Source: Streptomyces sp. NA04227 (GTDB lineage: Bacteria; Actinomycetota; Actinomycetes; Streptomycetales; Streptomycetaceae). Taken from it: a DNA stretch of 64,000 nucleotides. Of this stretch, positions 1-64,000 are shown piece after piece. Made by a program: the position numbers and the translations under genes. The stretch is from the NCBI RefSeq assembly GCF_013364195.1, contig NZ_CP054918.1, positions 3,647,001 to 3,711,000 on the forward strand, in the 5' to 3' direction. The notes under the pieces were generated by a model. That model had not been told where the DNA came from and searched no databases. It saw only the letters and a program-made list of their open reading frames with translations. Every line of letters starts with the position of its first letter. Within the stretch, counting starts at the first letter, position 1.

Positions 1-489
1 CTGTTCATCACATGCTCGGACTCGCGGGTCATCCCGTCCCTGATCACCGGCGCCGGCCCCGGCGAGCTCTTCGAGCTGCGCACCGCGGGCAACATCGTTC
101 CCCCGCACGACGCGGGCCCCACCTCGGAGGCGGCGACCATCGAGTACGCCGTGTCCGTGCTCGGCGTCACGGACATCGTGGTCTGCGGCCACTCGCACTG
201 CGGTGCCGTCGGCGCGCTCGTACGCGGTGACGACCTGACCGCCGTGCCCGCCGTACGCGACTGGCTCCAGCACGCCGCCGACACGCCCGACGGGAAACAG
301 GACGACCCGGCCGTCGCCGACGCCGTGCAGCACCATGTGCTCGCCCAGCTGCTGCGGCTGCGCTCGTACCCCTGTGTCCAGACCGCGCTGGAGGAGGGGC
401 GGATCAGCCTGCACGCCTGGTTCTACGAGGTGCACACGGGCGGCGTGCTCACGCACCGGTCCGAGACCGACTCCTTCGCAGCGCTCTGA
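1..489 (+). CDS. beta-class carbonic anhydrase (5' end missing)
   Basis: Reversible hydration of CO2 to bicarbonate, cytoplasmic zinc enzyme. The reading frame is open from base 1 and lacks its start, so the N-terminus lies outside the window. Visible beta-class signature: CSDSR (bases 13-27), holding the zinc cysteine and the Asp-Arg dyad, and GHSHCGA (about 184-204), holding the zinc histidine and second cysteine. The C-terminal W-F-Y-E-V segment is also typical of the family. A SulP anion transporter starts 14 nt after the stop, so the two are probably cotranscribed; the pairing suggests bicarbonate handling (inference). Confidence 0.95.
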   Translation: MFITCSDSRVIPSLITGAGPGELFELRTAGNIVPPHDAGPTSEAATIEYAVSVLGVTDIVVCGHSHCGAVGALVRGDDLTAVPAVRDWLQHAADTPDGKQDDPAVADAVQHHVLAQLLRLRSYPCVQTALEEGRISLHAWFYEVHTGGVLTHRSETDSFAAL

Positions 490-503
490 AGGGGCGAGTA
501 CCC

Positions 504-1991
504 GTGAACTTCCGTGATCTGACCCCCAGTTCTCTCAGTTTCCGTCATATCAAGGAGGACTTCGCGTCCTCCGTCGTCGTCTTCCTCGTCGCGCTGCCGC
601 TGTGCGTGGGCGTCGCGGTGGCCTCCGGGGTGCCCGCCGAACTGGGCATCGTCACCGGCATCGTCGGCGGCCTGGTCACCGGCATGCTGCCCGGCAGCAG
701 CCTCCAGGTGTCCGGGCCCGCCGCCGGTCTGACCGTGCTCTGCTACGAAGCGGTCCAGGAACACGGGCTGCCCGCGCTCGGCGTCATCGTGCTGGCCACC
801 GGGCTGCTCCAGCTCGGCATGGGGGCGCTGCGCTGGGGCCGTTGGTTCCGCGCGATCTCCGTCGCCGTGGTCGAGGGCATGCTCGCCGGTATCGGGCTCG
901 TCCTGATCGCCGGACAGCTCTACTCGATGGCGAAGACCAAGGCGCCGGAGTCCGGCATCGACAAGATCACCGGGCTGCCCGAGATGTTCGTCGACGCCGC
1001 GGGCTCCTCCTCCGCCCGCGCCTCGCTGCTCCTGGGCATCGGCACCATCGCCGTACTCGTGCTGTGGAAGAAGCTCCCGAAGAAGGTCACCACGGTGCCG
1101 GGCGCACTGGCGGCGGTGGCACTGGCCACCATCGTGGCGCTCGCCTTCGACCTGCCGGTCGCCAAGGTCACCGTCGAGGGGCTGTTCTCCACGATCCAGC
1201 CGCCCCCGATGGACGAGTTCGGCGGGCTCGCCGAGGTCGGCATGCTCAGCACGATCGTCGCGTTCACGCTGATCGCCTCCGCGGAGAGCCTGTTCAGCGC
1301 GGCGGCCGTGGACCGTCTGCACGACGGTCAACGCACCGACTACGACAAGGAGTTGATGGCCCAGGGCGCGGGCAACACCGTCTGCGGTGTGCTCGGCGCG
1401 CTGCCGATGACCGCGGTCATCGTGCGCAGTGCCACCAACGTGCAGGCGGGCGCGAAGACCAAGGCGTCGCGGGTGATGCACGGCGGATGGCTGCTGCTGT
1501 TCGCCGCGCTGCTGCCCGCCGCGCTCGGCATCATCCCGATCGCCGCGCTCGCGGGCATCCTGATCCACGCCGGGTTCAAGCTCATTCCGCTCAAGGCGCT
1601 TGTGGAGCTGTGGCGTTCGCACCGGGGCGAGGCGGTCGTCCTGGTCGCCACCGCGGTCTCGATCGTCACGATCAGCATGTTCGAGGGCGTCCTCATCGGC
1701 CTGGCCCTCGCGGTGATCAAGACGGCCTGGGAGGCCTCGCACATCCGTCTGGAGATCGTCGACAAGGGCGCCGGACCGGTACAGGCGCACCTCTCCGGCA
1801 ACGCCACCTTCCTCCGACTCCCCAAGATCCTGGACCAGTTGGAGGCTCTGCCGCAGGACCGTCCGGTGGAACTCCACCTGGATCAGGTGCACCACCTGGA
1901 CCACGCGTGCCGGACAGCTCTGGAGAACTGGGCCGAGCGGCACAGCGACCAGGGGACCGAGCCGGTGAAGGTGAATATGGCCGGGGTCTGA
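504..1991 (+). CDS. SulP-family anion transporter
   Basis: 495-residue membrane transporter, GTG start 14 nt after the carbonic anhydrase stop. The N-terminus (SSVVVFLVALPLCVGVAVASG, shown in part: ALPLCVGVAVASG) and the following SGPAAGL segment match the SulP/SLC26 core, with about a dozen hydrophobic segments through residue ~415. The last ~85 residues are soluble and STAS-like (ending around LHLDQVHHLDHACRTALENW). Known SulP proteins move sulfate, bicarbonate or other anions; adjacency to carbonic anhydrase favours bicarbonate, but the sequence alone does not prove the substrate. The long open frame on the opposite strand is a GC-bias shadow. Confidence 0.9.
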   Translation: MNFRDLTPSSLSFRHIKEDFASSVVVFLVALPLCVGVAVASGVPAELGIVTGIVGGLVTGMLPGSSLQVSGPAAGLTVLCYEAVQEHGLPALGVIVLATGLLQLGMGALRWGRWFRAISVAVVEGMLAGIGLVLIAGQLYSMAKTKAPESGIDKITGLPEMFVDAAGSSSARASLLLGIGTIAVLVLWKKLPKKVTTVPGALAAVALATIVALAFDLPVAKVTVEGLFSTIQPPPMDEFGGLAEVGMLSTIVAFTLIASAESLFSAAAVDRLHDGQRTDYDKELMAQGAGNTVCGVLGALPMTAVIVRSATNVQAGAKTKASRVMHGGWLLLFAALLPAALGIIPIAALAGILIHAGFKLIPLKALVELWRSHRGEAVVLVATAVSIVTISMFEGVLIGLALAVIKTAWEASHIRLEIVDKGAGPVQAHLSGNATFLRLPKILDQLEALPQDRPVELHLDQVHHLDHACRTALENWAERHSDQGTEPVKVNMAGV

Positions 1992-2201
1992 GGAGCCTGA
2001 GGGTCCTGCCGACCTGAAGAGTCTGAAGGGCCAGTTCAAGCAGAGGGCCTCGCCGTGCGTGCCAAGTGGCCAGCTACGGCGGGGCCTTCGGCGTTGCGCG
2101 AAAGCAACGGCCGCTTTGGGCAGACGAGTTGGGTAACTCGCTTCAGCGGTTCGGCGGAAGGGCGGGCCTGGCGCCGCCCGCCCCTCCACGCCGCCCGGAG
2201 G

Positions 2202-2852
2202 TCACGCCGCGAGACGGCCCGCGAGCGCCTTGCCCTTGGTGGCCGCGGCCTCGTGAGCGGCGCTCAGCGAGGTCTCGTGCAGCGGGATCAGGCTGGCCAT
2301 GGCGGGGTTGACCGGGGCCATCGTCAGTTCCGGCACGATGAACTCGAGGTCCAGGCCCAGGCTTCCGCCCAGGATCCACTCGAGGTACGGCTGCAGGTAG
2401 TCGCGGCCCTCGTTCGGGCTGCCCGGCCCGTAGCCACCGCCACGGCTGGTGACGACGACGGCGGGCTTGCCCTTGAGCGTGGGCGCCTCGGTGCCGACCG
2501 TGCGGCCGAAGGCGATGACGTGGTCGATCCAGGACTTGAGACTCGACGGGATCGAGTAGTTGTACAGAGGGGCACCGATGAGCAGCGCGTCCGCGCCCTC
2601 CGCCTCCTCGATCAGCTCACGGCGCAGCGCGAAGGCCGCCTCCTCCTCGGGCGAGTGCCCGGCCGGGTCGCTGAGGCCCGCGTAGTACTCGGCGGCGCGC
2701 AGGTGGGGCAGCGGGTTCGCGTCCAGGTCGCGGTAGACGACCTGCCCGTCCGGGTGCTCGGCCTCCCAGGCCTGGCGGAACTGGGCGGCGACCTGACGGG
2801 AGAAGGACCTGTCGCCGTTCAGCGAGGTGTCGATGTGCAGCAGCGTGGCCAT
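2202..2852 (-). CDS. azoR: FMN-dependent NADH-azoreductase
   Basis: 216-residue flavodoxin-fold quinone/azo reductase, cytoplasmic. The start MATLLHIDTSLNGDRSFSR is the usual FMN-binding N-terminus of the AzoR family; GAPLYNYSIPSSLKSWID and TSRGGGYGPG are the following FMN/active-site loops. Length fits the family. It is divergent from an HxlR regulator across 270 bp, the usual arrangement for quinone/electrophile-responsive control, so HxlR probably regulates it (inference). Confidence 0.93.
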   Translation of the reverse strand: MATLLHIDTSLNGDRSFSRQVAAQFRQAWEAEHPDGQVVYRDLDANPLPHLRAAEYYAGLSDPAGHSPEEEAAFALRRELIEEAEGADALLIGAPLYNYSIPSSLKSWIDHVIAFGRTVGTEAPTLKGKPAVVVTSRGGGYGPGSPNEGRDYLQPYLEWILGGSLGLDLEFIVPELTMAPVNPAMASLIPLHETSLSAAHEAAATKGKALAGRLAA

Positions 2853-3122
2853 GGCCGAGCCTCTTTTCGTCGTGCGGTGATCATCCGTATCGGGTGTACG
2901 TGAAACGCGTACGTAGCTATATATAACAGAGTCACTTACTTTTTTGCACCCCCTGACGAAGAGGTGGGTACCCTGGACATGTCGTACGGCGGCAGTCGTA
3001 CGGGAGGATGGGCGGGACAGCAGCGTCGGCGACAGGTACGGCTACCCACACGGCCACAGACGCACGCGCGGGCACAGACACAGAGACAGCCACACCAGGG
3101 CACGGGACGGAGGAGGACGACG
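2853..3122. promoter_or_regulatory. divergent azoR/hxlR control region
   Basis: Gene-free 270 bp between the two divergent starts. It contains a GTAC-rich direct repeat (TGTACGTG and CGTACGTA, about 2896-2917), then an unusually AT-rich stretch (AGCTATATATAACAG, about 2917-2931) and a T6 run (2940-2945). This looks like overlapping promoters with an HxlR-type operator; no site was assigned beyond that. Confidence 0.45.
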
Positions 3123-3497
3123 GTGACAGTGAGCGACGAGCCTCAGCACAATGCGTGTACGGCGCCCGAGGCCGGGATCACACGCGTCTTCCAGCTCCTC
3201 GGCAAGCGCTGGACGGGACTGATCATCGCCGCGCTGATCAACGGCCCCGGCCACTTCGCGGAACTCCGCCGCGCCATCCCCGGCATCAGCGAACGCATGC
3301 TCTCCGACCGCCTCTCCGAACTCGCGGCCGCCCACCTGGTCAGCCGCGAGGTCGACGAGGGCCCCCCGCTCCGCGTCAGCTACCGCCTCACCGAGGCGGG
3401 CCAGGCCCTCAAGCCCGCCCTCACGGAACTGACGCATTGGGCGGACGCGCATCTGCCGGAGTCGGGGGCGGAGTGTCCCAAGGAGTTTCGGGGGTGA
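3123..3497 (+). CDS. HxlR-family transcriptional regulator
   Basis: 124-residue winged-helix regulator. The start was set at GTG 3123 because GGAGGA lies 8 nt upstream and family homology begins just after; a longer upstream reading is Arg/Gln/Thr-rich and unlike protein. Residues ~8-100 carry the HxlR pattern: an N-terminal cysteine, LLGKRWTGLIIAALINGPGHF, ELRRAIPGISERMLSDRL and a wing ending in YRLTEAG. The single N-terminal Cys may be the redox sensor, as in other HxlR/YodB proteins (inference). Divergent from azoR. Confidence 0.92.
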   Translation: MTVSDEPQHNACTAPEAGITRVFQLLGKRWTGLIIAALINGPGHFAELRRAIPGISERMLSDRLSELAAAHLVSREVDEGPPLRVSYRLTEAGQALKPALTELTHWADAHLPESGAECPKEFRG

Positions 3498-3515
3498 GGG
3501 GACGCACTCACCCCA

Positions 3516-4076
3516 CTACGCCGACAACGTCACCGCAGGCGTGAGCCCCGTCACCCCACTCCCCGCCACCAGCCACCCGTGCACGCACGACAGCAGCAAC
3601 GGATGGGGACGCTCACGCCACGCCGCCGAGGGGTCGGCCTCGGCCAAGGAGTACGGCAGCAGCCGCTCGACGGTCCTCCGCGACCCGTCCGCGCGCCGTC
3701 GCTCGCGTACGACCACAGCCCAGCCGTTCTCGCCGGGCGCCGCCGCGACCAGGCATCCCTGATATCGGTAGCTCAACTCCCTTGCTGTGAGGGTCGCTTG
3801 AGCCGCTGGGCGTACCTCGCTGACGTACACCACATCGGCGCAGGCGAGCAACGACCGCCGACCGCGCTCGGCGTCGACGGCCAGGTGGACGTCCGAGGCG
3901 CCCTGCCCACCGTCGCCCACCGAAGCCACGACCGCGACACCACCCAGCCGCGCCCCCACGGCGTTCCTCCCGCGATCAGCCCCGAACTCGCTGAACTCCG
4001 CGACCGCCGCGCGAAGCCGCTCCCCGCTCACCCCTCGCCCGAGCAGCCGCACCGTCACGAACTCCGCCCCGCTCAT
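3516..4076 (-). CDS. conserved hypothetical protein, coupled to upstream gene
   Basis: 186 residues, unrecognised. ATG at 4076 overlaps the stop of the preceding gene by four bases (ATGA), which fixes the start and implies translational coupling. No signal peptide or membrane segment. The middle carries SLLACADVVYVSEVRPAAQ and RYQGCLVAAAPGENGWAVVV, a mixed beta-sheet pattern; the C-terminus is HPLLLSCVHGWLVAGSG. It probably works with the phosphotransferase-like partner, but nothing in the sequence says how. Confidence 0.75.
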   Translation of the reverse strand: MSGAEFVTVRLLGRGVSGERLRAAVAEFSEFGADRGRNAVGARLGGVAVVASVGDGGQGASDVHLAVDAERGRRSLLACADVVYVSEVRPAAQATLTARELSYRYQGCLVAAAPGENGWAVVVRERRRADGSRRTVERLLPYSLAEADPSAAWRERPHPLLLSCVHGWLVAGSGVTGLTPAVTLSA

Positions 4077-5329
4077 GCCGACATCAGTCCCCACGCCCCC
4101 GGGCCGTCCAGGCCGGGAGGGCCGGGGAGGCGGGGCGGGAGCGGTAAGGGGACGGTCTCGGGTTCGTAGGCGGGGCGGCCGAGGCCGAGCTGGGCGTACA
4201 GGACGTCGCGCATGCGGCGGTTGAACTCGCCCGGGTGGGAGGTGATCCGGGAGGCGATGGCGGCGTACTCCTCGCGCCGGTACTCCCGTGCGGCGAACCC
4301 CAGTTGCTCCTCCAGCGGATGTCCGGGGGAGAGGGTCGGTGCCGTCAGTGCCAGAGTCGCCGCAGGGGACGCCGGGTTGATCTCCTGCTGAGGCGAACTC
4401 GCCAGCAGGATGGGCGCGTTGGTCAGGGTCGCGTACGTGGTGACCGATCCGTGGTCGCCCAGTACGTAGTCGGCCGCGATGAGGACGCTGCGCCAGTCCG
4501 CCTCCGGGGGAACCACGGCGGTACCCCGTCGGGCGCTGAGGGAAAGCCAGCCCGCTACCTGCCAACGGCCGTGCCCTGCATAGACGTTGGGGTGGAGGAG
4601 CACGGCCGTACGGAAGCGGGTGGGGTCCAGTTCGGCGGCCAGCCGCGGCAGCAGGTTCTCGATGCGGCCGAACGACGAGTTCGGGCCCCAGGTGGACACG
4701 AACACCAGCAACTCCTGGTCCTCGTCCAGGCCGAGGGCCTCACGGTGGGCGGCGCGCCTGGGCAGTGCCGCCGCGATCCGGTCGTAGACGGGGTCGCCCA
4801 CCACTCGTGCCACCGGCAGCGCCTCGGGGCAGCTCTGCGCGAGTTCGTGCAGGTCGGCCGCATGGGACACGACGAGCGCGGCGGGCAGGGTCCTCCCGTC
4901 CGGCATGATGTCCCGCCGCCGCAGCCCCGCGATGCCGTCCTCGTGGGGGCCGTACCCGGTCAGCCGCTTCACGTACGCGGCGCCGTGCGGGAGTGCGACC
5001 AGCGGCGCCTGTACCTCGTGTACGCCCCGGGGGCCCGCGGCGAGGGCCAGGTCGAACGGTCGGCGGGTGGCTTCGGCCCAGGGCAGTACCTCGATGCCCA
5101 ACTCGGCCAGGAAGGCGGGTACTTGGCCGCCGAAGACATGCGGCGGGACGGTGAAGTGGGTCTGGATGCGGAAGTCGGTCTCGACGAGCTTGAGGACTTC
5201 AAGGAGGCGTTTCGCGTAGGTGACGGTGTGGGCGACGGCGAGGAGATGTTTCTGCCCGGAGAGGGTGTGCCAGGTGCGGTTCTTCCTCGCTCCCTCACCG
5301 GTCGGGGAACCAGACGCTGACGATGACAT
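4073..5329 (-). CDS. CDP-glycerol glycerophosphotransferase / GT-B-like protein
   Basis: 418 residues. The start was chosen at ATG 5329, preceded by AAGGGA about 10 nt upstream; upstream in-frame sequence is Arg/Cys-rich and unlikely to be coding. It begins HLLAVAHTVTYAKRLLEVLKLVE. The C-terminal half has the nucleotide-binding half typical of TagF/GT-B proteins: LLVFVSTWGPNSSFGR, then LLHPNVYAGHG and DWRSVLIAADYVLGDHGSVTTY, the D-x-x-x-x-D-x-S/G pattern of CDP-glycerol:polyglycerophosphate transferases. No membrane segments. It may act on a teichoic-acid-like or glycoconjugate substrate (inference). Coupled to the downstream unknown gene. Confidence 0.6.
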   Translation of the reverse strand: MSSSASGSPTGEGARKNRTWHTLSGQKHLLAVAHTVTYAKRLLEVLKLVETDFRIQTHFTVPPHVFGGQVPAFLAELGIEVLPWAEATRRPFDLALAAGPRGVHEVQAPLVALPHGAAYVKRLTGYGPHEDGIAGLRRRDIMPDGRTLPAALVVSHAADLHELAQSCPEALPVARVVGDPVYDRIAAALPRRAAHREALGLDEDQELLVFVSTWGPNSSFGRIENLLPRLAAELDPTRFRTAVLLHPNVYAGHGRWQVAGWLSLSARRGTAVVPPEADWRSVLIAADYVLGDHGSVTTYATLTNAPILLASSPQQEINPASPAATLALTAPTLSPGHPLEEQLGFAAREYRREEYAAIASRITSHPGEFNRRMRDVLYAQLGLGRPAYEPETVPLPLPPRLPGPPGLDGPGAWGLMSA

Positions 5330-5851
5330 GGCCACGGTGTCCCTTCCGTTGGTGCAGCAGTCCAGCCGGTCGCGTCCTGGCGACGGCTGCCGTTGCGTTG
5401 CGCTTCGATGCGATTGCTGTACGCCGAAACTGTCTCCAGGCCCGTGCGCGAAGAGCCTGCGGGCACCTGTCAGCGGCTTGCACGGACCTTGCACAACGCT
5501 GCGACGGGCCGCCCACGCGCCCCCGGAGCCAGACGATCACGGGGTCGTTTCGGCGCGGTGACCTTCAGGCGTTCCGCTGCGAGTGGACGGCGACCTGCGG
5601 TACGCCGAGCTGCGACGACCCGTACGGCGTGGCCGCGTACGAGAGGTGATGGCGGCCCTGTCCGCGCATCGTGCAAGGCGCTTGCGGTGGGCGAATGCGC
5701 GCCGACCGGGCGCACGGGGGCGATCGGGCGCACTCAGGCGCGCGGGAGGGGGCGGAGAGGGGGCAGCCGGCGTGTGCGCGGATGTGTCCGGCCACGGCGA
5801 CGAACGGACCGAAGCGCGCACGCGTCGCGGACCTCGCAGGGAGGGACGAGG
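5330..5851. other. gene-free interval
   Basis: About 520 bp of very GC-rich sequence upstream of the phosphotransferase-like gene. Several overlapping Arg-rich reading frames exist on both strands but none has a ribosome-binding site, family signature or sensible composition. It presumably holds the promoter of the minus-strand pair; nothing clearer was seen. Confidence 0.4.
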
Positions 5852-5880
5852 AGCGAGGCGCCCGGGACAGGCGCCTCGCT
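5852..5880 (-). terminator. hairpin terminator after the SARP/small-peptide unit
   Basis: Perfect 11-bp stem AGCGAGGCGCC / GGCGCCTCGCT with a 7-nt loop, 53 nt downstream of the small exported ORF. There is no T-run, which is common in Streptomyces. Its position argues that transcription from the SARP gene continues through the small ORF. Confidence 0.6.
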
Positions 5881-5933
5881 TGGGCGTGGTCGCAGCGCGG
5901 CGACCACGGCGGAAAAGTCTCTCTGCGACGTTC

Positions 5934-6143
5934 CTACACGGTGAGCACGAGGTCGCCCTTTTCCAGCACCCCATTCGATCCCGGATACGTTTGCAGCGTT
6001 TCGCCCGATATTATCGTTCGCGTAGGCGGAAGCCCCGCAACCGTCGGCATGCAGAGAGATACGACAATCCAGGCCCCTGCCAGGCAGCTGGAAAGAACCG
6101 TGGCGACACACAGGGTGCGCATCACCGGGGCGCGCTTGTTCAC
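5934..6143 (-). CDS. small exported peptide candidate downstream of the SARP gene
   Basis: 69 residues with GTG start at 6143 and a GGAG six nt upstream (6150-6153). Residues ~9-31 are a basic-then-hydrophobic signal (MRTLCVATVLSS, AWIVVSLC), followed by a likely cleavage after TVAG and a ~38-residue mature part beginning LPPTRTIISGETL. Third-position GC is roughly 70%, below the Streptomyces norm but like the AT-richer 3' end of the adjacent SARP gene. It lies 109 nt after that gene and before a hairpin. Function unknown; a secreted partner for the TPR sensor is a speculation set out under findings. Confidence 0.55.
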   Translation of the reverse strand: MNKRAPVMRTLCVATVLSSCLAGAWIVVSLCMPTVAGLPPTRTIISGETLQTYPGSNGVLEKGDLVLTV

Positions 6144-6252
6144 TCAGTACTCCACTGGTCACGTCGTTGTGGCCATCGACGATATACCGCCGCTCACCTC
6201 TAGTGCATCTCAGGCCTTCGAGCGAGAATTCCCGGACGCAGGGCGACCAAGA

Positions 6253-9200
6253 TCAGGAGCATTCTGAAGCCTTCGTACCCAGCGCCGCAAGCAGGGTTGC
6301 GATCCGCCCACGTTCTGTGCTCGATTCATCACCGATCAAGCCCAGAGCCTCCCTGAGGGTGGAATATGCCTCCGGCATATTTCCCATCGATTGATAGGTG
6401 CTGGCCAGCAACTCCCGCGCCCGGACACCTTCATCTCGATCCTGCGCCCGGTCCGCAAGCAAGATCGCCCGGTGCAGCTGGGAGCAGGCCGTCTCACCGT
6501 CCCCCAGGGCGAGCGCCGCCCGCCCGAGCCCGATGCGGGCGACCGTCTCTTCGTGAGCGGCGCCGATTTCAGCAGCCAGCTCCGCCGCGTCGCCGAATTG
6601 GTTCAACGCTTCACCGTGGCGCCCCAATGCGAGAAGAGCGGCACCGAGCCCGTTCACACAACTCGCCTGACTTTTCTGATCCCGGAGGCCACGGAAAACC
6701 GAGATGCTTTCACGAAAGACCGGCAGAGATCTGGCAGCCTCTCCAAAGTGCACAAGAACGTCGGCCAAGTTGGCATTCGCCGTCGCCACTTCCTGAGGGT
6801 TACCCGTTTCCTTCAGCAAAGGAATAGCTTCTTCAAGACAACGGCGCGCATCTTCCTTATTCTGCACATCGATGTACACAGCAGCCTGGTTACTCAGCAC
6901 TCGACCCAGAAGCTTCACCTCACCGGCCACACGAAGCCTTCCGATCGCGGTGCCGACATAGTGGATGGCCTCATTGAAGTGGCCCAGATACTTATGGGTG
7001 ATCCCGATGTTGTTATACATACGAGCAATGTCGACGCTGTCGTTCGTCGTCAGTTTTATGCGCAGTGCTGCTCTGTAGAGATCCAAGGCACTCTCATATG
7101 CCGCTTCATGCCACCGCACCACCCCAAGAACTCGCAGCGCCTCCCCCTCCGCCACCACGTCCCCCGCACCACGAGCGAGCCCCAGCCCCTCCTCCGCCGC
7201 CGACCAGGCCGCCCCGTACTGGCTGACCTGACTGAACGCGGCGGCGAGGCTGAGCAGGGAACGGCACAAGGAGGCGCTGTCCCGCACGGCACGCCAGTGA
7301 GTGACGGCCTGTGTGGCGAGGGTGCGTGCGTCACTGCCGTAGCCCTCGGCGTCGAGGAAACCGGCGAGGAAGCCGGCGAGTTGGGCGGCTGCCTCGGGGC
7401 GGCCGTGGTGACGCGCGTAGTCCACCATGTCGAGCAGCACGGACCGGGTGCTCTGGAACCAGGCGCGGGCGGCATCCGCTGTGGGACGAAAAGGCAGGTG
7501 GGCCGGCGGTTCCGGCGGCGCCGTGGCAGGAGCGAGGACGCGCGGATAGGCCAACCGATCGGCTCGGGCGGCGGCGCCCAGGAAGAACAGCAGGAGCCGG
7601 TCCATGGCCGCCTCGCGGTCCGCGTCACTGTCCTGCTGCTGAGCAAGCGAGCGCGCGAACTCCCCCAGCAGATCATGGTACTTGTAGTGATCTGCGGTGG
7701 TTTCGTGCAGAAGGTGGACGACCTGGAGGCCCTCCAGCAACGGTTCCGCGTCGGCCGGCGGCAGGCCCAGCAGTTCGGCCGCCGCCTCCAGAGCGAACTG
7801 TGGACCGGGATGCCAGGTCAGGCGACGGAAGGCTGCCTGTTCGGCGGGCGGCAACGTCACGTAGGACATCGCGAAGACACGCGAGACGTCCCGCTCCGCG
7901 TCGTGCAGCTCGCGCAGTCGGCCTGGAACGCGTTCCAGGCGCTCGCCGAGTGTCTCCAGGTTCCAGGCGGGGCGGGCGTGAAGCCGGTGCGCGGCCACCT
8001 CGATCGCGAGTGGCAAAAGGCCACACAGTCGGACGATTCTGGCAACTGCCGCCAGGTCCTGGGCCCGTTCGGTGCCGACGATGGAGCGGAACATGGTGAT
8101 GCCGTCCTGCAAGCTGAGGGCCTTCAGCTGCACGGTCAGTGCCTGCGGGACCCCGCCGAGCATGCGGCGGCTGGTCACGATCACCGTCGAACCGGGGCTG
8201 CCGGGCAGCAGCGGGGCTATCTGCTCGTGGTCACGGGCATCGTCCAGTACCACCAGACAGCGGCGTTCGGCGAGCAATGTCCGCCACAGAGAGGCGAGTT
8301 CGGCCTGCGACTGCGGCACCGGATCGTCGGCGCCGCGCAGCATCCGGACCAGGCTGCCGAGCGCCTCGATGGGCGTCAGCGGAGACTGACTGCCCATGTG
8401 TGCCTGGAGGTTGAGGTAGAGGCTGCCGTCCGGGTGACCCGCGGCCAGGGCCCGCGCGGCATGTACGGCGAATGCGGATTTCCCCACCCCGGGGAGTCCG
8501 GAGATCAGCACGATGGGAAGAGCGTCCTCGCCCGCCGCCTCGGGCATCCGCGAGGTCACCCGCTCCAACTCCGCCTCGCGTCCGATCACACGGGCGTACG
8601 GCGGCAATGCCGAGGGAGCCGTCCCGCCCGTACGCACGGAGGCAGTGCGTGTCGGGGTACGAGCGCCCTCAACTGTCCCAACTTCATGGCCAGTTGCATG
8701 GTCCGCACGGGGACCCGGTGCTCGTCGGTCCATCGCGATAGTCGCACCCGGAACCCGACCCGCCTCGCTCAAGGGCGCCGCTCCCGCACCGGCACCCCGC
8801 CCGTGCCCTCGCACCACCTCCCCCACCAGCCCGCCGATCCGGTCCCCCCGAAGAATCTGCTGATGCAGCCGGGACAGCTCCGCCCCCGGGGACGCCCCGT
8901 GCCCCTTGTGCAGGGCCGCACGTACGCGCTGGAAGGCACGCATGGCCTCGGGGAAGCGGCCCGCGCCGTAGCAGGCCAGCATCAGGTGGGCGGCGATCTG
9001 CTCGTCGCAGGGGTCGCGGTGGCTCAGATCCGTCAGATCCGGGATCGGGTCGGTGAAGCGGCCGAGGCGCAGGTAGGCCGCGGACTGTGCCGTGACGGCG
9101 TCGACGTAGCGGGCGGTGAGGCGGCCGCGGACCTCGTCGGGCCAGGTGCCGTCGAGTCCGGCAAGGGGTTCATCACGCCATAACCGCCTTGCGCGGGAGA

Positions 9201-9588
9201 GGAGTTCGATCGCCTGTTCCTCGTCACCACCGGCGGTGGCCGTACGGGCGCGCGTGACGAGGTCCTTGAAGTCGTCGTGGTCGACCGAGAGCTTTCCTTT
9301 GTCCAGAACATAGGAATGCTGTCGGCTCGAGATGATTTCCGTGTCGTCGTCGCGCCGGTCGCCGTCCCGCAATTTGCCGCGTAAGCGTGAGACGTGGGAG
9401 AACAGCGCCTGCCGTGCCTGCTTGGGCGGATCTTCCGGCCAGAGCCGGCCAATCAAGGTCCCCACCGAAACCGGACGCCCGGATTCCAGCGCCAGGCTCG
9501 CCGCGAGTGTTTGTTCCTTGCCCGCACTAAGTTTCCGTGAGCCTCCGCCGACCTGTAGTTCGACGGACCCCAGCACCAGAAATCTCAC
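6253..9588 (-). CDS. SARP-family regulator with NB-ARC and TPR domains (AfsR-type)
   Basis: 1111-residue cytoplasmic transcription regulator. Start set at GTG 9588, with GGAGGA six nt upstream (9595-9600). Order: winged-helix DNA-binding domain (~1-90), bacterial transcriptional activation domain (~90-250), a linker, NB-ARC ATPase with Walker A GLPGVGKS (~364-371) and Walker B CLVVLDDARDH, then ARC/winged-helix segments and C-terminal TPRs (for example ARMYNNIGITHKYLGHFNEAI). This is the AfsR architecture, which usually activates secondary metabolism or development; no biosynthetic cluster lies here, so the target is unknown. The 3' kilobase is visibly AT-richer than the rest. The large opposite-strand frame is a shadow. 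Confidence 0.93.
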   Translation of the reverse strand: MRFLVLGSVELQVGGGSRKLSAGKEQTLAASLALESGRPVSVGTLIGRLWPEDPPKQARQALFSHVSRLRGKLRDGDRRDDDTEIISSRQHSYVLDKGKLSVDHDDFKDLVTRARTATAGGDEEQAIELLSRARRLWRDEPLAGLDGTWPDEVRGRLTARYVDAVTAQSAAYLRLGRFTDPIPDLTDLSHRDPCDEQIAAHLMLACYGAGRFPEAMRAFQRVRAALHKGHGASPGAELSRLHQQILRGDRIGGLVGEVVRGHGRGAGAGAAPLSEAGRVPGATIAMDRRAPGPRADHATGHEVGTVEGARTPTRTASVRTGGTAPSALPPYARVIGREAELERVTSRMPEAAGEDALPIVLISGLPGVGKSAFAVHAARALAAGHPDGSLYLNLQAHMGSQSPLTPIEALGSLVRMLRGADDPVPQSQAELASLWRTLLAERRCLVVLDDARDHEQIAPLLPGSPGSTVIVTSRRMLGGVPQALTVQLKALSLQDGITMFRSIVGTERAQDLAAVARIVRLCGLLPLAIEVAAHRLHARPAWNLETLGERLERVPGRLRELHDAERDVSRVFAMSYVTLPPAEQAAFRRLTWHPGPQFALEAAAELLGLPPADAEPLLEGLQVVHLLHETTADHYKYHDLLGEFARSLAQQQDSDADREAAMDRLLLFFLGAAARADRLAYPRVLAPATAPPEPPAHLPFRPTADAARAWFQSTRSVLLDMVDYARHHGRPEAAAQLAGFLAGFLDAEGYGSDARTLATQAVTHWRAVRDSASLCRSLLSLAAAFSQVSQYGAAWSAAEEGLGLARGAGDVVAEGEALRVLGVVRWHEAAYESALDLYRAALRIKLTTNDSVDIARMYNNIGITHKYLGHFNEAIHYVGTAIGRLRVAGEVKLLGRVLSNQAAVYIDVQNKEDARRCLEEAIPLLKETGNPQEVATANANLADVLVHFGEAARSLPVFRESISVFRGLRDQKSQASCVNGLGAALLALGRHGEALNQFGDAAELAAEIGAAHEETVARIGLGRAALALGDGETACSQLHRAILLADRAQDRDEGVRARELLASTYQSMGNMPEAYSTLREALGLIGDESSTERGRIATLLAALGTKASECS

Positions 9589-9949
9589 TCGGCTTCCTCC
9601 CAGGCGATCCACTGTCAACTGATCAGGACGAACTGGGGAGTTGCACGTACAAGTACGCCGTACGGGTCGAGTCCGGCATCAATGAGCATGTCATGCGGTA
9701 CATGCGGCCCACCAGATGGCGCCGACCCGCCCGTACATGCGCCGGGTACGTACGCAGTACCTACGCCGCCACTTATGCGGAATGCCGGACCAAATGCGTA
9801 GAGAGTTGGGCCGGAAACCCTCAATGGCCAGTAACGGATCTTCGGGACCGGCTGTTGAGGGAAGGAAACAACGAGCGAACACAGGCTCCGGTGTCGCACT
9901 GGCTCACGTCACTGCCCTCCGCCCGGAGCAGGCCGACCACGGGGGACGC
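9589..9949. other. divergent intergenic region with GTAC-rich repeats
   Basis: 361 bp between two divergent STAND-ATPase genes. It holds many GTAC/TACG steps (around 9648-9664, 9698-9706 and 9731-9762, for example GGGTACGTACGCAGTACC). SARPs bind short direct repeats, so these may be operators, but spacing is irregular and no site can be fixed. An upstream in-frame extension of the plus-strand gene runs through here and was not accepted. Confidence 0.35.
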
Positions 9950-12652
9950 ATGGACGCGGTCACGCACTCACAGGTACGGGCCCTCGTGGCCCGGGCGGCT
10001 GGAGCGGTCCCGGACGGAGCCGGTCAACAGTCCCGTCAACAGACCGAGTTGTGGCGCCACACCGCGCACGGCGTACTGTCCGCCTTCCTCGGCACCGACA
10101 CCCGCCCCGACCCCGGTGAGACCGGCGACCGCCCCCTCGCCGATGTCTGGCACCACGCCCTCGGCCACCCCGACGACCACGACGCCCAGAACGCCTGCGC
10201 CGCCGCGCTCCTCGCTCAGGCCCGCCGACGCCCCGAACTCATGGCCGCCCTGGTCTTCTTGACCTCCCCGGACGCGAGTCCCGTGGCCGGTGACGCCGCA
10301 CCCGCTCCCTCCGTCACTCGACGAGGCCCGGCCGCCACTCCCCCGGCCTCCACCTCGTCTACCTCGTCCACCTCGTCCACCAACACGATCGACGGTGACT
10401 CCACCTTCTCCGGTCCGGTCGTCCAGGCGGGCCAAGTGCACGGACTGCACATCCACTCGGTCACCGTCAACGCTCCGGCGGCCGGTGGGAGTGGCGCACC
10501 TGAAGCCGCCACGTACGTCCCACCTCGCCAACTGCCCTCCGTGCCCCCGCACTTCACCGGCCGGGACGAGGACTTGGAGACGCTCTCCGAACTGCTGGCC
10601 GAACGCCGCCCGGGAGCACACCTGTTGGCCGTGATCAGCGGATCCGCCGGGATCGGGAAGACCACGCTCGCCTCCGCGTGGCTGCACTCGCTGCAGGAAT
10701 CGGCGTTCCCCGACGGCCAGTTGTACGTCGACTTGCGCGGCCACTCGCCGGAGGAAGCCGCGACCCCCGCCGAAGCCCTGAGTCTGCTGCTGCGGGGCCT
10801 CGGTACCCGGTCCGTGCCCTCGGATCCGGAGGAACAGCTGGCCCTGTGGCGGTCGTTGACCAGCGGGCGCCGTCTCGCCATGCAGCTGGACAACGCGCTC
10901 ACCGCGGCCCAGGTGCGGCCCCTGATACCGGCCGGGACGGACGGTCTGGTGGTCGTCACCAGCCGGCATCGGCTGACCGGTCTCGGCGTGGACGGGTTCC
11001 GGGTCCATGTGCTCGAACCGCTCGGGCCGCAGGCCGGGTACGCGCTGCTCGCGCGCATCATCGGGCCGCGGCGTGCCGAGCGGGAACACGAGGCGGCGCG
11101 TGAAGTGGTGGGACGGTGTGGGGGGTTACCGCTCGCGGTCTGTCTGGCCTCGGCGCGGCTCGCCGCCCGGCCACGGCAGCCGGTACGGGCGCTGGCCGAG
11201 GCTCTCGCCCACGACACCGGCCCCCTCGACGCCCTCCACGCAGAAGGAGTCCCCGCTGTGCGCAACGCGCTCAACGCCTCGTACGCCGCGCTCGGTTGGG
11301 AGACCGCGCTGCTCTACCGGCGCCTCGGGGTGCTCCCGACGCAGAGCTTCGGCGTGGGTCTCGCGGCGGCCGCCTGCGACATGCCGTACGGGGTGGCCGA
11401 GCAGCGGCTCGACGAGTTGGTCGAGGCCAGTCTGCTGGACGAGACCGGGCCCGATACGTACCGCTTCCACGATCTCGTACGGGCGCACGCCGCCGAGACC
11501 GCGCGCGGGAGCGAGCCGGAGGAGGTGCACACGACGGCGGTGCGGCGGGCCGCGGACTGGTATCTGGCCGCCGCCTCCGCCGCACAGCGCGTCCTCACTC
11601 CGGAACAGGCCGTACTGCCGCGCACATACCGGTACGAGCCCGCGGCCCCGCCGTCCTTCACCGGCCGCGCCGACGCGATGTCGTGGCTGGACGTCCACCG
11701 CCTCAACCTGATGGCCTGCGTACGGGACTCCGCCACCCGGTCCTGGCATGCAACGGCCTGGCAACTCGTCGATGCCATCTGGCCGTTGGTCCTCCACCTG
11801 CGCAACTACAGCCTGTGGATCGAGGCGCACGAGATCGGCCTGGCCGCGGCCCGCGCCGACGGTCTGCCCGCCGCCGTACGGCAGATGCTCGCCTCCGGGG
11901 CCATCGGCCTCAGCGCCGCCGGGCGCACCGAGGACGCCACCGTCTGGTACGGGGAGATGCTCACCGCGGCCCGCGCGGCGGGAGACGTACGCGATGCGGG
12001 GCAGGCCCTGCTCGGCCTCGGCGCCTGCTGCCACGAACGGGGCGAACGCACCGCCGCCGAGGCGCACTTGCGAGGGGCCATGGCGGACTGGCGTGCGTGC
12101 GGGTACGAGCGCGGCGTCGGCCTCGTACAGACGCTTCAGGGAGAGATCGCGCTGGCGAGCGGGGAGCCGGAGGCGGCCGTGGAGCTCCTCGGCCGGGCGG
12201 CGGCCTGTCTGGAGTCGGTGGCCGATCCGCACAACGTGGCCCGCGCACGGGCGCTGCGGGGGCGGGCGCTGGTCGTGGCGGGTGAGCACGAGCGCGGGTT
12301 CACCGAACTGCACGCGGCCCACGAGGTGTTCGCCGCCACGGGGGCCCTTCACTGGCGGGCGCGGACGCTGGAGATGCTCGGCGAGAGCAGCATCGAGCGC
12401 GGCCAACTCACGTCAGGACACGGGTACTTCACGCAGGCGGCCGCGCTGTATGCCACCACCAATCCGGCGGATGCGGAGAGGCTGCGGGGGCGTCTGTCGG
12501 ATGCCGGGGACCCGAACGCTGGACACTCCGGCAACGGGAACCCGGACGCCGAGAACCAGGACCCCGAGGACCCGGACGCGGAGGACCCGGACGCGGAGGA
12601 CCCGGACGCCGAGAACGGCGTGGGAGGGGCTACGGCGCCCGCCGGGGCGTGA
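9950..12652 (+). CDS. STAND NTPase: N-terminal effector region, RHIM-like motif, NB-ARC, TPR
   Basis: 900 residues. ATG 9950 was chosen because GGGGGA precedes it by 5 nt. Order: helical N-terminal domain (~1-110), Pro/Ser/Thr linker, a short motif at ~145-170 (N-T-I-D-G ... GPVVQAGQVHGLHIHS), NB-ARC with Walker A GSAGIGKTT (~231-239) and Walker B RLAMQLDN, GLPLA box, then TPR-like helices. The motif resembles RHIM-like bacterial amyloid signalling sequences (core V-Q-x-G), which in NLR-type proteins pass a signal to a cell-death effector. The C-terminus is an acidic D-P-D-A-E tandem repeat (DNA 12547-12612). It is divergent from the SARP; no effector gene bearing the same motif was seen nearby. 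Confidence 0.85.
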   Translation: MDAVTHSQVRALVARAAGAVPDGAGQQSRQQTELWRHTAHGVLSAFLGTDTRPDPGETGDRPLADVWHHALGHPDDHDAQNACAAALLAQARRRPELMAALVFLTSPDASPVAGDAAPAPSVTRRGPAATPPASTSSTSSTSSTNTIDGDSTFSGPVVQAGQVHGLHIHSVTVNAPAAGGSGAPEAATYVPPRQLPSVPPHFTGRDEDLETLSELLAERRPGAHLLAVISGSAGIGKTTLASAWLHSLQESAFPDGQLYVDLRGHSPEEAATPAEALSLLLRGLGTRSVPSDPEEQLALWRSLTSGRRLAMQLDNALTAAQVRPLIPAGTDGLVVVTSRHRLTGLGVDGFRVHVLEPLGPQAGYALLARIIGPRRAEREHEAAREVVGRCGGLPLAVCLASARLAARPRQPVRALAEALAHDTGPLDALHAEGVPAVRNALNASYAALGWETALLYRRLGVLPTQSFGVGLAAAACDMPYGVAEQRLDELVEASLLDETGPDTYRFHDLVRAHAAETARGSEPEEVHTTAVRRAADWYLAAASAAQRVLTPEQAVLPRTYRYEPAAPPSFTGRADAMSWLDVHRLNLMACVRDSATRSWHATAWQLVDAIWPLVLHLRNYSLWIEAHEIGLAAARADGLPAAVRQMLASGAIGLSAAGRTEDATVWYGEMLTAARAAGDVRDAGQALLGLGACCHERGERTAAEAHLRGAMADWRACGYERGVGLVQTLQGEIALASGEPEAAVELLGRAAACLESVADPHNVARARALRGRALVVAGEHERGFTELHAAHEVFAATGALHWRARTLEMLGESSIERGQLTSGHGYFTQAAALYATTNPADAERLRGRLSDAGDPNAGHSGNGNPDAENQDPEDPDAEDPDAEDPDAENGVGGATAPAGA

Positions 12653-12914
12653 AGGGGGAGCGCGCACGCTGCTCATCGCGTTCCGCCGCCTCGCTCAGTC
12701 GCTGCTGATGAAGAAGTCAGAAACGGGCTCGCGGAGTCCCGAAGGGCCCGCGCGGCTGGTGGAGGCAGGGGTGGCGGGGGCCCGGGGCAGGGGGCGCGGA
12801 CCGGGCGGGAGACACTACGGTCGGTACGGCCGGTCCCTGTTCGCGCCGGATTTTACGGAGCGTGACCGACTTGTATCGCCCCGCGACAGGCTTGCAACGG
12901 GCGCGGCATACCGG

Positions 12915-12954
12915 GGACTGTGGACCACGCAGTCCATGAGGGACCATGTGGTCC
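12915..12954. promoter_or_regulatory. overlapping palindromes, likely TetR operator
   Basis: Two interleaved inverted repeats just before the TetR gene: GGACTG (12915-12920) with CAGTCC (12930-12935), and GGACCAC (12922-12928) with GTGGTCC (12948-12954). They lie 23-62 nt upstream of the start, a natural place for autoregulation. The rest of the 12653-12976 gap shows nothing else. Confidence 0.5.
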
Positions 12955-12976
12955 GCCTCGCTCACAGGGAGTGTGC

Positions 12977-13681
12977 ATGCCCCGACCGACGTCGGCGGAG
13001 CTCGACGCCGAGATCGTCGAGACCGCCGCCCGGCTCTTCACCGAGCGCGGATACCACGGCACGTCGGTGCAGGAGATCGCCAACCGCGTCGGCTACTCGA
13101 AGACAGGGCTCCTGCACCGCTTCCCCTCCAAGGAGCATCTGCTGCTCGCCTCGCTGCGCGAGCCGCTTGCCGAGCTCGCCGCCCTGCGCGCGCTGTGGAC
13201 CGGACGGCCCGCGGGCCCCCGGCGCGCCGCACAGGCCGCCGTCGACCTCGTCGACCTGGCGCTGCGCTACCGCTCCCGGCTGAGCCTGCTCTTCGACGCC
13301 GGACTCCCGCTGCTGCCCGACCAGTTGGCCGCCCTCGGCATCGAGGGCCTGGGAGAGCACCGCGACGAGACCCTGGCCGCCCTCCGTCACGGCCGCCACG
13401 GCCTGGAGTCCGAACTGCGGGCGCAGATGGCCATTTCGGGACTCATGCACACCCTCGCGGGACGGCACCGGGACACCCCGGCCGACACCCTGCGGGAGCC
13501 GCTGCTCGCGGCCTTCATGGACGTGTGCCGGATCGACGCGCGGTATCGACAGAATGACGTCCGCAACGGCAGGCGGACCGAGAACCACAACGAGAACCAG
13601 AACGCGATCCACAGCGTGAACCACAGCGAGAACCACAGCGACATCGCGAACGACATCGAAGCGGGGAGCAGGACGTCGTGA
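12977..13681 (+). CDS. TetR-family regulator with repetitive Asn-rich tail
   Basis: 234 residues, ATG 12977. Residues ~5-60 form the TetR helix-turn-helix (DAEIVETAARLFTERGYHG, EIANRVGYSKTGLLHRFPSKEHLL); the rest is a TetR ligand-binding domain up to ~195. The last ~40 residues are an Asn/His/Glu-rich repeat (NENQ, NHSENHS), which is odd for the family and made of short DNA repeats. The stop overlaps the GTG of the next gene (GTGA), so the two are coupled. It probably represses its own operon through the palindromes at 12915-12954. Confidence 0.9.
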   Translation: MPRPTSAELDAEIVETAARLFTERGYHGTSVQEIANRVGYSKTGLLHRFPSKEHLLLASLREPLAELAALRALWTGRPAGPRRAAQAAVDLVDLALRYRSRLSLLFDAGLPLLPDQLAALGIEGLGEHRDETLAALRHGRHGLESELRAQMAISGLMHTLAGRHRDTPADTLREPLLAAFMDVCRIDARYRQNDVRNGRRTENHNENQNAIHSVNHSENHSDIANDIEAGSRTS

Positions 13682-14721
13682 CGAACACGGGAGGCGCTGA
13701 GCGCACGGAGCGCGCAGAGCACACGGAGCGGGCTGAGCAGATAGAACCGACGGAGCACGCAGATCCGGCGGAGCACGCAGATCCGGCGGACGGCACCGAC
13801 AGCACCGACAGCACCGACAGCACCGACAGCACCGACAGCAGCAAGGACGGTGTGGTCGGTGGGGAATCCACCGACCGTGCGGAGGGCGAGGAGCAGCCGG
13901 AGGGTGACAAGCCCGCGGGCCGCGTCGACAGTGAGAAGCGTGCAGGACGTACGGGGCGTTCGGGGGCGGGGCGTCTGCGGGCGGCGGTGTCGCGTACGTC
14001 GTGGCCGGTGCGGATCGCCGTCGGGGTCACGGCACTTGTGGTGGTCGCGGCGGGGGCGGACGCCTTCGTCGCGTACCGGGTCGAGAACTCGATCGCCGAG
14101 GCCTTCCAGGAGTCCCAGTCGCTGCCCTCGGCCCCCTCGGTGACCGTGCACGGCACCCCGGTACTCACCCAGGTCGCCTCGGGCACTCTGGACCGGGTCG
14201 ACATCACGGCCCACGACATCCCGTCCGGGAAGGGCGGGCCGCGGGTGCCGATCACCACGCTGCGGATCGAACTGGACGAGCTGCGACGCGGGGGCGACGC
14301 GGACGAGGCGCATGCCCGCAGCGCCAAGGCCGAGGCGTTCCTCGACTACGAGGACCTGTCCGAGGCGCTCGGCTTCCGGGTCGGCCCGGCCAAGGCGGGC
14401 GCCAACGGCCACCCCCGGATCCTGGCGAGCACCGACATGCCCTTGCTGGGCGCGGTCTCCGTGAGCGCGGAGGTGACGAAGTCCTCGGCGCACTCGATCG
14501 CCTTCCGCTCGCCGAAGGTCGAGTCCGGCGAACTCCCGCCTTCCGCCCAGGGTTTGGTGACCGCCGCACTCACCCGGGAGATCCAACTCCACGGCGTGCC
14601 CGACGACATGCATCTCGACCGCGTCCGTACGACGGGCGAGGGCGTCAGCGCGGACTTCTCCGGCAAGGACGTGACCTTCCGGGCCGAGAAGAAGGCCGGG
14701 GCCGAGGGGACCCGCGGCTGA
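13678..14721 (+). CDS. DUF2993 (LmeA-like) membrane-anchored lipid-binding protein
   Basis: 347 residues starting at GTG 13678 inside the TetR stop. Residues 1-~105 are a charged low-complexity cytoplasmic region (ER/TE repeats, then five D-S-T repeats); one transmembrane helix follows at ~117-137 (IAVGVTALVVVAAGADAFVAY), then an extracytoplasmic DUF2993 domain with VENSIAEAFQ and alternating beta strands. LmeA-type proteins bind phospholipid and act in envelope lipid maintenance. Coupling to TetR suggests a lipid- or drug-responsive unit (inference). Confidence 0.88.
   Translation: MTNTGGAERTERAEHTERAEQIEPTEHADPAEHADPADGTDSTDSTDSTDSTDSSKDGVVGGESTDRAEGEEQPEGDKPAGRVDSEKRAGRTGRSGAGRLRAAVSRTSWPVRIAVGVTALVVVAAGADAFVAYRVENSIAEAFQESQSLPSAPSVTVHGTPVLTQVASGTLDRVDITAHDIPSGKGGPRVPITTLRIELDELRRGGDADEAHARSAKAEAFLDYEDLSEALGFRVGPAKAGANGHPRILASTDMPLLGAVSVSAEVTKSSAHSIAFRSPKVESGELPPSAQGLVTAALTREIQLHGVPDDMHLDRVRTTGEGVSADFSGKDVTFRAEKKAGAEGTRG
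13795..13839 (+). repeat. 9-bp in-frame tandem repeat
   Basis: Five copies of ACCGACAGC encoding T-D-S within the DUF2993 protein's N-terminal tail. Perfect copies; copy number could vary between strains without breaking the frame. Confidence 0.9.
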
Positions 14722-14948
14722 GGGAACCCGGGGCTGAGGGAACCCGAGGTAGGGGCGCCGTACCAGCCGGTGAGACGCCCGTAGGGCCGCTGCGGGTGGC
14801 CCGATAGCCTTTCGGCGCACCTGTCCACCGCACGCAACGTCCAACACAGCGTTTGCCACAGGCAGTTCACTGCTGACCGTTGACCACCGGCAGTCCACCT
14901 CCACCACCACATTCACCTTCACATCGCGGCATCACGGGGGATTCGGCG

Positions 14949-16622
14949 ATGACACACCCTTCCGAGCAGAATCGGCCTTCGGGTACGGAACCTTGGTACG
15001 ACACTCCGCCACCGGTGTCGCCTTCCGCCAACCTCAACCCCTATGCACAGGCGTCCGGTTCGCCGCAGCCGCCGCCAACTCAGGTGGTTCCCATTGGGGT
15101 TGCCGGTGGGGGCGGCAACGGCAACGGCAACGGCAACGGCAGGCAGGGTGCACCCCGGGGCAGGCTGATCACCTTGCTGGCAGGGGCGGTTGCCGTACTG
15201 GTGCTGCTGGGCGTCGGCGGATACGTACTGTCCGGGGGCGACGACGACAAGGAGCCCGGGCGACCGTCGGCGGGGGACAGTGCGCCCGGGCCGAGCTCGT
15301 CCGAGGGCGGCGACGGGGCGAAGGACAAGAACAGGGATGACGAGGACGGCAAGGGCGAGGAACGGAAGAAGCCCGACCTGAACGCGGGCAGCCGTCCCGG
15401 CGACGCCACCGCCTGGGCCGCGTGGAACCCGGACAACTCCCTTCCCGGCGAGAGCACTTTGCTGAACGACCTGTGGGTGGTGGGCGACACCTACGTACAG
15501 GCCGTGCACAAGGAGGTCGTGGCGTACCGGGCGTCCGACGGCAGGAAGGTGTGGAGTGTGCCGCTGCCCGGGCCGGTGTGCGACACCCCGGTGAATCCGA
15601 CGCCGGACGGCAAGGTCGTCGTCGCGTACACCAACGGGAAGCAGCGGCCCGCGACGCGGTGCAACCAGCTCCGTCTGATCGATCTGAAGACCGGAACCGC
15701 GGGCTGGCGCAAGCCACTTGGCGAGGCCGACGACCTGATCATCACCCATCTCGCGATCAGCGGCGGGACGGTCGCGGTGAGCGCGGGCTCGTCGTCGACG
15801 GCGTACCGGGTCGAGGACGGCGAGCGGTTGTTCACCACGGGCCGGGACACTTCGGGCAAGGCCACGGGCGGCAAGGGCACTCTGACCTGTGTCCCGGACG
15901 ACGTGGCAGGCGGCGCCCGGCTTCTCCAGGTAGACGTGTGTTCCGGGCAGGGAAGCCCGGTGCGCGGGGGCCTGCGGGAGCTGGACCCGCGGTCCGGCGA
16001 GGTCAGGTGGCGGTACCGGTCCGAGGGGGCCTGGAAGATCGACAAGGTGGTCTCGGTCGAGCCGCTTGTACTGATCGAGACCGAGGCGAAGAACGTCCTG
16101 CGCTGGCGGGTGATCGCACTCGACGCGAAGGGTGAGCGGCGTTCGGTGCCCGACCTGGCCCGTATCGCCAAGCACGACTTCAGGGCGTGCGGGGGCAGTG
16201 GTGACGCGGGCGAGGGGGTGCAGAACTGCCCGGGCACGGCCGTGGACGCGAACACCCTGGCCCTCGCCCAGGACAACAAGCTCGCCGTCTTCGACCTCGA
16301 CTCGGGGAAGATGCGCTGGGGCACCCAGTGGAACGACGGCAACGCCATGGTCCCGCTGCTCCTCACCGGCGGCAGGGTCACCGTCTACCAGGCCGCGACC
16401 CTCTCGAAGCCGGGCCGGACGGTCGAGTTCGGGCCGAAGGGCGGGGAGCCGAAGGTGCTGCTGCGGCATCCCTCGGGCGCCGCGGAGACGGAGTACGCCA
16501 CGCTGGCGGGACGCGTGCTGTACGAGCGGGGGCGGCTGGTGCTCGCCCCCACGACGCTGGACGGGAGCGACCGGGAGCTCAAGGCCCGGCTGATCTCCTT
16601 CGCAGGGGCGCCCGCCGCCTGA
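14949..16622 (+). CDS. membrane-anchored PQQ-like beta-propeller protein
   Basis: 557 residues, ATG 14949 after a G-rich Shine-Dalgarno. Residues 1-~70 are Pro/Gly/Asn-rich and cytoplasmic, ending in a GNGNGNG run. One transmembrane helix follows (LLAGAVAVLVLLGVGGYVLSGG, cited in part: AVAVLVLLGVGGYVL), then an acidic linker and an external propeller with repeats of the type VVAYRASDGRKVWSVPL, LRLIDLKTGTAGWR and LAVFDLDSGKMRWG. No catalytic residues are evident, so a binding or scaffold role is likeliest. This family is common and uncharacterised in Streptomyces. Confidence 0.85.
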   Translation: MTHPSEQNRPSGTEPWYDTPPPVSPSANLNPYAQASGSPQPPPTQVVPIGVAGGGGNGNGNGNGRQGAPRGRLITLLAGAVAVLVLLGVGGYVLSGGDDDKEPGRPSAGDSAPGPSSSEGGDGAKDKNRDDEDGKGEERKKPDLNAGSRPGDATAWAAWNPDNSLPGESTLLNDLWVVGDTYVQAVHKEVVAYRASDGRKVWSVPLPGPVCDTPVNPTPDGKVVVAYTNGKQRPATRCNQLRLIDLKTGTAGWRKPLGEADDLIITHLAISGGTVAVSAGSSSTAYRVEDGERLFTTGRDTSGKATGGKGTLTCVPDDVAGGARLLQVDVCSGQGSPVRGGLRELDPRSGEVRWRYRSEGAWKIDKVVSVEPLVLIETEAKNVLRWRVIALDAKGERRSVPDLARIAKHDFRACGGSGDAGEGVQNCPGTAVDANTLALAQDNKLAVFDLDSGKMRWGTQWNDGNAMVPLLLTGGRVTVYQAATLSKPGRTVEFGPKGGEPKVLLRHPSGAAETEYATLAGRVLYERGRLVLAPTTLDGSDRELKARLISFAGAPAA

Positions 16623-16785
16623 GGTCAGCGGGCGGGGTTCGGGCGCCTGTCCTGTGGGGCGCCTCGGTCGCCCGTTTCCCCTTCGGCAAGGGGTATCAGC
16701 ACGCCCTGGTGCTCCAGTCGGACAGTGCGATCTTGCGGGGAACCGGCTGAGGGACGAGGAAGGTGGCACGGAGTCCCCTCTTACC

Positions 16786-16808
16786 TGACACTCAGTGCCA
16801 CCACTCAG
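16786..16808. promoter_or_regulatory. TGACACTC-type operator copy near the TetR 3' end
   Basis: TGACACTCAGTGCCA (16786-16800) followed by CCACTCAG. The half-sites TGACACTC and TGCCA also occur between the divergent TetR and acdH genes at 17685-17732. This copy is only ~20 bp past the TetR stop, an unusual place for an operator. Confidence 0.4.
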
Positions 16809-16828
16809 CCGAGTAGGGCATGCGAGAC

Positions 16829-17569
16829 CTACACCCGCCCCTCATCCCGCCACTCCTCCTCCAGCCGCTGCACCACCTGCCACATCGGCGTATTGCGGCG
16901 GGCGACGAGGACGACCGTCTCGCCGGTGTCGGACCAGGTGCGGTGGGCCAGGTCGAGTGCCGGGTCGACGCTGGCGGCCGCGTCCCCGCGTGCGCCGGAG
17001 CGGAGCCAGGCGCGCAGCCCGTAGTTGTGCGCCGCGACGACCGAGGCGGCGATGGTGTACGCGCGGGCGCCGCCGTCCGGGAGGTTGGCGAAGCGACGCT
17101 GGAGGTAGGCGGTGAGGGCGCGTTCGTAGCGCCAGACCACGGAGATCTCGTAGGCCTTGAGGGCGGGCACCTTGCGGGTCAGTGCGTAGCGCTTCACCGA
17201 GAAGTCGGCGTTCTCCGCGTACATCCGCATCACCAGACGGGCGGCCCCGCAGGCCCGGCCGACGGGGTCCGGGTCCCGGTCGCCCTCGTCCAGGTACGCG
17301 ACCATGTCGGCCAGCGCCCGCTCGTGATCGGGGAAGACGACCTCCTCCTTGGCCGGGAAGTACCGGAAGAAGGAGCGGCGGCCGACACCGGCTCGGCGCA
17401 CGATGTCGTCGATCGTGGTGCCGTCGTAGCCGCGCTCGGCGAAGAGTTCGAAGGCGGCGGCGATCAAGAGCTCCCGGATCGGCACCTTCTCCTGCTCGTT
17501 CTCGTCCTTGCGGTCGTCGGCTCCCCGCTCCCCGGCCTTGCCCTGATCGCCCGCGCGCTGCTCACTCAT
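16829..17569 (-). CDS. TetR-family regulator (probable acyl-CoA dehydrogenase repressor)
   Basis: 246 residues; ATG 17569 chosen because the upstream in-frame stretch is Arg/Pro-rich. A charged N-terminus (~30 residues) precedes the helix-turn-helix (IRELLIAAAFELFAERGYDG, IVRRAGVGRRSFFRYFPAKEEVV), followed by a TetR C-terminal domain. Divergent from acdH, with inverted repeats between them, so control of that fatty-acid/branched-chain degradation operon and of itself is likely (inference). Confidence 0.9.
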   Translation of the reverse strand: MSEQRAGDQGKAGERGADDRKDENEQEKVPIRELLIAAAFELFAERGYDGTTIDDIVRRAGVGRRSFFRYFPAKEEVVFPDHERALADMVAYLDEGDRDPDPVGRACGAARLVMRMYAENADFSVKRYALTRKVPALKAYEISVVWRYERALTAYLQRRFANLPDGGARAYTIAASVVAAHNYGLRAWLRSGARGDAAASVDPALDLAHRTWSDTGETVVLVARRNTPMWQVVQRLEEEWRDEGRV

Positions 17570-17684
17570 GCGACGAACGTACCCCGGCGGCCGGGGCCGC
17601 CCGCCGCCACGGCCCGCTGCCGTCCGGCCACCGCCCCGGAGCACCCCGTTCCCGGGAGCGTCATGCATCGGCCCTACTCAGTAG

Positions 17685-17732
17685 TGGCACTCAACGTGCA
17701 TAATCGAGGGAACTGAGTGCCATCGAGTGTCA
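17685..17732. promoter_or_regulatory. inverted-repeat operator between TetR and acdH
   Basis: Perfect 9-bp inverted repeat TGGCACTCA (17685-17693) / TGAGTGCCA (17714-17722), followed by GAGTGTCA (17725-17732). Read on the minus strand the right part is TGACACTCGATGGCACTCA, closely matching the copy at 16786. It sits 105-152 nt before acdH and 116 nt before the TetR start. Confidence 0.6.
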
Positions 17733-17836
17733 GGGGTTCCCGTCCGCAGACCGGGTGCCATGGGCTCGACCAGGCCGCACACGTCCTGCGAAGCGCCCTG
17801 AGGGACGCCCCACAGACGCCCACGGAGAGGTGGACC

Positions 17837-19012
17837 ATGTCAGGCAACCCGGCTTTTGATCTGTACCGGCCGTCGGAGGAGCACGAGATGCTTCGGGAGA
17901 CGGTGCGTGCGCTGGCCGAGGCGAAGATCGCGCCGTTCGCGACCGAGGTCGACGAGGAGGGCCGTTTCCCGCAGGAGGCCCTGGACGCGTTGCTGGGTGC
18001 GGATCTGCACGCGGTGCATGTTCCGGAGTCGTACGGCGGTGCGGGTGCGGACGCGCTCGCGACGGTGATCGTGATCGAGGAGGTCGCGCGGGTGTGCGGC
18101 TCTTCGTCGTTGATCCCGGCGGTGAACAAGCTGGGTTCGATGCCGGTGGTGCTCTCCGGTGGTGAGGAGATCAAGCAGAAGTACCTCGGTGCGCTGGCGC
18201 GTGGTGAGGGCATGTTCTCGTACTGCCTGTCCGAGCCCGAGGCCGGATCGGATGCCGCGGGGATGAAGACCAAGGCCGTCCGTGACGGGGACACCTGGGT
18301 GCTCAATGGTGTGAAGCGGTGGATCACCAATGCCGGGGTGAGTGATTTCTACACGGTGATGGCGGTCACCGATCCGGAGAAGCGCTCGAAGGGGATCTCC
18401 GCGTTCGTGGTGGAGAAGGGCGATGAGGGTGTGTCCTTCGGTGCGCCGGAGAAGAAGCTGGGCATCAAGGGCTCGCCCACGCGTGAGGTGTACTTCGACA
18501 ATGTGCGGATTCCGGCGGACCGGATCATCGGTGCGGAGGGCACGGGTTTCGCGACCGCGATGCGCACGCTGGACCACACCCGGGTGACGATCGCGGCGCA
18601 GGCGGTGGGTATCGCGCAGGGCGCGCTGGACTACGCCAAGGAGTATGTCCGCGAGCGGAAGCAGTTCGGCAAGCCGATCGGGGACTTCCAGGGCGTGCAG
18701 TTCATGCTCGCCGACATGGCGATGAAGCTGGAAGCGGCCCGTCAGCTGACCTACGCGGCGGCGGCGAAGTCCGAGCGTGAGGACAGTGACCTGACCTTCC
18801 ACGGGGCGGCGGCGAAGTGCTTCGCCTCCGATATCGCGATGGAGGTGACCATCGACGCGATCCAGTTGCTGGGTGGTTACGGCTACACGCGGGAGTACCC
18901 GGTCGAGCGGATGATGCGTGACGCGAAGATCACGCAGATCTACGAGGGCACCAACCAGGTCCAGCGCATCGTCATGGCCCGCAACCTGCCCGGCATGGAC
19001 GGCCGTCGATGA
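17837..19012 (+). CDS. acdH: acyl-CoA dehydrogenase
   Basis: 391-residue FAD enzyme of acyl-CoA alpha,beta-desaturation. ATG 17837 follows GGAGAGG. Typical blocks: FSYCLSEPEAGSDAAGMKT and WITNAG (FAD/substrate), FDNVRIPADRIIG, RKQFGKPI, LLGGYGYTREYPVER and the catalytic-base segment IYEGTNQVQR. It closely resembles Streptomyces AcdH, associated with branched-chain and short-chain acyl-CoA catabolism. The stop overlaps the next ATG, so it is cotranscribed with the 3-hydroxyacyl-CoA dehydrogenase. Confidence 0.95.
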   Translation: MSGNPAFDLYRPSEEHEMLRETVRALAEAKIAPFATEVDEEGRFPQEALDALLGADLHAVHVPESYGGAGADALATVIVIEEVARVCGSSSLIPAVNKLGSMPVVLSGGEEIKQKYLGALARGEGMFSYCLSEPEAGSDAAGMKTKAVRDGDTWVLNGVKRWITNAGVSDFYTVMAVTDPEKRSKGISAFVVEKGDEGVSFGAPEKKLGIKGSPTREVYFDNVRIPADRIIGAEGTGFATAMRTLDHTRVTIAAQAVGIAQGALDYAKEYVRERKQFGKPIGDFQGVQFMLADMAMKLEAARQLTYAAAAKSEREDSDLTFHGAAAKCFASDIAMEVTIDAIQLLGGYGYTREYPVERMMRDAKITQIYEGTNQVQRIVMARNLPGMDGRR

Positions 19013-19890
19013 GCGCGCCGGATGCCACGGGCATCGACCGCGTGGGCGTCGTGGGCTGTGGGCTCATGGGCTCGGGCATCGCCGAGGTCAGCGCCCGCGC
19101 CGGTCTCGACACCCTGGTCTACGAGGTGAGCGACCAGGCCCTGGACGCCGGCCGCGGCCGCATCCAGGACTCCCTGGACCGTGCCGTCAAACGCGGCAAG
19201 ATCGACGAGGCCGAGCGGGACGCCGCACTGGCCGCGCTCCGCTTCACCACCGATCTGGACGAGTTCGCCGACCGCGACCTCGCCATCGAGGCGGCCCCGG
19301 AGGACGAGGCGCTCAAGGTGCGCGTCTTCGGCACCCTGGACCGCGTCATGACCAGCCCGGACGCGCTGCTCACCTCCAACACCTCGGCCATCCCGATCGC
19401 CAAGCTGGGCGCGGCCACCACCCGCCCCGCCCAGGTGATGGGCCTGCACTTCTTCAACCCGGTGCCGGTGCTCGACCTGGTCGAGCTGGTCCCGTCCCTG
19501 GTGACCTCCACCAGGGCACAGGAGCGGGTACGCGCCTTCGCCGAGGGTCCGCTGGCCCGCAAGGTGATCGTGTCCCAGGACCGCGCAGGCTTCGTGGTGA
19601 ACGCCCTGCTCATCCCGTACATCCTGGCCGCGGTCCGGATGCACGAGTCCGGGTTCGCCGCCCCCGAGGACATCGACGACGGCATGGTGCGCGGCTGCGC
19701 GCACCCGATGGGTCCGCTCGCGCTCGCCGACCACATCGGCCTCGACACCACGCTCGCCGTGGCCGAGTCCCTGTACGCGGAGTTCAAGGAGCCGCTCTAC
19801 GCCCCGCCGCCGCTGCTCTCCCGCATGGTCCAGGCGGGCCTGCTCGGCCGCAAGACGGGCCGGGGCTTCTACGAGCACCAGGGGCGCTGA
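19009..19890 (+). CDS. 3-hydroxybutyryl-CoA dehydrogenase
   Basis: 293 residues; ATG overlaps the acdH stop (ATGA). N-terminal Rossmann domain VGVVGCGLMGSGIAEV, then NTSAIPI and GLHFFNPVPV (active-site histidine) and the C-terminal helical domain with NALLIPYILAAVRM and GPLALADHIGLD. Family length and motifs are complete. It oxidises 3-hydroxyacyl-CoA (or reduces acetoacetyl-CoA) with NAD(P), two steps on from AcdH in the same beta-oxidation-like route. Confidence 0.94.
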   Translation: MSAPDATGIDRVGVVGCGLMGSGIAEVSARAGLDTLVYEVSDQALDAGRGRIQDSLDRAVKRGKIDEAERDAALAALRFTTDLDEFADRDLAIEAAPEDEALKVRVFGTLDRVMTSPDALLTSNTSAIPIAKLGAATTRPAQVMGLHFFNPVPVLDLVELVPSLVTSTRAQERVRAFAEGPLARKVIVSQDRAGFVVNALLIPYILAAVRMHESGFAAPEDIDDGMVRGCAHPMGPLALADHIGLDTTLAVAESLYAEFKEPLYAPPPLLSRMVQAGLLGRKTGRGFYEHQGR

Positions 19891-19926
19891 CCCGCCCCAC
19901 GGGCACCCGCCCCACGGCCACCGCAC

Positions 19927-19960
19927 ACGACGCCCGTACGACTGTCCGTACGGGCGTCGT
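19927..19960 (+). terminator. hairpin terminator after the acdH operon
   Basis: Perfect 13-bp stem ACGACGCCCGTAC / GTACGGGCGTCGT with an 8-nt loop, 37 nt after the operon stop and before rarD. Confidence 0.8.
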
Positions 19961-20050
19961 CGCGTTTGCCCGCACCACCGTCGTTAGCCCGTACCACCCA
20001 CGTCGCCCGTACCACCGTCATGACCGTATGCCGATACGCCCATGACAGAA

Positions 20051-20129
20051 GCCCCTCCTCCGGTTACCTTCGATCCGGTGTGCGTGTGCCGATCCGGCGT
20101 GCGTGCGCGCACCGGATCCGAGGAGGGGC
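20051..20129 (+). promoter_or_regulatory. structured leader that pairs with the rarD ribosome-binding site
   Basis: GCCCCTCCTC (20051-20060) is the exact complement of GAGGAGGGGC (20120-20129), which contains the Shine-Dalgarno of rarD. Inside that outer stem is a second 13-bp stem, 20072-20084 with 20106-20118, including one G-U pair. The fold would hide the ribosome-binding site and leave the GTG start (20131) at the stem edge. It is separate from the upstream terminator. Confidence 0.55.
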
Positions 20130-20130
20130 T

Positions 20131-21156
20131 GTGCGGGCGAGGAACGAGCAGCGCGTGGGTCTCGTCAACGGCTTTGCGGCGTACGGGCTCTGGGGGCTCG
20201 TGCCGCTGTTCTGGCCGCTGCTCGAACCGGCCGGATCGGTCGAGATCCTCGCGCACCGGATGGTCTGGTCGCTGGTCGTGGTGGGCGGCGCCCTGCTGGT
20301 CCTGCGGCGCTGGGCCTGGGCGGGGCAACTGCTGCGGCAGCCGCGCCGGCTGGCGCTGATGTCGCTCGCCGGGACCGTCATCAGCGTCAACTGGGGCCTG
20401 TACATCTGGTCCGTGAACAGCGGGCACGTGGTGGAGGCCTCGCTCGGCTACTTCATCAACCCGCTGGTGACCATCGCGCTGGGCGTCCTGGTGCTCGGCG
20501 AGCGGCTGCGCCGCGCTCAGTGGGCGGCGGTCGGCGTCGCCCTGGCCGCCGTCCTCGTACTGACCGTCGGCTACGGCCGTCCGCCCTGGATCTCGCTCAC
20601 CCTGGCCTGCTCCTTCGCCGGGTACGGGCTGATCAAGAAGAAGGTGGGCCTCGGCGGTCTGGAGTCGCTCGCCGCCGAGACCGCGGTGCAGTTCCTGCCC
20701 GCCCTGGTCTTTCTGCTCTGGCTCGGCTCCCGGGGCGAGTCCACCTTCGCCACCGAGGGCGTCGGCCACGCCGCGCTGCTCGCCTCGGCGGGTGTGGTCA
20801 CCGCGATACCCCTGGTCTGCTTCGGCGCCGCCGCGATCCGGGTCCCGCTGTCCACGCTGGGCCTGCTGCAGTATCTGGCGCCGGTCTTCCAGTTCCTGCT
20901 CGGCGTCTTCTACTTCCACGAGGCCATGCCCGCCGAACGCTGGGCGGGCTTCGCCCTGGTCTGGCTGGCCCTGATGCTCCTGACCTGGGACGCCCTGCGC
21001 AACGCCCACCGCACCCGGGCCGCGGCGGAAATCCTGGCCGTCGAACTCGCCCACCGCGCTTCCGCCACCGCCTCCGGCACGCCTGAAGCCGCGTCCGCGT
21101 GCCCGCCCCAGGCAACCGACCCGCCCGCGACCGCGTCCTCCGTCACAGGAACCTGA
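20131..21156 (+). CDS. rarD: RarD, EamA/DMT-superfamily transporter
   Basis: 341 residues; GTG 20131 with GAGGAGGGG 3-5 nt upstream. Ten hydrophobic segments in two EamA halves; RarD hallmarks include GLVNGFAAYGLWGLVPLFWP, ILAHRMVWSL, NWGLYIWSVN and LGYFINPLVTIALGVLVLGERL. It is a small-molecule exporter family; the chloramphenicol-sensitivity name is historical and the substrate is not certain. The Ala/Pro-rich C-terminal tail (~40 residues) is extra to the core. Translation may be controlled by the leader at 20051-20129. Confidence 0.92.
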   Translation: MRARNEQRVGLVNGFAAYGLWGLVPLFWPLLEPAGSVEILAHRMVWSLVVVGGALLVLRRWAWAGQLLRQPRRLALMSLAGTVISVNWGLYIWSVNSGHVVEASLGYFINPLVTIALGVLVLGERLRRAQWAAVGVALAAVLVLTVGYGRPPWISLTLACSFAGYGLIKKKVGLGGLESLAAETAVQFLPALVFLLWLGSRGESTFATEGVGHAALLASAGVVTAIPLVCFGAAAIRVPLSTLGLLQYLAPVFQFLLGVFYFHEAMPAERWAGFALVWLALMLLTWDALRNAHRTRAAAEILAVELAHRASATASGTPEAASACPPQATDPPATASSVTGT

Positions 21157-21231
21157 CCTGGCCGGACCGCGAACGGACCGGCCCCGAAGGTTCCCACCGC
21201 ACCACCTCTTCGCACCTTGGGGGCTTCAGGA

Positions 21232-21597
21232 ATGGGACTGTTCGGCAACGCGCACACGGTGGACCCGTCGAAGGCCGCGCAGGAGTACGGCCGGCTGCTC
21301 GGCCAGGGCGAGCAGATCTACGGCGCGTACCAACTGATCCGCGACATCATGCTGTTCACCGACCGCCGCCTGATCCTCGTCGACAAGCAGGGCCTCACCG
21401 GCAAGAAGGTCGAGTACCACTCGGTGCCGTACCGGTCGATCGTCCACTTCTCGGTGGAGACCGCGGGCCACTTCGACCTCGACGCGGAGCTGAAGATCTG
21501 GCTCTCCGGCACCCCCGCCCCGATCGAGAAGACCTTCACCAAGGGCGTGAACATCTACGAGGTGCAGGCGATCCTCAGTCAGTTCGTGGCGCGGTAG
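21232..21597 (+). CDS. PH-domain (YvbH-like) protein
   Basis: 121 residues, ATG 21232. It matches the bacterial pleckstrin-homology fold: YGAYQLIRDIMLFTDRRLILVDKQG, then KKVEYHSVPYRSIVHFSVETAG and a C-terminal helix VNIYEVQAILSQFV. No membrane segment. Members are widespread and without a known function; a binding module is all the sequence supports. Confidence 0.9.
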   Translation: MGLFGNAHTVDPSKAAQEYGRLLGQGEQIYGAYQLIRDIMLFTDRRLILVDKQGLTGKKVEYHSVPYRSIVHFSVETAGHFDLDAELKIWLSGTPAPIEKTFTKGVNIYEVQAILSQFVAR

Positions 21598-21607
21598 GCC
21601 GGAGCGC

Positions 21608-21909
21608 TCACGCCGCCTGCTTCCGCGGGGCCGGACGGGACGGCTCGCGGCACTGCTCGGGGCATCGCTCCGCGGGCTGCCAGCCGGGCGGTGCGAAGAC
21701 GTAGCCGAGCTTGTCCCGGAAGCGGTCGGCGCCGCGGACGTCGCGCACCATGTTCCCGTACTCGTGGTACTGGAGCCTGACCAGGTTGTAGGTGCCCACC
21801 GGTGTGGTGAGCCCGTACTTCGGCGTGTGCGACTCCTCCTGGAAGGTGCCGAACACGCGGTCCCAGACGATGAGGATGCCGCCGTAGTTCTTGTGTGCGT
21901 GAAGAACTG
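21608..21909 (-). pseudogene. sterol desaturase/fatty acid hydroxylase, C-terminal remnant
   Basis: Minus-strand fragment with the family's conserved C-terminus: KNYGGILIVWDRVFGTF ... YGLTTPVGTYNLVRLQYHEY ... RDKLGYVFAPPGW, intact stop at 21608. Next to the transposon (21893-21909) the sequence reads QFFTHT in a different frame, the motif that belongs ~45 residues earlier in such enzymes. So an internal deletion with frameshift removed the His-box region between QFFTHT and KNYGG. The left part of the gene lies beyond the insertion at 23497. Confidence 0.85.
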
Positions 21910-22080
21910 TTGAAGTGCTCTCCGCCCTTCGCACGCTCAGGAAGGAGATTCCCACCTACCTTGCGGTGGCGGGCTTGACGCGTCGTGCGCGCCTGGCGAC
22001 TGCTCTTCCAGCAGCCGGGACGACCACCACGTGGCCGATCCGGTACAGGTGCAAGATGTTCCGGGCCCCGTTCCAGTCGG
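21910..22080 (-). ncRNA. predicted omega (right-end) RNA of the TnpB element
   Basis: In IS200/IS605 elements the guide RNA covers the tnpB 3' end and the right end, with the guide coming from flanking DNA. Here the right end after the tnpB stop is only ~46 nt, contains a hairpin (CCTTC/GAAGG) and ends ...CACTTCAA. The first ~16-20 flanking bases, CAGTTCTTCACGCACAC onward, would be the guide. The 5' limit given is arbitrary. Confidence 0.4.
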
Positions 22081-23278
22081 CGTTGCCCGACCATCCGCAG
22101 TCCGGATTCTTGCAGACGAATCTGGCCTGCGTCTCGCGGCTGCCGGGCGTGATGAAGCCGCACGCATGGCAGCGGCGCGAGGTGTTCGCAGCGGGGACCT
22201 TGACCAACTCGCCTCCGTACCGAGCGAGCTTGTACGTCAGCATCGTGACCGTGCGGCCCCACGCCTCCTGAGTGATGGAGCGGTTCAGACCAGCCTTGGC
22301 CTTGACGTTGGTACCCGGCTCTTCGACAGTGCCCCGAGCGGATTTGACCATGCTCGTGATGTTGAGCTGTTCCACCACGATCACGCCGTAGGTGCGGGCG
22401 AGGTAGGTCGTGGTCTGGTGCTGCCAGTCGAGTGCTCGTCGCGTGGCTGTTGCTCGGAGCCGCTTGATCTGGTCGTAGGTGTGCTGCAAGCGCCGGGAGG
22501 ACTTCTCTCTCGGCTTGCGGAAACTCTTGCGGTGCGCGGCATCCCGCTCCAGGCGTAGGAGCTTGGCCTTCTCCTTCGGCGTCAGCCACTTGTCCCGGTC
22601 GGACGTGCCGTCCGGGAGCCGGGGCGGGCGGCTGTGGTCCTGGTGATCCCCGTTGGACAGGGCGAGCGGGATGTTCACCCCGGCGTCGATGCCGACTTGC
22701 GGCCCCTGGTGGGGCTCGGGCGCGGCTTCGAGGGTCTGGACGCGGAAGGAGATGTGCCAGCCCAGCGCGTCCTTGACGAGCCGGGCACCGGTGATCCGGT
22801 TCTCCTTGTTCGCCCGCTTGCCGACGGGGAGATCCTTGGTCCAGCGGAAGCGGACGCGGCCCAGCTTGGGAATGTTGACCATGCCCCACCGGCGGTGCAC
22901 GCGGATGATGTTCAGGTCCCGGCCCTGCGGCACATCGATGGACATGGCCGTGCGGAAGCGGGCCTTGAAGTTGGGGTCGCCGGCACGGCCGTCCCAGCAG
23001 TTCTTCCAGGATTGGAAGTAGGTCTTCAAGACGGCCTGCGCGGCTTGCGCGGGGAGTACGGCCAGCCAGTCGATGTCCTTGCGTGCCTGCCGTATCGCGG
23101 CGTCCGCAGCGGCCAGGGACCGCTTGTCCTTCGGCAGCATCGTCCACCAGTGGTGGAGGAGGTTCCACATCGTGCGGGCCGCGTGCGCCTGAGCGTCAAG
23201 CGTCAGCACCTCGGCAGGCGAAAGCGCGAGCCGGGCGCGATGCCCGAACTGCCGCTTGACCGTGGCGGGGTGACTCAC
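21956..23278 (-). CDS. tnpB: TnpB RNA-guided nuclease (IS605 OrfB)
   Basis: 440 residues; GTG 23278 places the usual V-K-R-x-F start right after it. RuvC acidic residues are all present: D198 (GIDAGVN), E303 (VVEQLN) and D401 (NADWNGARN). The zinc finger is complete: CHAC (370/373) and C389-x4-C394. No frame disruption, so the nuclease looks active. It is transcribed toward the right end, as needed for omega-RNA formation. TnpB cuts DNA next to a short motif guided by the element's own RNA and helps retain the transposon. Confidence 0.93.
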   Translation of the reverse strand: MSHPATVKRQFGHRARLALSPAEVLTLDAQAHAARTMWNLLHHWWTMLPKDKRSLAAADAAIRQARKDIDWLAVLPAQAAQAVLKTYFQSWKNCWDGRAGDPNFKARFRTAMSIDVPQGRDLNIIRVHRRWGMVNIPKLGRVRFRWTKDLPVGKRANKENRITGARLVKDALGWHISFRVQTLEAAPEPHQGPQVGIDAGVNIPLALSNGDHQDHSRPPRLPDGTSDRDKWLTPKEKAKLLRLERDAAHRKSFRKPREKSSRRLQHTYDQIKRLRATATRRALDWQHQTTTYLARTYGVIVVEQLNITSMVKSARGTVEEPGTNVKAKAGLNRSITQEAWGRTVTMLTYKLARYGGELVKVPAANTSRRCHACGFITPGSRETQARFVCKNPDCGWSGNADWNGARNILHLYRIGHVVVVPAAGRAVARRARRVKPATAR

Positions 23279-23292
23279 GATCGAGAGCGTAA

Positions 23293-23397
23293 CGCGGACA
23301 CTTCTGGTCCGGTTCCTACTTCGCCGGAAGCTGCGGTGGGGCACCACTCACCGCGGTCCAGCAGTACATCGAGCGGCAGCAGCGCCCTGCAAGCTGA
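23293..23397 (+). pseudogene. tnpA (Y1 transposase) 3' stub
   Basis: 34 codons, divergent from tnpB, reading G-H-F-W-S-G-SYFAGSCGGAPL then VQQYIERQQRP and a stop. This is the conserved C-terminus of IS200-type tyrosine transposases. An in-frame TAA (23290-23292) directly precedes it and the catalytic Tyr and HUH parts are absent. The element therefore cannot transpose on its own, although the divergent tnpB/tnpA order of IS605 is kept. Confidence 0.8.
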
Positions 23398-23496
23398 GGT
23401 GACCACTGCAGACTCGTACCCATGGCGCGAGTCAGAGCAGTCTTGAGATGCGCTTCACCTCCGCTCTGAAGGGCGGAGCACCGCGCAAGATCAGAG

Positions 23497-23562
23497 GTAG
23501 ATCAGGTTGAAGGCGAAAGCAACGTAGAGAGTCGGTGGCTGCGCCACCCCGACCAGGACGCC
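23497..23562 (-). pseudogene. sterol desaturase remnant on the far side of the insertion
   Basis: About 22 codons on the minus strand (G-V-A-Q-P-P-T-L-Y-V-A-F-A-F-N-L-I-Y) corresponding to the segment just before QFFxHT in sterol desaturases. Farther upstream, 23563-23755 gives no more of the family and no gene, so the N-terminal ~150 residues are lost. Confidence 0.65.
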
Positions 23563-23755
23563 GCGGCGATGAGCGCGCGCAGCGGCCGCCTGATCGTGGC
23601 CCTGCTCACCGCGGCCCACGGACACGACACGAGGGCCGCACACGGACACGGCGTGATTTGAGGGCGCCGAGGTCACGCCGCGGAACCCTTCACCCTTCTC
23701 GTGGAGCGCACCCTCGCGTACGCGCGCCCGCGTCGCCCCCCGTCCCGGTGCCTGC

Positions 23756-23968
23756 TCAGCCGGGCATCTCCGTACGCTCCCACCACTCGTAGACCGGCAA
23801 CGGCCCCTCGGTGGTGTCCTCGGTGCGCTTTGTCGCGCGGAAGTGTTCGTAGCCGCCGAGGCGCTGGATCTTCAGCTCGTCGCTGTCCGGTGCCTCGACG
23901 CTGACGACCTTCGCGTCCAGGTCCTCGGGGCCGCCCTTGAGTACGGCCTTGTCCGCTGTGTCCGCCAT
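23756..23968 (-). CDS. DUF5988-family small protein
   Basis: 70 residues, ATG 23968. The pattern K-GGPEDLDAKVVSV ... ELKIQRLGGYEHF ... EGPLPVYEWWERTEMPG matches the DUF5988 family seen mainly in Streptomyces, often near secondary metabolism or morphogenesis genes. No signal peptide or membrane segment. Function unknown. It lies 77 nt downstream of a TetR gene on the same strand and may be cotranscribed with it. Confidence 0.85.
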   Translation of the reverse strand: MADTADKAVLKGGPEDLDAKVVSVEAPDSDELKIQRLGGYEHFRATKRTEDTTEGPLPVYEWWERTEMPG

Positions 23969-24045
23969 GCTCCCCAGTGTCACCGGGCCGCCGGGGGCTC
24001 GCACGTCGGGCGGGGCCGCTCCGGGAGAAGCTCGCGGCGGCGCGG

Positions 24046-24642
24046 CTACGGGGTCCGGGTCAGCGCGACGATCTGGTCCGCGACCGTGTCGAGTACCCCG
24101 GCCGCGCCCGCCTCGTCGCCGAGGACGAGGTAGTGGAGGGTGAGCCCGTCGGCCATCACTGCCAGATAGCGGGAGAGGGTCTCGGCGGGCACCAGGAGTT
24201 CCAGGCCGAAGGCCTCCCGCAGCTGTCCGACCAGGGCCATACCCGCCGCCGTGTACCGCTCGTACTGCGGCCGCGCCAGATGCTCGAAGCCGGGCTCGCG
24301 CAGGGCGTACTGCGTCAGCTCGTACGTCAGCATGTGCTCGCCGGGGTGGGCCAGGACGTGGTCCCAGTAGGCCTGGAGGACCGCGCGGACCGTCTCGCGC
24401 ACGGTCGCGCGCGGCTGGATCGCGGCCATGGCGGTCGACAGGGAGTGGCCGGTGATGGTCTCGATGACCGCTTCGAGCAGGGCCTGCTTGGAGTCGAAGC
24501 AGTAGTGGAAGACGCTGAGCGAGACGCCCGCCTCGGCACAGATCGAACGGGTCGTCGTCTTCGCGACGCCGTCCCGGGTCATCGCCCGGATCGCCGCCTC
24601 CACCAGCTGCACGCGCCGCTCGGCCGACGGCATCCGCGCCAT
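24046..24642 (-). CDS. TetR-family regulator
   Basis: 198 residues, ATG 24642. Helix-turn-helix at ~10-55 (VQLVEAAIRAMTRDGVAKTTTRSICAEAGVSLSVFHYCF in parts: AIRAMTRDGVAKTTTRSI, AGVSLSVFHYCF) followed by a TetR C-terminal domain with LTLHYLVLGDEAG. The upstream interval to the aldolase gene holds only tandem repeats. Target unknown; DUF5988 downstream is a candidate partner. Confidence 0.9.
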   Translation of the reverse strand: MARMPSAERRVQLVEAAIRAMTRDGVAKTTTRSICAEAGVSLSVFHYCFDSKQALLEAVIETITGHSLSTAMAAIQPRATVRETVRAVLQAYWDHVLAHPGEHMLTYELTQYALREPGFEHLARPQYERYTAAGMALVGQLREAFGLELLVPAETLSRYLAVMADGLTLHYLVLGDEAGAAGVLDTVADQIVALTRTP

Positions 24643-24749
24643 GCACTCCTCCTCGCCCCGCCCGGGTCGCGGCCCGGTCCCAGCCCGGGATTCCCGCCCT
24701 CGGATACCCGGTCCGCCACCCTAACCGCCGGACGGTACCCGGGCTGCTC

Positions 24750-24827
24750 CGGGCGGTACGGAGGCTGCCCGCGGGCGGTACGGAGGCGCTCCGGCCGTAC
24801 GGAGGTCGCCCCGGCCGTACGGAGGAG
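24750..24827. repeat. ~20-bp degenerate tandem repeat
   Basis: Four copies centred on (C/G)GG(C)CGTACGGAGG at about 24751, 24773, 24792 and 24812 in the gap upstream of the TetR gene. Non-coding; no function proposed. Confidence 0.7.
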
Positions 24828-24907
24828 CGCGCTCCCGGAGCCGGTCCCGCAGCGGGTCCGCGGGGCTCCCCTCAGAGGAAGGCCAGGGGAAGCCTCGGCG
24901 GAACGCC

Positions 24908-26245
24908 TCAGAGGAACGCCTTCCCCTCCCCGCGATACGTCGCCGCCGTGCCCACCAGCCGCCCGTCGTCGATCAGGTGCAGCTCGTCCACGTGCTCGCA
25001 CAGTTCGCCCGCCTTGGCGTGCCGGAACCAGACCCGGTCGCCCACCCGCAGCCGGGCCGCGGCGGGGCCGGTGAGCGGGGTCTGCACCTCGCCCGCGCCC
25101 TCGACGGAGAGCAGCGAGAGGCCGCGCGGCCAGACCGGTTGGGGGAGGCGGTCGGCGCCCGCCGGGCCGGAGGCGATCCAGCCGCCGCCGAGCACGGTGG
25201 CGTGGCGCGGGGAGGGGCGGCGTACCACCGAAAGCACGAAGTACGCGGCCGACTTGGGCCGGAAGCGGGTGTAGTGGTCGAACAGGGTGGGCGCCAACAA
25301 CCCTGATCCGGCGGCGACTTCGGTGACGGCGTCCTCGGTCGCGGTGAGTTCGAGGCTGCCGGTGCCGCCGCCGTTGACGAACTCCAGCGGGGCGATGGCG
25401 CGGACGGCGGCCACCGTCTCGGCGCGGCGCTCGCGCAGTTCGGCCGCCGAGGCGCGCTGCATGGCCTGGACGCCGAACCGGGTCAGCGGGAAGCCCGGCC
25501 GGTTGTCGCCGATACCGGCGATCTGGCCCTCGTACGCCATGAGTCCCACCAGCCTGAAGCGCGGGTCGTTCTGGACCGCGCGGGCGAGCCGGACCGCCTG
25601 GTCGGGGCTGTGCACGGGCGAGCGGCGCGCGCCCACGTGCAGGCGCCCGGACGCGAGGCGCAGCGAGGCGTCGAGCTCCAGGCAGACGCGGAGCGGAAAT
25701 CCACCGCCTACCGAGGTCCCTCCGTCCGAAGTCCCGCCTCTCGAAGTCCCGCCTCTCGAAGCCCCGCCCGAACTTCCTTCCCCCGTACGGCCGTTGCCCG
25801 TGCTCTCGTGCGCACCGTCGCCGCCGCCACCCCCGATCGCGTCCGCCGTGAACCGCAGCTGCTCCACGCTGTCGATCATCAACGTGACGCGGGAGGCGAG
25901 GAGTTCGTCGGCGGCGAGGGTGCGCAGGGCGGTCCGGTCGACGGTCGGGTAGCCGACCACGACGTCCTCGAACTCCTCCGCGAGCCACAGCGCCTCGGGC
26001 AGCGTGTACGCGAGGACGCCCGCCGTTCCCCTCAGTTCCAGGGCGGCGCGGATCAGCTCCCGGCTGCGTACCGACTTGCTGGCGATCCGGATCGGCTTGC
26101 CCGCGGCGCGACGGACCAGGTCGGCGGCGTTGGCCCGCAGTGCGCCGAGGTCCACCACGGCGCACGGCGTCTCCAGTGCGGCTGTGGCCTTCTCCAGGGC
26201 GGCGAAGGGGGTACGGCTCCGCCGGGACAGCGAGAGATCGGTCAT
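24908..26245 (-). CDS. fold-III PLP enzyme, amino acid deaminase/aldolase (D-serine dehydratase/D-threonine aldolase-like)
   Basis: 445 residues, ATG 26245. Alanine-racemase-fold N-terminus TPCAVVDLGALRANAADLV, PLP lysine in IRIASKSVRS, barrel motifs VGLMAYEGQIAG and FVNGGGTGS, and a C-terminal domain with WFRHAKAGELCEHVDEL, matching the His/Cys zinc site of DSD1/D-threonine aldolase relatives. Expected to act on D-amino or beta-hydroxy amino acids. An unusual Gly/Ser/Thr-rich insert (~32 residues, R-G-G-T-S repeats, DNA ~25715-25810) sits between barrel elements. A 25-bp element upstream (26278-26302) is shared with the dipeptidase gene. Confidence 0.85.
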   Translation of the reverse strand: MTDLSLSRRSRTPFAALEKATAALETPCAVVDLGALRANAADLVRRAAGKPIRIASKSVRSRELIRAALELRGTAGVLAYTLPEALWLAEEFEDVVVGYPTVDRTALRTLAADELLASRVTLMIDSVEQLRFTADAIGGGGGDGAHESTGNGRTGEGSSGGASRGGTSRGGTSDGGTSVGGGFPLRVCLELDASLRLASGRLHVGARRSPVHSPDQAVRLARAVQNDPRFRLVGLMAYEGQIAGIGDNRPGFPLTRFGVQAMQRASAAELRERRAETVAAVRAIAPLEFVNGGGTGSLELTATEDAVTEVAAGSGLLAPTLFDHYTRFRPKSAAYFVLSVVRRPSPRHATVLGGGWIASGPAGADRLPQPVWPRGLSLLSVEGAGEVQTPLTGPAAARLRVGDRVWFRHAKAGELCEHVDELHLIDDGRLVGTAATYRGEGKAFL

Positions 26246-26277
26246 GTCGTTGAGCATGTCAAGGAAAAACTTGCAGT

Positions 26278-26302
26278 TCAAGCGTCCGGGACAGTTGACC
26301 TG
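26278..26302 (-). promoter_or_regulatory. shared 25-bp element upstream of the aldolase
   Basis: Read on the minus strand: CAGGTCAACTGTCCCGGAC, one variable base, CTTGA. It is identical except at that one base to 29783-29807 before the dipeptidase. It lies ~33-57 nt before the aldolase ATG and within the divergent region shared with the lactone oxidase. The core GGTCA-AC-TGTCC is an imperfect palindrome. Confidence 0.6.
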
Positions 26303-26446
26303 ATGACTTCTCGCCCCCCATGCTGCTGGAAACCCGGGCACAGTGCACCGACCGCACCACGCCCAAGGCGAACGGCAATCACCGAACAGCGATCACCGAA
26401 GAGCAATCGGCAATCGCGAGCGGCGACAGCGGGAGGCGGGGCGGCG

Positions 26447-27832
26447 GTGGCGGATCGACGGCACGGGCGGGCCGGTACGGAGACGGCGCGTACGGCTGCG
26501 GCCGGGCAGTGGCGGAACTGGGCGGGCACCGAGCGCATCACCCCGGCGCGGGTGGTGAGCCCCGGCTCCACCGAAGAGGTCGCGCGGGCGGTGCGCGAGG
26601 CCGCCCGGGACGGGCTCGGGGTGAAGGCCGTCGGCTCGGGCCATTCGTTCAGCGGGGCCGCCGTGGCTCCCGGGGTGCAGCTGCGGCCCGAGGGCATGGA
26701 CCGGCTGGTGTCGGTGGACACCGCGACCGGCCTGGTCACCGTCGAGGCGGGCATGCCGCTGCACCGGCTGAGCAGCCGTCTCGCCGAGCGCGGTCTCGCG
26801 ATGGAGATCCTCGGCGACATCGACCGGCAGACGGTGGCCGGTGCGGTGTCGACCGGTACGCACGGCAGCGGCGCCCGCTTCCGCAGCATCTCCAACCAGA
26901 TCCACGCCCTCGAACTGGTCCTGGCCGACGGCTCGGTGGCGACCTGCTCGGCCACCGAGCGGCCCGACCTGTTCGCCGCCGCCCGGCTCGGCCTCGGCGC
27001 GCTCGGCGTACTGACCCGGGTCACCCTCCAGTGCGTCCCGCTGTACGCGCTGCGCGCCGTGGACGCCAAGCGCGGCTTCGAGGAGACCCTCGACAACCTC
27101 GGCCAACTCGTCGAGGAAAACGACCACTTCGAGTTCTTCTGGTTCCCGCACACCGGGACCGCGCTGACCCGCAGCTTCACCCGGCTGCCCGCGGACACCG
27201 AACTGCGGCCGCTGAGCGCGCTGAGCCGCACCGTGGACGACCGCCTGGTCACCAACATCGGCTTCGAGGCCCTGCTGCGGGCCGGCACCCGCTGGCCCCG
27301 CCTGGTGCCGGGCATCACGCGGCTGGTCACCCGCGCGGTCGGCGCCCGCGAGTTCACCGACCTCGCGCCGAACGTCTTCGCCTCCGACCGCGACGTACGG
27401 TTCCGGGAAGGCGAGTACGCCATCCCGCGCGCCGAACTCCCCTCTGTCCTCAGGGAGTTGAAGCGCTGGGTGGACGGCAACGACGAAAAGGTGTCGTTCC
27501 CCTTCGAGGTGCGGTTCGTGCGCGCCGACGAGCTCTGGCTCTCCCCCGCACATGAGCGGGACGTCGCCTACGTCGCCTTCCACCAGTACCACCGCATGCC
27601 CCATGAACGCTGGTTCGGCGTCTGCGAGGACATCCTCGGCAGCGTCGGCGGCCGCCCGCACTGGGGCAAGATGCACCGCCTGGACGCCGCCGAACTCGCC
27701 GCCCGCTACCCGAGGTTCGGCGACTTCACCGCCCTGCGCGACACGCTGGACCCGGACGGACTGTTCGCCAACCCGTACCTGGACCGTGTCCTCGGCCCCG
27801 CGCGCAACAGGGCCGAGAACACGGCTGGTTGA
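26447..27832 (+). CDS. D-arabinono-1,4-lactone oxidase (VAO-type FAD enzyme)
   Basis: 461 residues. GTG 26447 chosen for GGGAGG ten nt upstream and family length; an ATG at 26303 is the alternative but its product would begin with ~48 low-complexity residues. FAD-binding domain: VVSPGSTEEVARAVR, KAVGSGHSFSG (flavin-attachment histidine region), TVAGAVSTGTHG. Cap/ALO domain: FEFFWFPHTG and the diagnostic RPHWGKMH near the C-terminus, ending PDGLFANPYL. It oxidises an aldonolactone or related polyol with O2. Divergent from the aldolase. Confidence 0.92.
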   Translation: MADRRHGRAGTETARTAAAGQWRNWAGTERITPARVVSPGSTEEVARAVREAARDGLGVKAVGSGHSFSGAAVAPGVQLRPEGMDRLVSVDTATGLVTVEAGMPLHRLSSRLAERGLAMEILGDIDRQTVAGAVSTGTHGSGARFRSISNQIHALELVLADGSVATCSATERPDLFAAARLGLGALGVLTRVTLQCVPLYALRAVDAKRGFEETLDNLGQLVEENDHFEFFWFPHTGTALTRSFTRLPADTELRPLSALSRTVDDRLVTNIGFEALLRAGTRWPRLVPGITRLVTRAVGAREFTDLAPNVFASDRDVRFREGEYAIPRAELPSVLRELKRWVDGNDEKVSFPFEVRFVRADELWLSPAHERDVAYVAFHQYHRMPHERWFGVCEDILGSVGGRPHWGKMHRLDAAELAARYPRFGDFTALRDTLDPDGLFANPYLDRVLGPARNRAENTAG

Positions 27833-27895
27833 GCTGCGGGCCGTACGAACGACCCGCAGCCCAACCGGAGTTACACCCCTGCCGCCCAGGCGGAG

Positions 27896-29656
27896 TTACG
27901 CGCCGCCGCCGTGCCGCTCGGTGGCCCGCCAGGTACCGAGGTAGGACTCGGCACCGGCCATCAGGTCGTCCACGACCTCCTGACCGCCGACCTTGCGCAG
28001 GTCCTCGATCCAGTCCGGTACGAGCCCGTAGTGGGCCACGCCGTCCCGGTTGACGTCCCAGGTGCGCTCGCCGGTGACCTGCCGCTCCAGGACCGAACCG
28101 CCGTCCGCGCTGCGGAAGGGGTAGGTAACCGCGTTGCCGGTGTCCTCGCCGCGCGGGGGCGCGGTGCCGCCGACGCCGTTCATGTCGGTGCCGTAGCCGT
28201 AGCCCACCTGGTACTTCTCCCGGAGCGCGTCGGTACGCCGCCACTCCTCGACGAAGCCCTCGCTGCCGTGGCCGTACTGGGCGATGAACCCGCCCAGCCG
28301 GTAGAGGCGTTCGGTCCAGCCGAGGTCCATCCAGCTGTGGCTGGAGAGCACACCCGGGTAGTCGGCCTCCTCCAGGATCGTGAAGGCGCGGTCGGCCGCC
28401 TTCACGCTCATGTGGTCCATCTCCAGCATCATGTGACGGTCCATCATGCCGCGCACCGCGTACTCACCGAGCCCGGTCAGGCCCCGGGTGTTGCAGCGCG
28501 CACCCTCCGCGTACGAGGGCATGGTCACGCCCGCCGGAAGCTTGGCCTTCAGCTCCGGGGCCAGGGCGCCGCCGATGGGGTTGTCGTGCTGCGGTCCGGT
28601 GCACTCCTCGGTCTGCCAGAAGGTGCCGGTGGACAGGAACTGCCCGGCGTTCACGGCCGTTCCGGTACTGCCCGAGTCGAAGCGGACACCACACAGCGCG
28701 TTGTCGAACTTGTGGCACAGGAACATGCTGCGCACCCCGAGCCCGTACAACTCGTCCAGACCCCGGTCGATGTCGGCCTTGCTGCACTGCGGGATGCCCA
28801 ACACCTGCTTGCAGCCGAAGGGTTCGGACGTCTCGACGCCCAGCACGACCGCCAGCTTGCCCTGCTCGATCACCTCGCGCGCCTGCCCAGCGTCGGTGAC
28901 GACACGGAACCAGCCCTTGCCCGGACCGCCGTACATCCGGTCGACGTAGTCCTGGAGTTCGTACGTCTTCTTCGCCTGGAGCCGGATCGAGTCCATCTCG
29001 TCGCAGCCACGGTCCTTGAACGGGTGCACCGAGCACAACAGGCCGTTGGTGACGAGGTCGTTGACCATGATGCGCTGGCCACCGCGCCAGGCACGCTCCA
29101 CCCAGGCGTAGTAATTCTGCTGGTGGCTCAGGGAGTTGTAGGCGGGCCAGTGTCCGAACTTCGGCCAGCCGACCGGGTCGTGGTGGCCGTCGGCCCCGCC
29201 GGTCAGGTTCTCGAAGAGCGCGAGCGAGCCGTCCGGGTAGTGCTCGGGACAGTCCTTCAGCGCCTCCGCGACGCCCTCCTCGGCGAAGGTCCGGCCACAG
29301 ATCACCCGGCCGCCGAAGCCCTCGTTGGACATCAGGTGGTTGTGCGCGTCCACGAAGCCGCGCACCTTGCCCGCGCCGTCGGTACCGGTGAACGGCTCCC
29401 CGGCGACATTGATCTGCGAGTCCGGCGCGGGCCGCGCCACCGGATCCCACCAGTTGCCGCCCGCCGCCCGTTCCCGCTCACCCGGCCCGGGCGCGGCCGA
29501 GGAACCGGGACCGGCGCCCAGCGTCAGCGAGCCGAGGGCGAGCAGAGTGGCGAGGACGGCGAGCAGACGGCGGCCCGTGCGGACGCGGCCGGATGCCGGC
29601 CGCGTACGTGGGCGGGTGCCCGTTCGAGTACGAGTGCGGGTGCGAGTGCGTCTCAT
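27896..29656 (-). CDS. exported membrane-dipeptidase-like metallohydrolase
   Basis: 586 residues; ATG 29656 preferred (GAAGG ten nt upstream) over ATG 29665. The start is an Arg-Thr repeat, probably a Tat/Sec n-region, followed by a hydrophobic core LLAVLATLLALGSLTLGAG and a small-residue cleavage zone. The mature protein is an amidohydrolase/M19-like barrel with FVDAHNHLMS (metal His pair), MLEMDHMSV, LSSHSWMD and a late GTDMNG aspartate. Likely a secreted dipeptidase or related hydrolase; the exact substrate is unknown. Its promoter region contains a G10 tract and the 25-bp element shared with the aldolase. Confidence 0.82.
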   Translation of the reverse strand: MRRTRTRTRTRTGTRPRTRPASGRVRTGRRLLAVLATLLALGSLTLGAGPGSSAAPGPGERERAAGGNWWDPVARPAPDSQINVAGEPFTGTDGAGKVRGFVDAHNHLMSNEGFGGRVICGRTFAEEGVAEALKDCPEHYPDGSLALFENLTGGADGHHDPVGWPKFGHWPAYNSLSHQQNYYAWVERAWRGGQRIMVNDLVTNGLLCSVHPFKDRGCDEMDSIRLQAKKTYELQDYVDRMYGGPGKGWFRVVTDAGQAREVIEQGKLAVVLGVETSEPFGCKQVLGIPQCSKADIDRGLDELYGLGVRSMFLCHKFDNALCGVRFDSGSTGTAVNAGQFLSTGTFWQTEECTGPQHDNPIGGALAPELKAKLPAGVTMPSYAEGARCNTRGLTGLGEYAVRGMMDRHMMLEMDHMSVKAADRAFTILEEADYPGVLSSHSWMDLGWTERLYRLGGFIAQYGHGSEGFVEEWRRTDALREKYQVGYGYGTDMNGVGGTAPPRGEDTGNAVTYPFRSADGGSVLERQVTGERTWDVNRDGVAHYGLVPDWIEDLRKVGGQEVVDDLMAGAESYLGTWRATERHGGGA

Positions 29657-29675
29657 GGTCGGCATGCCTTCGGTC

Positions 29676-29685
29676 GGGGGGGGGG
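29676..29685. repeat. G10 homopolymer in the dipeptidase 5' region
   Basis: Ten consecutive G on the plus strand (C10 in the transcript direction), ~20 nt before the start codon. Such tracts can slip; here it would alter leader length, not the frame. Confidence 0.85.
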
Positions 29686-29782
29686 TGTACGGGGGGCATG
29701 GAACCGTGACCGGGCCGGGGTCCCGGAGGGGCGGGCACACAGGGCCGGACGCTGTCGAGGATCCCGAGGGCGCCTCAACGAG

Positions 29783-29807
29783 TCAAGAGTCCGGGACAGT
29801 TGACCTG
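29783..29807 (-). promoter_or_regulatory. shared 25-bp element upstream of the dipeptidase
   Basis: Second copy of the CAGGTCAACTGTCCCGGAC-N-CTTGA element, same orientation relative to its gene as the copy at 26278-26302, here ~127 nt before the dipeptidase ATG. One mismatch in 25. Confidence 0.6.
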
Positions 29808-30309
29808 TTCGGCCCGCGCGGCCTGTGGGGCTCGTGCGGCCTGCTGGGCCTCCGGGGCGAGCGCGGCCAGTACATAGGAGGCCGTGGCCCTCGGCAGCGC
29901 GATCAACGGGATCCAGCCCCCAGCCGCCGTACGACCGCGGCCAACCCACAGACCCGGCAGAGAAGTTCGAGACCCCTTCACGATCTCCCGACGAGTCCCC
30001 ATAAATGCCTTAAAATCGCCGAGCGCTCAACTGCCGCCCCAGGCACCGGAACCGTCGCACTGTCCCACCCGCAAACAATTCAACAAAGGCGAACATCTCA
30101 CCCTGCGCCACAAGTTGGACACACAGCGAATTCGCCCATGTCCGACACTAACCCTATTTCTCTGTGACCTGCGTCACTCAAAGGGTCAATGCTTGCGCCC
30201 TTCCAGGGGATCAGCCAGAGTTTCGACTCAACCTGAGGATCAACGATTCGGTCGTCAGGGGCAGTTACGCCAGTTCTTCACCCCCACACCCCACAGAAGG
30301 ACTTTGCAC
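29808..30309. other. gene-free region upstream of the subtilase
   Basis: About 500 bp. The first ~70 bp hold imperfect GGCC(T/C)G(T/C)-type repeats. From ~30000 the sequence becomes AT-richer (for example AAATGCCTTAAAATCG and CAATTCAACAAAGG), consistent with a promoter and long leader for the subtilase. An in-frame upward extension of the subtilase was rejected for lack of protein-like content. Confidence 0.4.
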
Positions 30310-31521
30310 ATGGCAACGCACAAGCGTGTCGGCAAGCGCAAGATAGCCATCGCGGTCGCAGCCGCGGGTGCCCTGACCGCGGGCGTCTTCGTCGCTCTCC
30401 CGGCCGGCGCCTCCGCTCCCGCCGAGGGCACCGTCTACGGCGCCGAGGCCAAGGGCGCGATCGACGGCAACTACATCGTCATGCTGAAGGGCGGCCAGAG
30501 CATCAAGGCCACCTCCTCGGGCAAGGACCTCGCCAAGGAGTACGGCGGCACCTTCAAGCGTGGCTTCGACTCGGCCATCAACGGCTTCTCGGCCACCGGC
30601 CTGAGCGAGACCGAGGCCAAGCGCCTCGCGGCCGACGACGCGGTCGCCAAGGTCGTCCAGAGCCACCGCTTCACCATCAGCGCCACCCAGGACAACCCGC
30701 CGTCCTGGGGCATCGACCGCATCGACCAGGCCGACGGCCCGGCCGACAGCAAGTACAACTACCCCGACGCCGCCGGTGAGGGCGTCACCGCGTACGTCAT
30801 CGACACCGGCGTCCGTGTGAGCCACAAGGACTTCGAGGGCCGCGCCAAGTCCGGCTTCGACGCCATCGACAACGACGACAACGCCGACGACGGCAACGGT
30901 CACGGCACCCACGTCGCGGGCACCATCGCCGGTGCCGCGCACGGTGTCGCCAAGAAGGCCAACATCGTCGCCGTCCGCGTCCTCGACGACAACGGCTCGG
31001 GCACCACCGAGCAGGTCGTCGCGGGCATCGACTGGGTCACCGAGAACCACGAGGGCCCGTCCGTCGCCAACATGAGCCTCGGCGGCGGCGCCGACGAGGC
31101 CCTGGACGCTGCGGTCAAGCGCTCCATCGAGTCGGGCGTGACCTACGGTGTCGCGGCCGGCAACGAGTCCTCCCCGACCGAGGGTTCGCCCGCCCGCGTC
31201 GAGGAGGCCATCACGGTCGCCTCCTCGACGAAGGACGACGAGCAGTCGGACTTCTCCAACTTCGGTGAGGCCGTGGACATCTACGCTCCGGGCACGGACA
31301 TCACGTCCGCCTGGAACGAGGGTGACGACGCCACCAACACCATCTCGGGTACCTCGATGGCCACCCCGCACGTGGTCGGCGCGGCCGCCCTCTACCTGGG
31401 CGCCCACCAGGACGCCGCCCCGGCGGACGTCGCCAAGGCGCTCGTCGACGGTGCCACCCCGGACAAGATCACCAACCCGGGCGAGGGCACCCCGAACAAG
31501 CTCCTCAAGATCGTCGAGTAA
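30310..31521 (+). CDS. secreted S8 subtilisin-like serine protease
   Basis: 403 residues, ATG 30310 with AAGGA ~9 nt upstream. Sec signal ([21 protein letters not shown], cleavage near ~37), I9 propeptide (NYIVMLKGG ... [19 protein letters not shown]), then the catalytic domain with D165 (AYVIDTGV), H198 (NGHGTHVAG), oxyanion N285 (AAGN) and S349 ([12 protein letters not shown]). This is the proteinase-K subgroup layout, complete and without C-terminal domains. Extracellular protein degradation. Confidence 0.95.
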
Positions 31522-31524
31522 TTC

Positions 31525-31625
31525 GGTTACGTCGAGTACATCGGGTACTTCGGGTGCGTCGGGTACGTCGGGTCCACCAGGTACTTCGTATCGCCGAGTA
31601 GCCGGGTAGCAGAGTACATCGAGTG
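31525..31625. repeat. degenerate TACNTCGGG repeat after the subtilase
   Basis: About eight loose copies of a 9-12 nt unit (TACGTCGAG, TACATCGGG, TACTTCGGG, TGCGTCGGG and so on) directly after the stop. Non-coding in the gene's frame. Confidence 0.6.
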
Positions 31626-31729
31626 GCCGGACAGTCTTCGGACGGTCTGTCGACTCACCGGTCCGACCGGTCAGGGGCAGCGCAACTGCCCTGGAACCGG
31701 GGGGACTTGAGGCGAAAACGGTTCCGCTG

Positions 31730-31753
31730 CCCCTCTGTCGCGAGACAGGGGGG
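31730..31753 (+). terminator. subtilase terminator
   Basis: CCCCTCTGTC / GACAGGGGGG stem (10 bp with one G-T pair) with loop GCGA, followed after a few bases by TTTT. It is 209 nt after the stop. Confidence 0.65.
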
Positions 31754-31858
31754 CAGCGGGTTTTCCGCATCCTTCGTGCCCTTGCCGCGCTGCTACTGTG
31801 ACGAAGCTGTCAACTCCGGCCGCTCCAAGTCCTTTTCGTCCGCAGCGGGGGCCTCGAA

Positions 31859-32392
31859 GTGAAGCTTCGCCATGCACGATCCATAGCCGTCTTCGTCGTC
31901 GTCCTGGTCGCCCTGACCGGCGCACGTCGCTCCGGAGGTGGCGGCTGCGACGACGGCGATAGTTCCGGGTCGGGATCCAGTTCGTCGGGCGGTGGCGACG
32001 CGACAGCCGACGGCAACGAGGACTACGACGGTGGCGACTCCAGCACGGCAGCGCCCTCGCCGAGCAGCACCACGACGTTCGGCGAAGACGACGTCACGAT
32101 CGACGCGTGCGAGCTCACTCCGGACAACGACGTCGTCGGCGTCGTCCGCTACAAGTATCGCGTCACCAATGGCAACACGACGGCCGAGTCCTCGAAGTAC
32201 GAGGTCACCCTGTCGATCGTGCGGGCCTCGGACAAGCAGGCTCTCGGCGGTGCCGACTTCTCCGTCGACAACCTGGCGCCAGGCACAACCGCGACCGCGA
32301 CACTCACCGCGAACGTAGCGACCCACGACGACGACATGCGCTCCCTGGACGTCGAGTGCGTCGTCCACAACGTCGTCAAAACGGGCATCTGA
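31859..32392 (+). CDS. exported protein with FxLYD-like domain
   Basis: 177 residues, GTG 31859. N-terminal signal (MKLRHARSIAVFVVVLVALTG), then a Gly/Ser/Asp-rich low-complexity stretch to ~75. A compact beta domain follows (DVTIDACELTPDNDVVGVVRYKYRVTN in parts: DACELTPDNDVVG, RYKYRVTN ... SLDVECVVHNV), resembling FxLYD domains of actinobacterial cell-surface proteins. A Cys near residue 29 lacks a proper lipobox. Two domain cysteines could form a disulfide. Function unknown. Confidence 0.75.
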   Translation: MKLRHARSIAVFVVVLVALTGARRSGGGGCDDGDSSGSGSSSSGGGDATADGNEDYDGGDSSTAAPSPSSTTTFGEDDVTIDACELTPDNDVVGVVRYKYRVTNGNTTAESSKYEVTLSIVRASDKQALGGADFSVDNLAPGTTATATLTANVATHDDDMRSLDVECVVHNVVKTGI

Positions 32393-32498
32393 CCGAGCCC
32401 AAGCGCGTCGGCAGCGATCTGCCGCAACTCGCGGTCGGACGCGCCGGGCCGCCGTTGAGCAGCCGGGCCGCACCCTGGAGAGGCAGCGCCGAGAAGGC

Positions 32499-33095
32499 TC
32501 AGTTACGGGAGAGCGGGGCCAACGGACCTTCACAGTCAGGGCAGTTGAGGACCATCGGTCCGAACCGGTCGCGGCGGGCGCACGGACCGCACAGCACGGT
32601 GCGGCAACTCTCGCAGCTCATACCGATGTTGGGGCCCATGACGAGAATGCTCGCGCTGGTGTCGCCCTTGGCGTAGTGGGCCGGGCGGGTGCACGCACGG
32701 CAGTAGTCGGCGCCGAGTTGGGGCAGCATCTCCAGTGCCTTCGGCTCCCCGAGCGAGGCGGCCTTCGAGATGTGTGCGAGGCCGGTGTCCAGTTCCCCGG
32801 TCCGGCCGAGGGCCATGCCGAGCGCGAAGAGCCCCTCGGCATGCTCGGGCCGAAGGGTCAGGCACCGGCGCAGCGGACCGATGGCGGCCTTCGACTTCCC
32901 TACATTGAACAGGGCGGCGCCCAGCAGGAATTGAGCCTCCGGCGAGTTGGGGGCGAGCTTCACCGCGTCACCGAGGTGGGTGGCCGCCTCGGCATAGCGC
33001 CCCGCGCGGAACTCCCGCGTTCCCCGTTCGAAGGCCAGCTCGGCGTCGGCATCCCGGTTCGCGTCCGTACGACGATCCCGTCGGAAGATTCCCAT
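32499..33095 (-). CDS. TPR protein with C-terminal four-CxxC zinc-ribbon-like region
   Basis: 198 residues, ATG 33095. Residues ~20-125 are three to four TPRs (AELAFERGTREFRAGRYAEAATHL, AQFLLGAALFNVGKSKAA, GLFALGMALGRTGELDTGL, cited as fragments). The C-terminal ~70 residues carry CRAC, CESC, CGPC and CPDC, spaced like a double zinc ribbon. No signal peptide. It is convergent with the FxLYD-type gene. A cytoplasmic scaffold is likely; partner unknown. Confidence 0.78.
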   Translation of the reverse strand: MGIFRRDRRTDANRDADAELAFERGTREFRAGRYAEAATHLGDAVKLAPNSPEAQFLLGAALFNVGKSKAAIGPLRRCLTLRPEHAEGLFALGMALGRTGELDTGLAHISKAASLGEPKALEMLPQLGADYCRACTRPAHYAKGDTSASILVMGPNIGMSCESCRTVLCGPCARRDRFGPMVLNCPDCEGPLAPLSRN

Positions 33096-33276
33096 CCCGC
33101 TCCTCCAGCAGTCAGACGGCTGGCGGCAGGCTAAGGGGGTGAGGGCGGGAGGGGTCCCGGGGCGGGCAGAGCCCCGGGACGGGACGGCACGAGACGCCTA
33201 CGGTCACGACCTCGACCACGACCACGCCGAGGACCAGTGACCAGGACCAGTGACCAGCTCCGGGACCAGGACTGGC

Positions 33277-33828
33277 TCACGAACCCGGCAGGAGAGGATC
33301 AGCCGCCTTCCCCGAGGGACGCAGCGCTTCACCCGTGACCGCGTCCACCACCTGCCGGTCGCCCAACTCCGCGCGCAGCCGCACCTCCACGGGCCTGGTG
33401 AGCGCGTTGCTGGTGCAGGCCCCGGACTTCGACACCCACCACCCGCCCACCACGACGAGCCGCTCGGTCTCGTGCACGTGCGTCCCGAGATCCTTGACGC
33501 ACGCGCCGGTGGTGAGGGTCACGGTGACGCTACGAGCCCACGCGGGCCACGGAGTCGACTCCCGAACCCGCCCGTACCCCTCCGTTGGCACCGGTGACCG
33601 CGGCGGCTCCCCGAACTCCCGCATCGTGCCGACATCCGTGAGCCCGCTGTCGACCTCCCTGGACCGCCGCACCTCCGGCCAGTCCCGCGCGATCTCCGCC
33701 GCGCGCTCCTCGAACCGTTTCCGGTCCGGCCCGTCCGCCGGAGATTTCCCGCCCTCCGGCCAGTTCACCACGGCCCCCAGTGTCACCACGGCGAGCGCAA
33801 GTCCGTACCCCACTACTTTCCGGCGCAT
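33277..33828 (-). CDS. small exported or anchored hypothetical protein
   Basis: 183 residues, ATG 33828 with GGAGG ~8 nt upstream. Hydrophobic N-terminus MRRKVVGYGLALAVVTLGAVVNW acts as signal or anchor; the rest is soluble with two cysteines (TGACVKDLG, KSGACTSN) that could form a disulfide. No family recognised, but this type of short anchored protein is common in Streptomyces. Confidence 0.75.
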   Translation of the reverse strand: MRRKVVGYGLALAVVTLGAVVNWPEGGKSPADGPDRKRFEERAAEIARDWPEVRRSREVDSGLTDVGTMREFGEPPRSPVPTEGYGRVRESTPWPAWARSVTVTLTTGACVKDLGTHVHETERLVVVGGWWVSKSGACTSNALTRPVEVRLRAELGDRQVVDAVTGEALRPSGKAADPLLPGS

Positions 33829-34232
33829 GCAGACCTCCTCAAGTCAGCACTATGACGGCAGAGTTGGGTGAAGGGTTCGCGCCTGCGCGAAGGTCCGGAC
33901 AACGGCGGCGTGCACCGACCCCGACGGCGATCCGTGGAGGGCGACGGCGGAACCTTTTCCCTTCGTCCTGAACAGCGCGTGAGCCCGGCACGGTTCAGCA
34001 GCTCCGTGATCACCAGGCCTTACGAGACGCCGGTTCGCCGGGACCACTCCGCTACCGCCCCTCAGCCGCCCGGTAGAGACCGAAACGTACCGGCCAAATC
34101 AGGGGACGCAAGGGTCTGGCCATCAGCTTCGTATATCGAATACTGTTCGCGTCAACTTCGGATGACCGCACGTTCCGACCTGCGCCGACACCGTTCGAAG
34201 CCGAGCCGCGACCCGATGCAGAGGAAGAGCCC
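33829..34232. other. gene-free region upstream of GH30
   Basis: 404 bp. Around 34126-34150 the sequence turns AT-rich with TTCGTATATCGAA (half-sites TTCG/CGAA), followed by TTCGCG and ACTTCGG, which could be an operator/promoter area for the GH30 gene. No small gene was supported. Confidence 0.4.
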
Positions 34233-35708
34233 ATGTCCCCACAGCACGCCCGCCGCCCCTCCCGCAGGGCGATTCTCGGCGGTATCGCCGCAGCCGGAGC
34301 AGCGACCGCGGCGAGCCCGTTCGCCGGGCTGTTCAGCGCCCAGGCCGCCACCGCCGGCAACTACGTCATCCGCTTCGACAAGTCCCGCCAGCAGACGATC
34401 CTGGGCCTCGGGTTCGAGATCCAGTCGGACTCGATCGGCTCCGGCAACAACGGCCTGCCCGACACCGTGAGCGGCGTGCCGTACGACCTGACCGACTCCG
34501 AGCGGACCCGCTTCTACAACGAGATGCTCAAGGCGGGACGTTCCGACCGGGGCTTCCGCTACTGCCGCCTCGCGATGGGCCTGTACTACCGCGGCCTCGA
34601 CTCCTCCCAGAAGTTCATGCGCGGCCGCTACCCCGGCCAGACCGCCCTGCTCGCCGACATGTGCGACAAGGCGGGCATCGAGGGCATGGCCGTGGAGTAC
34701 TGGTCCCCGGCACCCGCCTGGAAGGACAACAACGCCTACATCGGCGGCAAGCTCAAGTCCTTCGAGCCCGCCTTCCTCGACGAGTTCGGTGACGCACTGG
34801 TGGCAGACCTGGACTACCTGGTCGCCGGGGGCTGCCGCATCTCCGAGTGGGGACTGCAGAACGAGGCCGTGCTCAGCCCCCGCACCTACTCCTCGGCGAC
34901 CTACACGGCCGACGAGTACTACAAGACCTTCAAGGCCGTCGCGCCCAAGATCCGCGCCAAGTACCCGGACGTGCGGATCCACGCGGAGAGCTACGACGGC
35001 TGGAAGGGCTCGCTCGGCAAGGCCATCGCGGCGGACCCCGAGGTCATGAAGTACGTGGACGCCTGGTCGTTCCACCGCATCGGCGCCGACAGCAACCAGC
35101 AGATGGACGCCGACTTCACCTCCGGCGCGCAGGGCAAGCTCGTCTACAACAACGAGTTCGAGTACCTGGACAACAAGACCTCGGACTGGCGCTGCATCAA
35201 CACCGCCCAGTCGATCATGAACTGGATGGTCTTCCAGGACTCCCCGACCTGGTACTGGCTGCACGCGCTCAAGCCCATCGCCAACGCGGAAGCGGCCGGT
35301 TACTCGCTCGGCTTCTGGCGCCCCCCGCACGACACGGACTACTCCCGTTTCCCCGACCTCAAGCCCGGGCACTGGACGTGGAACCCGAAGAACTGGAACG
35401 GCGTCGCCGGCTTCGTCAAGTACCTGCCCTGGGACTCCGTGCGCTACATGGTCGACGAGTCCACCCGGCTCAAGGACCAGCGGATCATGGCCTGGAAGAC
35501 CCCGTCCGGCAAGCCGGTCTTCGCCGTCACCAACCGCTCGGCCACCGAGTCGTTCACCTTCGGCGTCGACACCCAGACCAGCGGCTCCTTCGAGGGCCGT
35601 CGCTACGGCCCGGCCACCAACAACAAGGCCCTGGGTCTGAAGTCCGGTCCCCAGCTCTCCCTCACCGTTCCCCCGCTGTCCATCGAGTTCTGGATCGGCA
35701 ACTCCTGA
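34233..35708 (+). CDS. Tat-exported GH30-family glycoside hydrolase
   Basis: 491 residues. ATG 34233 opens a Tat signal (RRPSRRAILGGIAAAGAATAASPF, twin-arginine SRRAIL). The mature enzyme begins with the family-typical G-L-G-F-E-I-Q-S-D beta strand, then a (beta/alpha)8 barrel with acid/base E211 (WGLQNEA) and nucleophile E308 (YNNEFEY); the C-terminal ~90 residues form a beta-sandwich side domain (KPVFAVTNRSATES ... LTVPPLSIEFWI). GH30 members hydrolyse beta-glucans, xylans or related beta-glycans; specificity is not assignable here. Monocistronic, followed by a strong terminator. Confidence 0.85.
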   Translation: MSPQHARRPSRRAILGGIAAAGAATAASPFAGLFSAQAATAGNYVIRFDKSRQQTILGLGFEIQSDSIGSGNNGLPDTVSGVPYDLTDSERTRFYNEMLKAGRSDRGFRYCRLAMGLYYRGLDSSQKFMRGRYPGQTALLADMCDKAGIEGMAVEYWSPAPAWKDNNAYIGGKLKSFEPAFLDEFGDALVADLDYLVAGGCRISEWGLQNEAVLSPRTYSSATYTADEYYKTFKAVAPKIRAKYPDVRIHAESYDGWKGSLGKAIAADPEVMKYVDAWSFHRIGADSNQQMDADFTSGAQGKLVYNNEFEYLDNKTSDWRCINTAQSIMNWMVFQDSPTWYWLHALKPIANAEAAGYSLGFWRPPHDTDYSRFPDLKPGHWTWNPKNWNGVAGFVKYLPWDSVRYMVDESTRLKDQRIMAWKTPSGKPVFAVTNRSATESFTFGVDTQTSGSFEGRRYGPATNNKALGLKSGPQLSLTVPPLSIEFWIGNS

Positions 35709-35740
35709 CCTCCACGAGCCCCGACCTCTCGGTCACCGCC

Positions 35741-35770
35741 GGGCGTGGCCCCTCGCCAGGGGCCACGCCC
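35741..35770. terminator. bidirectional terminator between GH30 and the propeller gene
   Basis: Perfect 13-bp stem GGGCGTGGCCCCT / AGGGGCCACGCCC with loop CGCC, followed by the pyrimidine tract TCCTTCCTTC. It serves the plus-strand GH30 and probably the convergent minus-strand gene. Confidence 0.88.
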
Positions 35771-35795
35771 TCCTTCCTTCATGCCGAGGTCTGCC

Positions 35796-36971
35796 TCACG
35801 CATCCACCAACTCCCCCGATACGGCCACGTTGTACGCCCGCCCCCGCACCGCGAGGTCCTGCGTACCGTCGTCGTCGGCCCAGGTCATGAAGACGGACTC
35901 CGATCCGGCCCCGAAGGCCGCGGCCGCACCGAGCTGGAAGCGGTTGCCGCCGGACCTCGTACTGACCCGCACCTTGTCGGTGAGGGAGAGTTGGGAGTCG
36001 GAGCACATCTTCGCCATCACGATCGGGTAGGTGTCGAAGGTGGTCGCGCTCTTCTCCACCCAGGCGAGCAGGAAGCGGCCGCCCGGCAGCGGGGTGAGGG
36101 CCGGGCTGGAACGGTTGAAGTCGCGTGGCTGGCCCGCGGTCACGCTGGTGATCTCGTCGCCGTCGCCGGTCGGCTCGTAGATGCTCGCCTCCACGGTGGT
36201 CTGCGGGACGCCGAGGTCGCTGGGGCCGATGCCGTCGACGTGCGCGACGACGAAGCGTCCGGTGTCGAGCAGCGTGATCGCGTTGTCGCCCCGGAATCCG
36301 GACGCGTTGGGCTGGATTTCGCCGCCCTGCGGACTTCCTTCGAAGTCGAAGACGCGGAAGGTGAGCCGACCGCCGCCGATCGACGAGGGGTCGCTCGTCC
36401 AGGCGATGACATAATTGCCGTCCGCCAGAATTGTCACGGCCGGGTTCTCGTGGAACCCCTCGGTCGTGTTGACCGTGAACTCCGGGCCCGCCTTGGCCCC
36501 TTCGGAAGTGAAACGCTGGGCGCGAATCCGCATGTCTGCACGGGACCCCGCCCAGGTGACCAGGCAGCCGCCGTCGATCATGTTCGTGAGGGAGGGGCGC
36601 GTGGTCGGGTCGATATCGGTGCTGTTGACCTGGATTTCGGAACCCGACGGCTGTCCGTCCACGAATCGGCGCAGCTTCAACTGCGGTACGGGCGGCGGAT
36701 TGAACGCCTCTTCCCGCCATGCCGCGAAGGAGGAGAATCCGGCTGATTCGATGGTCGGCCACTGCCGGTTCGTGTTGCTCCCGGGCGGCGTCGACGTACT
36801 GACCTGGAATTCGTCACCGAGCAGCGCCCCGGTGCTTCCCAGGCTCTGGGCCTTGATGCCCGCATCGCTGCCGTCCGCCCACGTGGCCACGTACTGCGAA
36901 CCGTGGACCGAGTCGACGGACGGTTGGAACTGGGCCCCACTGGTGGTCGTACTGACCAGAATCTCGCCCAT
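35796..36971 (-). CDS. leaderless repeat protein, predicted beta-propeller
   Basis: 391 residues; ATG 36971 with GGAG ~9 nt upstream. It has seven or so ~50-residue repeats of the type DG-x-Y-V-x-x-W-x-x-x-S (SQYVATWADGSDAGIKAQSLG, DGGCLVTWAGSRADMRIRAQRF, DGNYVIAWTSD, GRFVVAHVDG, GGRFLLAWVEKS, VFMTWADDDG). Such repeats occur in adhesins and sialidase-like propellers. There is no signal peptide and no transmembrane segment, so location is unclear. Divergent from an unknown 120-residue gene. Confidence 0.75.
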   Translation of the reverse strand: MGEILVSTTTSGAQFQPSVDSVHGSQYVATWADGSDAGIKAQSLGSTGALLGDEFQVSTSTPPGSNTNRQWPTIESAGFSSFAAWREEAFNPPPVPQLKLRRFVDGQPSGSEIQVNSTDIDPTTRPSLTNMIDGGCLVTWAGSRADMRIRAQRFTSEGAKAGPEFTVNTTEGFHENPAVTILADGNYVIAWTSDPSSIGGGRLTFRVFDFEGSPQGGEIQPNASGFRGDNAITLLDTGRFVVAHVDGIGPSDLGVPQTTVEASIYEPTGDGDEITSVTAGQPRDFNRSSPALTPLPGGRFLLAWVEKSATTFDTYPIVMAKMCSDSQLSLTDKVRVSTRSGGNRFQLGAAAAFGAGSESVFMTWADDDGTQDLAVRGRAYNVAVSGELVDA

Positions 36972-37192
36972 GGCCGTACTCCGTTTCGTCGCTTTCACTT
37001 ACGGTGACGAGTGGCGGGCGCAGGTACCGGTACGGGCGCTAATGTCAGCGTGACACGTTCCCCACGCACTTGCATCCGCACGGCAGGGGGTGTAGGCGCG
37101 CTTTCCTGCCCTCACCCCCGAAGGCGTTTCCTCGCGATCACCGGGTAGGTTCGGGACGTCGAACATCTCCGTGGAAGTGAAGGTATTCAGTA

Positions 37193-37555
37193 ATGCCGAA
37201 CGTGGCCATTGGCGAGATTCGGGTAACTTCCCAGCCGCAGCCCGGACAGAGCAAGCGGTCGAGTGCCAATTTCTCGTTGAAGGACAGGGAACTGCAGTTC
37301 CCGGCGGTCGTCTGGCAGGTGGAACCGGAGAACGAGCACCTCCGGTTCGATGTGTTCGAGGACAAGACCGCCGATGTCGACCCGGTCGTTTTCGAGGGTG
37401 TGCAGCCCGGGCACCAGACCCATCTGACGCGCTATCACGCGCTTGAGGACCTGTACATCGGCAAGGTGTCCGGCGCGACGACGGACGCCTTCACGGTGAC
37501 GATTTACGGTGTGCCCGCCACCGGAAGCGGGTCCTCGACCGCGGAATCCCGCTGA
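37193..37555 (+). CDS. 120-residue protein of unknown function
   Basis: ATG 37193, divergent from the propeller gene across 221 bp. Mostly beta by composition: NVAIGEIRVTSQPQPGQ, RELQFPAVVWQVEPENEHLRF (fragments), then LYIGKVSGATTDAFTVTIYGVP. No signal, no cysteines. Not recognised; divergence suggests it shares control, and perhaps function, with the propeller protein. Confidence 0.7.
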   Translation: MPNVAIGEIRVTSQPQPGQSKRSSANFSLKDRELQFPAVVWQVEPENEHLRFDVFEDKTADVDPVVFEGVQPGHQTHLTRYHALEDLYIGKVSGATTDAFTVTIYGVPATGSGSSTAESR

Positions 37556-37582
37556 CCGGCTGACGAGGCGCCCAGCCTCACC

Positions 37583-37630
37583 GGGAACAGAAGGAACGGA
37601 AGGAACGGAAGGAACAGCAGGAACAGCAGG
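37583..37630. repeat. 10-bp tandem repeat
   Basis: About five copies of GGAACGGAA / GGAACAGCA between the 120-residue gene and the VWA gene. Non-coding. Confidence 0.8.
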
Positions 37631-37680
37631 CCCTGGCACCAGGGCGCGGCACCTGTGCGGCGGCGCCCGTGCGGCGGCAC

Positions 37681-39285
37681 CTACACAGGCACCAACCGCC
37701 CGACCAGTTCACCGAGTTGGCGCACGCTGCGGCACGGGTGCATGTCGACCAGGGCCGCGTAGTGCAGGGCGGCCGAGTCGCCCGTGCCCCACAGGGAAAC
37801 GGGTTCGGGGTTGAGCCACTGGACGGTGCGGGCGCGTTCGCCGATCTCGCGCAGGGCGGGCAGGTTGGGGTCCCAGTTGTTGGTACGGGCGTCGCCGAGG
37901 ATGAGGACCGTGGTGCGCGGGCCCACCGCCGACAGATGGCGCTCGGCGAACTCGCCCAGCGCCGTGCCGTAGTCACTGCTCCCGTGCCAGCCGGAGACCG
38001 TCGCCTCGGTGAGGATGCGCTCGCCCAGCCGCTCCGGGTCGCCGCTGCCCGCCGCCTTCACGAAGTCGGTCACCTCGTCCGTACGGTTGACGAAGGCGTA
38101 CACCCGCAACTTGCTGAACTGGTCCCGCATCGCCTGGACGAGCAGCATCGTGAAGTGCGCGAACCCGGCCACCGAGCCGGACACGTCGCAGAGCAGCACG
38201 ATCTCCGGACGGGCGGGCCTGCGACGCCGGTACGCCAGACTCAGCGGCACCCCACCGGTCGACAGCGAACGGCGCAGACTGCGGCGCAGGTCGACGGTGC
38301 CGCGCGCCGCCCGGCGCCGCCGCGCCGCGAGCCGGGTGGCCAGCTTGCGCGCCAACGGCTGTACGGTGCGCCGGAGTTCGGCCCGCTTACGGGCGTCGGT
38401 GAGACGGAAGTCCGTCTCGTCGGCGCTCAGTGAGCGGGCCCGCGCGGCGACCTTCTCCCGCCCCTGCCGCTCGGCCACCCGCCGCCGCGCCTCGGCCCGT
38501 ACCTCCTGCCGGAAGGCCTCGATACGGCGCCGGATCTCGTCCGGCTCGAAGCGGTCCACGTACTGATCGGCCTGCCCGGCCCGTCCGCCCTGCCCAGCCT
38601 GTCCGCCCTGCCCGCCCTGTCCGCCCTGCCCGGACGCGCCTTCACCGCCTCCACCGGCCCCACCGCTCCCACCGCTCCCACCACGATTCGCCCGCAGCGC
38701 CGCGAGCACCCGGGCGAGGAGGATCTGCGGCTGGACCCGGCTCAACGTCTGGTGCGCCGACCAGCCGTCCGTACCGGAGCCGGACCCGTACCGCCCGAAC
38801 GCGCCCACCGCCTCCCGCGCGAGCCGGGCCCGCGCCCCGCTGTCGTTCTCGGCGAGCGCGGCGGCGATGCGGTCCCGCAGGTCTTCGAGGAGGGCGCGTT
38901 CGTCCAACTGGGATGGTGGGGAAGGCAGTTCGGGCGCATCGGCGACGTCGGCGGCGGCGTCCGGGGACACGTCCCCCTCCGGCCGACCGTCACCGAGCAG
39001 GTCGTTCACGCCCAACGGGAAGTACACGTCGAACACCGCGTCGAAGACGGTGCGTTGGCGTTCGGCGCTGAGCAACACAGCGGCCAGTCCGGCCCGTACG
39101 CGCTCGCGGTCGCGCAGTCCGAGCAGTGCGAGCACCTCGGCTGCCTGGGCGCTCTCGCCCGGTCCCACGCGCATGTCGTGGCCGCGCAGCGCCTGGACGA
39201 AGTCGGTCAGCCGCTCGGTGAGGCCGTCGACGGGGGCCGCCTCCACGACACCCGCGCTCTCGGCTCCGTCGCCGCCCGCGCTCAT
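37681..39285 (-). CDS. VWA-domain protein (CoxE-like), MoxR partner
   Basis: 534 residues; its ATG overlaps the stop of the MoxR gene. N-terminal helical CoxE region (FVQALRGHDMRVGPGE ... VFDAVFDVYFPLG), a central Gly-rich low-complexity segment of G-G-S/G-Q-G repeats (~205-245), and a C-terminal von Willebrand A domain with metal site D-V-S-G-S (LLCDVSGSVAG) and a TTVLILGDARTNNWDP loop. MoxR-VWA pairs act as chaperone-like complexes that mature or insert metal cofactors. The target here is unknown. Confidence 0.9.
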   Translation of the reverse strand: MSAGGDGAESAGVVEAAPVDGLTERLTDFVQALRGHDMRVGPGESAQAAEVLALLGLRDRERVRAGLAAVLLSAERQRTVFDAVFDVYFPLGVNDLLGDGRPEGDVSPDAAADVADAPELPSPPSQLDERALLEDLRDRIAAALAENDSGARARLAREAVGAFGRYGSGSGTDGWSAHQTLSRVQPQILLARVLAALRANRGGSGGSGGAGGGGEGASGQGGQGGQGGQAGQGGRAGQADQYVDRFEPDEIRRRIEAFRQEVRAEARRRVAERQGREKVAARARSLSADETDFRLTDARKRAELRRTVQPLARKLATRLAARRRRAARGTVDLRRSLRRSLSTGGVPLSLAYRRRRPARPEIVLLCDVSGSVAGFAHFTMLLVQAMRDQFSKLRVYAFVNRTDEVTDFVKAAGSGDPERLGERILTEATVSGWHGSSDYGTALGEFAERHLSAVGPRTTVLILGDARTNNWDPNLPALREIGERARTVQWLNPEPVSLWGTGDSAALHYAALVDMHPCRSVRQLGELVGRLVPV

Positions 39286-40202
39286 GCCGTGGCGCTTGTC
39301 GCCGTGGTCAGCTTCTGCGCGGCCTTGGTGATGTCGTCCTGGTGCTTGAGGATCACGCCGAGGCTGTCGCGTACGACGTCCTCGTCCAGGGCGTCCGCGC
39401 CGAGCGCGAGCAGGGTCTGCGCCCAGTCGATGGTCTCGGCCACGGAGGGTGCCTTGCGCAGGTCCATGGCGCGCAGTGCGGCGATGGTACGCACGACCGA
39501 GTCGGCGAGCACGTCGCCGAGGCCGGGCACCTTCAACTGGACGATGCGCTGCTCCAGTTCGGGCTCGGGGTAGTCCAGGTGCAGGAAGAGGCAGCGCCTG
39601 CGCAGGGCCTCGGACAGTTCGCGGCTGGCGTTGGAGGTGAGCAGGACGAAGGGCCGGTGCGCCGCCGTGATGGTGCCAAGTTCCGGCACGGTGATCTGGA
39701 AGTCGCTGAGCACCTCCAGGAGCAGGGCCTCCACCTCGATGTCGGCCTTGTCCATCTCGTCGATCAGGAGCACCGAGGGCTCCGTACCGCGGATCGCCGT
39801 GAGCAGCGGCCGGGCGAGCAGGTACTCCTCGCTGAAGATGTCGCTACGGGTCTCGTCCCAGGCCTCGTCACGCCCGGCCGTGATCCGCAGCAGCTGCTTG
39901 GCGTGGTTCCACTCGTACAGGGCGCGCGACTCGTCGATGCCCTCGTAGCACTGGAGCCGGGTCAACGGCGCGGCGCCGACCCGGGCCACCGCCTTGGCCA
40001 GTTCGGTCTTGCCGACCCCGGCCGGTCCTTCGACCAGCAACGGCTTGCCGAGCCGGTCGGCCAGGAACACGGTCGTCGCCACGGACGGCGAGGCCAGATA
40101 CCCCACCTCGGCGAGGCGGTCGGCGACATCGTCCACGGACGCGAAGAACCCGGCGGCGTGCCCACCCGGCGCACCCTTCGCGCTTGCTCCGCCTTCGCTC
40201 AT
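39282..40202 (-). CDS. MoxR-family AAA+ ATPase
   Basis: 306 residues, ATG 40202. Walker A EGPAGVGKTELAKAV, Walker B SVLLIDEMDKAD, sensor LLTSNASRELSEALRRRC. Complete and of normal length. Coupled by a four-base overlap to the VWA gene, so the two subunits are made together. Confidence 0.94.
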   Translation of the reverse strand: MSEGGASAKGAPGGHAAGFFASVDDVADRLAEVGYLASPSVATTVFLADRLGKPLLVEGPAGVGKTELAKAVARVGAAPLTRLQCYEGIDESRALYEWNHAKQLLRITAGRDEAWDETRSDIFSEEYLLARPLLTAIRGTEPSVLLIDEMDKADIEVEALLLEVLSDFQITVPELGTITAAHRPFVLLTSNASRELSEALRRRCLFLHLDYPEPELEQRIVQLKVPGLGDVLADSVVRTIAALRAMDLRKAPSVAETIDWAQTLLALGADALDEDVVRDSLGVILKHQDDITKAAQKLTTATSATA

Positions 40203-40446
40203 GCCCGGTCACTCCTCTTGGCGCACAGCTCGGCGCACAGGCCGTTGACGTGGACCGATCCTCGCACTCGGGGGGCGGGGGGCACAGGGGGCGGGGTGAG
40301 GCTTTGGACACATTGGGTGTGGGGGGCACGGACAGGGGTGGGGGGCACGGGCAAGGGCGGGGTGGGGGCGGTCACCGGCCGGGCGGGAGTCCGTCGTGCA
40401 CGGCGAACAGCAGCCGGTCGCGCGGTGGTTCCGTGGGATCCCAGCT

Positions 40447-40484
40447 CTTTTTCTGCGTATGCGTAGGACCCGACCCCCTGATTG
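40447..40484 (+). promoter_or_regulatory. protease-regulon element, snapalysin copy
   Basis: CTTTTTCTGCGTATGCGTA with CTGATTG starting exactly 23 nt after the G of GCGTAT (40455 to 40478). It lies 104 nt before the snapalysin ATG. Same layout as at 46476-46513, 47923-47960, 49872-49909 and 53051-53088. The rest of the 40203-40588 gap holds G-rich GGGGGGCACGG repeats and nothing else. Confidence 0.65.
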
Positions 40485-40588
40485 TCGTGCTCATGCGGCG
40501 GCGCCCAAAGTGCTCGCCATCGGACAGGAGTCACGGCCGGAAACCGGTCCGTGCGTCGTGTCCCAAGACGAACAGGAGAGCACCCCCC

Positions 40589-41206
40589 ATGAGTTCTCAC
40601 CGACGAGGCCTGCGCATCGCCCTGGGCCTGGCGGCAGTGGCCACGGCCGCGGTCCTTCCCGGCACCGCGCAAGCGCAGAGCACGGGCACCCCCACGACCG
40701 TCCGCACCCCGGCGGTCGCCTTCGACCACGGCGACGGTCCCGCCTCGGGCAAGGCGTTCCTCGAAACCGTCCTGCGCGTGGCCGAGGTCAAGCAGGACGC
40801 CGAGCCCGGCCTGCAGACCGTGACGATCACCTACAACGACGATCGAGCCCCGAGCTACCAGGACGCCATCGACGCCAGTACCGAGATCTGGAACGGCGCC
40901 GTCGAGAACGTACGACTGGAAGAGACCGGCGGCGAGGGCGACTTCAGCTACCGCGAGGGCGAGGGCGACGGTTCGTACGCGACCCGCGATCTGGTCTTCC
41001 TCGACAACAACCAGATCCAGGGCGAGGGCTTCGACGCCACCCGCGTCGTCGCCCACGAGACGGGACACATCCTCGGTCTGGACGACAACTACGAGGGTCC
41101 GTGCAGCGAGTTGATGTCCGGCGGCGGTGCGGGTACGGAGTGCACCAACGCCCGGCCGAACGAGGACGAGCGCGCACGTGTGGACGAGATCTGGGCGGAC
41201 CGGTAG
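40589..41206 (+). CDS. snapalysin-family (M7) zinc metalloprotease
   Basis: 205 residues, ATG 40589 with AGGAGAG nine nt upstream. Signal peptide to ~A29 (AQA), short propeptide, then a domain with HETGHILGLDDNY: zinc ligands H156, H160 and the snapalysin-type D166, catalytic E157, Met-turn around M176 (ELMSGG), and two cysteines (C172, C185) for the conserved disulfide. Secreted small neutral protease, normal length. In other streptomycetes a LysR gene sits next to it; here none does, and the shared element upstream suggests other control. Confidence 0.93.
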   Translation: MSSHRRGLRIALGLAAVATAAVLPGTAQAQSTGTPTTVRTPAVAFDHGDGPASGKAFLETVLRVAEVKQDAEPGLQTVTITYNDDRAPSYQDAIDASTEIWNGAVENVRLEETGGEGDFSYREGEGDGSYATRDLVFLDNNQIQGEGFDATRVVAHETGHILGLDDNYEGPCSELMSGGGAGTECTNARPNEDERARVDEIWADR

Positions 41207-41296
41207 CAGACCGGTAACCGCGAGAGCCCGGACACCGTGCCGGTGGGCCTGAACTCCCGGCCCCGGCACACGAGTTCACGAGTTCACGAGTTGACC

Positions 41297-44200
41297 TCAC
41301 CACCGTGTGCCGGGGTCGTCGTACGCGGGGCCGTCCTGCGCGGGGCTGTCGTACGCGGGGCCACCCTGCCCCGGGTCGTCCTGCGGCGGGACGCCCTGCG
41401 CCGGGTACGACGACAGTGGCCGACTCCCCGTCCAAGAGCCCGGGAGTGGCTCGGTGAGCCCGGTCCGGGTCTGTACACCGGTTTTGCGCATGGCACGCGC
41501 GATGTGCTGCTCGACGGTGCGCGGGGACAGGTGCAGGGTCACCGCGATCTCCTTGTTGGTCAGGCCTGACGCGGCGAACCGGGCGACCTCCTCCTCGCGC
41601 GGCGACAGCATGCAGCCGTAGCTCGGCCGACCGCGCGGGCGCCGTTCCTCCTGCGGCTGGTGCGCCCGTAGCGTCGCGCGGACCCGGGCGGCGTCCCAGA
41701 GCGCACCGAGGGCACTCAACTCGCTTACGGCATCGCGCAGTTCGCCGAACGCCTCGTCCTGGTCGGGCTTGCGTCCCGCGTCGTTCTGGCCGGGCATCCG
41801 TCCTGGTTCATCCTGGTCGAGCTTCCGTCCCGGCTCGTCGTGATCGGGCTTCCGTCCCGGCTCGTCCGGGTGGGACTTCCGTCCCTCCTCGTCCACGGCG
41901 AGGGCGACATGTCCGGCCCGCTCCGCCGCCAGGGCGGCCATATAGGGGCGGGGCAGTTCGGCGTACGCGCCGCGCGCGCTGTGGAAGTGCGCCAGCGCCT
42001 CCGCCCGCTCGCCCCGCGCCTCGGCCAGGGCCGCGCGGCACCAGTCGAGCGCCGCCGCCGCGACAGGGGCGTCGCGGTCCCGGATTCCCGCGGCGTACTC
42101 GGCCACCATTGCCTCCGCCTCCTCCGCGCGCCCCGCGCCCAGGACGGCTTGGAGAGCCCACGGCGCCACCTCGGCGGCCCAGACCCACACCCCTTTCTCG
42201 CGCAGTCGCCGCCACGTACGGGCCGCCTCCCGGGTCGCCTCCTCGGACTGCTCGCGGGCGAGCGCGAGGCGAATGCGCAGTCCGGACGCCAGCGCCAGCA
42301 AGGTGTGCGGGGCACTGGATTCGCGGGGTGCGGCCGGTCCGTACAGGAGGGACTTCACCTCGGTCCATTCGCCGCGCGCCAGCGCGAGCGCGGCGTGCGA
42401 CAGGGTCGGCAGGCCGGTGATCATCGACATGCGCTCGGTCTCGTCGGCCAGCGCCCGGGCGCGTTCGGGCAGACCTCGCCAGTCGCCGGTCATCCAGTCG
42501 CAGAGCAGCCGGGCGCCGCGTCCGCTCGCGACGCTGTAGGGGGTACCGGTGCGCTCGGACAGGCCGATGCCCTCGCTCAGGAGTTCCCTGGCCGTGCGGT
42601 AGTAGCCGGTGATCACGGCGTCCTCGCCCGCGTTGACCAGGCCGCGTGCCGCATGCTGACGGCAGGCGAGGATCTCGCTCTCGCGCGGGAGGCGTTCCAG
42701 CAGCGGCCATCCTCCGGCGTCACCGGTGGACAGCATCACACTGATCCGGTTCGCCAGGGTCGCGGCCTTGGCCACCTCGTCGCCGGACCGCTCGGCCGCC
42801 GCCTCGGCCCTCGTCAGCCACTTGATGTTCTCGGCGAGAGACAGGCCGGGCCAGTCCGGCATCGCCAGGTGCGACATCGCCCGGCTGGCCAGGGCGGGAC
42901 GCTCGGCCAACTCCTCGACAGCGCGCACGAGTTCGGCCTTGCCCCGCAACGGGTCCCCCGCCTGGTTGCTCAACAGCATCCCGAGGTCGAGGCGGGCCTC
43001 GCCGCGCACGCCCGGCGCGAGGTCCGGGTCGTCGACGATCTGGCGCAGTACCTCCAAGGCACGGTCCGAGCGGGGACCTTCGAGCGCGTTGTGCGCCAGT
43101 ACGATCGCCAGCCGGTCACGGAACTCCCGTGGCACGGCGCTCACGGCCAGCGTCCGCTCCAGCAGCCGGATCGCCGCCAGGTGGTCGCCCCGCGCCTCGT
43201 ACTGCCGGGCCGCGCGCTCCACGGCCCGCAGCCACTGCCGGACCTGGCGGCCCCCTCTGCGGTGATGTGCGACGCGCTCCCACGGCACCGGATGCGCACG
43301 CACCAGGAAGTCGGCGGCGGCCCGGTGCAGCCGCTCCCGGGTCGGCCCCGGCAGAGACTCCCGTACGGCCTTCGCCGCCAGCGGCACCGCGAAGCCGTAA
43401 CCCGCCTCACCCGCCGCACCGCACTCCTGGAGCACACCGGCCGCCAACGCCGCGATCAGCGGCTCCCGTTCACCGGGCCCACCAGGCCCATCGGGCCCAT
43501 CGGGCCCATCGAGCCCCGCCACCACGGCCAGCTCCCGGCCGCCGACCGGCTCGTCGAGCACCGCCGCCGCCCATACGACGGGTCGGTACCGCTCGGGCAG
43601 GCCGGCCAGTCGGCCGAGCGTCAGCTCCGACAGGCGGGCCGGCACCCCGGCCTCGTCCACATCCTCGGACGTACGGCGCCGGGTGTCGCCCGCGACGGGC
43701 GCGCACAACCGCAGCAGATCCACGGCGACTTGGGCATTTCCGCCCGCACGCTGATACAGCCGGGCGGCGAAACCCGGGCCGCACAGCTCCCCGCCCAGCG
43801 CCGTGTGCGCCATGCCGGTGACCTGGGCAGCCGTCAGCGCCCCGACACGCTGCCGCACCACGGTCAGTTCCGCCGGGTAGTCGACCGCCCACCCCCACGG
43901 CAGCCCCGGAACGGGCAGTTCCTCGGGGCGGTAGGTGAGGATCAGGGTGAACGCCGCCGCCTCCGCCCCTGCCTCCGGACCCGTACCCGCACCCGCTCGC
44001 CGCAGGCAGCGCCACAGCATCCGTCGGGTCTCGGCGTCGGCCAAGTGCATGTTCTCGACCAGCAGTACGCACGGTTCGGCGGCTGCGAGCACGGGGGCGA
44101 GCACCGAGGCGAGATCCTCAACAAAGGCGTCCGGAAAGGCTTTTGGCGGTTCCGACGCGTGCGGCGGCTTCGGGGCGTCCGAGGACGTTGTCCGCACGCC

Positions 44201-44449
44201 CTCGGCGGTGCACACGGCCACGGTCCGCGGCAGACCCGCGAACACGTCGACCTCCAGCGCGCGCCGTACCAGCCTGCTCTTGCCCGAGCCCGCGGCGCCC
44301 TCGACGAGGAACAGCACCGGTCCGGGCACCGAGGCACGTATGTGTGTCAGCCGCGACCACGGCTGCCGGGGGGCCTGCCCGTCACCGTGTCCGCCGCCGA
44401 CACCCGCCGCGCCGTCGTCCGGCCTGTTCGCGTACGTATGCATCAGCAT
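41297..44449 (-). CDS. LAL-type LuxR-family regulator 1
   Basis: 1050 residues, ATG 44449 with GGACAGG just upstream. N-terminal STAND ATPase with Walker A EGAAGSGKSR (~49-58) and Walker B CVLLVENMHLAD, long helical TPR-like middle, and a C-terminal LuxR helix-turn-helix (LSPREEEVARFAASGLTNKEIAVTLHLSPRTVEQHI in parts: GLTNKEIAVTLHLSPRTVEQ) at ~945-990. A Gln/Asp/Pro repeat tail of ~50 residues follows the helix-turn-helix, which is unusual. A second repeat, D-E-P-G-R-K-P-D units, sits at DNA ~41750-41885. It is a close paralogue of the regulator at 50121, and both share an R-P-R-G-R-P-S-Y lead into the DNA-binding domain. Confidence 0.9.
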   Translation of the reverse strand: MLMHTYANRPDDGAAGVGGGHGDGQAPRQPWSRLTHIRASVPGPVLFLVEGAAGSGKSRLVRRALEVDVFAGLPRTVAVCTAEGVRTTSSDAPKPPHASEPPKAFPDAFVEDLASVLAPVLAAAEPCVLLVENMHLADAETRRMLWRCLRRAGAGTGPEAGAEAAAFTLILTYRPEELPVPGLPWGWAVDYPAELTVVRQRVGALTAAQVTGMAHTALGGELCGPGFAARLYQRAGGNAQVAVDLLRLCAPVAGDTRRRTSEDVDEAGVPARLSELTLGRLAGLPERYRPVVWAAAVLDEPVGGRELAVVAGLDGPDGPDGPGGPGEREPLIAALAAGVLQECGAAGEAGYGFAVPLAAKAVRESLPGPTRERLHRAAADFLVRAHPVPWERVAHHRRGGRQVRQWLRAVERAARQYEARGDHLAAIRLLERTLAVSAVPREFRDRLAIVLAHNALEGPRSDRALEVLRQIVDDPDLAPGVRGEARLDLGMLLSNQAGDPLRGKAELVRAVEELAERPALASRAMSHLAMPDWPGLSLAENIKWLTRAEAAAERSGDEVAKAATLANRISVMLSTGDAGGWPLLERLPRESEILACRQHAARGLVNAGEDAVITGYYRTARELLSEGIGLSERTGTPYSVASGRGARLLCDWMTGDWRGLPERARALADETERMSMITGLPTLSHAALALARGEWTEVKSLLYGPAAPRESSAPHTLLALASGLRIRLALAREQSEEATREAARTWRRLREKGVWVWAAEVAPWALQAVLGAGRAEEAEAMVAEYAAGIRDRDAPVAAAALDWCRAALAEARGERAEALAHFHSARGAYAELPRPYMAALAAERAGHVALAVDEEGRKSHPDEPGRKPDHDEPGRKLDQDEPGRMPGQNDAGRKPDQDEAFGELRDAVSELSALGALWDAARVRATLRAHQPQEERRPRGRPSYGCMLSPREEEVARFAASGLTNKEIAVTLHLSPRTVEQHIARAMRKTGVQTRTGLTEPLPGSWTGSRPLSSYPAQGVPPQDDPGQGGPAYDSPAQDGPAYDDPGTRW

Positions 44450-44578
44450 CAGCCTGTCCAGATCGATGTGCCTTGCCTAGCCGACGAAGCCGGACCTGAA
44501 GAAGTGCTCCCTCCCCGTCGGCAGCCCTGGATCGGTGGGCGCTGCCGTACCGCGGAGGGAGCACAGATGGAGCGCGGA

Positions 44579-44616
44579 GGTTTCTGCCGGTGACCGGAAG
44601 GCCACCGGCAGAAACC
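44579..44616 (-). terminator. terminator of the Trp/Pro-tailed subtilase
   Basis: Perfect 14-bp stem GGTTTCTGCCGGTG / CACCGGCAGAAACC with a 10-nt loop, 54 nt past the subtilase stop. It separates that gene from the LAL regulator. Confidence 0.8.
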
Positions 44617-44669
44617 CCCACTGTGAGGTCAGAGCGCCCTGAGGTCAGGAGCGTTCCGGAGTCAGAGCG

Positions 44670-46247
44670 TCAGGCTCCAGGAGTCGAGGCGTTGTCGCCG
44701 CCCGTCCACGGCCAGGGCCACGGCTCCGGCCACGGGAACGGCCACGGCTCCGGCTCGGGCTCGGGGTCCGGCGTGGGCTCCGGGTCCGGCTGCGGGTCGC
44801 CGCTCTTGCCGGTGACGGTGGCCGTCGCGTCGGCCAGGCCCGCGCCGCAGCCGCCGTTGCACGTGCCGGGCAGGGCACGGGCGCTCTTCTTGATGGCGGC
44901 CTCGACGTCGGCGGGGCTGATGCCGGACTTGGTCTGGTACAGCAGGGCCGCGAGGCCGGCGATGTGCGGGGCGGCCATGCTGGTGCCCTGGTAGGCCTTG
45001 TACGTTTCGCCGCCGGGCTCACGGGCTCCGTCGTTCACGGTCGACAGGATGCCGTCCTCCGGGCTGACGTGCGTCTCGCCGCCGGGAGCGGCGATGTCGA
45101 CGACATCGCCGTAGTTGGAGTAGCGGGCCAGGCTGCCGTCCCGGTTGGTGGCGGCGACGGAGATGACCTTGTCGCAGCTGGAGGGGGTGAAGCCCGCCGC
45201 GTCGGCGTTGCTGTTGCCCGCGGCGACCACGACGGTGGTGCCCCGGCCCGCGGCGCCGTCGATGGCGCTCTGGGTGCCCTGGTCGCAGGCTCCGTTGCCG
45301 CCCAGGCTCATGTTGATGACGTGGGCGGGCTTCGGGTTGTCCGGCACGCCCTGGACGGCGCCGCCGGAGGCCCAGGTGATCGCGTCGATGATGTCCGAGG
45401 TGCTGCCGCCGCACTTGCCCAGGACGCGCACGGGCTGGACGGTCGCGTCGTACGCGATTCCGGCGACGCCCTTGCCGTTGTTGGTGGCGGCGGCGACGGT
45501 ACCGGCGACGTGCGTGCCGTGCCAGGAGCTGCTGGTGTCGTTGGCGGGTACGGGGTTGCCGTGCGCGTCGGTGCCGCATTCGCCGGCGGTGAGCCAGTCA
45601 CCCGGGTCCGCGGCGTCGCTGTCGCGGCCGTCGCCGTCGTTGGCCACACGCGTGTCGGAGATGAAGTCGTAGCCGTCGATGACGTTCGCGGCCACGTCCG
45701 AGTGCGCGACGTGGCCGGTGTCGATGACCGCGACCCTGACGCCCTTGCCGGTGGCCTTGTCCCACGCGCCCGGCACGTTCATACCGGCGGTGGACTCGAA
45801 GAGGTCCCACTGCTGTTTGTACAGGGAGTCGTTCGGCTCGGCGGCCATGGCGTACACGCGGCGGTCGGGGACGACGTAGGCGACGTCCGGGTTCGCCTCG
45901 AAGGCGGCCAGAACCTCGTCGAGGTCCTTCTGGCCGAGCTTGTCGCCGAGGTCGATCAGCGCGGCACCCGTACCCAGGCGGCGCTCGAAGTCGGCACTGT
46001 GGCCCGCCTTCTTGAGAGTGGCCCTGGTGTTCTTCTCCGCCTCGGCGTTGGACTTCGCCGCAGCGGATTTCGACTTGTAGCCGACGATGAGGCGCTCGAC
46101 CGCCACGGAGGGCGCGGCGTCGGAATCGGCGGCGGGCGGGGCGGCCGAAGCGGTGGGCGTGACGAGGGAGGGCACTATCGCCCCGCCTAGGAGGGTGGCC
46201 GCTGCCGCGGCCACCAGGGATATGCGCAGGGGTCTGAAACCGGTCAC
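44670..46247 (-). CDS. secreted S8 subtilase with Pro/Glu/Trp-rich tail
   Basis: 525 residues; GTG 46247 with GGCAGGA five nt upstream, which replaces a longer Arg-rich reading. Signal peptide to ~36, propeptide (VERLIVGYKSKSAAAK), catalytic D176 (VAVIDTGHV), H244 ([10 protein letters not shown]), S423 (GTSMAAPHIAG), four or more cysteines. After the catalytic domain (~480) comes a tail of D-P-E-P repeats turning into alternating W-P pairs (~500-515), then a short Ser/Thr end. Its promoter region has the protease-regulon element and is shared with ridA-like 46604. Confidence 0.94.
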   Translation of the reverse strand: MTGFRPLRISLVAAAAATLLGGAIVPSLVTPTASAAPPAADSDAAPSVAVERLIVGYKSKSAAAKSNAEAEKNTRATLKKAGHSADFERRLGTGAALIDLGDKLGQKDLDEVLAAFEANPDVAYVVPDRRVYAMAAEPNDSLYKQQWDLFESTAGMNVPGAWDKATGKGVRVAVIDTGHVAHSDVAANVIDGYDFISDTRVANDGDGRDSDAADPGDWLTAGECGTDAHGNPVPANDTSSSWHGTHVAGTVAAATNNGKGVAGIAYDATVQPVRVLGKCGGSTSDIIDAITWASGGAVQGVPDNPKPAHVINMSLGGNGACDQGTQSAIDGAAGRGTTVVVAAGNSNADAAGFTPSSCDKVISVAATNRDGSLARYSNYGDVVDIAAPGGETHVSPEDGILSTVNDGAREPGGETYKAYQGTSMAAPHIAGLAALLYQTKSGISPADVEAAIKKSARALPGTCNGGCGAGLADATATVTGKSGDPQPDPEPTPDPEPEPEPWPFPWPEPWPWPWTGGDNASTPGA

Positions 46248-46475
46248 GGTTCCTGCCTTTCGCGGATGGACCCCGGTAGGAGTCCTGCTCTGTAGGGGGT
46301 GGAGTGCGGACGAGGGCCACGTCGGACGCGAGCCCCCAGGGGTGCGGTGCGCTCGCGTCCGACCAGCGGCCCCACGCCGCGCCGCCCGGCCGCGCATGCG
46401 GACACGTCGCGTCTCCCAAGAACGTGCCGCCGACCGGGCGTTGGCTGGAAACCTAGGAGCGCGGCAGGGATTCAC

Positions 46476-46513
46476 ATATCCGGCGGCAGGGGGATACGGA
46501 TACGCAAACTAAG
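46476..46513 (-). promoter_or_regulatory. protease-regulon element, subtilase copy
   Basis: Minus strand CTTAGTTTGCGTATCCGTA, with CGGATAT starting 23 nt after the G of GCGTAT. It is 229 nt upstream of the subtilase start, inside the divergent 46248-46603 interval; nothing else was assigned there. Confidence 0.6.
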
Positions 46514-46603
46514 CTCGTTCCTCCACCTCGCGACGCGTCGGAGGGTCGTGCGGTGGGGGCAAATTCCGGTGCGTGCCGGGGGCGGATTGGTCAGACTCGC
46601 GGC

Positions 46604-47014
46604 ATGACAGCGAAGATCCGCCGCATCAACCCCGATCAGTTGCACGAGACGCCGGGCTACCACCACATCACCGTGGTGGAGACCGGCCGCACGGCTTATC
46701 TGGCGGGGCAGTGCCCGCTCGACCAGGGCGGCTCCCTCGTCGGCCCGGGCTCCCTGGAGGCGCAAGTCGACCAGGTCGTCGTGAACGCACTTGCCGCCCT
46801 TGCGGCGGTGAACGCTCAGCCGCAGCACGTGGTGCGGTCGGTGATCTACGTGCGCAGCGACGACAGGGCGGACCTGGGCCTCGCCTGGCAGCGACTCACC
46901 GCTTCCGCCCTCGGGCCGGCCTTCACGTCCGCCAGCACGCTCTTGGGGGTTGCCCAACTGGGCTTCACAGGGCAGCTGGTCGAGGTGGACCTCACCGTCG
47001 CACTGCCCGACTGA
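46604..47014 (+). CDS. RidA/YjgF-family protein
   Basis: 136 residues, ATG 46604. RidA pattern: YHHITVVETGRTAYLAGQCPLDQ, AQVDQVVVNALAALAAVNAQPQHVV (fragments), RSVIYVRS and LVEVDLTVALP. RidA proteins deaminate reactive enamine/imine intermediates of PLP enzymes, but the catalytic Arg is not in the usual I-P-R context here, so it may be one of the divergent subgroups. Divergent from the subtilase. The 47015-47267 gap holds no gene. Confidence 0.85.
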   Translation: MTAKIRRINPDQLHETPGYHHITVVETGRTAYLAGQCPLDQGGSLVGPGSLEAQVDQVVVNALAALAAVNAQPQHVVRSVIYVRSDDRADLGLAWQRLTASALGPAFTSASTLLGVAQLGFTGQLVEVDLTVALPD

Positions 47015-47267
47015 GCGGCTGCGGTGCACTCGGCTCGCCCGCCCGCCCACTGACCAGGGCGCAGCCAAGTACGGGCGTATTCAAAGGCGTTGGCGTGTGG
47101 GCGTACCCAGTAACTTCGGCCCGGCCGTCGGCGCGGGGGACGTCTATGGCCGGGCCGGGTTCCGCCGTGGGGGGCGGGTCTGGGGTGGTGCAGGTGGTGC
47201 GGGGTGGTGTGGGGTCTCGGGCCGGACTCGGAGCGGCTGCTCCTGCCAACCCGCTTGCTCGCTTGCT

Positions 47268-47816
47268 CTACAGGGGCGTTGAAGGTGCGGCGGGCAGTGG
47301 GACGGCGAGCCGTTGATCGCGGGACTCGTGGGACTGCGGGGCGGCGACGGCGAAGGTGGCCGTGACCGAGGTGCCCCGGCCCGAACGGTGGATCTCGCAG
47401 TGCGTGGTGTGGGCGCGGACCAGGTTCAGGCCCCGGCCACCGCACGCGACCGTGCTCGGTGTCTTCCGTCCCCGGGCGGGGACAGGGGACGGCAGCCACT
47501 GTCCGGAGTCGACGACCTGCACCGTCAGGGTGCCGGGACGGCCGGTCAGCGCGAGGGTCAGGTCGGGGCTGCCGCTGTGCGTGACCACATTGGTGGCGAG
47601 TTCGGTGACGACCAGGCACAGGGCGTACTCGACGTCGTCGGACAGGTCCCAGGCCCGCGCCGCATGCCGAACGAAGCGACGCAGCCGCGGGACGGACTCC
47701 GGGGTTGCCTCCAGGGTGCACAGGGCCGACCCGAGGACCGCGGACGGTTCCCCGTCTACGGCGGGGCGGGTCCGGGACGTGGGAACCGCCGCCGCTCGGG
47801 GCTGGGTGGTGATCAC
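47268..47816 (-). CDS. HATPase_c anti-sigma-type ATP-binding protein
   Basis: 182 residues; GTG 47816 with GGGGAGGAG seven nt upstream. GHKL kinase-fold motifs: N-box LVVTELATNVVTHSG, G1 VQVVDSGQW, G2 GGRGLNLVRAH. It matches the large Streptomyces family of stand-alone serine-kinase/anti-sigma-like regulators. It carries the same upstream element as four secreted hydrolase genes nearby, so it may be a regulatory member of that regulon (inference). Confidence 0.9.
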   Translation of the reverse strand: MITTQPRAAAVPTSRTRPAVDGEPSAVLGSALCTLEATPESVPRLRRFVRHAARAWDLSDDVEYALCLVVTELATNVVTHSGSPDLTLALTGRPGTLTVQVVDSGQWLPSPVPARGRKTPSTVACGGRGLNLVRAHTTHCEIHRSGRGTSVTATFAVAAPQSHESRDQRLAVPLPAAPSTPL

Positions 47817-47922
47817 TGGGATGCTCCTCCCCGTGTTCCGGAGCCTGGTGTTCCGGGAGCCTCGGGATCGTTGTGCCGAAGCTTTCTGTGCTTCCAGGTT
47901 TGCCGCGTCCGTACCGGCATCT

Positions 47923-47960
47923 CAATCAGGGCGGAATGAAGTACCGATACGTAAATAAAT
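47923..47960 (-). promoter_or_regulatory. protease-regulon element, HATPase copy
   Basis: Minus strand ATTTATTTATTTACGTATC then CTGATTG starting 23 nt after the A of ACGTAT, ending 107 nt before the GTG start. The T-rich block is an ATTT repeat (AAATAAAT on the plus strand). Confidence 0.65.
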
Positions 47961-48036
47961 AAATAAATGGGTTGTATCGGACACCCGGAACCACCGGAAC
48001 TACCGGATACCGCAACCAGGGGTGCGGGCGGGACCG

Positions 48037-49740
48037 TCAGCACGTCGTGCCGGGGCGCACCTTCTCGAGGGTGAGGAGGTAGTCGTCGACGGCCTTGTCC
48101 ACGCAGGCGTCCCCACGTCCGTACGCGAGGTGTCCGACGCCCTCGTACGTGAGGAGCATGCCGCCCGGCAGTTGCCCGGCCAAGCTCTCCGCCTCGTGGT
48201 ACGGGGTCGCCGGGTCACCCGTGGTGCCGACGACCAGCGTGGGCGGCAGGCCGGGAGCCTTGACGCGGTGCGGCTTGGTGGCACCCTTGATCCACTTACG
48301 GCAGCTCATCTCGTCCAGCACGCTCGAAGTGCCGGAGAGACCCGTCTCTTCGTGCGCCTCCTGCAACAGGTCCCAGTACGCCTCGGGGCTGCGCGGGTGG
48401 GGTATGTCGAGGCAGTTGACCGCCATCAGGGCCTCTTCACTGTTGTCCGGGGCCTCTTCACTGTTGTCGGCGGGCTCGGTGCTGTCGTCGGCGGCGTTCC
48501 GCGCGGTCCGGGTCTGGGCCGTCTCGTCGAGTTCTTCGTCTTCTTCCTCGCCGTCGCCTTCCTCGCCGTTGGGCTCCTCGCCGTCGAGTTCCTCGCCGTC
48601 GGAGAGCTTGAGCAGTAGGGAGCCGTCACCCTCGTCGTACGCCTGCCACAGGGCGTCGGACAGGTCGGTCCACGAGTCCTCCGGTGCGTACATCGACTCG
48701 CTGACCACGGAGTGCAGCGTCGCGATGTCCACCGTCTCGTCGGAGTCGGACACCTGCAGCGGCTCTTCGGTCACCGAGTCGTAGAGCGAGTCCACGACGT
48801 CGCGGATCTCCTCCGGTGTGGTGCCCGGGCAGCTTTCGCCGGCGTAGTCGGCACACAGCTCGGCGTAGTCGTCCAGGGACTGCTCGAATCCGGCGCCCAT
48901 GCTCAGCGCGCGCTCACGCCAGGTGAGGCTCGGGTCCACGGCGCCGTCGAGGACCATGGCGCGGACCCGGTGCGGGAACTGCTCCGCGTACCGGCTTCCA
49001 AGGTACGTGCCGTACGACCAGCCGAGGTAGGTGATCCTCCGGTCGCCGAGGGCCGCGCGGAGTACGTCGACGTCGCGCGCGACGTCGGGGGTGCCGACAT
49101 GCCGTAGCAGCGATCCGCTGCCCGCCGCGCACCCGTCCGCGTCCTCGTCGGCGTAGGCGAGGGCGCTGTCGCGCTCGGCGTCGTCCTGCGGATAGAGAGT
49201 CAGTCCGGCGTCGGCCGCGGCGCCCGCCCCTACCTCGCCCTCGCCCGCACCCTCACCGTCGCCTTCGCCCTCACTGCCCCCGGACTCGTCGTAGTCGCAG
49301 GTCACCGCGGGCTTGCTGCCGCCGACGCCACGCGGGTCGAAGGAGACGATGTCGAAGCGCTCCCGTATGCGCTCGCCGAGGTCGTCGGCCGTGCCGCCCT
49401 TGAGGTCCTCCACGCCGGAGGCCCCGGGCCCGCCCGGGTTGTAGACCAGGGACCCCAGACGCCGCTCACGGTTGGTGGCCGGGTGGCGGACCAGCGGCAG
49501 GGTGAACGTCTTCCCGCGCGGTCGGGCGTAGTCCATGGGCACCGTGAGCGAGGCGCACTGCAGCCCTTCCCCGCAGTCCTTCCAGTGCGGCTTCTGCCCG
49601 TAGAACCGGCGCAGCTCCGGTGCGTGCGCGGGGTCGCGGTCCTGCGCACTCGACGGGAGGAGCCCGCAGGAAGTGAGCAGCAGCAGGCCCGCCGTCGCAC
49701 ACCCCGTACGAAAAGTGCGCGTGCGGTTGCTGAACGTCAT
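48037..49740 (-). CDS. tripeptidyl-aminopeptidase-like lipoprotein (S33 alpha/beta hydrolase)
   Basis: 567 residues, ATG 49740 with GGAGAG five nt upstream. Lipoprotein signal with lipobox LTSC (Cys ~25). Alpha/beta hydrolase with oxyanion stretch YNPGGPGASG, nucleophile GWSYGTYLGSRY, late acid TTGDPATPY and catalytic His GVGHLAYGRGD, matching SlpD/SlpE-type mycelium proteases. Two acidic low-complexity inserts occur: G-E-G repeats (~175-190) and a longer E/D-rich stretch with twin D-N-S-E-E-A repeats (~415-475). Expected to trim N-terminal tripeptides at the cell surface. Confidence 0.92.
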   Translation of the reverse strand: MTFSNRTRTFRTGCATAGLLLLTSCGLLPSSAQDRDPAHAPELRRFYGQKPHWKDCGEGLQCASLTVPMDYARPRGKTFTLPLVRHPATNRERRLGSLVYNPGGPGASGVEDLKGGTADDLGERIRERFDIVSFDPRGVGGSKPAVTCDYDESGGSEGEGDGEGAGEGEVGAGAAADAGLTLYPQDDAERDSALAYADEDADGCAAGSGSLLRHVGTPDVARDVDVLRAALGDRRITYLGWSYGTYLGSRYAEQFPHRVRAMVLDGAVDPSLTWRERALSMGAGFEQSLDDYAELCADYAGESCPGTTPEEIRDVVDSLYDSVTEEPLQVSDSDETVDIATLHSVVSESMYAPEDSWTDLSDALWQAYDEGDGSLLLKLSDGEELDGEEPNGEEGDGEEEDEELDETAQTRTARNAADDSTEPADNSEEAPDNSEEALMAVNCLDIPHPRSPEAYWDLLQEAHEETGLSGTSSVLDEMSCRKWIKGATKPHRVKAPGLPPTLVVGTTGDPATPYHEAESLAGQLPGGMLLTYEGVGHLAYGRGDACVDKAVDDYLLTLEKVRPGTTC

Positions 49741-49871
49741 GAACTCTCCGTGGTGCGTCAGGTCGTACGGCTGCTGTGCCGAAGGAGCGGTAGCCGCCGG
49801 GGAAGGGGAAGAGCAAGGCCGGTGGGCGCTCGGCCTGCCCATGGAGGCTAGGCAAGGTGAGAGGCGGTGCG

Positions 49872-49909
49872 CGTTCCGGATCCGGACGATCACTGATACG
49901 CAAAAAAAG
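49872..49909 (-). promoter_or_regulatory. protease-regulon element, aminopeptidase copy
   Basis: Minus strand CTTTTTTTGCGTATCAGTGA; the second block at +23 is CGGAACG, a weaker match. It ends 132 nt before the aminopeptidase ATG in the 49741-50120 interval shared with LAL regulator 2. A GGCTAGGCAAGG at 49846-49857 also occurs before LAL regulator 1. Confidence 0.6.
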
Positions 49910-50120
49910 ACAGGTCGTACGGCAGGTCGTAGGCCGGGGCGTAAGGCAGGTGGTCCGTCCGTGGGTTCCCGGACCGGCCGGCCGTTTGCGACGGCACCCC
50001 GCCTTGCCATGATGGATTCACGGGTTCGACTCGCAGGCGGCGCCCGGCGCCCGGCGCCACGCAAGGGGCCCGCGGGGTCCGTCGGCCACCGGCGGACCGC
50101 CGAACGCGCGGGAGAGGCCC

Positions 50121-52937
50121 ATGGCCACGGTGAGTGACTTCTTCTGGGAGCGGCGGCTGCGGCGGACGCTCGCCGGAGAGGAATCGCAGCGGCTGCTGGT
50201 TCTGGTCGAGGGGGCGGAGGGGTCCGGCAAGAGTCGGCTGGTGCGGCGGCTGGCCCGCTTGCAGGAGGCGACCCGGGTACCGCGCGTGCTGTGGCAGTGC
50301 GGCCGAGGGGACGCGTCCGAGATGCCGGAGGTGCCCTCCGACGGTCCGCTGCTTCTCCTGGTGGAGGACGTCCACCGCGCCGGTGCCGACGAACTGGCTT
50401 ACCTGCGCGGCCTGTTGGAGCATCCCGCGCCGGGCCTTGCGGCGGCGGTGACGTACCGGCCGGAGTCCCTGGCCGAACCCGGGTCGCCGCTGGGATCGCC
50501 CCGCCCGCGCTATCCGGCCGAACTGGTGGTGCTGCGGCACCGCGTCGAGCCCTGGAGCCGCGAGCAGGTGCGGCAGGCCGCCGTCGCGGCGCTCGGTGAG
50601 CGGTGCGCGGACGAGGCCGTGGCGCGGTTGCACGAGCGCTCGGGCGGCTCGGCGCAGGTCGTGGCGGACCTGCTCGCGGTACTGCGGGACAGCGCGCCGA
50701 AGCGGTGCACCGCCGATGCCGTGGACGCCGTCGGTGCCCCGGTGCGGCTGGCCGGAATGATGCGCGACCGCCTCGCCGCCGTCCCGGCCCGGCACCGGGT
50801 GGTGGTGTGGGCGGCGGCGGTCCTCGACGAGCCCGCCACCCGCCGCGAACTGCTCACCGTGGCGGGTCTGGGGCCCGAGCACGGCCGGGCGGCACTCGTC
50901 GCGGCAACGGCTCGGTCCGCGCTGGTCACCGACGCCGAGGGCAGGTACGTGCTCCCCGTTCCGTTGGGCTCCGTCGCCGTACGGGAGGGGCTGCCGTGGC
51001 CGGTGCTCCAGGACCTGCACGGCCGGGCGGCGGACGTCCTGCTCGGCAGGCAGCCGGTGCCGTGGGCGGTCGTCGCCCGGCACCGCGGAGTCGCGGGGCA
51101 TGTGCGCGGCTGGCTGCGTGCGGTGGAGCAGGCCGCCCGGGAGTCCGCCGAGGAGGAGCGACACCAGGAGGCCGTCACGCTCCTGGAACGGACCCTCACC
51201 TCGCCGCTGGTTCCCCGGTCGGCCCGGGCCCGGCTCTCCCCGATGCTGGCGCGCAGTGCCACGGTGGGTCTGCACGTGGAGCAGAGCGTGGAGCTGCTGT
51301 CCCAGATCGTGGAGGACGAGACGCTGCCGGAGTCCGTCCGCGGCGAGGTACGCCTCAACCTCGGCCTTGTGCTCACCAACCAGGTGGGCGGGGGTCAGCT
51401 GGGGTGGCCCGAGCTGGAGCAGGCCGCGGAGGAACTGCGCGAGCACCGGCCGGACCTCGCCGCCCGCGCCATGATCGCGCTCGCCGCCACCAGCTGGCCC
51501 GGCCAGTCCCTCGACGTCCACCTGGCCTGGATGGCACGGGCCGAGGAAGCGGCGAACGCCTCCGAGGACGAGGCGATCCGGGTGAACACCGCCCTGACCC
51601 GGGCCTGGGTCGAGTGCAGTTACGGCAACCCACGGGGCTGGGACCTCCTGAGGTCGCTCCCGGCGGACAGCCCCGACCCCGAGCTCCGCAGGGAGGTGGC
51701 GCGCTGCCTGTGCAACATCGCCGACTCGGCGGTGTGGCTGGGCTGGTACGACCGTGCGGAGAAACTGCTCGCCGACGGCGTGGCACTGGCCTCCGGGTCG
51801 CCCTACACCGAGTACGGGGCGCGGGGCACCAGACTCGTACTGGACTGGAGCACAGGGCACTGGACGGGACTGGCCGAACGGTGCGAGAGCTACCTGGCCG
51901 AGGGCGACAGCGCGGAGGGACTCTCCGGGGACGGCCACTACGTACTGGGGCTGCTGGGCCTGGCGCACGGCGAGTGGTCACGTACGACGTCCTGGCTGTC
52001 GGGCGTGGCGGACTCCTCGAACGACCTCGCGGCCGGGGCGTCCGCCGCGCTGGTCCGGTTGTCGCTGGCACGCGAGGACACCTCCGCCGCGGTGTCCGAG
52101 GCCAGGGCCGCCTGGCAGCGGGTGGCGGAGAAGGCCATGTGGGTGGGCACCTCCGACCTCCCGCCACGTGCGGTGGAGGCCGTCGCCCTGGCGGACGGAG
52201 CAGCAGCCGCCCAGCAGATGGTGGACGCCTTCGCGGCGGGCATCGACGGCCGCGAAGCGCCCGCGGCACAGGCCGCGCTGATCTGGGCTCGCGCGGTCCT
52301 GGCAGAGGTGACCGGGGCGCCGACCGAAGCCGTACCGCTGTACCGGGCGGCGGCCGAGGCTTACGCGGCCCTGCACCACCCCTACGCCGAGGCTTTGACC
52401 GGGGAGGGCGCCGCTCGGTGCGTATTGGGGGCGGAGGCTGGGGCTGGGGTGGGCTCGTCCGGGGACGGCTCGTCCGGGGTGGGCTCCTCCGGGGACGGCT
52501 CGTCCGGGGTGGGCTCCTCCGGGGACGGCTCGTCCGGGGTGGGCTCCTCCGACGACGGCCGGGCAGGCGCCACCGCCACGGCGGGCACCTCCGACGAGGA
52601 CCGGGCACGCGCCATCGACGAACTGAGCGCCGCCGTGGAACGGTTCACGTACCTGGGCGCGAACTGGGACGCCGCGCGTGCCCGCGCCCTGCTGAGAGCA
52701 CACCGTCCCGAGAAGCGTCCCCGTGGGCGGCCCTCCTACCACGGAGACCTCTCGCCACGTGAGCGCGAGGTGGCGGAGCTGGCGGCCACCGGGCTGACCA
52801 ACCGCGAGATCGCGAGCACCCTCCACCTGTCGCACCGCACGGTGGAGCAGCACATCGCCCACGCCATGCGGAAGGTCGGCACGGACTCCCGGCGGGGGCT
52901 GGTGCCGCGTGCTGGGGCCGAGGGCTCGGGGGGTTGA
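50121..52937 (+). CDS. LAL-type LuxR-family regulator 2
   Basis: 938 residues, ATG 50121 with GGAGAGG ~8 nt upstream. Walker A EGAEGSGKSR (~30-39), Walker B LLLLVEDVHRAGAD, TPR-like helical middle, a Gly/Ser/Asp repeat (30-bp DNA unit), and a C-terminal LuxR helix-turn-helix (SPREREVAELAATGLTNREI, LHLSHRTVEQHIAHAMRKVG). It is paralogous to the regulator at 41297 along its whole length but has a shorter N-terminus and no long tail. Divergent from the aminopeptidase and just upstream of the small metalloprotease, so it is a candidate activator of the shared element (inference). Confidence 0.9.
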   Translation: MATVSDFFWERRLRRTLAGEESQRLLVLVEGAEGSGKSRLVRRLARLQEATRVPRVLWQCGRGDASEMPEVPSDGPLLLLVEDVHRAGADELAYLRGLLEHPAPGLAAAVTYRPESLAEPGSPLGSPRPRYPAELVVLRHRVEPWSREQVRQAAVAALGERCADEAVARLHERSGGSAQVVADLLAVLRDSAPKRCTADAVDAVGAPVRLAGMMRDRLAAVPARHRVVVWAAAVLDEPATRRELLTVAGLGPEHGRAALVAATARSALVTDAEGRYVLPVPLGSVAVREGLPWPVLQDLHGRAADVLLGRQPVPWAVVARHRGVAGHVRGWLRAVEQAARESAEEERHQEAVTLLERTLTSPLVPRSARARLSPMLARSATVGLHVEQSVELLSQIVEDETLPESVRGEVRLNLGLVLTNQVGGGQLGWPELEQAAEELREHRPDLAARAMIALAATSWPGQSLDVHLAWMARAEEAANASEDEAIRVNTALTRAWVECSYGNPRGWDLLRSLPADSPDPELRREVARCLCNIADSAVWLGWYDRAEKLLADGVALASGSPYTEYGARGTRLVLDWSTGHWTGLAERCESYLAEGDSAEGLSGDGHYVLGLLGLAHGEWSRTTSWLSGVADSSNDLAAGASAALVRLSLAREDTSAAVSEARAAWQRVAEKAMWVGTSDLPPRAVEAVALADGAAAAQQMVDAFAAGIDGREAPAAQAALIWARAVLAEVTGAPTEAVPLYRAAAEAYAALHHPYAEALTGEGAARCVLGAEAGAGVGSSGDGSSGVGSSGDGSSGVGSSGDGSSGVGSSDDGRAGATATAGTSDEDRARAIDELSAAVERFTYLGANWDAARARALLRAHRPEKRPRGRPSYHGDLSPREREVAELAATGLTNREIASTLHLSHRTVEQHIAHAMRKVGTDSRRGLVPRAGAEGSGG
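52451..52550 (+). repeat. 30-bp in-frame minisatellite in LAL regulator 2
   Basis: Three nearly identical 30-bp units (starts 52451, 52481, 52511) plus a 10-bp partial, encoding G-S-S-G-D-G-S-S-G-V. Only one base differs among units, so expansion is recent and copy number may vary. Confidence 0.92.
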
Positions 52938-53050
52938 GGGCTCAAGGCTCGGAGGGTGAGGCCTCGGGGGGCCTCACGGTTGAGGTCTGGCGCCCGGGTC
53001 GGCCCCGGGACCCGGGCTCCGGGCTCCGGGCTCCGGGCTCTGGGCCCGCC

Positions 53051-53088
53051 CTTTTTTACGTGTGCGTGTTTCGGCCTCTACTGATACG
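53051..53088 (+). promoter_or_regulatory. protease-regulon element, small metalloprotease copy
   Basis: CTTTTTTACGTGTGCGTGTT with CTGATAC starting 23 nt after the A of ACGTGT (53058 to 53081). It lies 99 nt before the ATG. The remainder of 52938-53186 has GGGCTCC repeats (53013-53041). Confidence 0.62.
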
Positions 53089-53186
53089 AGTTCGGCCGTG
53101 GCCGGTCCTACGTTTCCGCCCACTACCGCCGGTTGTCCCTTGGGCGTTCCCGCCCAGCCGGGCGGCAGCACGCGAAGGGATACGCC

Positions 53187-53711
53187 ATGTTCCGACTTAC
53201 CGCCAGATGCGTGCTCGCGTTGCTATCAACGCTGTTCCTGCTGCTGGTGCCCGGCACGGCGAGTGCCACTGGGCTCAGCGGCAGCTCCGTCCACGTGAGC
53301 GCCCCTGCCGAGCAGGTGGCCGCCGAGGAAGCAGACGAGGAAGAGGGAGAGGCAGAGGAAGAGGCCTTCGAGTGGAGCTATCACATCGGCTCCTCCTGTG
53401 AAGGTCTCGAGGCCGACATCCGGGAAGGCGCCGACTTCTGGGAAGGCGCACAGGAGACGGAGGGCAGCGGGACCCGTGTCAACTGCACGGAGGACATGAT
53501 CCAAGGCTGCGGTGACGACGACTCCGAGGAGGGGGAGTCGGAGTACATCGGCTGCAACTGGGGCGACGGAACCATCTCCGTGTCCACCCAGGCCGACGAC
53601 TTCCCACTGATCGTCGCGCACGAGTTCGGCCACAACTGGTACGAGCACTCGGACGTGAGGTGCATGGGCTGGGCATCCGAAGACGCGGTCATGGCACCGA
53701 CCATGTGCTGA
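53187..53711 (+). CDS. small secreted metzincin-like protease with atypical zinc motif
   Basis: 174 residues, ATG 53187 with GAAGGGA ~7 nt upstream. Signal peptide to ~27, acidic propeptide-like stretch (D/E-rich, ~44-60), then a short domain with HEFGHNWYEHSD (H145-D156) and a Met-turn-like VMAPTMC at the very end. Relative to snapalysin (HExxHxxGxxD), the turn Gly is Tyr and the third ligand falls at position 10 (His) or 12 (Asp), not 11. Six cysteines. Probably a secreted protease distantly related to M7; no closer family recognised. Confidence 0.75.
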   Translation: MFRLTARCVLALLSTLFLLLVPGTASATGLSGSSVHVSAPAEQVAAEEADEEEGEAEEEAFEWSYHIGSSCEGLEADIREGADFWEGAQETEGSGTRVNCTEDMIQGCGDDDSEEGESEYIGCNWGDGTISVSTQADDFPLIVAHEFGHNWYEHSDVRCMGWASEDAVMAPTMC

Positions 53712-53752
53712 CCCGCACTGCTCGCTCTCGGTCCACAGGGTGGGGAAGTGGC

Positions 53753-53791
53753 ACGGGGCGCACGGTGAATCCAACTCACCGTGCGCCCCGT
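53753..53791. terminator. bidirectional terminator
   Basis: Perfect 16-bp stem ACGGGGCGCACGGTGA / TCACCGTGCGCCCCGT with a 7-nt loop between the convergent metalloprotease gene and the ABC operon. It closes both. Confidence 0.9.
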
Positions 53792-53814
53792 ACCTCACTC
53801 GGCCCTCGTCAGCA

Positions 53815-54681
53815 TCACTTCCCGCTGCCCAGCGTCATGCCCTCGATGATCCGGCGCCCGAGCCACACGTACACGATCAGCAGGGGCAGCACGACGATGC
53901 CGATCGCCGCGAACAGTCCTCCCCAGTCCGCGCCGCTGTACTGGACGCGTGTCATGAAGCCCAGCAGCGCCAGCGACAGGGTGTGCTGCGACGGGTCCTG
54001 GAGGAAGATCAGGGCCAGCATGCCCTCGCTCCAGTGACCGATCACGTTCAGGATCACCAGTGTGACGATCCCGCTGCGTGCCAGCGGCAGCATGATCTGC
54101 CAGAACGTGCGCCAGGCGCCGGCGCCGTCGAGTGCCGCCGCTTCCTCCAGCTCGCCGGACAGGCTTCGGAAGAAGGCGGTCAGGAAGAACACCGCGAAGG
54201 GCACCGACGTCGCGATGTAGACGACGATCAGGCCGCCCAGGGAGTTCACCAGACCGATTCGGGAGAGCGCCACGAACAGCGGCAGCATGATCGCCTGGAT
54301 CGGGATACCGAGACCCATCGCGACGAAGGAGGTGAGCGCACCGGCCGACCGGTTGCCGAATCGGCTGAGCGCGTATGCGGCGGGCGCCGCGATCGCGACG
54401 GTGCCCACCGCCGTCGCGGCGACGACCAGGACGGTGCGGAGGATGGCGGGCCCGAACGCGCCCACCTCCCACGCGCGCTCCCAGTTCTCGAACTGCCAGT
54501 CGGACGGCAGTCCGAAGGGCGAGGCGAAGATCTCGCGCGCGTTCTTGAGCGAGGACAGCACCATCCAGAGCAGGACGAGGATGTCGAAGGCGATCATCAG
54601 CCAGACCAGTGCGTGGGCGATCGTCGCCGGGCGCAGGGCGGGCAGGCGACGCGCGGGCCGCGCCGGTGCGGGGGAAACCAT
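53815..54681 (-). CDS. carbohydrate ABC transporter permease (MalG/AraQ type)
   Basis: 288 residues, ATG 54681 overlapping the upstream stop (TGATG). Six transmembrane segments; the EAA loop is EEAAALDGAGAWRTFWQIMLP. Third gene of a binding protein-permease-permease operon. No ATPase is encoded here, as usual in Streptomyces where the shared MsiK often serves such importers. Confidence 0.94.
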   Translation of the reverse strand: MVSPAPARPARRLPALRPATIAHALVWLMIAFDILVLLWMVLSSLKNAREIFASPFGLPSDWQFENWERAWEVGAFGPAILRTVLVVAATAVGTVAIAAPAAYALSRFGNRSAGALTSFVAMGLGIPIQAIMLPLFVALSRIGLVNSLGGLIVVYIATSVPFAVFFLTAFFRSLSGELEEAAALDGAGAWRTFWQIMLPLARSGIVTLVILNVIGHWSEGMLALIFLQDPSQHTLSLALLGFMTRVQYSGADWGGLFAAIGIVVLPLLIVYVWLGRRIIEGMTLGSGK

Positions 54682-55676
54682 CAGAACTCCAGGGTTTCGC
54701 GGCGGGTGAGCCGACGGGTCAGCACTGTCAGCACGACGATCAGCACCAGGGTGACCACCGTGGCCGCGGCCGACGCGCCGAACCTGGCGACGCCGGAGGG
54801 CTGGAACGCTTCGGCGAAGGAGTACAGGGAGAGCGTCCAGGCACTCGGGCTCGGGGTCGCTCCGGCGGCTCCGGCGAACACGTAGATGAACTCGAAGATC
54901 TTGATGGCGCTGATGGCCCACAACGTCGCGCTGACCGCGACCGCGTCCCACATCATCGGCAGGGTGACGTGCCGGAACTTCTGCCAGGCGCCCGCACCTT
55001 CGAGGTCGGCCGCCTCGTAGAGCGTCACCGGAATACGGTCGACGGCGGCCATCAGGATGGTGGTGTAGAAGCCGGTGTTGATCCACACCAGGCCGATGCA
55101 GATGACGTAGAAGAGGTTGTCGTCCGCCAGCCAGCGCGGCGGGGCGTCCACCCCCGCATAGGACAGCAGGGTGTTGATGAGGCCGTCCGCCTGGAAGAGG
55201 AACCCCCACAGGATGGAGATGGCGAGCGCGGACACGGCGTTCGGGAAGAAGATCACCGCGCGGACGAACTTGCGGCCGGCCATCTCGCGCAGGACCGTCG
55301 TCAGACCGAAGCTGAGCGCGAAGGTGACGATGCCGACGCCGAAGAGCAGCAGCAGGGTGTTGATGAACGACGTGTGGAACGTCTTGTCGTACCAGAGCCG
55401 TTCGTAGTTGGCGAAGCCCACCCACTCGACCGGGCCGGAGCCGGCCCACTTGGTGAAGCTCAGGACGACGGTGACGCCGGTGGGAAGAACCATCGCCAGC
55501 AGGTACACCAGGAGCGCCGGGCCCACGAAGGGGAGGAAGAGCTTCTTGCGGGCCCGCTCCAGCGGACTCCCCGAGGCCCCGGCGCGCCGGTCCGGGCGGA
55601 TCTTTTGAGGGACGGGTGGCCGGGGCGGGGCCCCGGAGGAAACTTCCGGGGCCGTGGCCTGTTCGGTCGGGGGCAT
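54681..55676 (-). CDS. carbohydrate ABC transporter permease (MalF/UgpA type)
   Basis: 331 residues, ATG 55676 overlapping the binding-protein stop (TGATG). A Pro-rich cytoplasmic N-terminus (~50 residues), six transmembrane segments and the EAA loop YEAADLEGAGAWQKFRHVTLP. Forms the channel with the other permease. Confidence 0.94.
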   Translation of the reverse strand: MPPTEQATAPEVSSGAPPRPPVPQKIRPDRRAGASGSPLERARKKLFLPFVGPALLVYLLAMVLPTGVTVVLSFTKWAGSGPVEWVGFANYERLWYDKTFHTSFINTLLLLFGVGIVTFALSFGLTTVLREMAGRKFVRAVIFFPNAVSALAISILWGFLFQADGLINTLLSYAGVDAPPRWLADDNLFYVICIGLVWINTGFYTTILMAAVDRIPVTLYEAADLEGAGAWQKFRHVTLPMMWDAVAVSATLWAISAIKIFEFIYVFAGAAGATPSPSAWTLSLYSFAEAFQPSGVARFGASAAATVVTLVLIVVLTVLTRRLTRRETLEF

Positions 55677-56971
55677 CAACCGTTGACCTTCCACCAGTTG
55701 ACCGTGTCGCTCTTCAGGCCGGAGACGTACTCCCGAGCGCTGATGTCACCGGAAAGCAGCTTCTTGGCGAGCGGCTGGGACACCTTGATCTCCCAGTCCG
55801 ACATGCCCTGGGCACCGTCGTTCTGGAGGTGCACGGACGGCGAGTCCTTCAGCACCTCGTAGGCGTCTGCCAGAGCCGGTGGGGCTGCCACGTCCTCGCG
55901 GACGGTGATCGCACCCTCCTCGGCGGCTATCCGGTCCATCCACTTCTTGCCGAGGATGAAGGCGATGAACTTCTCGGCGGCGGCGCCGTTACGGGCCTTG
56001 GAGGGTATGCCGTACCCGTAGAGGCTCACCTCGTCGGACCTGTTGGCCTCGGCTCCGGCCGGGAACGGGAAGGAGCCGTACGCGAAGTCCTCGCCCGCCA
56101 CCTCGCCGGTCTCGCTCGGCGCCCATGTGCCCATGAAGAGCAGGTCTGCCTTGCCCTGCGCCCACTTCTGCTGGATGGCGGGGAACTTGCTGGCGTCCCA
56201 GCCGTCGGTGAAGTAGCCGCCCTTGGCGATCCTCTCGGCGTTCTTCGCCGCCCGGAGCACCTCGGGCCGGTCGAAGCCCGCGCCGGACTTGTCCTCGAGG
56301 ACCTTCTTCCAGTTCCCCGGTCCGAGCGCCCCGACCATCAGGTTGCTCGTCCACTTCTCGACGTAGGGAAGGATGTCGCCGTCGAGGGCCAAGGGCTTCC
56401 TGCCGTCGGCCTTGCGCGCGTCGAGCAGTTTCACCAGTTCGTCGGGGGTGCGCGGCGGGTTCTTCGCCAGGTCGGGCAGCGCCTTCTTGTTGTAGAAGAC
56501 CTGCCAGGTCTGCACGGTCGTGGGGACCACGTACGCACTGTCGTCCTGGCGGGACAGCTTCTCGTACGCGTCCGGGACGACGTCCGCCACGGTCTTGTCC
56601 TCGCCGGGGACCTTCGCCTTGTAGACACCGGCGAGATCACGGGCGTTGCCCGTCTGCCCGAGGGTGTCGCGGAGCTTGACGAGGCTCTGGTCGACGAGAT
56701 CGGCCGCCGCGTTGCCTCCCACGAGGGTCGGCTGAAGCTTGTTGAGGACCTCACGGCCCTGGAACACGACGTCGACCTTGATCCCGGTCTCGGCGGTGAA
56801 AGCCGCCGCGGCGTCCTTGATCACCTTGGCGCGCGGCTCGTCCTCCTTGTACATCGACCAGTACGTGAACCGGTCGGAATCGCCCGCACCGGAGTCGCCG
56901 CCACATGCCGTGAGGGTCAGCGACAGCGCAGCGACGACGAGCCCAGCCGTGATCTTGCTTCCGGATCTCAT
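55676..56971 (-). CDS. extracellular sugar-binding lipoprotein
   Basis: 431 residues, ATG 56971. Lipobox LTAC at ~22. Family 1 solute-binding fold: FTYWSMYKEDEPRAKVIKDAAAAF, ETGIKVDVVFQGRE, YVVPTTVQTWQVFYNKKAL, WAQGKADLLFMGTWAPSE (fragments). The GH101 gene divergent from it suggests the ligand is a host-glycan-type oligosaccharide such as a Gal-GalNAc unit (inference). First gene of the operon, controlled from the 57029-57092 region. Confidence 0.93.
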   Translation of the reverse strand: MRSGSKITAGLVVAALSLTLTACGGDSGAGDSDRFTYWSMYKEDEPRAKVIKDAAAAFTAETGIKVDVVFQGREVLNKLQPTLVGGNAAADLVDQSLVKLRDTLGQTGNARDLAGVYKAKVPGEDKTVADVVPDAYEKLSRQDDSAYVVPTTVQTWQVFYNKKALPDLAKNPPRTPDELVKLLDARKADGRKPLALDGDILPYVEKWTSNLMVGALGPGNWKKVLEDKSGAGFDRPEVLRAAKNAERIAKGGYFTDGWDASKFPAIQQKWAQGKADLLFMGTWAPSETGEVAGEDFAYGSFPFPAGAEANRSDEVSLYGYGIPSKARNGAAAEKFIAFILGKKWMDRIAAEEGAITVREDVAAPPALADAYEVLKDSPSVHLQNDGAQGMSDWEIKVSQPLAKKLLSGDISAREYVSGLKSDTVNWWKVNG

Positions 56972-57028
56972 GGGACACCACCGTGATCGGGCGCGTGATC
57001 GCGCCATTCGGAGAAAATGCCTGCGGGG

Positions 57029-57092
57029 ATTCTGTGGCGGTGGTTCGACTACAGTCAACCCATAGATACCAATGAATTTGCCGTTATGGATT
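57029..57092 (-). promoter_or_regulatory. ABC operon promoter and probable operator
   Basis: Minus strand TTGACT (57053-57058) and CAGAAT (57029-57034) with an 18-bp spacer. Directly upstream is an AT-rich block, 57059-57092 (CCATAGATACCAATGAATTT ... TTATGG), flanked by CCATA/TATGG and a likely binding site for the divergent regulator. A related CCAATAATTCAT occurs at 58202-58213 after the regulator gene. Confidence 0.5.
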
Positions 57093-57116
57093 CGAAACAT
57101 TCCTTCAGGGGGAGCA

Positions 57117-58208
57117 GTGACCGCAGCGAGGCAACCGGCATCGAAGGCGGCGCGGGGCGAGAAGTTCCGGCGCCTGGCCGAGGAGCTCCGGCGTGACATC
57201 GCCGCGCTGCGCTGGCCCGACGGCCGGCTCCCCACCGAGCAGCAGATCGCGACCGACCACGGCGTCAGCCTCAACACCGTGCGACGGGCGGTGGACATGC
57301 TGGTGGCCGACGGGCTCGTCTACCGGCGCCAGGGCTCCGGCACGTACATAACGGACGAGGAGGACAGGACCGCGGCCGCCGTGATCGGCGTCTGCGTGCC
57401 GTCGATGACCTACTACTACCCCCGGGTCATCGGCGGTATCGAGGCCGAACTCACCCGGCAGGGCGGCCAGATGATGCTGCGGACCAGCGGATACGACGCG
57501 GAGCAGGAGCGACTGGCGGTCGAGGGCATGCTGTCCGCGGGGGCGACCGGCCTGCTGCTGGTGCCCGAGCCGCGCCCCGGCGAGGACCCGGTCGTGCAGC
57601 TCACACGGTTCCAGGACCTCGGGGTACCCGTGGTGACCGTCGAGCGCCGCTTCGCCACCGCCGCCGACCACCACGAGTTCGTCTGCTCCAACCACGCCTC
57701 CGGCGCATACGCGGCGACCCGCCACCTCGTCGGGCACGGCCACCGGCGTATCGCCTATCTGGAGCGGCACAGCCCGTTCAGCGCGGAAGGGGTCAGGGCC
57801 GGGTACCGCACCGCGCTGCAGGACGCCGGGATCGACGCGGACGCCATGCTGCGCGCGGGGCGCGACCGGTGGGACGCCCCGGACGCGGAGTCGTTCCTGG
57901 ACGAGGTGCTGGCCGAGCAGGCGACCGCCGTGCTCTGCTTCGCCGACCGCGAGGCGGCGTTGCTGGTCGCCGCGGCCCGGCGGCGTGGCCTGCGGGTACC
58001 CGGAGACCTCTCGGTCGTGGGCTACGACGACGAGGTCGCCGACCTCTCCGAAGTTCCCCTCACCGCCGTGTCGCCGGCGAAGGCCGAAGTGGGGCGCCTG
58101 GCCGCGCAGATGGTGCTGCGCCGTATCGCCGAACCCGACGCGCCGCTCGTGCAGCAGCTCGTGGTGCCGCGCCTGGTCGTTCGGGAGTCATCTGGGCCGG
58201 TCCAATAA
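57117..58208 (+). CDS. GntR/LacI hybrid sugar-responsive regulator (AraR-like)
   Basis: 363 residues; GTG 57117 with AGGGGGAG upstream. N-terminal GntR winged helix (LPTEQQIATDHGVSLNTVRRAVDML, RRQGSGTYI) followed by a LacI-type periplasmic-binding-like sensor (VIGVCVPSMTYYYPRVIGGIEAEL, GHRRIAYLERHSPFSAEGVRAGY, PGDLSVVGYDDEV, fragments). Divergent from the ABC operon and upstream of the Gfo/Idh and GH101 genes, so most likely the local repressor released by an imported sugar. Confidence 0.92.
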   Translation: MTAARQPASKAARGEKFRRLAEELRRDIAALRWPDGRLPTEQQIATDHGVSLNTVRRAVDMLVADGLVYRRQGSGTYITDEEDRTAAAVIGVCVPSMTYYYPRVIGGIEAELTRQGGQMMLRTSGYDAEQERLAVEGMLSAGATGLLLVPEPRPGEDPVVQLTRFQDLGVPVVTVERRFATAADHHEFVCSNHASGAYAATRHLVGHGHRRIAYLERHSPFSAEGVRAGYRTALQDAGIDADAMLRAGRDRWDAPDAESFLDEVLAEQATAVLCFADREAALLVAAARRRGLRVPGDLSVVGYDDEVADLSEVPLTAVSPAKAEVGRLAAQMVLRRIAEPDAPLVQQLVVPRLVVRESSGPVQ

Positions 58209-58308
58209 TTCATCTCGTTTCAAGGGGTTGAATTCCGGGTTGAATCGCGTCAGGCTGCTCCCGGCCGACCGGCCCGCTCGTGATCCCCCGACAGTGAGGT
58301 GCCCGCCC

Positions 58309-59376
58309 ATGCCTTCATCCGGAGCCGTACGTCTCGGACTCGTCGGTGCCGGCGGAGTCGCGCTCCTGCACGCGCGAGCAGCCCTGGCCCTGCCTGGCGA
58401 GGCCGTGGTCACGGCCGTCCACGACATCGACCCGCGGCGGGCGGCGGAACTGTCGGACCTCACCGGCGCCACCGTCCACCCCGGGTACGAGGAGATGTTC
58501 GCCGACGAGGCCGTCGACGCGCTCGTCGTCTGCACGCCGCACACCCTGCACACCCGGCCCGCTCTCGCGGCGGCCCGCGCCGGCGTTCACGTCCTGCTCG
58601 AGAAGCCGATGGCCACCACGCTGGCCGAGTGCGACGCCATCACCCAGGAGTGCGCGCGAAACGACGTGGTGCTCGCCCTGGGCCACATCCAGCACTACCT
58701 CCCCCTCACCGCTGGGGCCCGCACCGCCGTGGCCGACGGGCTGATAGGCCGGCCCGTTGCGGCCGTCGACCGCCGCGCGACGGACTACCGCCCAGGACAC
58801 CGGCCCGCCTGGTTCTTCGACCCGGCCCTGGCCGGGGGCGGAGCGGTGATGAACATCGGCGCCCATTGCATCGACCGCCTCACCTGGGCGACCGGGCGCA
58901 GACCTGTGCGCGTCGCCGCCCGGTTCGTACACCGCGGCACGCCGGTCGAGACCGAAGGGCTCCTGCAACTCGAACTCGACGGTGGCCTGACCGCGACCGT
59001 CTCGGTCACCTCGAGCTCCCTGTCCGGCATCGACGAGTTCGAGATCCTCGGCGAGGACGCCACCCTGCGCGCCTCCCGCGACTCCGGTCTCCTGCTCGCC
59101 GGACCCCGCGGCGTGGAAGTGCTGCGCCCGCCCTCCGACATCGGGGCCGACGTCGCCGTTGCCTTCCAGGCCCAGTTGCGCGACTTCGCCGCGGCCGTAC
59201 GCGGCGAGGCGCCCCCGGCGGTGGGCGCCCGCACCGGCCGCGACGTCGTGGCCGCGGTCCTCGCCGCGTCCGCCTCGGCCGCCGCCGACGGCACCCCGCA
59301 CACCGTGGACCTACTGCCCGGCCCCGTACGAACCGCACCCGGCACCAGCCCGCTGCCCGTTCTCGACGGGGCCTGA
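58309..59376 (+). CDS. Gfo/Idh/MocA-family oxidoreductase
   Basis: 355 residues, ATG 58309 with GAGGTG eight nt upstream. N-terminal Rossmann fold LGLVGAGGVALLHARAAL, then HVLLEKPMATTLAECD (family Lys-Pro motif) and a C-terminal sheet domain with GGGAVMNIGAHCIDRLTW carrying the catalytic His/Asp. Oxidises or epimerises a sugar, inositol or amino sugar with NAD(P). Position between the regulator and GH101 points to processing of the released glycan. Confidence 0.92.
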   Translation: MPSSGAVRLGLVGAGGVALLHARAALALPGEAVVTAVHDIDPRRAAELSDLTGATVHPGYEEMFADEAVDALVVCTPHTLHTRPALAAARAGVHVLLEKPMATTLAECDAITQECARNDVVLALGHIQHYLPLTAGARTAVADGLIGRPVAAVDRRATDYRPGHRPAWFFDPALAGGGAVMNIGAHCIDRLTWATGRRPVRVAARFVHRGTPVETEGLLQLELDGGLTATVSVTSSSLSGIDEFEILGEDATLRASRDSGLLLAGPRGVEVLRPPSDIGADVAVAFQAQLRDFAAAVRGEAPPAVGARTGRDVVAAVLAASASAAADGTPHTVDLLPGPVRTAPGTSPLPVLDGA

Positions 59377-59470
59377 GGCCGCCGCACACGCGCGCCCGTT
59401 CCGGCTCACAGCGGCACACGGCACTCCTCGCCGATCGCTCCCTTTCACACTCCCCTCGGAAAGGACACCC

Positions 59471-62400
59471 ATGCAACGACTGTCAAGACTGGCCGCGGCA
59501 GCGGTCTGCGCGGCACTGGCCGTGCCGCTGCACACGGCGGCCTCGGCGCAGACCACCCCCAGGCCCGCGGCAACCGAGGGCTCCGTGGCCCTGTCGGCGG
59601 CGCACATGACGGTCCAGGTGGACCCGAACTTCCCGGCCGTCGACCGCTACACGTGGAAGGCCGACGGCTCGGTCCTGCACGGCCGCACCGGGCCGACCGG
59701 CACCCTCGTCGTCAACGGCAAGACCTACACCCCCGAGTCCACCGGTGTACCGGGCGCGAACCGCGTCGACTACACCCTGCGGGTCGCCGAACTCGATCTC
59801 GTGATCAAGGCCCGGCTCGCGGTGAGCGACAACGTGCTCACCTTCCAGGTCACCGGCATCGAGGAGAACGGAGAGCACAAGCTCCGCACCCTCGCGATCC
59901 CGGACCAGGGCCTGGTCTCCGCCCGCTCCGACCAGCCGGGGGCCCAACTGGCGGACGCGCGGCTGTCGTTCACGACCACGTACGACCACGAGGACCCGAT
60001 CGACCGGCACACGAAGCTGGCCGATGCCGCCGTCGACGCGGAACCCCGCGGCAGCACCTACGCGATCCTCAGCACCGACGGGCTCGCCGCGGCGGTGGAG
60101 ACGAACTCGCTGGAGGACCAGTCGCGCGTCCTCATACGCACCAGCCGGACCGGTGATGCCAAGAGCACCGCCCTGTCGAGCGGCACCTGGACCTACCGGC
60201 CGGAGCCCGTCGGCGGCCACGACGCACGGCCCACCGAACTGCCGTACGCCAAGGTGGCCCTCACCGGCGACCGCAACGACGACGGCAACGTCGACTGGCA
60301 GGACGGCGCGATCGCCTACCGGGAGGTCATGTACCGGCCGATGGGCGCCGAGAAGACCAAGAACTTCGTCGCCTCGAACATCGAGTACAACACCAACAGC
60401 TTCGCCAGCCATCCCTTCACCCGTGTCCTCGACGACATCAAGAAGGGCAACCGGCTCACCGACGGCCTCGGCCAACTCGTGCAGCTGAAGGGCTACCAGG
60501 CCGAGGGGCACGACAACGCCCACCCCGACTACGGCGGCCACATCAACGAGGGCGCCGGCGGCAGGAAGGACCTCAACTTCCTCGTCCGGGAGGCCAAGAA
60601 GTACGGCGCCTCGATGGGTGTGCACATCAACTCCACCGAGGCCTACCCCGACGCCGACACCTTCCGCTGGGACATGGTCCAGGGCGAGGACAAGCCGGGC
60701 TGGACCTACCGGGACCGCTCGTACCTCATCAACCGCGAGAAGGACATCCAGTCCGGCAACTTCGCCAAGCGTCTCGACACCCTCAAGAAGGACGTGCCGG
60801 GCCTGGAGTTCATCTACAACGACGTCTACTACGGCCGCGGCTACAACGCCTACGAGCTGGCGCGCACCCAGCACGAGCGCGGCTGGATGGTGCACACCGA
60901 GTTCGAGGACTTCGTCGACCGCGACACGCTCTGGTACCACCGCTCGGCGCAGCGCGCCGAGAACGGTATCCGCTCGCAGATCATCCGGTTCATCCAGAAC
61001 ACCGATCGCGACGTCTGGTACCGCAAGGACGCCAAGCTGCTCAAGGGCAACGGCGACATCGGCTACGGAGGCTTCGAGTCGCACACGGACCTCGTCGGCT
61101 GGCAGCGGACGATCTTCACCAACAACCTGCCGACCAAGTTCATGCAGCACTTCCCGATCACCAAGTGGACCGACCACCGGGTCGACTTCACCGACGGGGT
61201 GTACTCCACCGACGAGACCGGCACCTGGCAGCTCTTCCAGGGCGACACCAAGCTCGCCGAGGGCAACAAGGTCTTCCTGCCCTGGGACCCGAAGAAGCAG
61301 AGCAAGATCTACCACTGGAACGACGAGGGCGGCACCACGACCTGGAAGCTGCCCGAGAAGTGGCGCGACCTCGGCACGGTGAAGCTGTACCGCCTGAGCG
61401 ACACCGGCCGCCAGGACGAGAAGACCCTCAAGGTCACCAACGGCAAGGTCACCATCGACGCCAAGGCTCGCACCGGGTACGTCCTGTACCGCGGCAAGGC
61501 CGCGCAGCAGACGACCGTGTGGGGCGAGGGCGCCCTCGTCGAGGACGGCTCGTTCAACAGCCACACCTTCGACGCCTGGTCCCGTGACGGCGCGGCCCGC
61601 ATCGAGACCAACGACGAGGGCTGGCAGTTCGTCCGCTTCGACGGTTCCGGCCAGGCGCGCCTCTCGCAGCAGCTGAAGGGCCTGAAGCCGGGCACCTACG
61701 CCGCCTCCGCCTACGTGCGCGTCGCCGGGGGCCGTAAAGCCACCCTCTCCGTGAGCGACTACGGCGGCGAGAAGGTGAGCAGGTCCACGGATGTCTCCCC
61801 GGCGGTCAACAAGGACCCGGTGAACGTCTGGAGCGGCACCAAGTTCCAGAAGATGAACGTGCTCTTCACCGTCCCGAAGGGACACAGCACGGCCACCCTG
61901 ACCCTGTCGGGCGCGGCAGGGGCCTCCGGCGCGGCCGCGGACTTCGCCGACGTACGGGTCAGTCCCTCGAAGGCGCCCGCCGGGGCGGACAAGCACTACT
62001 TCACGGAGGACTTCGAGGCCGCCGACCGTGCCTGGGGACCGTTCGTGAACGTGGAGGGTTCCGGTGAGCACAACCCGCACGGCCACCGGGCCGAGCGCCA
62101 CGAGAACTACACCCGCGACACCATCAGCGGTGACTACTCCCTGAAGTCCTTCCAGGTCGAGCAGGGAGACGCGTGGCGCTCCATTCCGCAGAACCTCGAG
62201 TTCAAGCCGGGGCGCACCTACCGGGTGGGTCTGAAGTACCAGTCGGACAACAACACCCAGTACCGCCTGCAGGTTCGTTCGGGCGGCGCGGGCGACAAGG
62301 ACCGCACCCTCGTCGACGACCCGCTCATCGCGACGACCGACCGTCCGCTCGACAGCTGGCCCAAGGCGAGCGACCCGCGGCCCGACGGCTGGAACGACGC

Positions 62401-63301
62401 CGCGCCGCCGCAGGGCAGCGCGCCCAGCAAGGAGTACGCGACGGTGTTCAGCACCGGCGACGCGGACTGCGGCGACCCGTACCTCGCACTGACCTCGGCG
62501 GGCGGCCTCGGGGCCATCACCGTGGACGACCTCGTGGTCGACGACCTCGGTCCGGCCCCGGACTCCGGCGGTGACTGTCCCGCCACCGGGGGGACCGACC
62601 TCGCGATCGGCGAAGTCACCGCGAACCCGGGCGAGACGACGCCCCTCACGGCCACGTTCACCAACCGGGCCGACGTGCCCGTGACGGATGTCCGGGTCGA
62701 GCTGAACGCCCCGGCGGGGGTCACGCTGAAGCCGGTCTCCGCCACCCGTGCCGAGAGCATCGCACCCGGCGACACCCTGAAGGTCGACTACGAGCTGACC
62801 CTCGCGGACGACCTGAAGCTCGGCTCGTACGCGATCACCGGAGAGGTCTCGTCCCACTACCGCGACCAGCGGATCACCGCGACCGCCGAGCGGCGGGTCA
62901 CGGTGAACTGTAAGCCGGACCTGCGTTGCGAGGCCGAAGACGTGACGCTCGGGGGCGGCACGGCCGTGGAGACGCTGGCACGTGGCCAGAGCGGCAAGGG
63001 TTATGTCAACTTCCCTGGTGGCAAGGGTGGTTACGTCGAGTGGAAGGTGGACGTCGCCGATGCCGGTGACTACGCCCTGGCCTTCCGCTACGCCCTGACG
63101 ACCGGGGACCGGCCGCTGACCCTCTCCGTCAACGGCAAGGAGATCAGCACGGACAGCTATCCGGTCACCGGTGCGTGGGACAAGTGGTCGGAGGCGAAGG
63201 CCAAGGCGGCTCTGAAGGCCGGGTCCAACACCATCCGCCTCACGGCGGCCAAGGAGGACGGGCCGAATGTCGACTACCTGACGGTCGTTTCGGCCTCCTG
63301 A
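59471..63301 (+). CDS. secreted GH101 endo-alpha-N-acetylgalactosaminidase-like enzyme
   Basis: 1276 residues, ATG 59471 with GGAAAGGA upstream. Signal peptide to ~27 (ASAQ). Order: beta-sandwich N-domain (~35-290), GH101 barrel (~290-650) with nucleophile D451 (FIYNDVYYG) and acid/base E477 (MVHTEFEDF), further beta and carbohydrate-binding-like domains (~690-840 and ~850-1030, the latter opening YFTEDFEAADRAWGPF), a NEW3-like domain (TDLAIGEVTANPGETTPLTA) and a C-terminal CBM6/35-like module (CEAEDVTLGGG). Known GH101 enzymes release Gal-beta-1,3-GalNAc from mucin-type O-glycans. It fits the adjacent importer. Confidence 0.92.
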   Translation: MQRLSRLAAAAVCAALAVPLHTAASAQTTPRPAATEGSVALSAAHMTVQVDPNFPAVDRYTWKADGSVLHGRTGPTGTLVVNGKTYTPESTGVPGANRVDYTLRVAELDLVIKARLAVSDNVLTFQVTGIEENGEHKLRTLAIPDQGLVSARSDQPGAQLADARLSFTTTYDHEDPIDRHTKLADAAVDAEPRGSTYAILSTDGLAAAVETNSLEDQSRVLIRTSRTGDAKSTALSSGTWTYRPEPVGGHDARPTELPYAKVALTGDRNDDGNVDWQDGAIAYREVMYRPMGAEKTKNFVASNIEYNTNSFASHPFTRVLDDIKKGNRLTDGLGQLVQLKGYQAEGHDNAHPDYGGHINEGAGGRKDLNFLVREAKKYGASMGVHINSTEAYPDADTFRWDMVQGEDKPGWTYRDRSYLINREKDIQSGNFAKRLDTLKKDVPGLEFIYNDVYYGRGYNAYELARTQHERGWMVHTEFEDFVDRDTLWYHRSAQRAENGIRSQIIRFIQNTDRDVWYRKDAKLLKGNGDIGYGGFESHTDLVGWQRTIFTNNLPTKFMQHFPITKWTDHRVDFTDGVYSTDETGTWQLFQGDTKLAEGNKVFLPWDPKKQSKIYHWNDEGGTTTWKLPEKWRDLGTVKLYRLSDTGRQDEKTLKVTNGKVTIDAKARTGYVLYRGKAAQQTTVWGEGALVEDGSFNSHTFDAWSRDGAARIETNDEGWQFVRFDGSGQARLSQQLKGLKPGTYAASAYVRVAGGRKATLSVSDYGGEKVSRSTDVSPAVNKDPVNVWSGTKFQKMNVLFTVPKGHSTATLTLSGAAGASGAAADFADVRVSPSKAPAGADKHYFTEDFEAADRAWGPFVNVEGSGEHNPHGHRAERHENYTRDTISGDYSLKSFQVEQGDAWRSIPQNLEFKPGRTYRVGLKYQSDNNTQYRLQVRSGGAGDKDRTLVDDPLIATTDRPLDSWPKASDPRPDGWNDAAPPQGSAPSKEYATVFSTGDADCGDPYLALTSAGGLGAITVDDLVVDDLGPAPDSGGDCPATGGTDLAIGEVTANPGETTPLTATFTNRADVPVTDVRVELNAPAGVTLKPVSATRAESIAPGDTLKVDYELTLADDLKLGSYAITGEVSSHYRDQRITATAERRVTVNCKPDLRCEAEDVTLGGGTAVETLARGQSGKGYVNFPGGKGGYVEWKVDVADAGDYALAFRYALTTGDRPLTLSVNGKEISTDSYPVTGAWDKWSEAKAKAALKAGSNTIRLTAAKEDGPNVDYLTVVSAS

Positions 63302-63322
63302 GAAAGCCACCCCCCACACACG

Positions 63323-63362
63323 GCAGGGCCCGCCGCGATCACGGAATCGCGGCGGGCCCTGC
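63323..63362. terminator. GH101 terminator
   Basis: Perfect 17-bp stem GCAGGGCCCGCCGCGAT / ATCGCGGCGGGCCCTGC with a 6-nt loop, 21 nt after the GH101 stop; it also lies just past the convergent DUF2264 gene. Confidence 0.92.
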
Positions 63363-63379
63363 TCCATGTTCCGGACGGC

Positions 63380-64000
63380 CTACGCCGTAACCACGGCCGG
63401 CGGTTCACCGGGCGAGACCCGCGCGTGGCGGACCCGGCCCCGCAACACCGTGCCGGCGAGCTCCGGATCGTGCGCCGGCTCCTCCCCGAGCGCGATCAGC
63501 ACCCAGGTGCCGTCGGGGAAGCGCGCGGTGACCGTCGTGCCGTCGACCGCGCATGCCACCTCGCCCGGCTCCTCAATGCCTGCTCCATGGCCTGCTCCGG
63601 CGAGGCCGACGAGCGCCACATGGACCGTCCGCGCCTGGCCGCGCTCCGACGTGGCGTACGGAACAGCGGCGAACGGTCCGAACGCGCTGGTGTTCTCGCT
63701 CGACGCCACGGCCACCACGTCATGTCCGCTCAACGACAGGAAGGTGCTGGTGAGTCCGGAGTCGGCGACGGCCCGCGCGCGCAGGCTGTCGCTGTCGGCG
63801 TGCGGTGGCCGGGCGTCGGCCACCTGCCAGCCGCTGTCGTACAGCCGCAGACCGGCCGGCGCGTCGACGAGATGCGCCCGCAGCTCCCACGCCCCTCGTA
63901 CGACGCTCGCCGTCTCGATGCGTGCGTCGTACTCCCCGGCACCGTCCGTGGAGCCATCCCCGGCACCGTCCGTGGAGCCCTCGGTGGCACCGTCCGTGGA
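63380..64000 (-). CDS. DUF2264-domain protein, C-terminal part (cut by window edge)
   Basis: The frame is open from the right edge to the stop at 63380 (206 codons seen). VRGAWELRAHLVDAPAGLRLYDSGW, then ADSGLTSTFLSLSGHD and AFGPFAAVPYATSERGQ resemble the C-terminal beta domain of DUF2264 proteins, which combine an unsaturated-glucuronyl-hydrolase-like barrel with such a tail. An S-T-D-G-A repeat marks the visible start, made by a GGCACCGTCCGTGGAGCC DNA repeat at ~63940-64000. Its position convergent with GH101 suggests a role in the same glycan route. An internal GTG at 63823 is probably not the true start. Confidence 0.7.
   Translation of the reverse strand, partial: STDGATEGSTDGAGDGSTDGAGEYDARIETASVVRGAWELRAHLVDAPAGLRLYDSGWQVADARPPHADSDSLRARAVADSGLTSTFLSLSGHDVVAVASSENTSAFGPFAAVPYATSERGQARTVHVALVGLAGAGHGAGIEEPGEVACAVDGTTVTARFPDGTWVLIALGEEPAHDPELAGTVLRGRVRHARVSPGEPPAVVTA

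Follow-up and report, generated by a model that had tools for sequence, protein, structure and literature searches.

LAL (large ATP-binding LuxR, MalT-like) regulators are large proteins of roughly 900-1100 aa, and to our knowledge few of those in Streptomyces have known sites or targets. The closest described systems are MalT-like. Escherichia coli MalT is a STAND ATPase with a C-terminal DNA-binding domain, and its boxes, GGGGA(T/G)GAGG, lie near -35 (excerpts of PMC7567727 and PMC10427625). In Actinoplanes sp. SE50/110, the MalT-like LuxR family protein ACSP50_3915 has the motif TCATCC-5nt-GGATGA, which overlaps -35 and ends, on its 3' side, 34.4 nt from the start site (excerpts of PMC7567727). 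The SARP-LAL regulators, such as PimR, are likewise found in Streptomyces with a LAL-type part and repeated sites, but they carry an N-terminal SARP domain and have heptameric direct repeats (excerpts of PMC5930380 and PMC3367932), whereas the LALs described below have a C-terminal GerE helix-turn-helix (HTH) and no SARP match.

The window, by which we mean the whole stretch of 64,000 nt of the Streptomyces sp. NA04227 genome that was analyzed, carries five copies of an element with the consensus TTNTTT-GCGTATCCGTR-N11/12-CKGAT. Compared with the Actinoplanes system as excerpted from PMC7567727, there is again a MalT-like LuxR regulator inside the region that it would control, accompanied by a second such regulator; many promoters of the region have ATCC/GGAT-type arms, and block 2 shares GGAT near the 34.4-nt position. 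Here, however, the arms TATCCG and CGGATA are 13-14 nt apart instead of 5, the outer block has a greater length and a T-rich flank, and the putative targets are largely peptidases and an HATPase. E. coli MalT likewise joins a STAND ATPase to a DNA-binding domain at the C terminus, but its boxes, as given in the excerpts of PMC7567727 and PMC10427625, come without the outer block, and sugar genes are absent among the targets assigned for the Streptomyces element. Block 2, with the consensus CCGGATAKG, keeps only the GGAT core of GGGGA(T/G)GAGG and was not accepted as a MalT box. A MalT/LAL operator is a known kind of site; what appears to be new here is its sequence and spacing, the T-tract, and the proteases as targets. 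Neither this motif nor a link between LALs and proteases was found in the open-licence PMC literature by titles and abstract starts, and a search of the same literature with the motif letters gave, by title, nothing on Streptomyces regulation.

Five elements in a protease region

The features of the region are as follows.

40449..40484 (+), site 1, upstream of snapalysin: T-run 40449-40454; block 1 40455-40465 (GCGTATGCGTA); block 2 40477-40484 (CCTGATTG)
40505..40511 (+), putative weak -10 of site 1, CCAAAGT, without initial TA, placed by the position conserved across sites
40589..41206 (+), snapalysin (M7); Pfam PF02031, E 3.9e-39
41297..44449 (-), LAL1, 1050-aa LuxR-type ATPase regulator: Walker A GAAGSGKS at residue 51; PRGRP arm 938-942, ahead of the GerE HTH (PF00196, E 6.2e-15, residues 948-998)
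44670..46247 (-), subtilase (S8); PF00082, E 9e-55
46450..46455 (-), putative -10 of site 2, TAGGTT, placed by the TANNNT found there in 31 of 48 independent sites
46476..46511 (-), site 2, upstream of the subtilase: T-run 46511-46506; block 1 46505-46495 (GCGTATCCGTA); block 2 46483-46476 (CCGGATAT)
47271..47816 (-), HATPase_c_2 protein with RsbW/RsbA-like ATPase domain; PF13581, E 3.6e-20
47896..47902 (-), putative weak -10 of site 3, CAAACCT, placed as at the other sites
47923..47958 (-), site 3, upstream of the HATPase gene: T-run 47958-47953; block 1 47952-47942 (ACGTATCGGTA); block 2 47930-47923 (CCTGATTG)
48037..49740 (-), tripeptidyl-aminopeptidase (TAP)-like lipoprotein; abhydrolase PF00561 and TAP-like C-terminal domain PF08386
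49845..49850 (-), putative -10 of site 4, TAGCCT
49872..49907 (-), site 4, in the TAP/LAL2 divergent intergenic region, toward the TAP gene: T-run 49907-49902; block 1 49901-49891 (GCGTATCAGTG); block 2 49879-49872 (CCGGAACG)
50121..52937 (+), LAL2, 938-aa LuxR-type ATPase regulator: Walker A GAEGSGKS at residue 31; PRGRP arm 867-871, ahead of the GerE HTH (PF00196, E 5.8e-16, residues 877-928)
53052..53087 (+), site 5, upstream of the small HExxH protein gene: T-run 53052-53057; block 1 53058-53068 (ACGTGTGCGTG); block 2 53080-53087 (ACTGATAC)
53109..53114 (+), putative -10 of site 5, TACGTT
53187..53711 (+), small HExxH protein (HEFGHNWYEHSD) whose start resembles a signal peptide

All five two-block elements claimed in the first-pass annotation of this DNA were found as it described them. 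At each, a T-rich run precedes RCGTAT (RCGTGT in one case), which begins at 40455(+), 46505(-), 47952(-), 49901(-), and 53058(+), and exactly 23 nt past that base stands the second block, reading CTGATTG, CGGATAT, CTGATTG, CGGAACG, and CTGATAC, respectively. The coordinates it gave are correct but mark the low end of each element, and block 1 is longer than it had stated. RCGTRTNNGTR occurs six times in the window, five times at the element sites; the sixth occurrence, at 44336(+), lies within the LAL1 gene without a T-run and was rejected. In Streptomyces physcomitrii (locus L045), site 1 is kept upstream of the snapalysin orthologue, at 13543(-), and site 3 upstream of the HATPase orthologue, at 9543(-).

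The gene labels hold on profile searches with one exception. The last protein had been called a small metzincin, a group whose canonical motif is HExxHxxGxxH/D, but HEFGHNWYEHSD lacks the G and has its acid one residue late, and no Pfam or NCBIfam family matched. Relatives of this protein with a site are found in loci L083, L087, and L090. The snapalysin scores 211.7 bits against the NCBIfam model, under the cut-off of 300, and the NCBIfam RsbA match of the HATPase is likewise below cut-off. LAL1 and LAL2 qualify as LALs by their size, C-terminal LuxR-type HTH, and N-terminal ATPase with Walker A, although Pfam AAA_16 and nSTAND matches stay below cut-offs; neither has a SARP-type Pfam match.

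Rarity and promoter geometry of the element

A genome-wide search, proposed together with the original claim, leaves the five sites standing alone below three mismatches. Matches to TTNTTTRCGTRTSNGTR-N12-CKGA in the 7.9-Mb genome comprise only these five at up to one mismatch, none at two, and 7 further places at three, compared with 3 matches at up to three mismatches for the backwards-read control, counts that express rarity and not an independent P value, since the pattern derives from the same five sites. Across 392 genomes of the genus (own included), up to one mismatch gave 22 matches outside the own genome versus 3 for the backwards pattern. A homologue of the LAL, subtilase, HATPase, or small protease lies in the locus (up to 3 kb long) for 17 of the 22, L054 being a doubtful member. 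Larger stretches were taken around 15 linked sites (L076-L090), and 13 of these contain a LAL of this group. The two stretches without a LAL are L076 and L078; the genome of the latter has one on another contig. The matches in L055, L061, L064, L070, and L073 were set aside as background. None of them has a linked gene in its 3-kb locus or a LAL in 20 kb; in three cases the 20-kb stretch (L091, L093, and L095) does contain remote homologues (31-38%) of the HATPase or subtilase. L092, where the pattern matches but no LAL is present, reaches 26.6 bits once a 13-nt spacer is allowed. In a wider reversed control (849 kb), one Chloroflexi locus scored 25.5 and 19.6 bits and the rest at most 17.1.

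These controls bear on the possibility that the similarity is due to chance or to inherited, nonfunctional flanking sequence. T-runs are conspicuous at 70% G+C, and flanks are common to related strains. Yet the element is rare genome-wide and against backwards controls, its information content is concentrated in both blocks and the -10, and it precedes nonhomologous genes, so that we give this explanation hardly any credence.

Among 48 independently collected sites (see below), the spacer between the blocks is N11 in 32 and N12 in 16. In 31 of them, TANNNT starts 27-28 nt past the C of CKGAT, and only once does it occur elsewhere among offsets 0-53; this puts block 1 near -62 and block 2 near -40. 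The -10 position lacks TA at 2/5 window sites, and in the CTGATTG-like class a box beginning [CG]A occupies it in 12 of 15 sites. TTGACA-like conservation is absent at the -35 position of the aligned sites. A proximal half-site at or over -35, a fixed distance to the -10, and no consensus -35 are the marks of a class II LAL-type activator operator. The blocks can be read as an inverted repeat (TATCCG/CGGATA, 19-20 bp centre to centre) or as a direct repeat (CGTAT/CGKAT, 21-22 bp).

The same geometry speaks to a second explanation, in which an unusual (ECF-type) sigma factor, for which the HATPase may act as an anti-sigma, uses the two blocks as its -35 and -10. The 17 nt from RCGTAT to the second block would be a normal promoter spacer, and the HATPase does resemble RsbA/RsbW-type proteins. 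Against this, the further TANNNT downstream moves the blocks to about -62 and -40, the spacer alternates between 11 and 12, block 1 with its T-run exceeds a -35 in length, and no separate sigma gene was seen among the proteins scanned near sites; sigma-region-4 matches within the LALs fall on the GerE HTH, with lower scores than GerE itself. We consider a sigma promoter very unlikely and rejected it.

Association with one LAL subfamily

The element follows one subfamily of LAL regulators. We picked 49 loci by similarity to the 109-aa C terminus of LAL2 and scanned them with a matrix whose training set was 35 other sites, at a threshold of at least 25 bits; reversed DNA of these loci reached 14.7 bits at most. 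A site was present in 28 of the 29 loci scoring at least 95 bits for the C terminus and in 1 of the 20 below (Fisher P 2e-11), with the 95-bit cut-off chosen after the table was seen and the loci sharing descent (at >80% identity, the 48 sites fall into 39 clusters), so that the counts are not independent events. Lowering the site threshold to 20 bits gave 28/29 close versus 3/20 distant loci. The close locus without a detected site is L145, and the sole low-scoring locus with one, L161, has a GRP arm visible by eye. Such an arm without a site is found in L145, L153, and Amycolatopsis L046, while L151 has the GRP letters in another context; the second LuxR-type match of L086 (38.6% identical) was left out of the arm count. 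The query spans both arm and HTH, whose contributions stay unseparated in these scores. The genes linked to sites across loci include those for subtilase, snapalysin, the small HExxH protein, an alpha-lytic-type protease, the RsbW-like HATPase, and the LAL. The downstream gene is without assignment at 12 of the 48 sites from the LAL-first search and at 5 of the 33 from the motif-first search.

Likewise, the genome of origin has carriers beyond the window, two clear and one weak, with block 1 starting at C1:2211939(-), 3734121(+), and 3795444(-). A third LAL, LAL3 (C1:2214808), 1.5 Mb away, has a full site with an N11 spacer before a divergent HATPase gene; an oligopeptide-binding protein gene 34 kb from the nearest window site carries the element; and a paralogue of the small HExxH protein (L097), 95 kb away, has a weak version. 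The region at C1:7829760, at 15.0 bits, was rejected. The proposed proteolysis regulon is thus not purely local.

Conceivably, the reader of the element is a different DNA-binding protein whose gene lies elsewhere, with the LALs as mere neighbours or targets; at some loci a site does precede the LAL gene, as expected of a target. However, site presence tracks C-terminal similarity among LALs of the same genus (28/29 versus 1/20), and around LAL4 of the own genome (51-54% identical) no site lies within 10 kb, whereas the LAL1, LAL2, and LAL3 loci do have sites. Moreover, activation from such a promoter position is known for a MalT-like regulator (excerpts of PMC7567727). We regard a different reader as unlikely. 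The first-pass annotation had named either the LALs or an unusual sigma factor as reader. The LALs are favored, with the motif leading to LAL loci and LALs leading to sites; the HrdB-like -10 at a fixed distance downstream and the spacer of 11 or 12 nt speak against the sigma factor.

A probable operator for secreted proteolysis

Judging from these comparisons, the element is probably, at roughly 85%, the operator of a MalT-like LAL activator subfamily, a docking site for switching on secreted proteolysis. We infer that the LAL, a STAND-type ATPase with a C-terminal GerE HTH, would sense a signal and then bind two half-sites about two helical turns apart, GCGTATCCGTR at about -62 to -52 and CKGAT at about -40 to -33. 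The bound LAL would substitute for the absent -35 and bring ordinary sigma-HrdB RNA polymerase to the TANNNT -10, turning on the genes for the peptidases and the small HATPase, as well as, in some species, its own gene. More tentatively, and with the odds somewhat against it, a Streptomyces branch of MalT-like activators may have gained an AT-hook-like arm (PRGRP/PPGRP) immediately before the GerE HTH and use it to read the T-tract (TTNTTT) that adjoins the outer half-site. Combined, arm and HTH might then amount to a new operator code for a regulon of secreted proteases, which would have a dedicated HATPase as partner and, in certain species, also a structured noncoding transcript; six loci gave no Rfam match at the gathering threshold.

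In summary, our study links one DNA code, in many species, to a single LAL subfamily and to the genes that lie behind the sites. Hence, the targets of otherwise unannotated regulators become predictable from sequence. The element suggests a switch for protease production, and the model of recognition by arm plus HTH is open to direct test.

A two-block element and its rarity

The first-pass annotation had described five upstream elements with a fixed spacing, and this description holds, since block 2 begins 23 nt past the first base of RCGTAT at all five sites of the window. The genome-wide search that it had proposed, run over the single 7.9-Mb contig with a pattern derived from these same sites, returned only the five in the window (3647001-3711000) at up to one mismatch, none at two mismatches, and seven places at three. 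Block 1 extends beyond the earlier description, as TTNTTT followed by RCGTRTNNGTR, and in three of the five sites a TANNNT lies past block 2, 50 to 51 nt from the start of block 1. Across 35 sites (5 window, 2 S. physcomitrii, and 28 from motif-first loci), information peaks at the T-run, at GCGTATCCGTR, and at CCGGATAKG. A lesser TAGGTT-like peak lies at 50-56, and values are low at all other positions.

The 48 sites of at least 25 bits found by starting from the LAL regulators gave a finer picture. TANNNT lies 27 to 28 nt past the C of CKGAT, or 29 or 30 nt counted from where the 10-nt block-2 matrix begins, in 31/48, and at other examined offsets once; the spacer from GTR to CKGAT is 11 nt in 32 sites and 12 nt in 16. 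Block 2 occurs as a CGKAT-like form (33 sites, 29 with TANNNT) and a CTGATTG-like form (15 sites), in which a [CG]A-starting box replaces TANNNT in 12 and TANNNT is found in 2. Window sites 1 (snapalysin) and 3 (HATPase) belong to the latter. In the cases read, the form of block 2 tracks the target gene, HATPase promoters having the CTGATTG-like form. An extra conserved stretch, approximately CCACCGGYYGGTCGAACG, directly follows the -10 in several promoters of subtilase or likely subtilase genes (e.g., L078, L080, L082, L086, and L088).

Co-occurrence with one LAL subfamily

At up to one mismatch, the pattern occurred in 21 of 392 genomes of the genus, own included, giving 27 matches, 22 of them outside the own genome, versus 3 when the pattern was read backwards. 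A LAL, subtilase, HATPase, or small protease was detected by tblastn with window proteins in 17 of these 22 loci (up to 3 kb), one of which, L054, is doubtful: its HATPase match spans 11% of another protein, a HAMP-repeat protein gene lies behind the site, and no LAL was seen. Larger stretches surrounding linked sites contained a LAL of the same group in 13/15 cases, the two without it being L076 and L078. A matrix built from the five window sites only found more sites in the same clusters (reversed control maximum, 13.0). In S. physcomitrii, homologues of LAL1 (one of the two window LALs), snapalysin, and HATPase are clustered, and the element precedes both the snapalysin and the HATPase genes.

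The converse search used the C terminus of LAL2, the other window LAL (109 aa, arm plus HTH), first against 81 genomes of the genus and later against 295. Matches already in the motif-first set were excluded, and the 49 loci retrieved (at most 20 kb each) were scanned with a matrix trained on 35 other sites. A site (at least 25 bits) was present in 28 of the 29 loci scoring at least 95 bits for C-terminal similarity versus 1 of the 20 scoring less, a cut-off picked after the table was seen, and this supports the proposed LAL activator; with the site threshold at 20 bits the counts were 28/29 versus 3/20. Reversed DNA of the 49 loci reached at most 14.7 bits. In a wider reversed control (849 kb, one extra spacer length), Chloroflexi locus L052 gave 25.5 and 19.6 and the rest at most 17.1; these settings gave 26.6 for L092, a locus that matches the pattern and has no LAL. 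L145 was the sole close-group locus without a site. The sole sub-cut-off locus with one, L161, has a GRP arm visible by eye, the scripted arm test covering the first 48 aligned residues only. Across the class, close-group C termini (E <= 1e-24) occurred in 4/197 genomes, all 4 in this genus.

Elsewhere in the own genome, an element of 43.4 bits (N11 form) at a third LAL (C1:2214808, contig coordinate) precedes a divergent HATPase gene, whose product is 45% identical to the window HATPase. Another (C1:3734121(+), 38.8 bits) precedes an oligopeptide-binding-type lipoprotein gene (SBP_bac_5). The element at C1:3795444(-) is weak (16.5 bits, block 2 poor, TAGCTT present) and lies before a paralogue of the small HExxH protein (56% identity). 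A fourth LAL (C1:7144074) has no element within 10 kb.

Genes and candidate transcripts behind the sites

The target of a site was taken to be the best tblastn match on the same strand, no more than 1.3 kb away.

Targets of 33 non-window sites (found in motif-first loci, in S. physcomitrii, and as three own-genome cases) and of the 48 LAL-first sites
33 sites: HATPase 6, LAL 5, subtilase 5, 107-aa protein without a known family 4, small HExxH 4, alpha-lytic-type protease 2, snapalysin 1, SBP 1, unassigned 5
48 sites: HATPase 12, subtilase 9, LAL 7, alpha-lytic-type 4, 107-aa 3, HExxH 1, unassigned 12

The small HExxH protein (HEFGHNWYEHSD, window 53187-53711) has no match in Pfam or NCBIfam; relatives in L083, L087, and L090 have the same element. 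A VWA_CoxE and AAA-ATPase gene pair without the element (window 37681-40202) adjoins the snapalysin gene.

Six sites show a variant of the element that reads AT-ACGTATANGTR, has CGGATATT, and lacks the T-run:

L077 5466(+), variant element
L081 13584(-), variant element
L084 13679(-), variant element
L085 14124(-), variant element
L117 10782(-), variant element
L118 9452(+), variant element

A conserved reading frame lies behind it in 5/6 (104 to 112 aa; 330 aa in L085); the L081 frame has no Pfam match.

In five further loci, no convincing same-strand ORF follows the site and its good -10, and opposite-strand frames are conserved better than same-strand ones:

L116 9786-9892(-), candidate small RNA hairpin
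L129 10414-10512(+), candidate small RNA hairpin
L130 10460-10557(+), candidate small RNA hairpin
L133 10459-10562(+), candidate small RNA hairpin
L137 10456-10566(+), candidate small RNA hairpin

Here GTGCCCGGG and CCCCGGGCAC, shorter in L129, close a long hairpin of about 100 nt. It lies at the predicted start in four loci and farther downstream in L137. This hairpin is a candidate small RNA of the regulon; fold z-scores ranged from -0.05 to -5.75, and a covariation term of +2.16 gave no support. At L134 12165(+) and L146 4823(-), a short stretch in which no ORF is convincing follows the site and ends in the inverted repeat GGGCCGCGGC...GCCGCGGCCC (whole hairpin folded for L146 only), and this may be another short transcript.

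Predicted binder and mode of action

With the first T of TANNNT set as -12, block 1 falls between about -62 and -52 and block 2 between about -40 and -33, and a TTGACA-like -35 is absent at the sites. Judged by sequence, this geometry is that of an activator touching RNA polymerase beside -35. The unusual sigma factor that had been suggested as an alternative reader finds no support, given a TANNNT at a fixed distance past both blocks and a spacer of either 11 or 12 nt. Because the DNA-binding protein found to accompany the element is one LAL subfamily, a LAL of this subfamily is the best candidate for the predicted binder.

In these LALs, GRP directly precedes GerE in 24/24 linked and 29/29 close-group C termini, and both window LALs have the canonical PRGRP arm; L121, L122, and L123, which lack a site, have other residues at this position. 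As AT-hooks read DNA through the minor groove, the GRP arm may likewise read the T-tract, with phylogeny as a confounder. GRP without a site in L145, L153, and Amycolatopsis L046 counts against this link.

The nearest published case found is a MalT-like regulator of Actinoplanes. Its TCATCC-5nt-GGATGA arms occur at 17 starts, with their 3' end 34.4 nt away from the start, and the region contains two MalT-like regulators (PMC7567727). For E. coli MalT, promoter-site binding requires ligand-driven oligomerisation (PMC10427625). The element is placed as a probable variant of the known MalT/LAL operator type, and the variant itself appears new.
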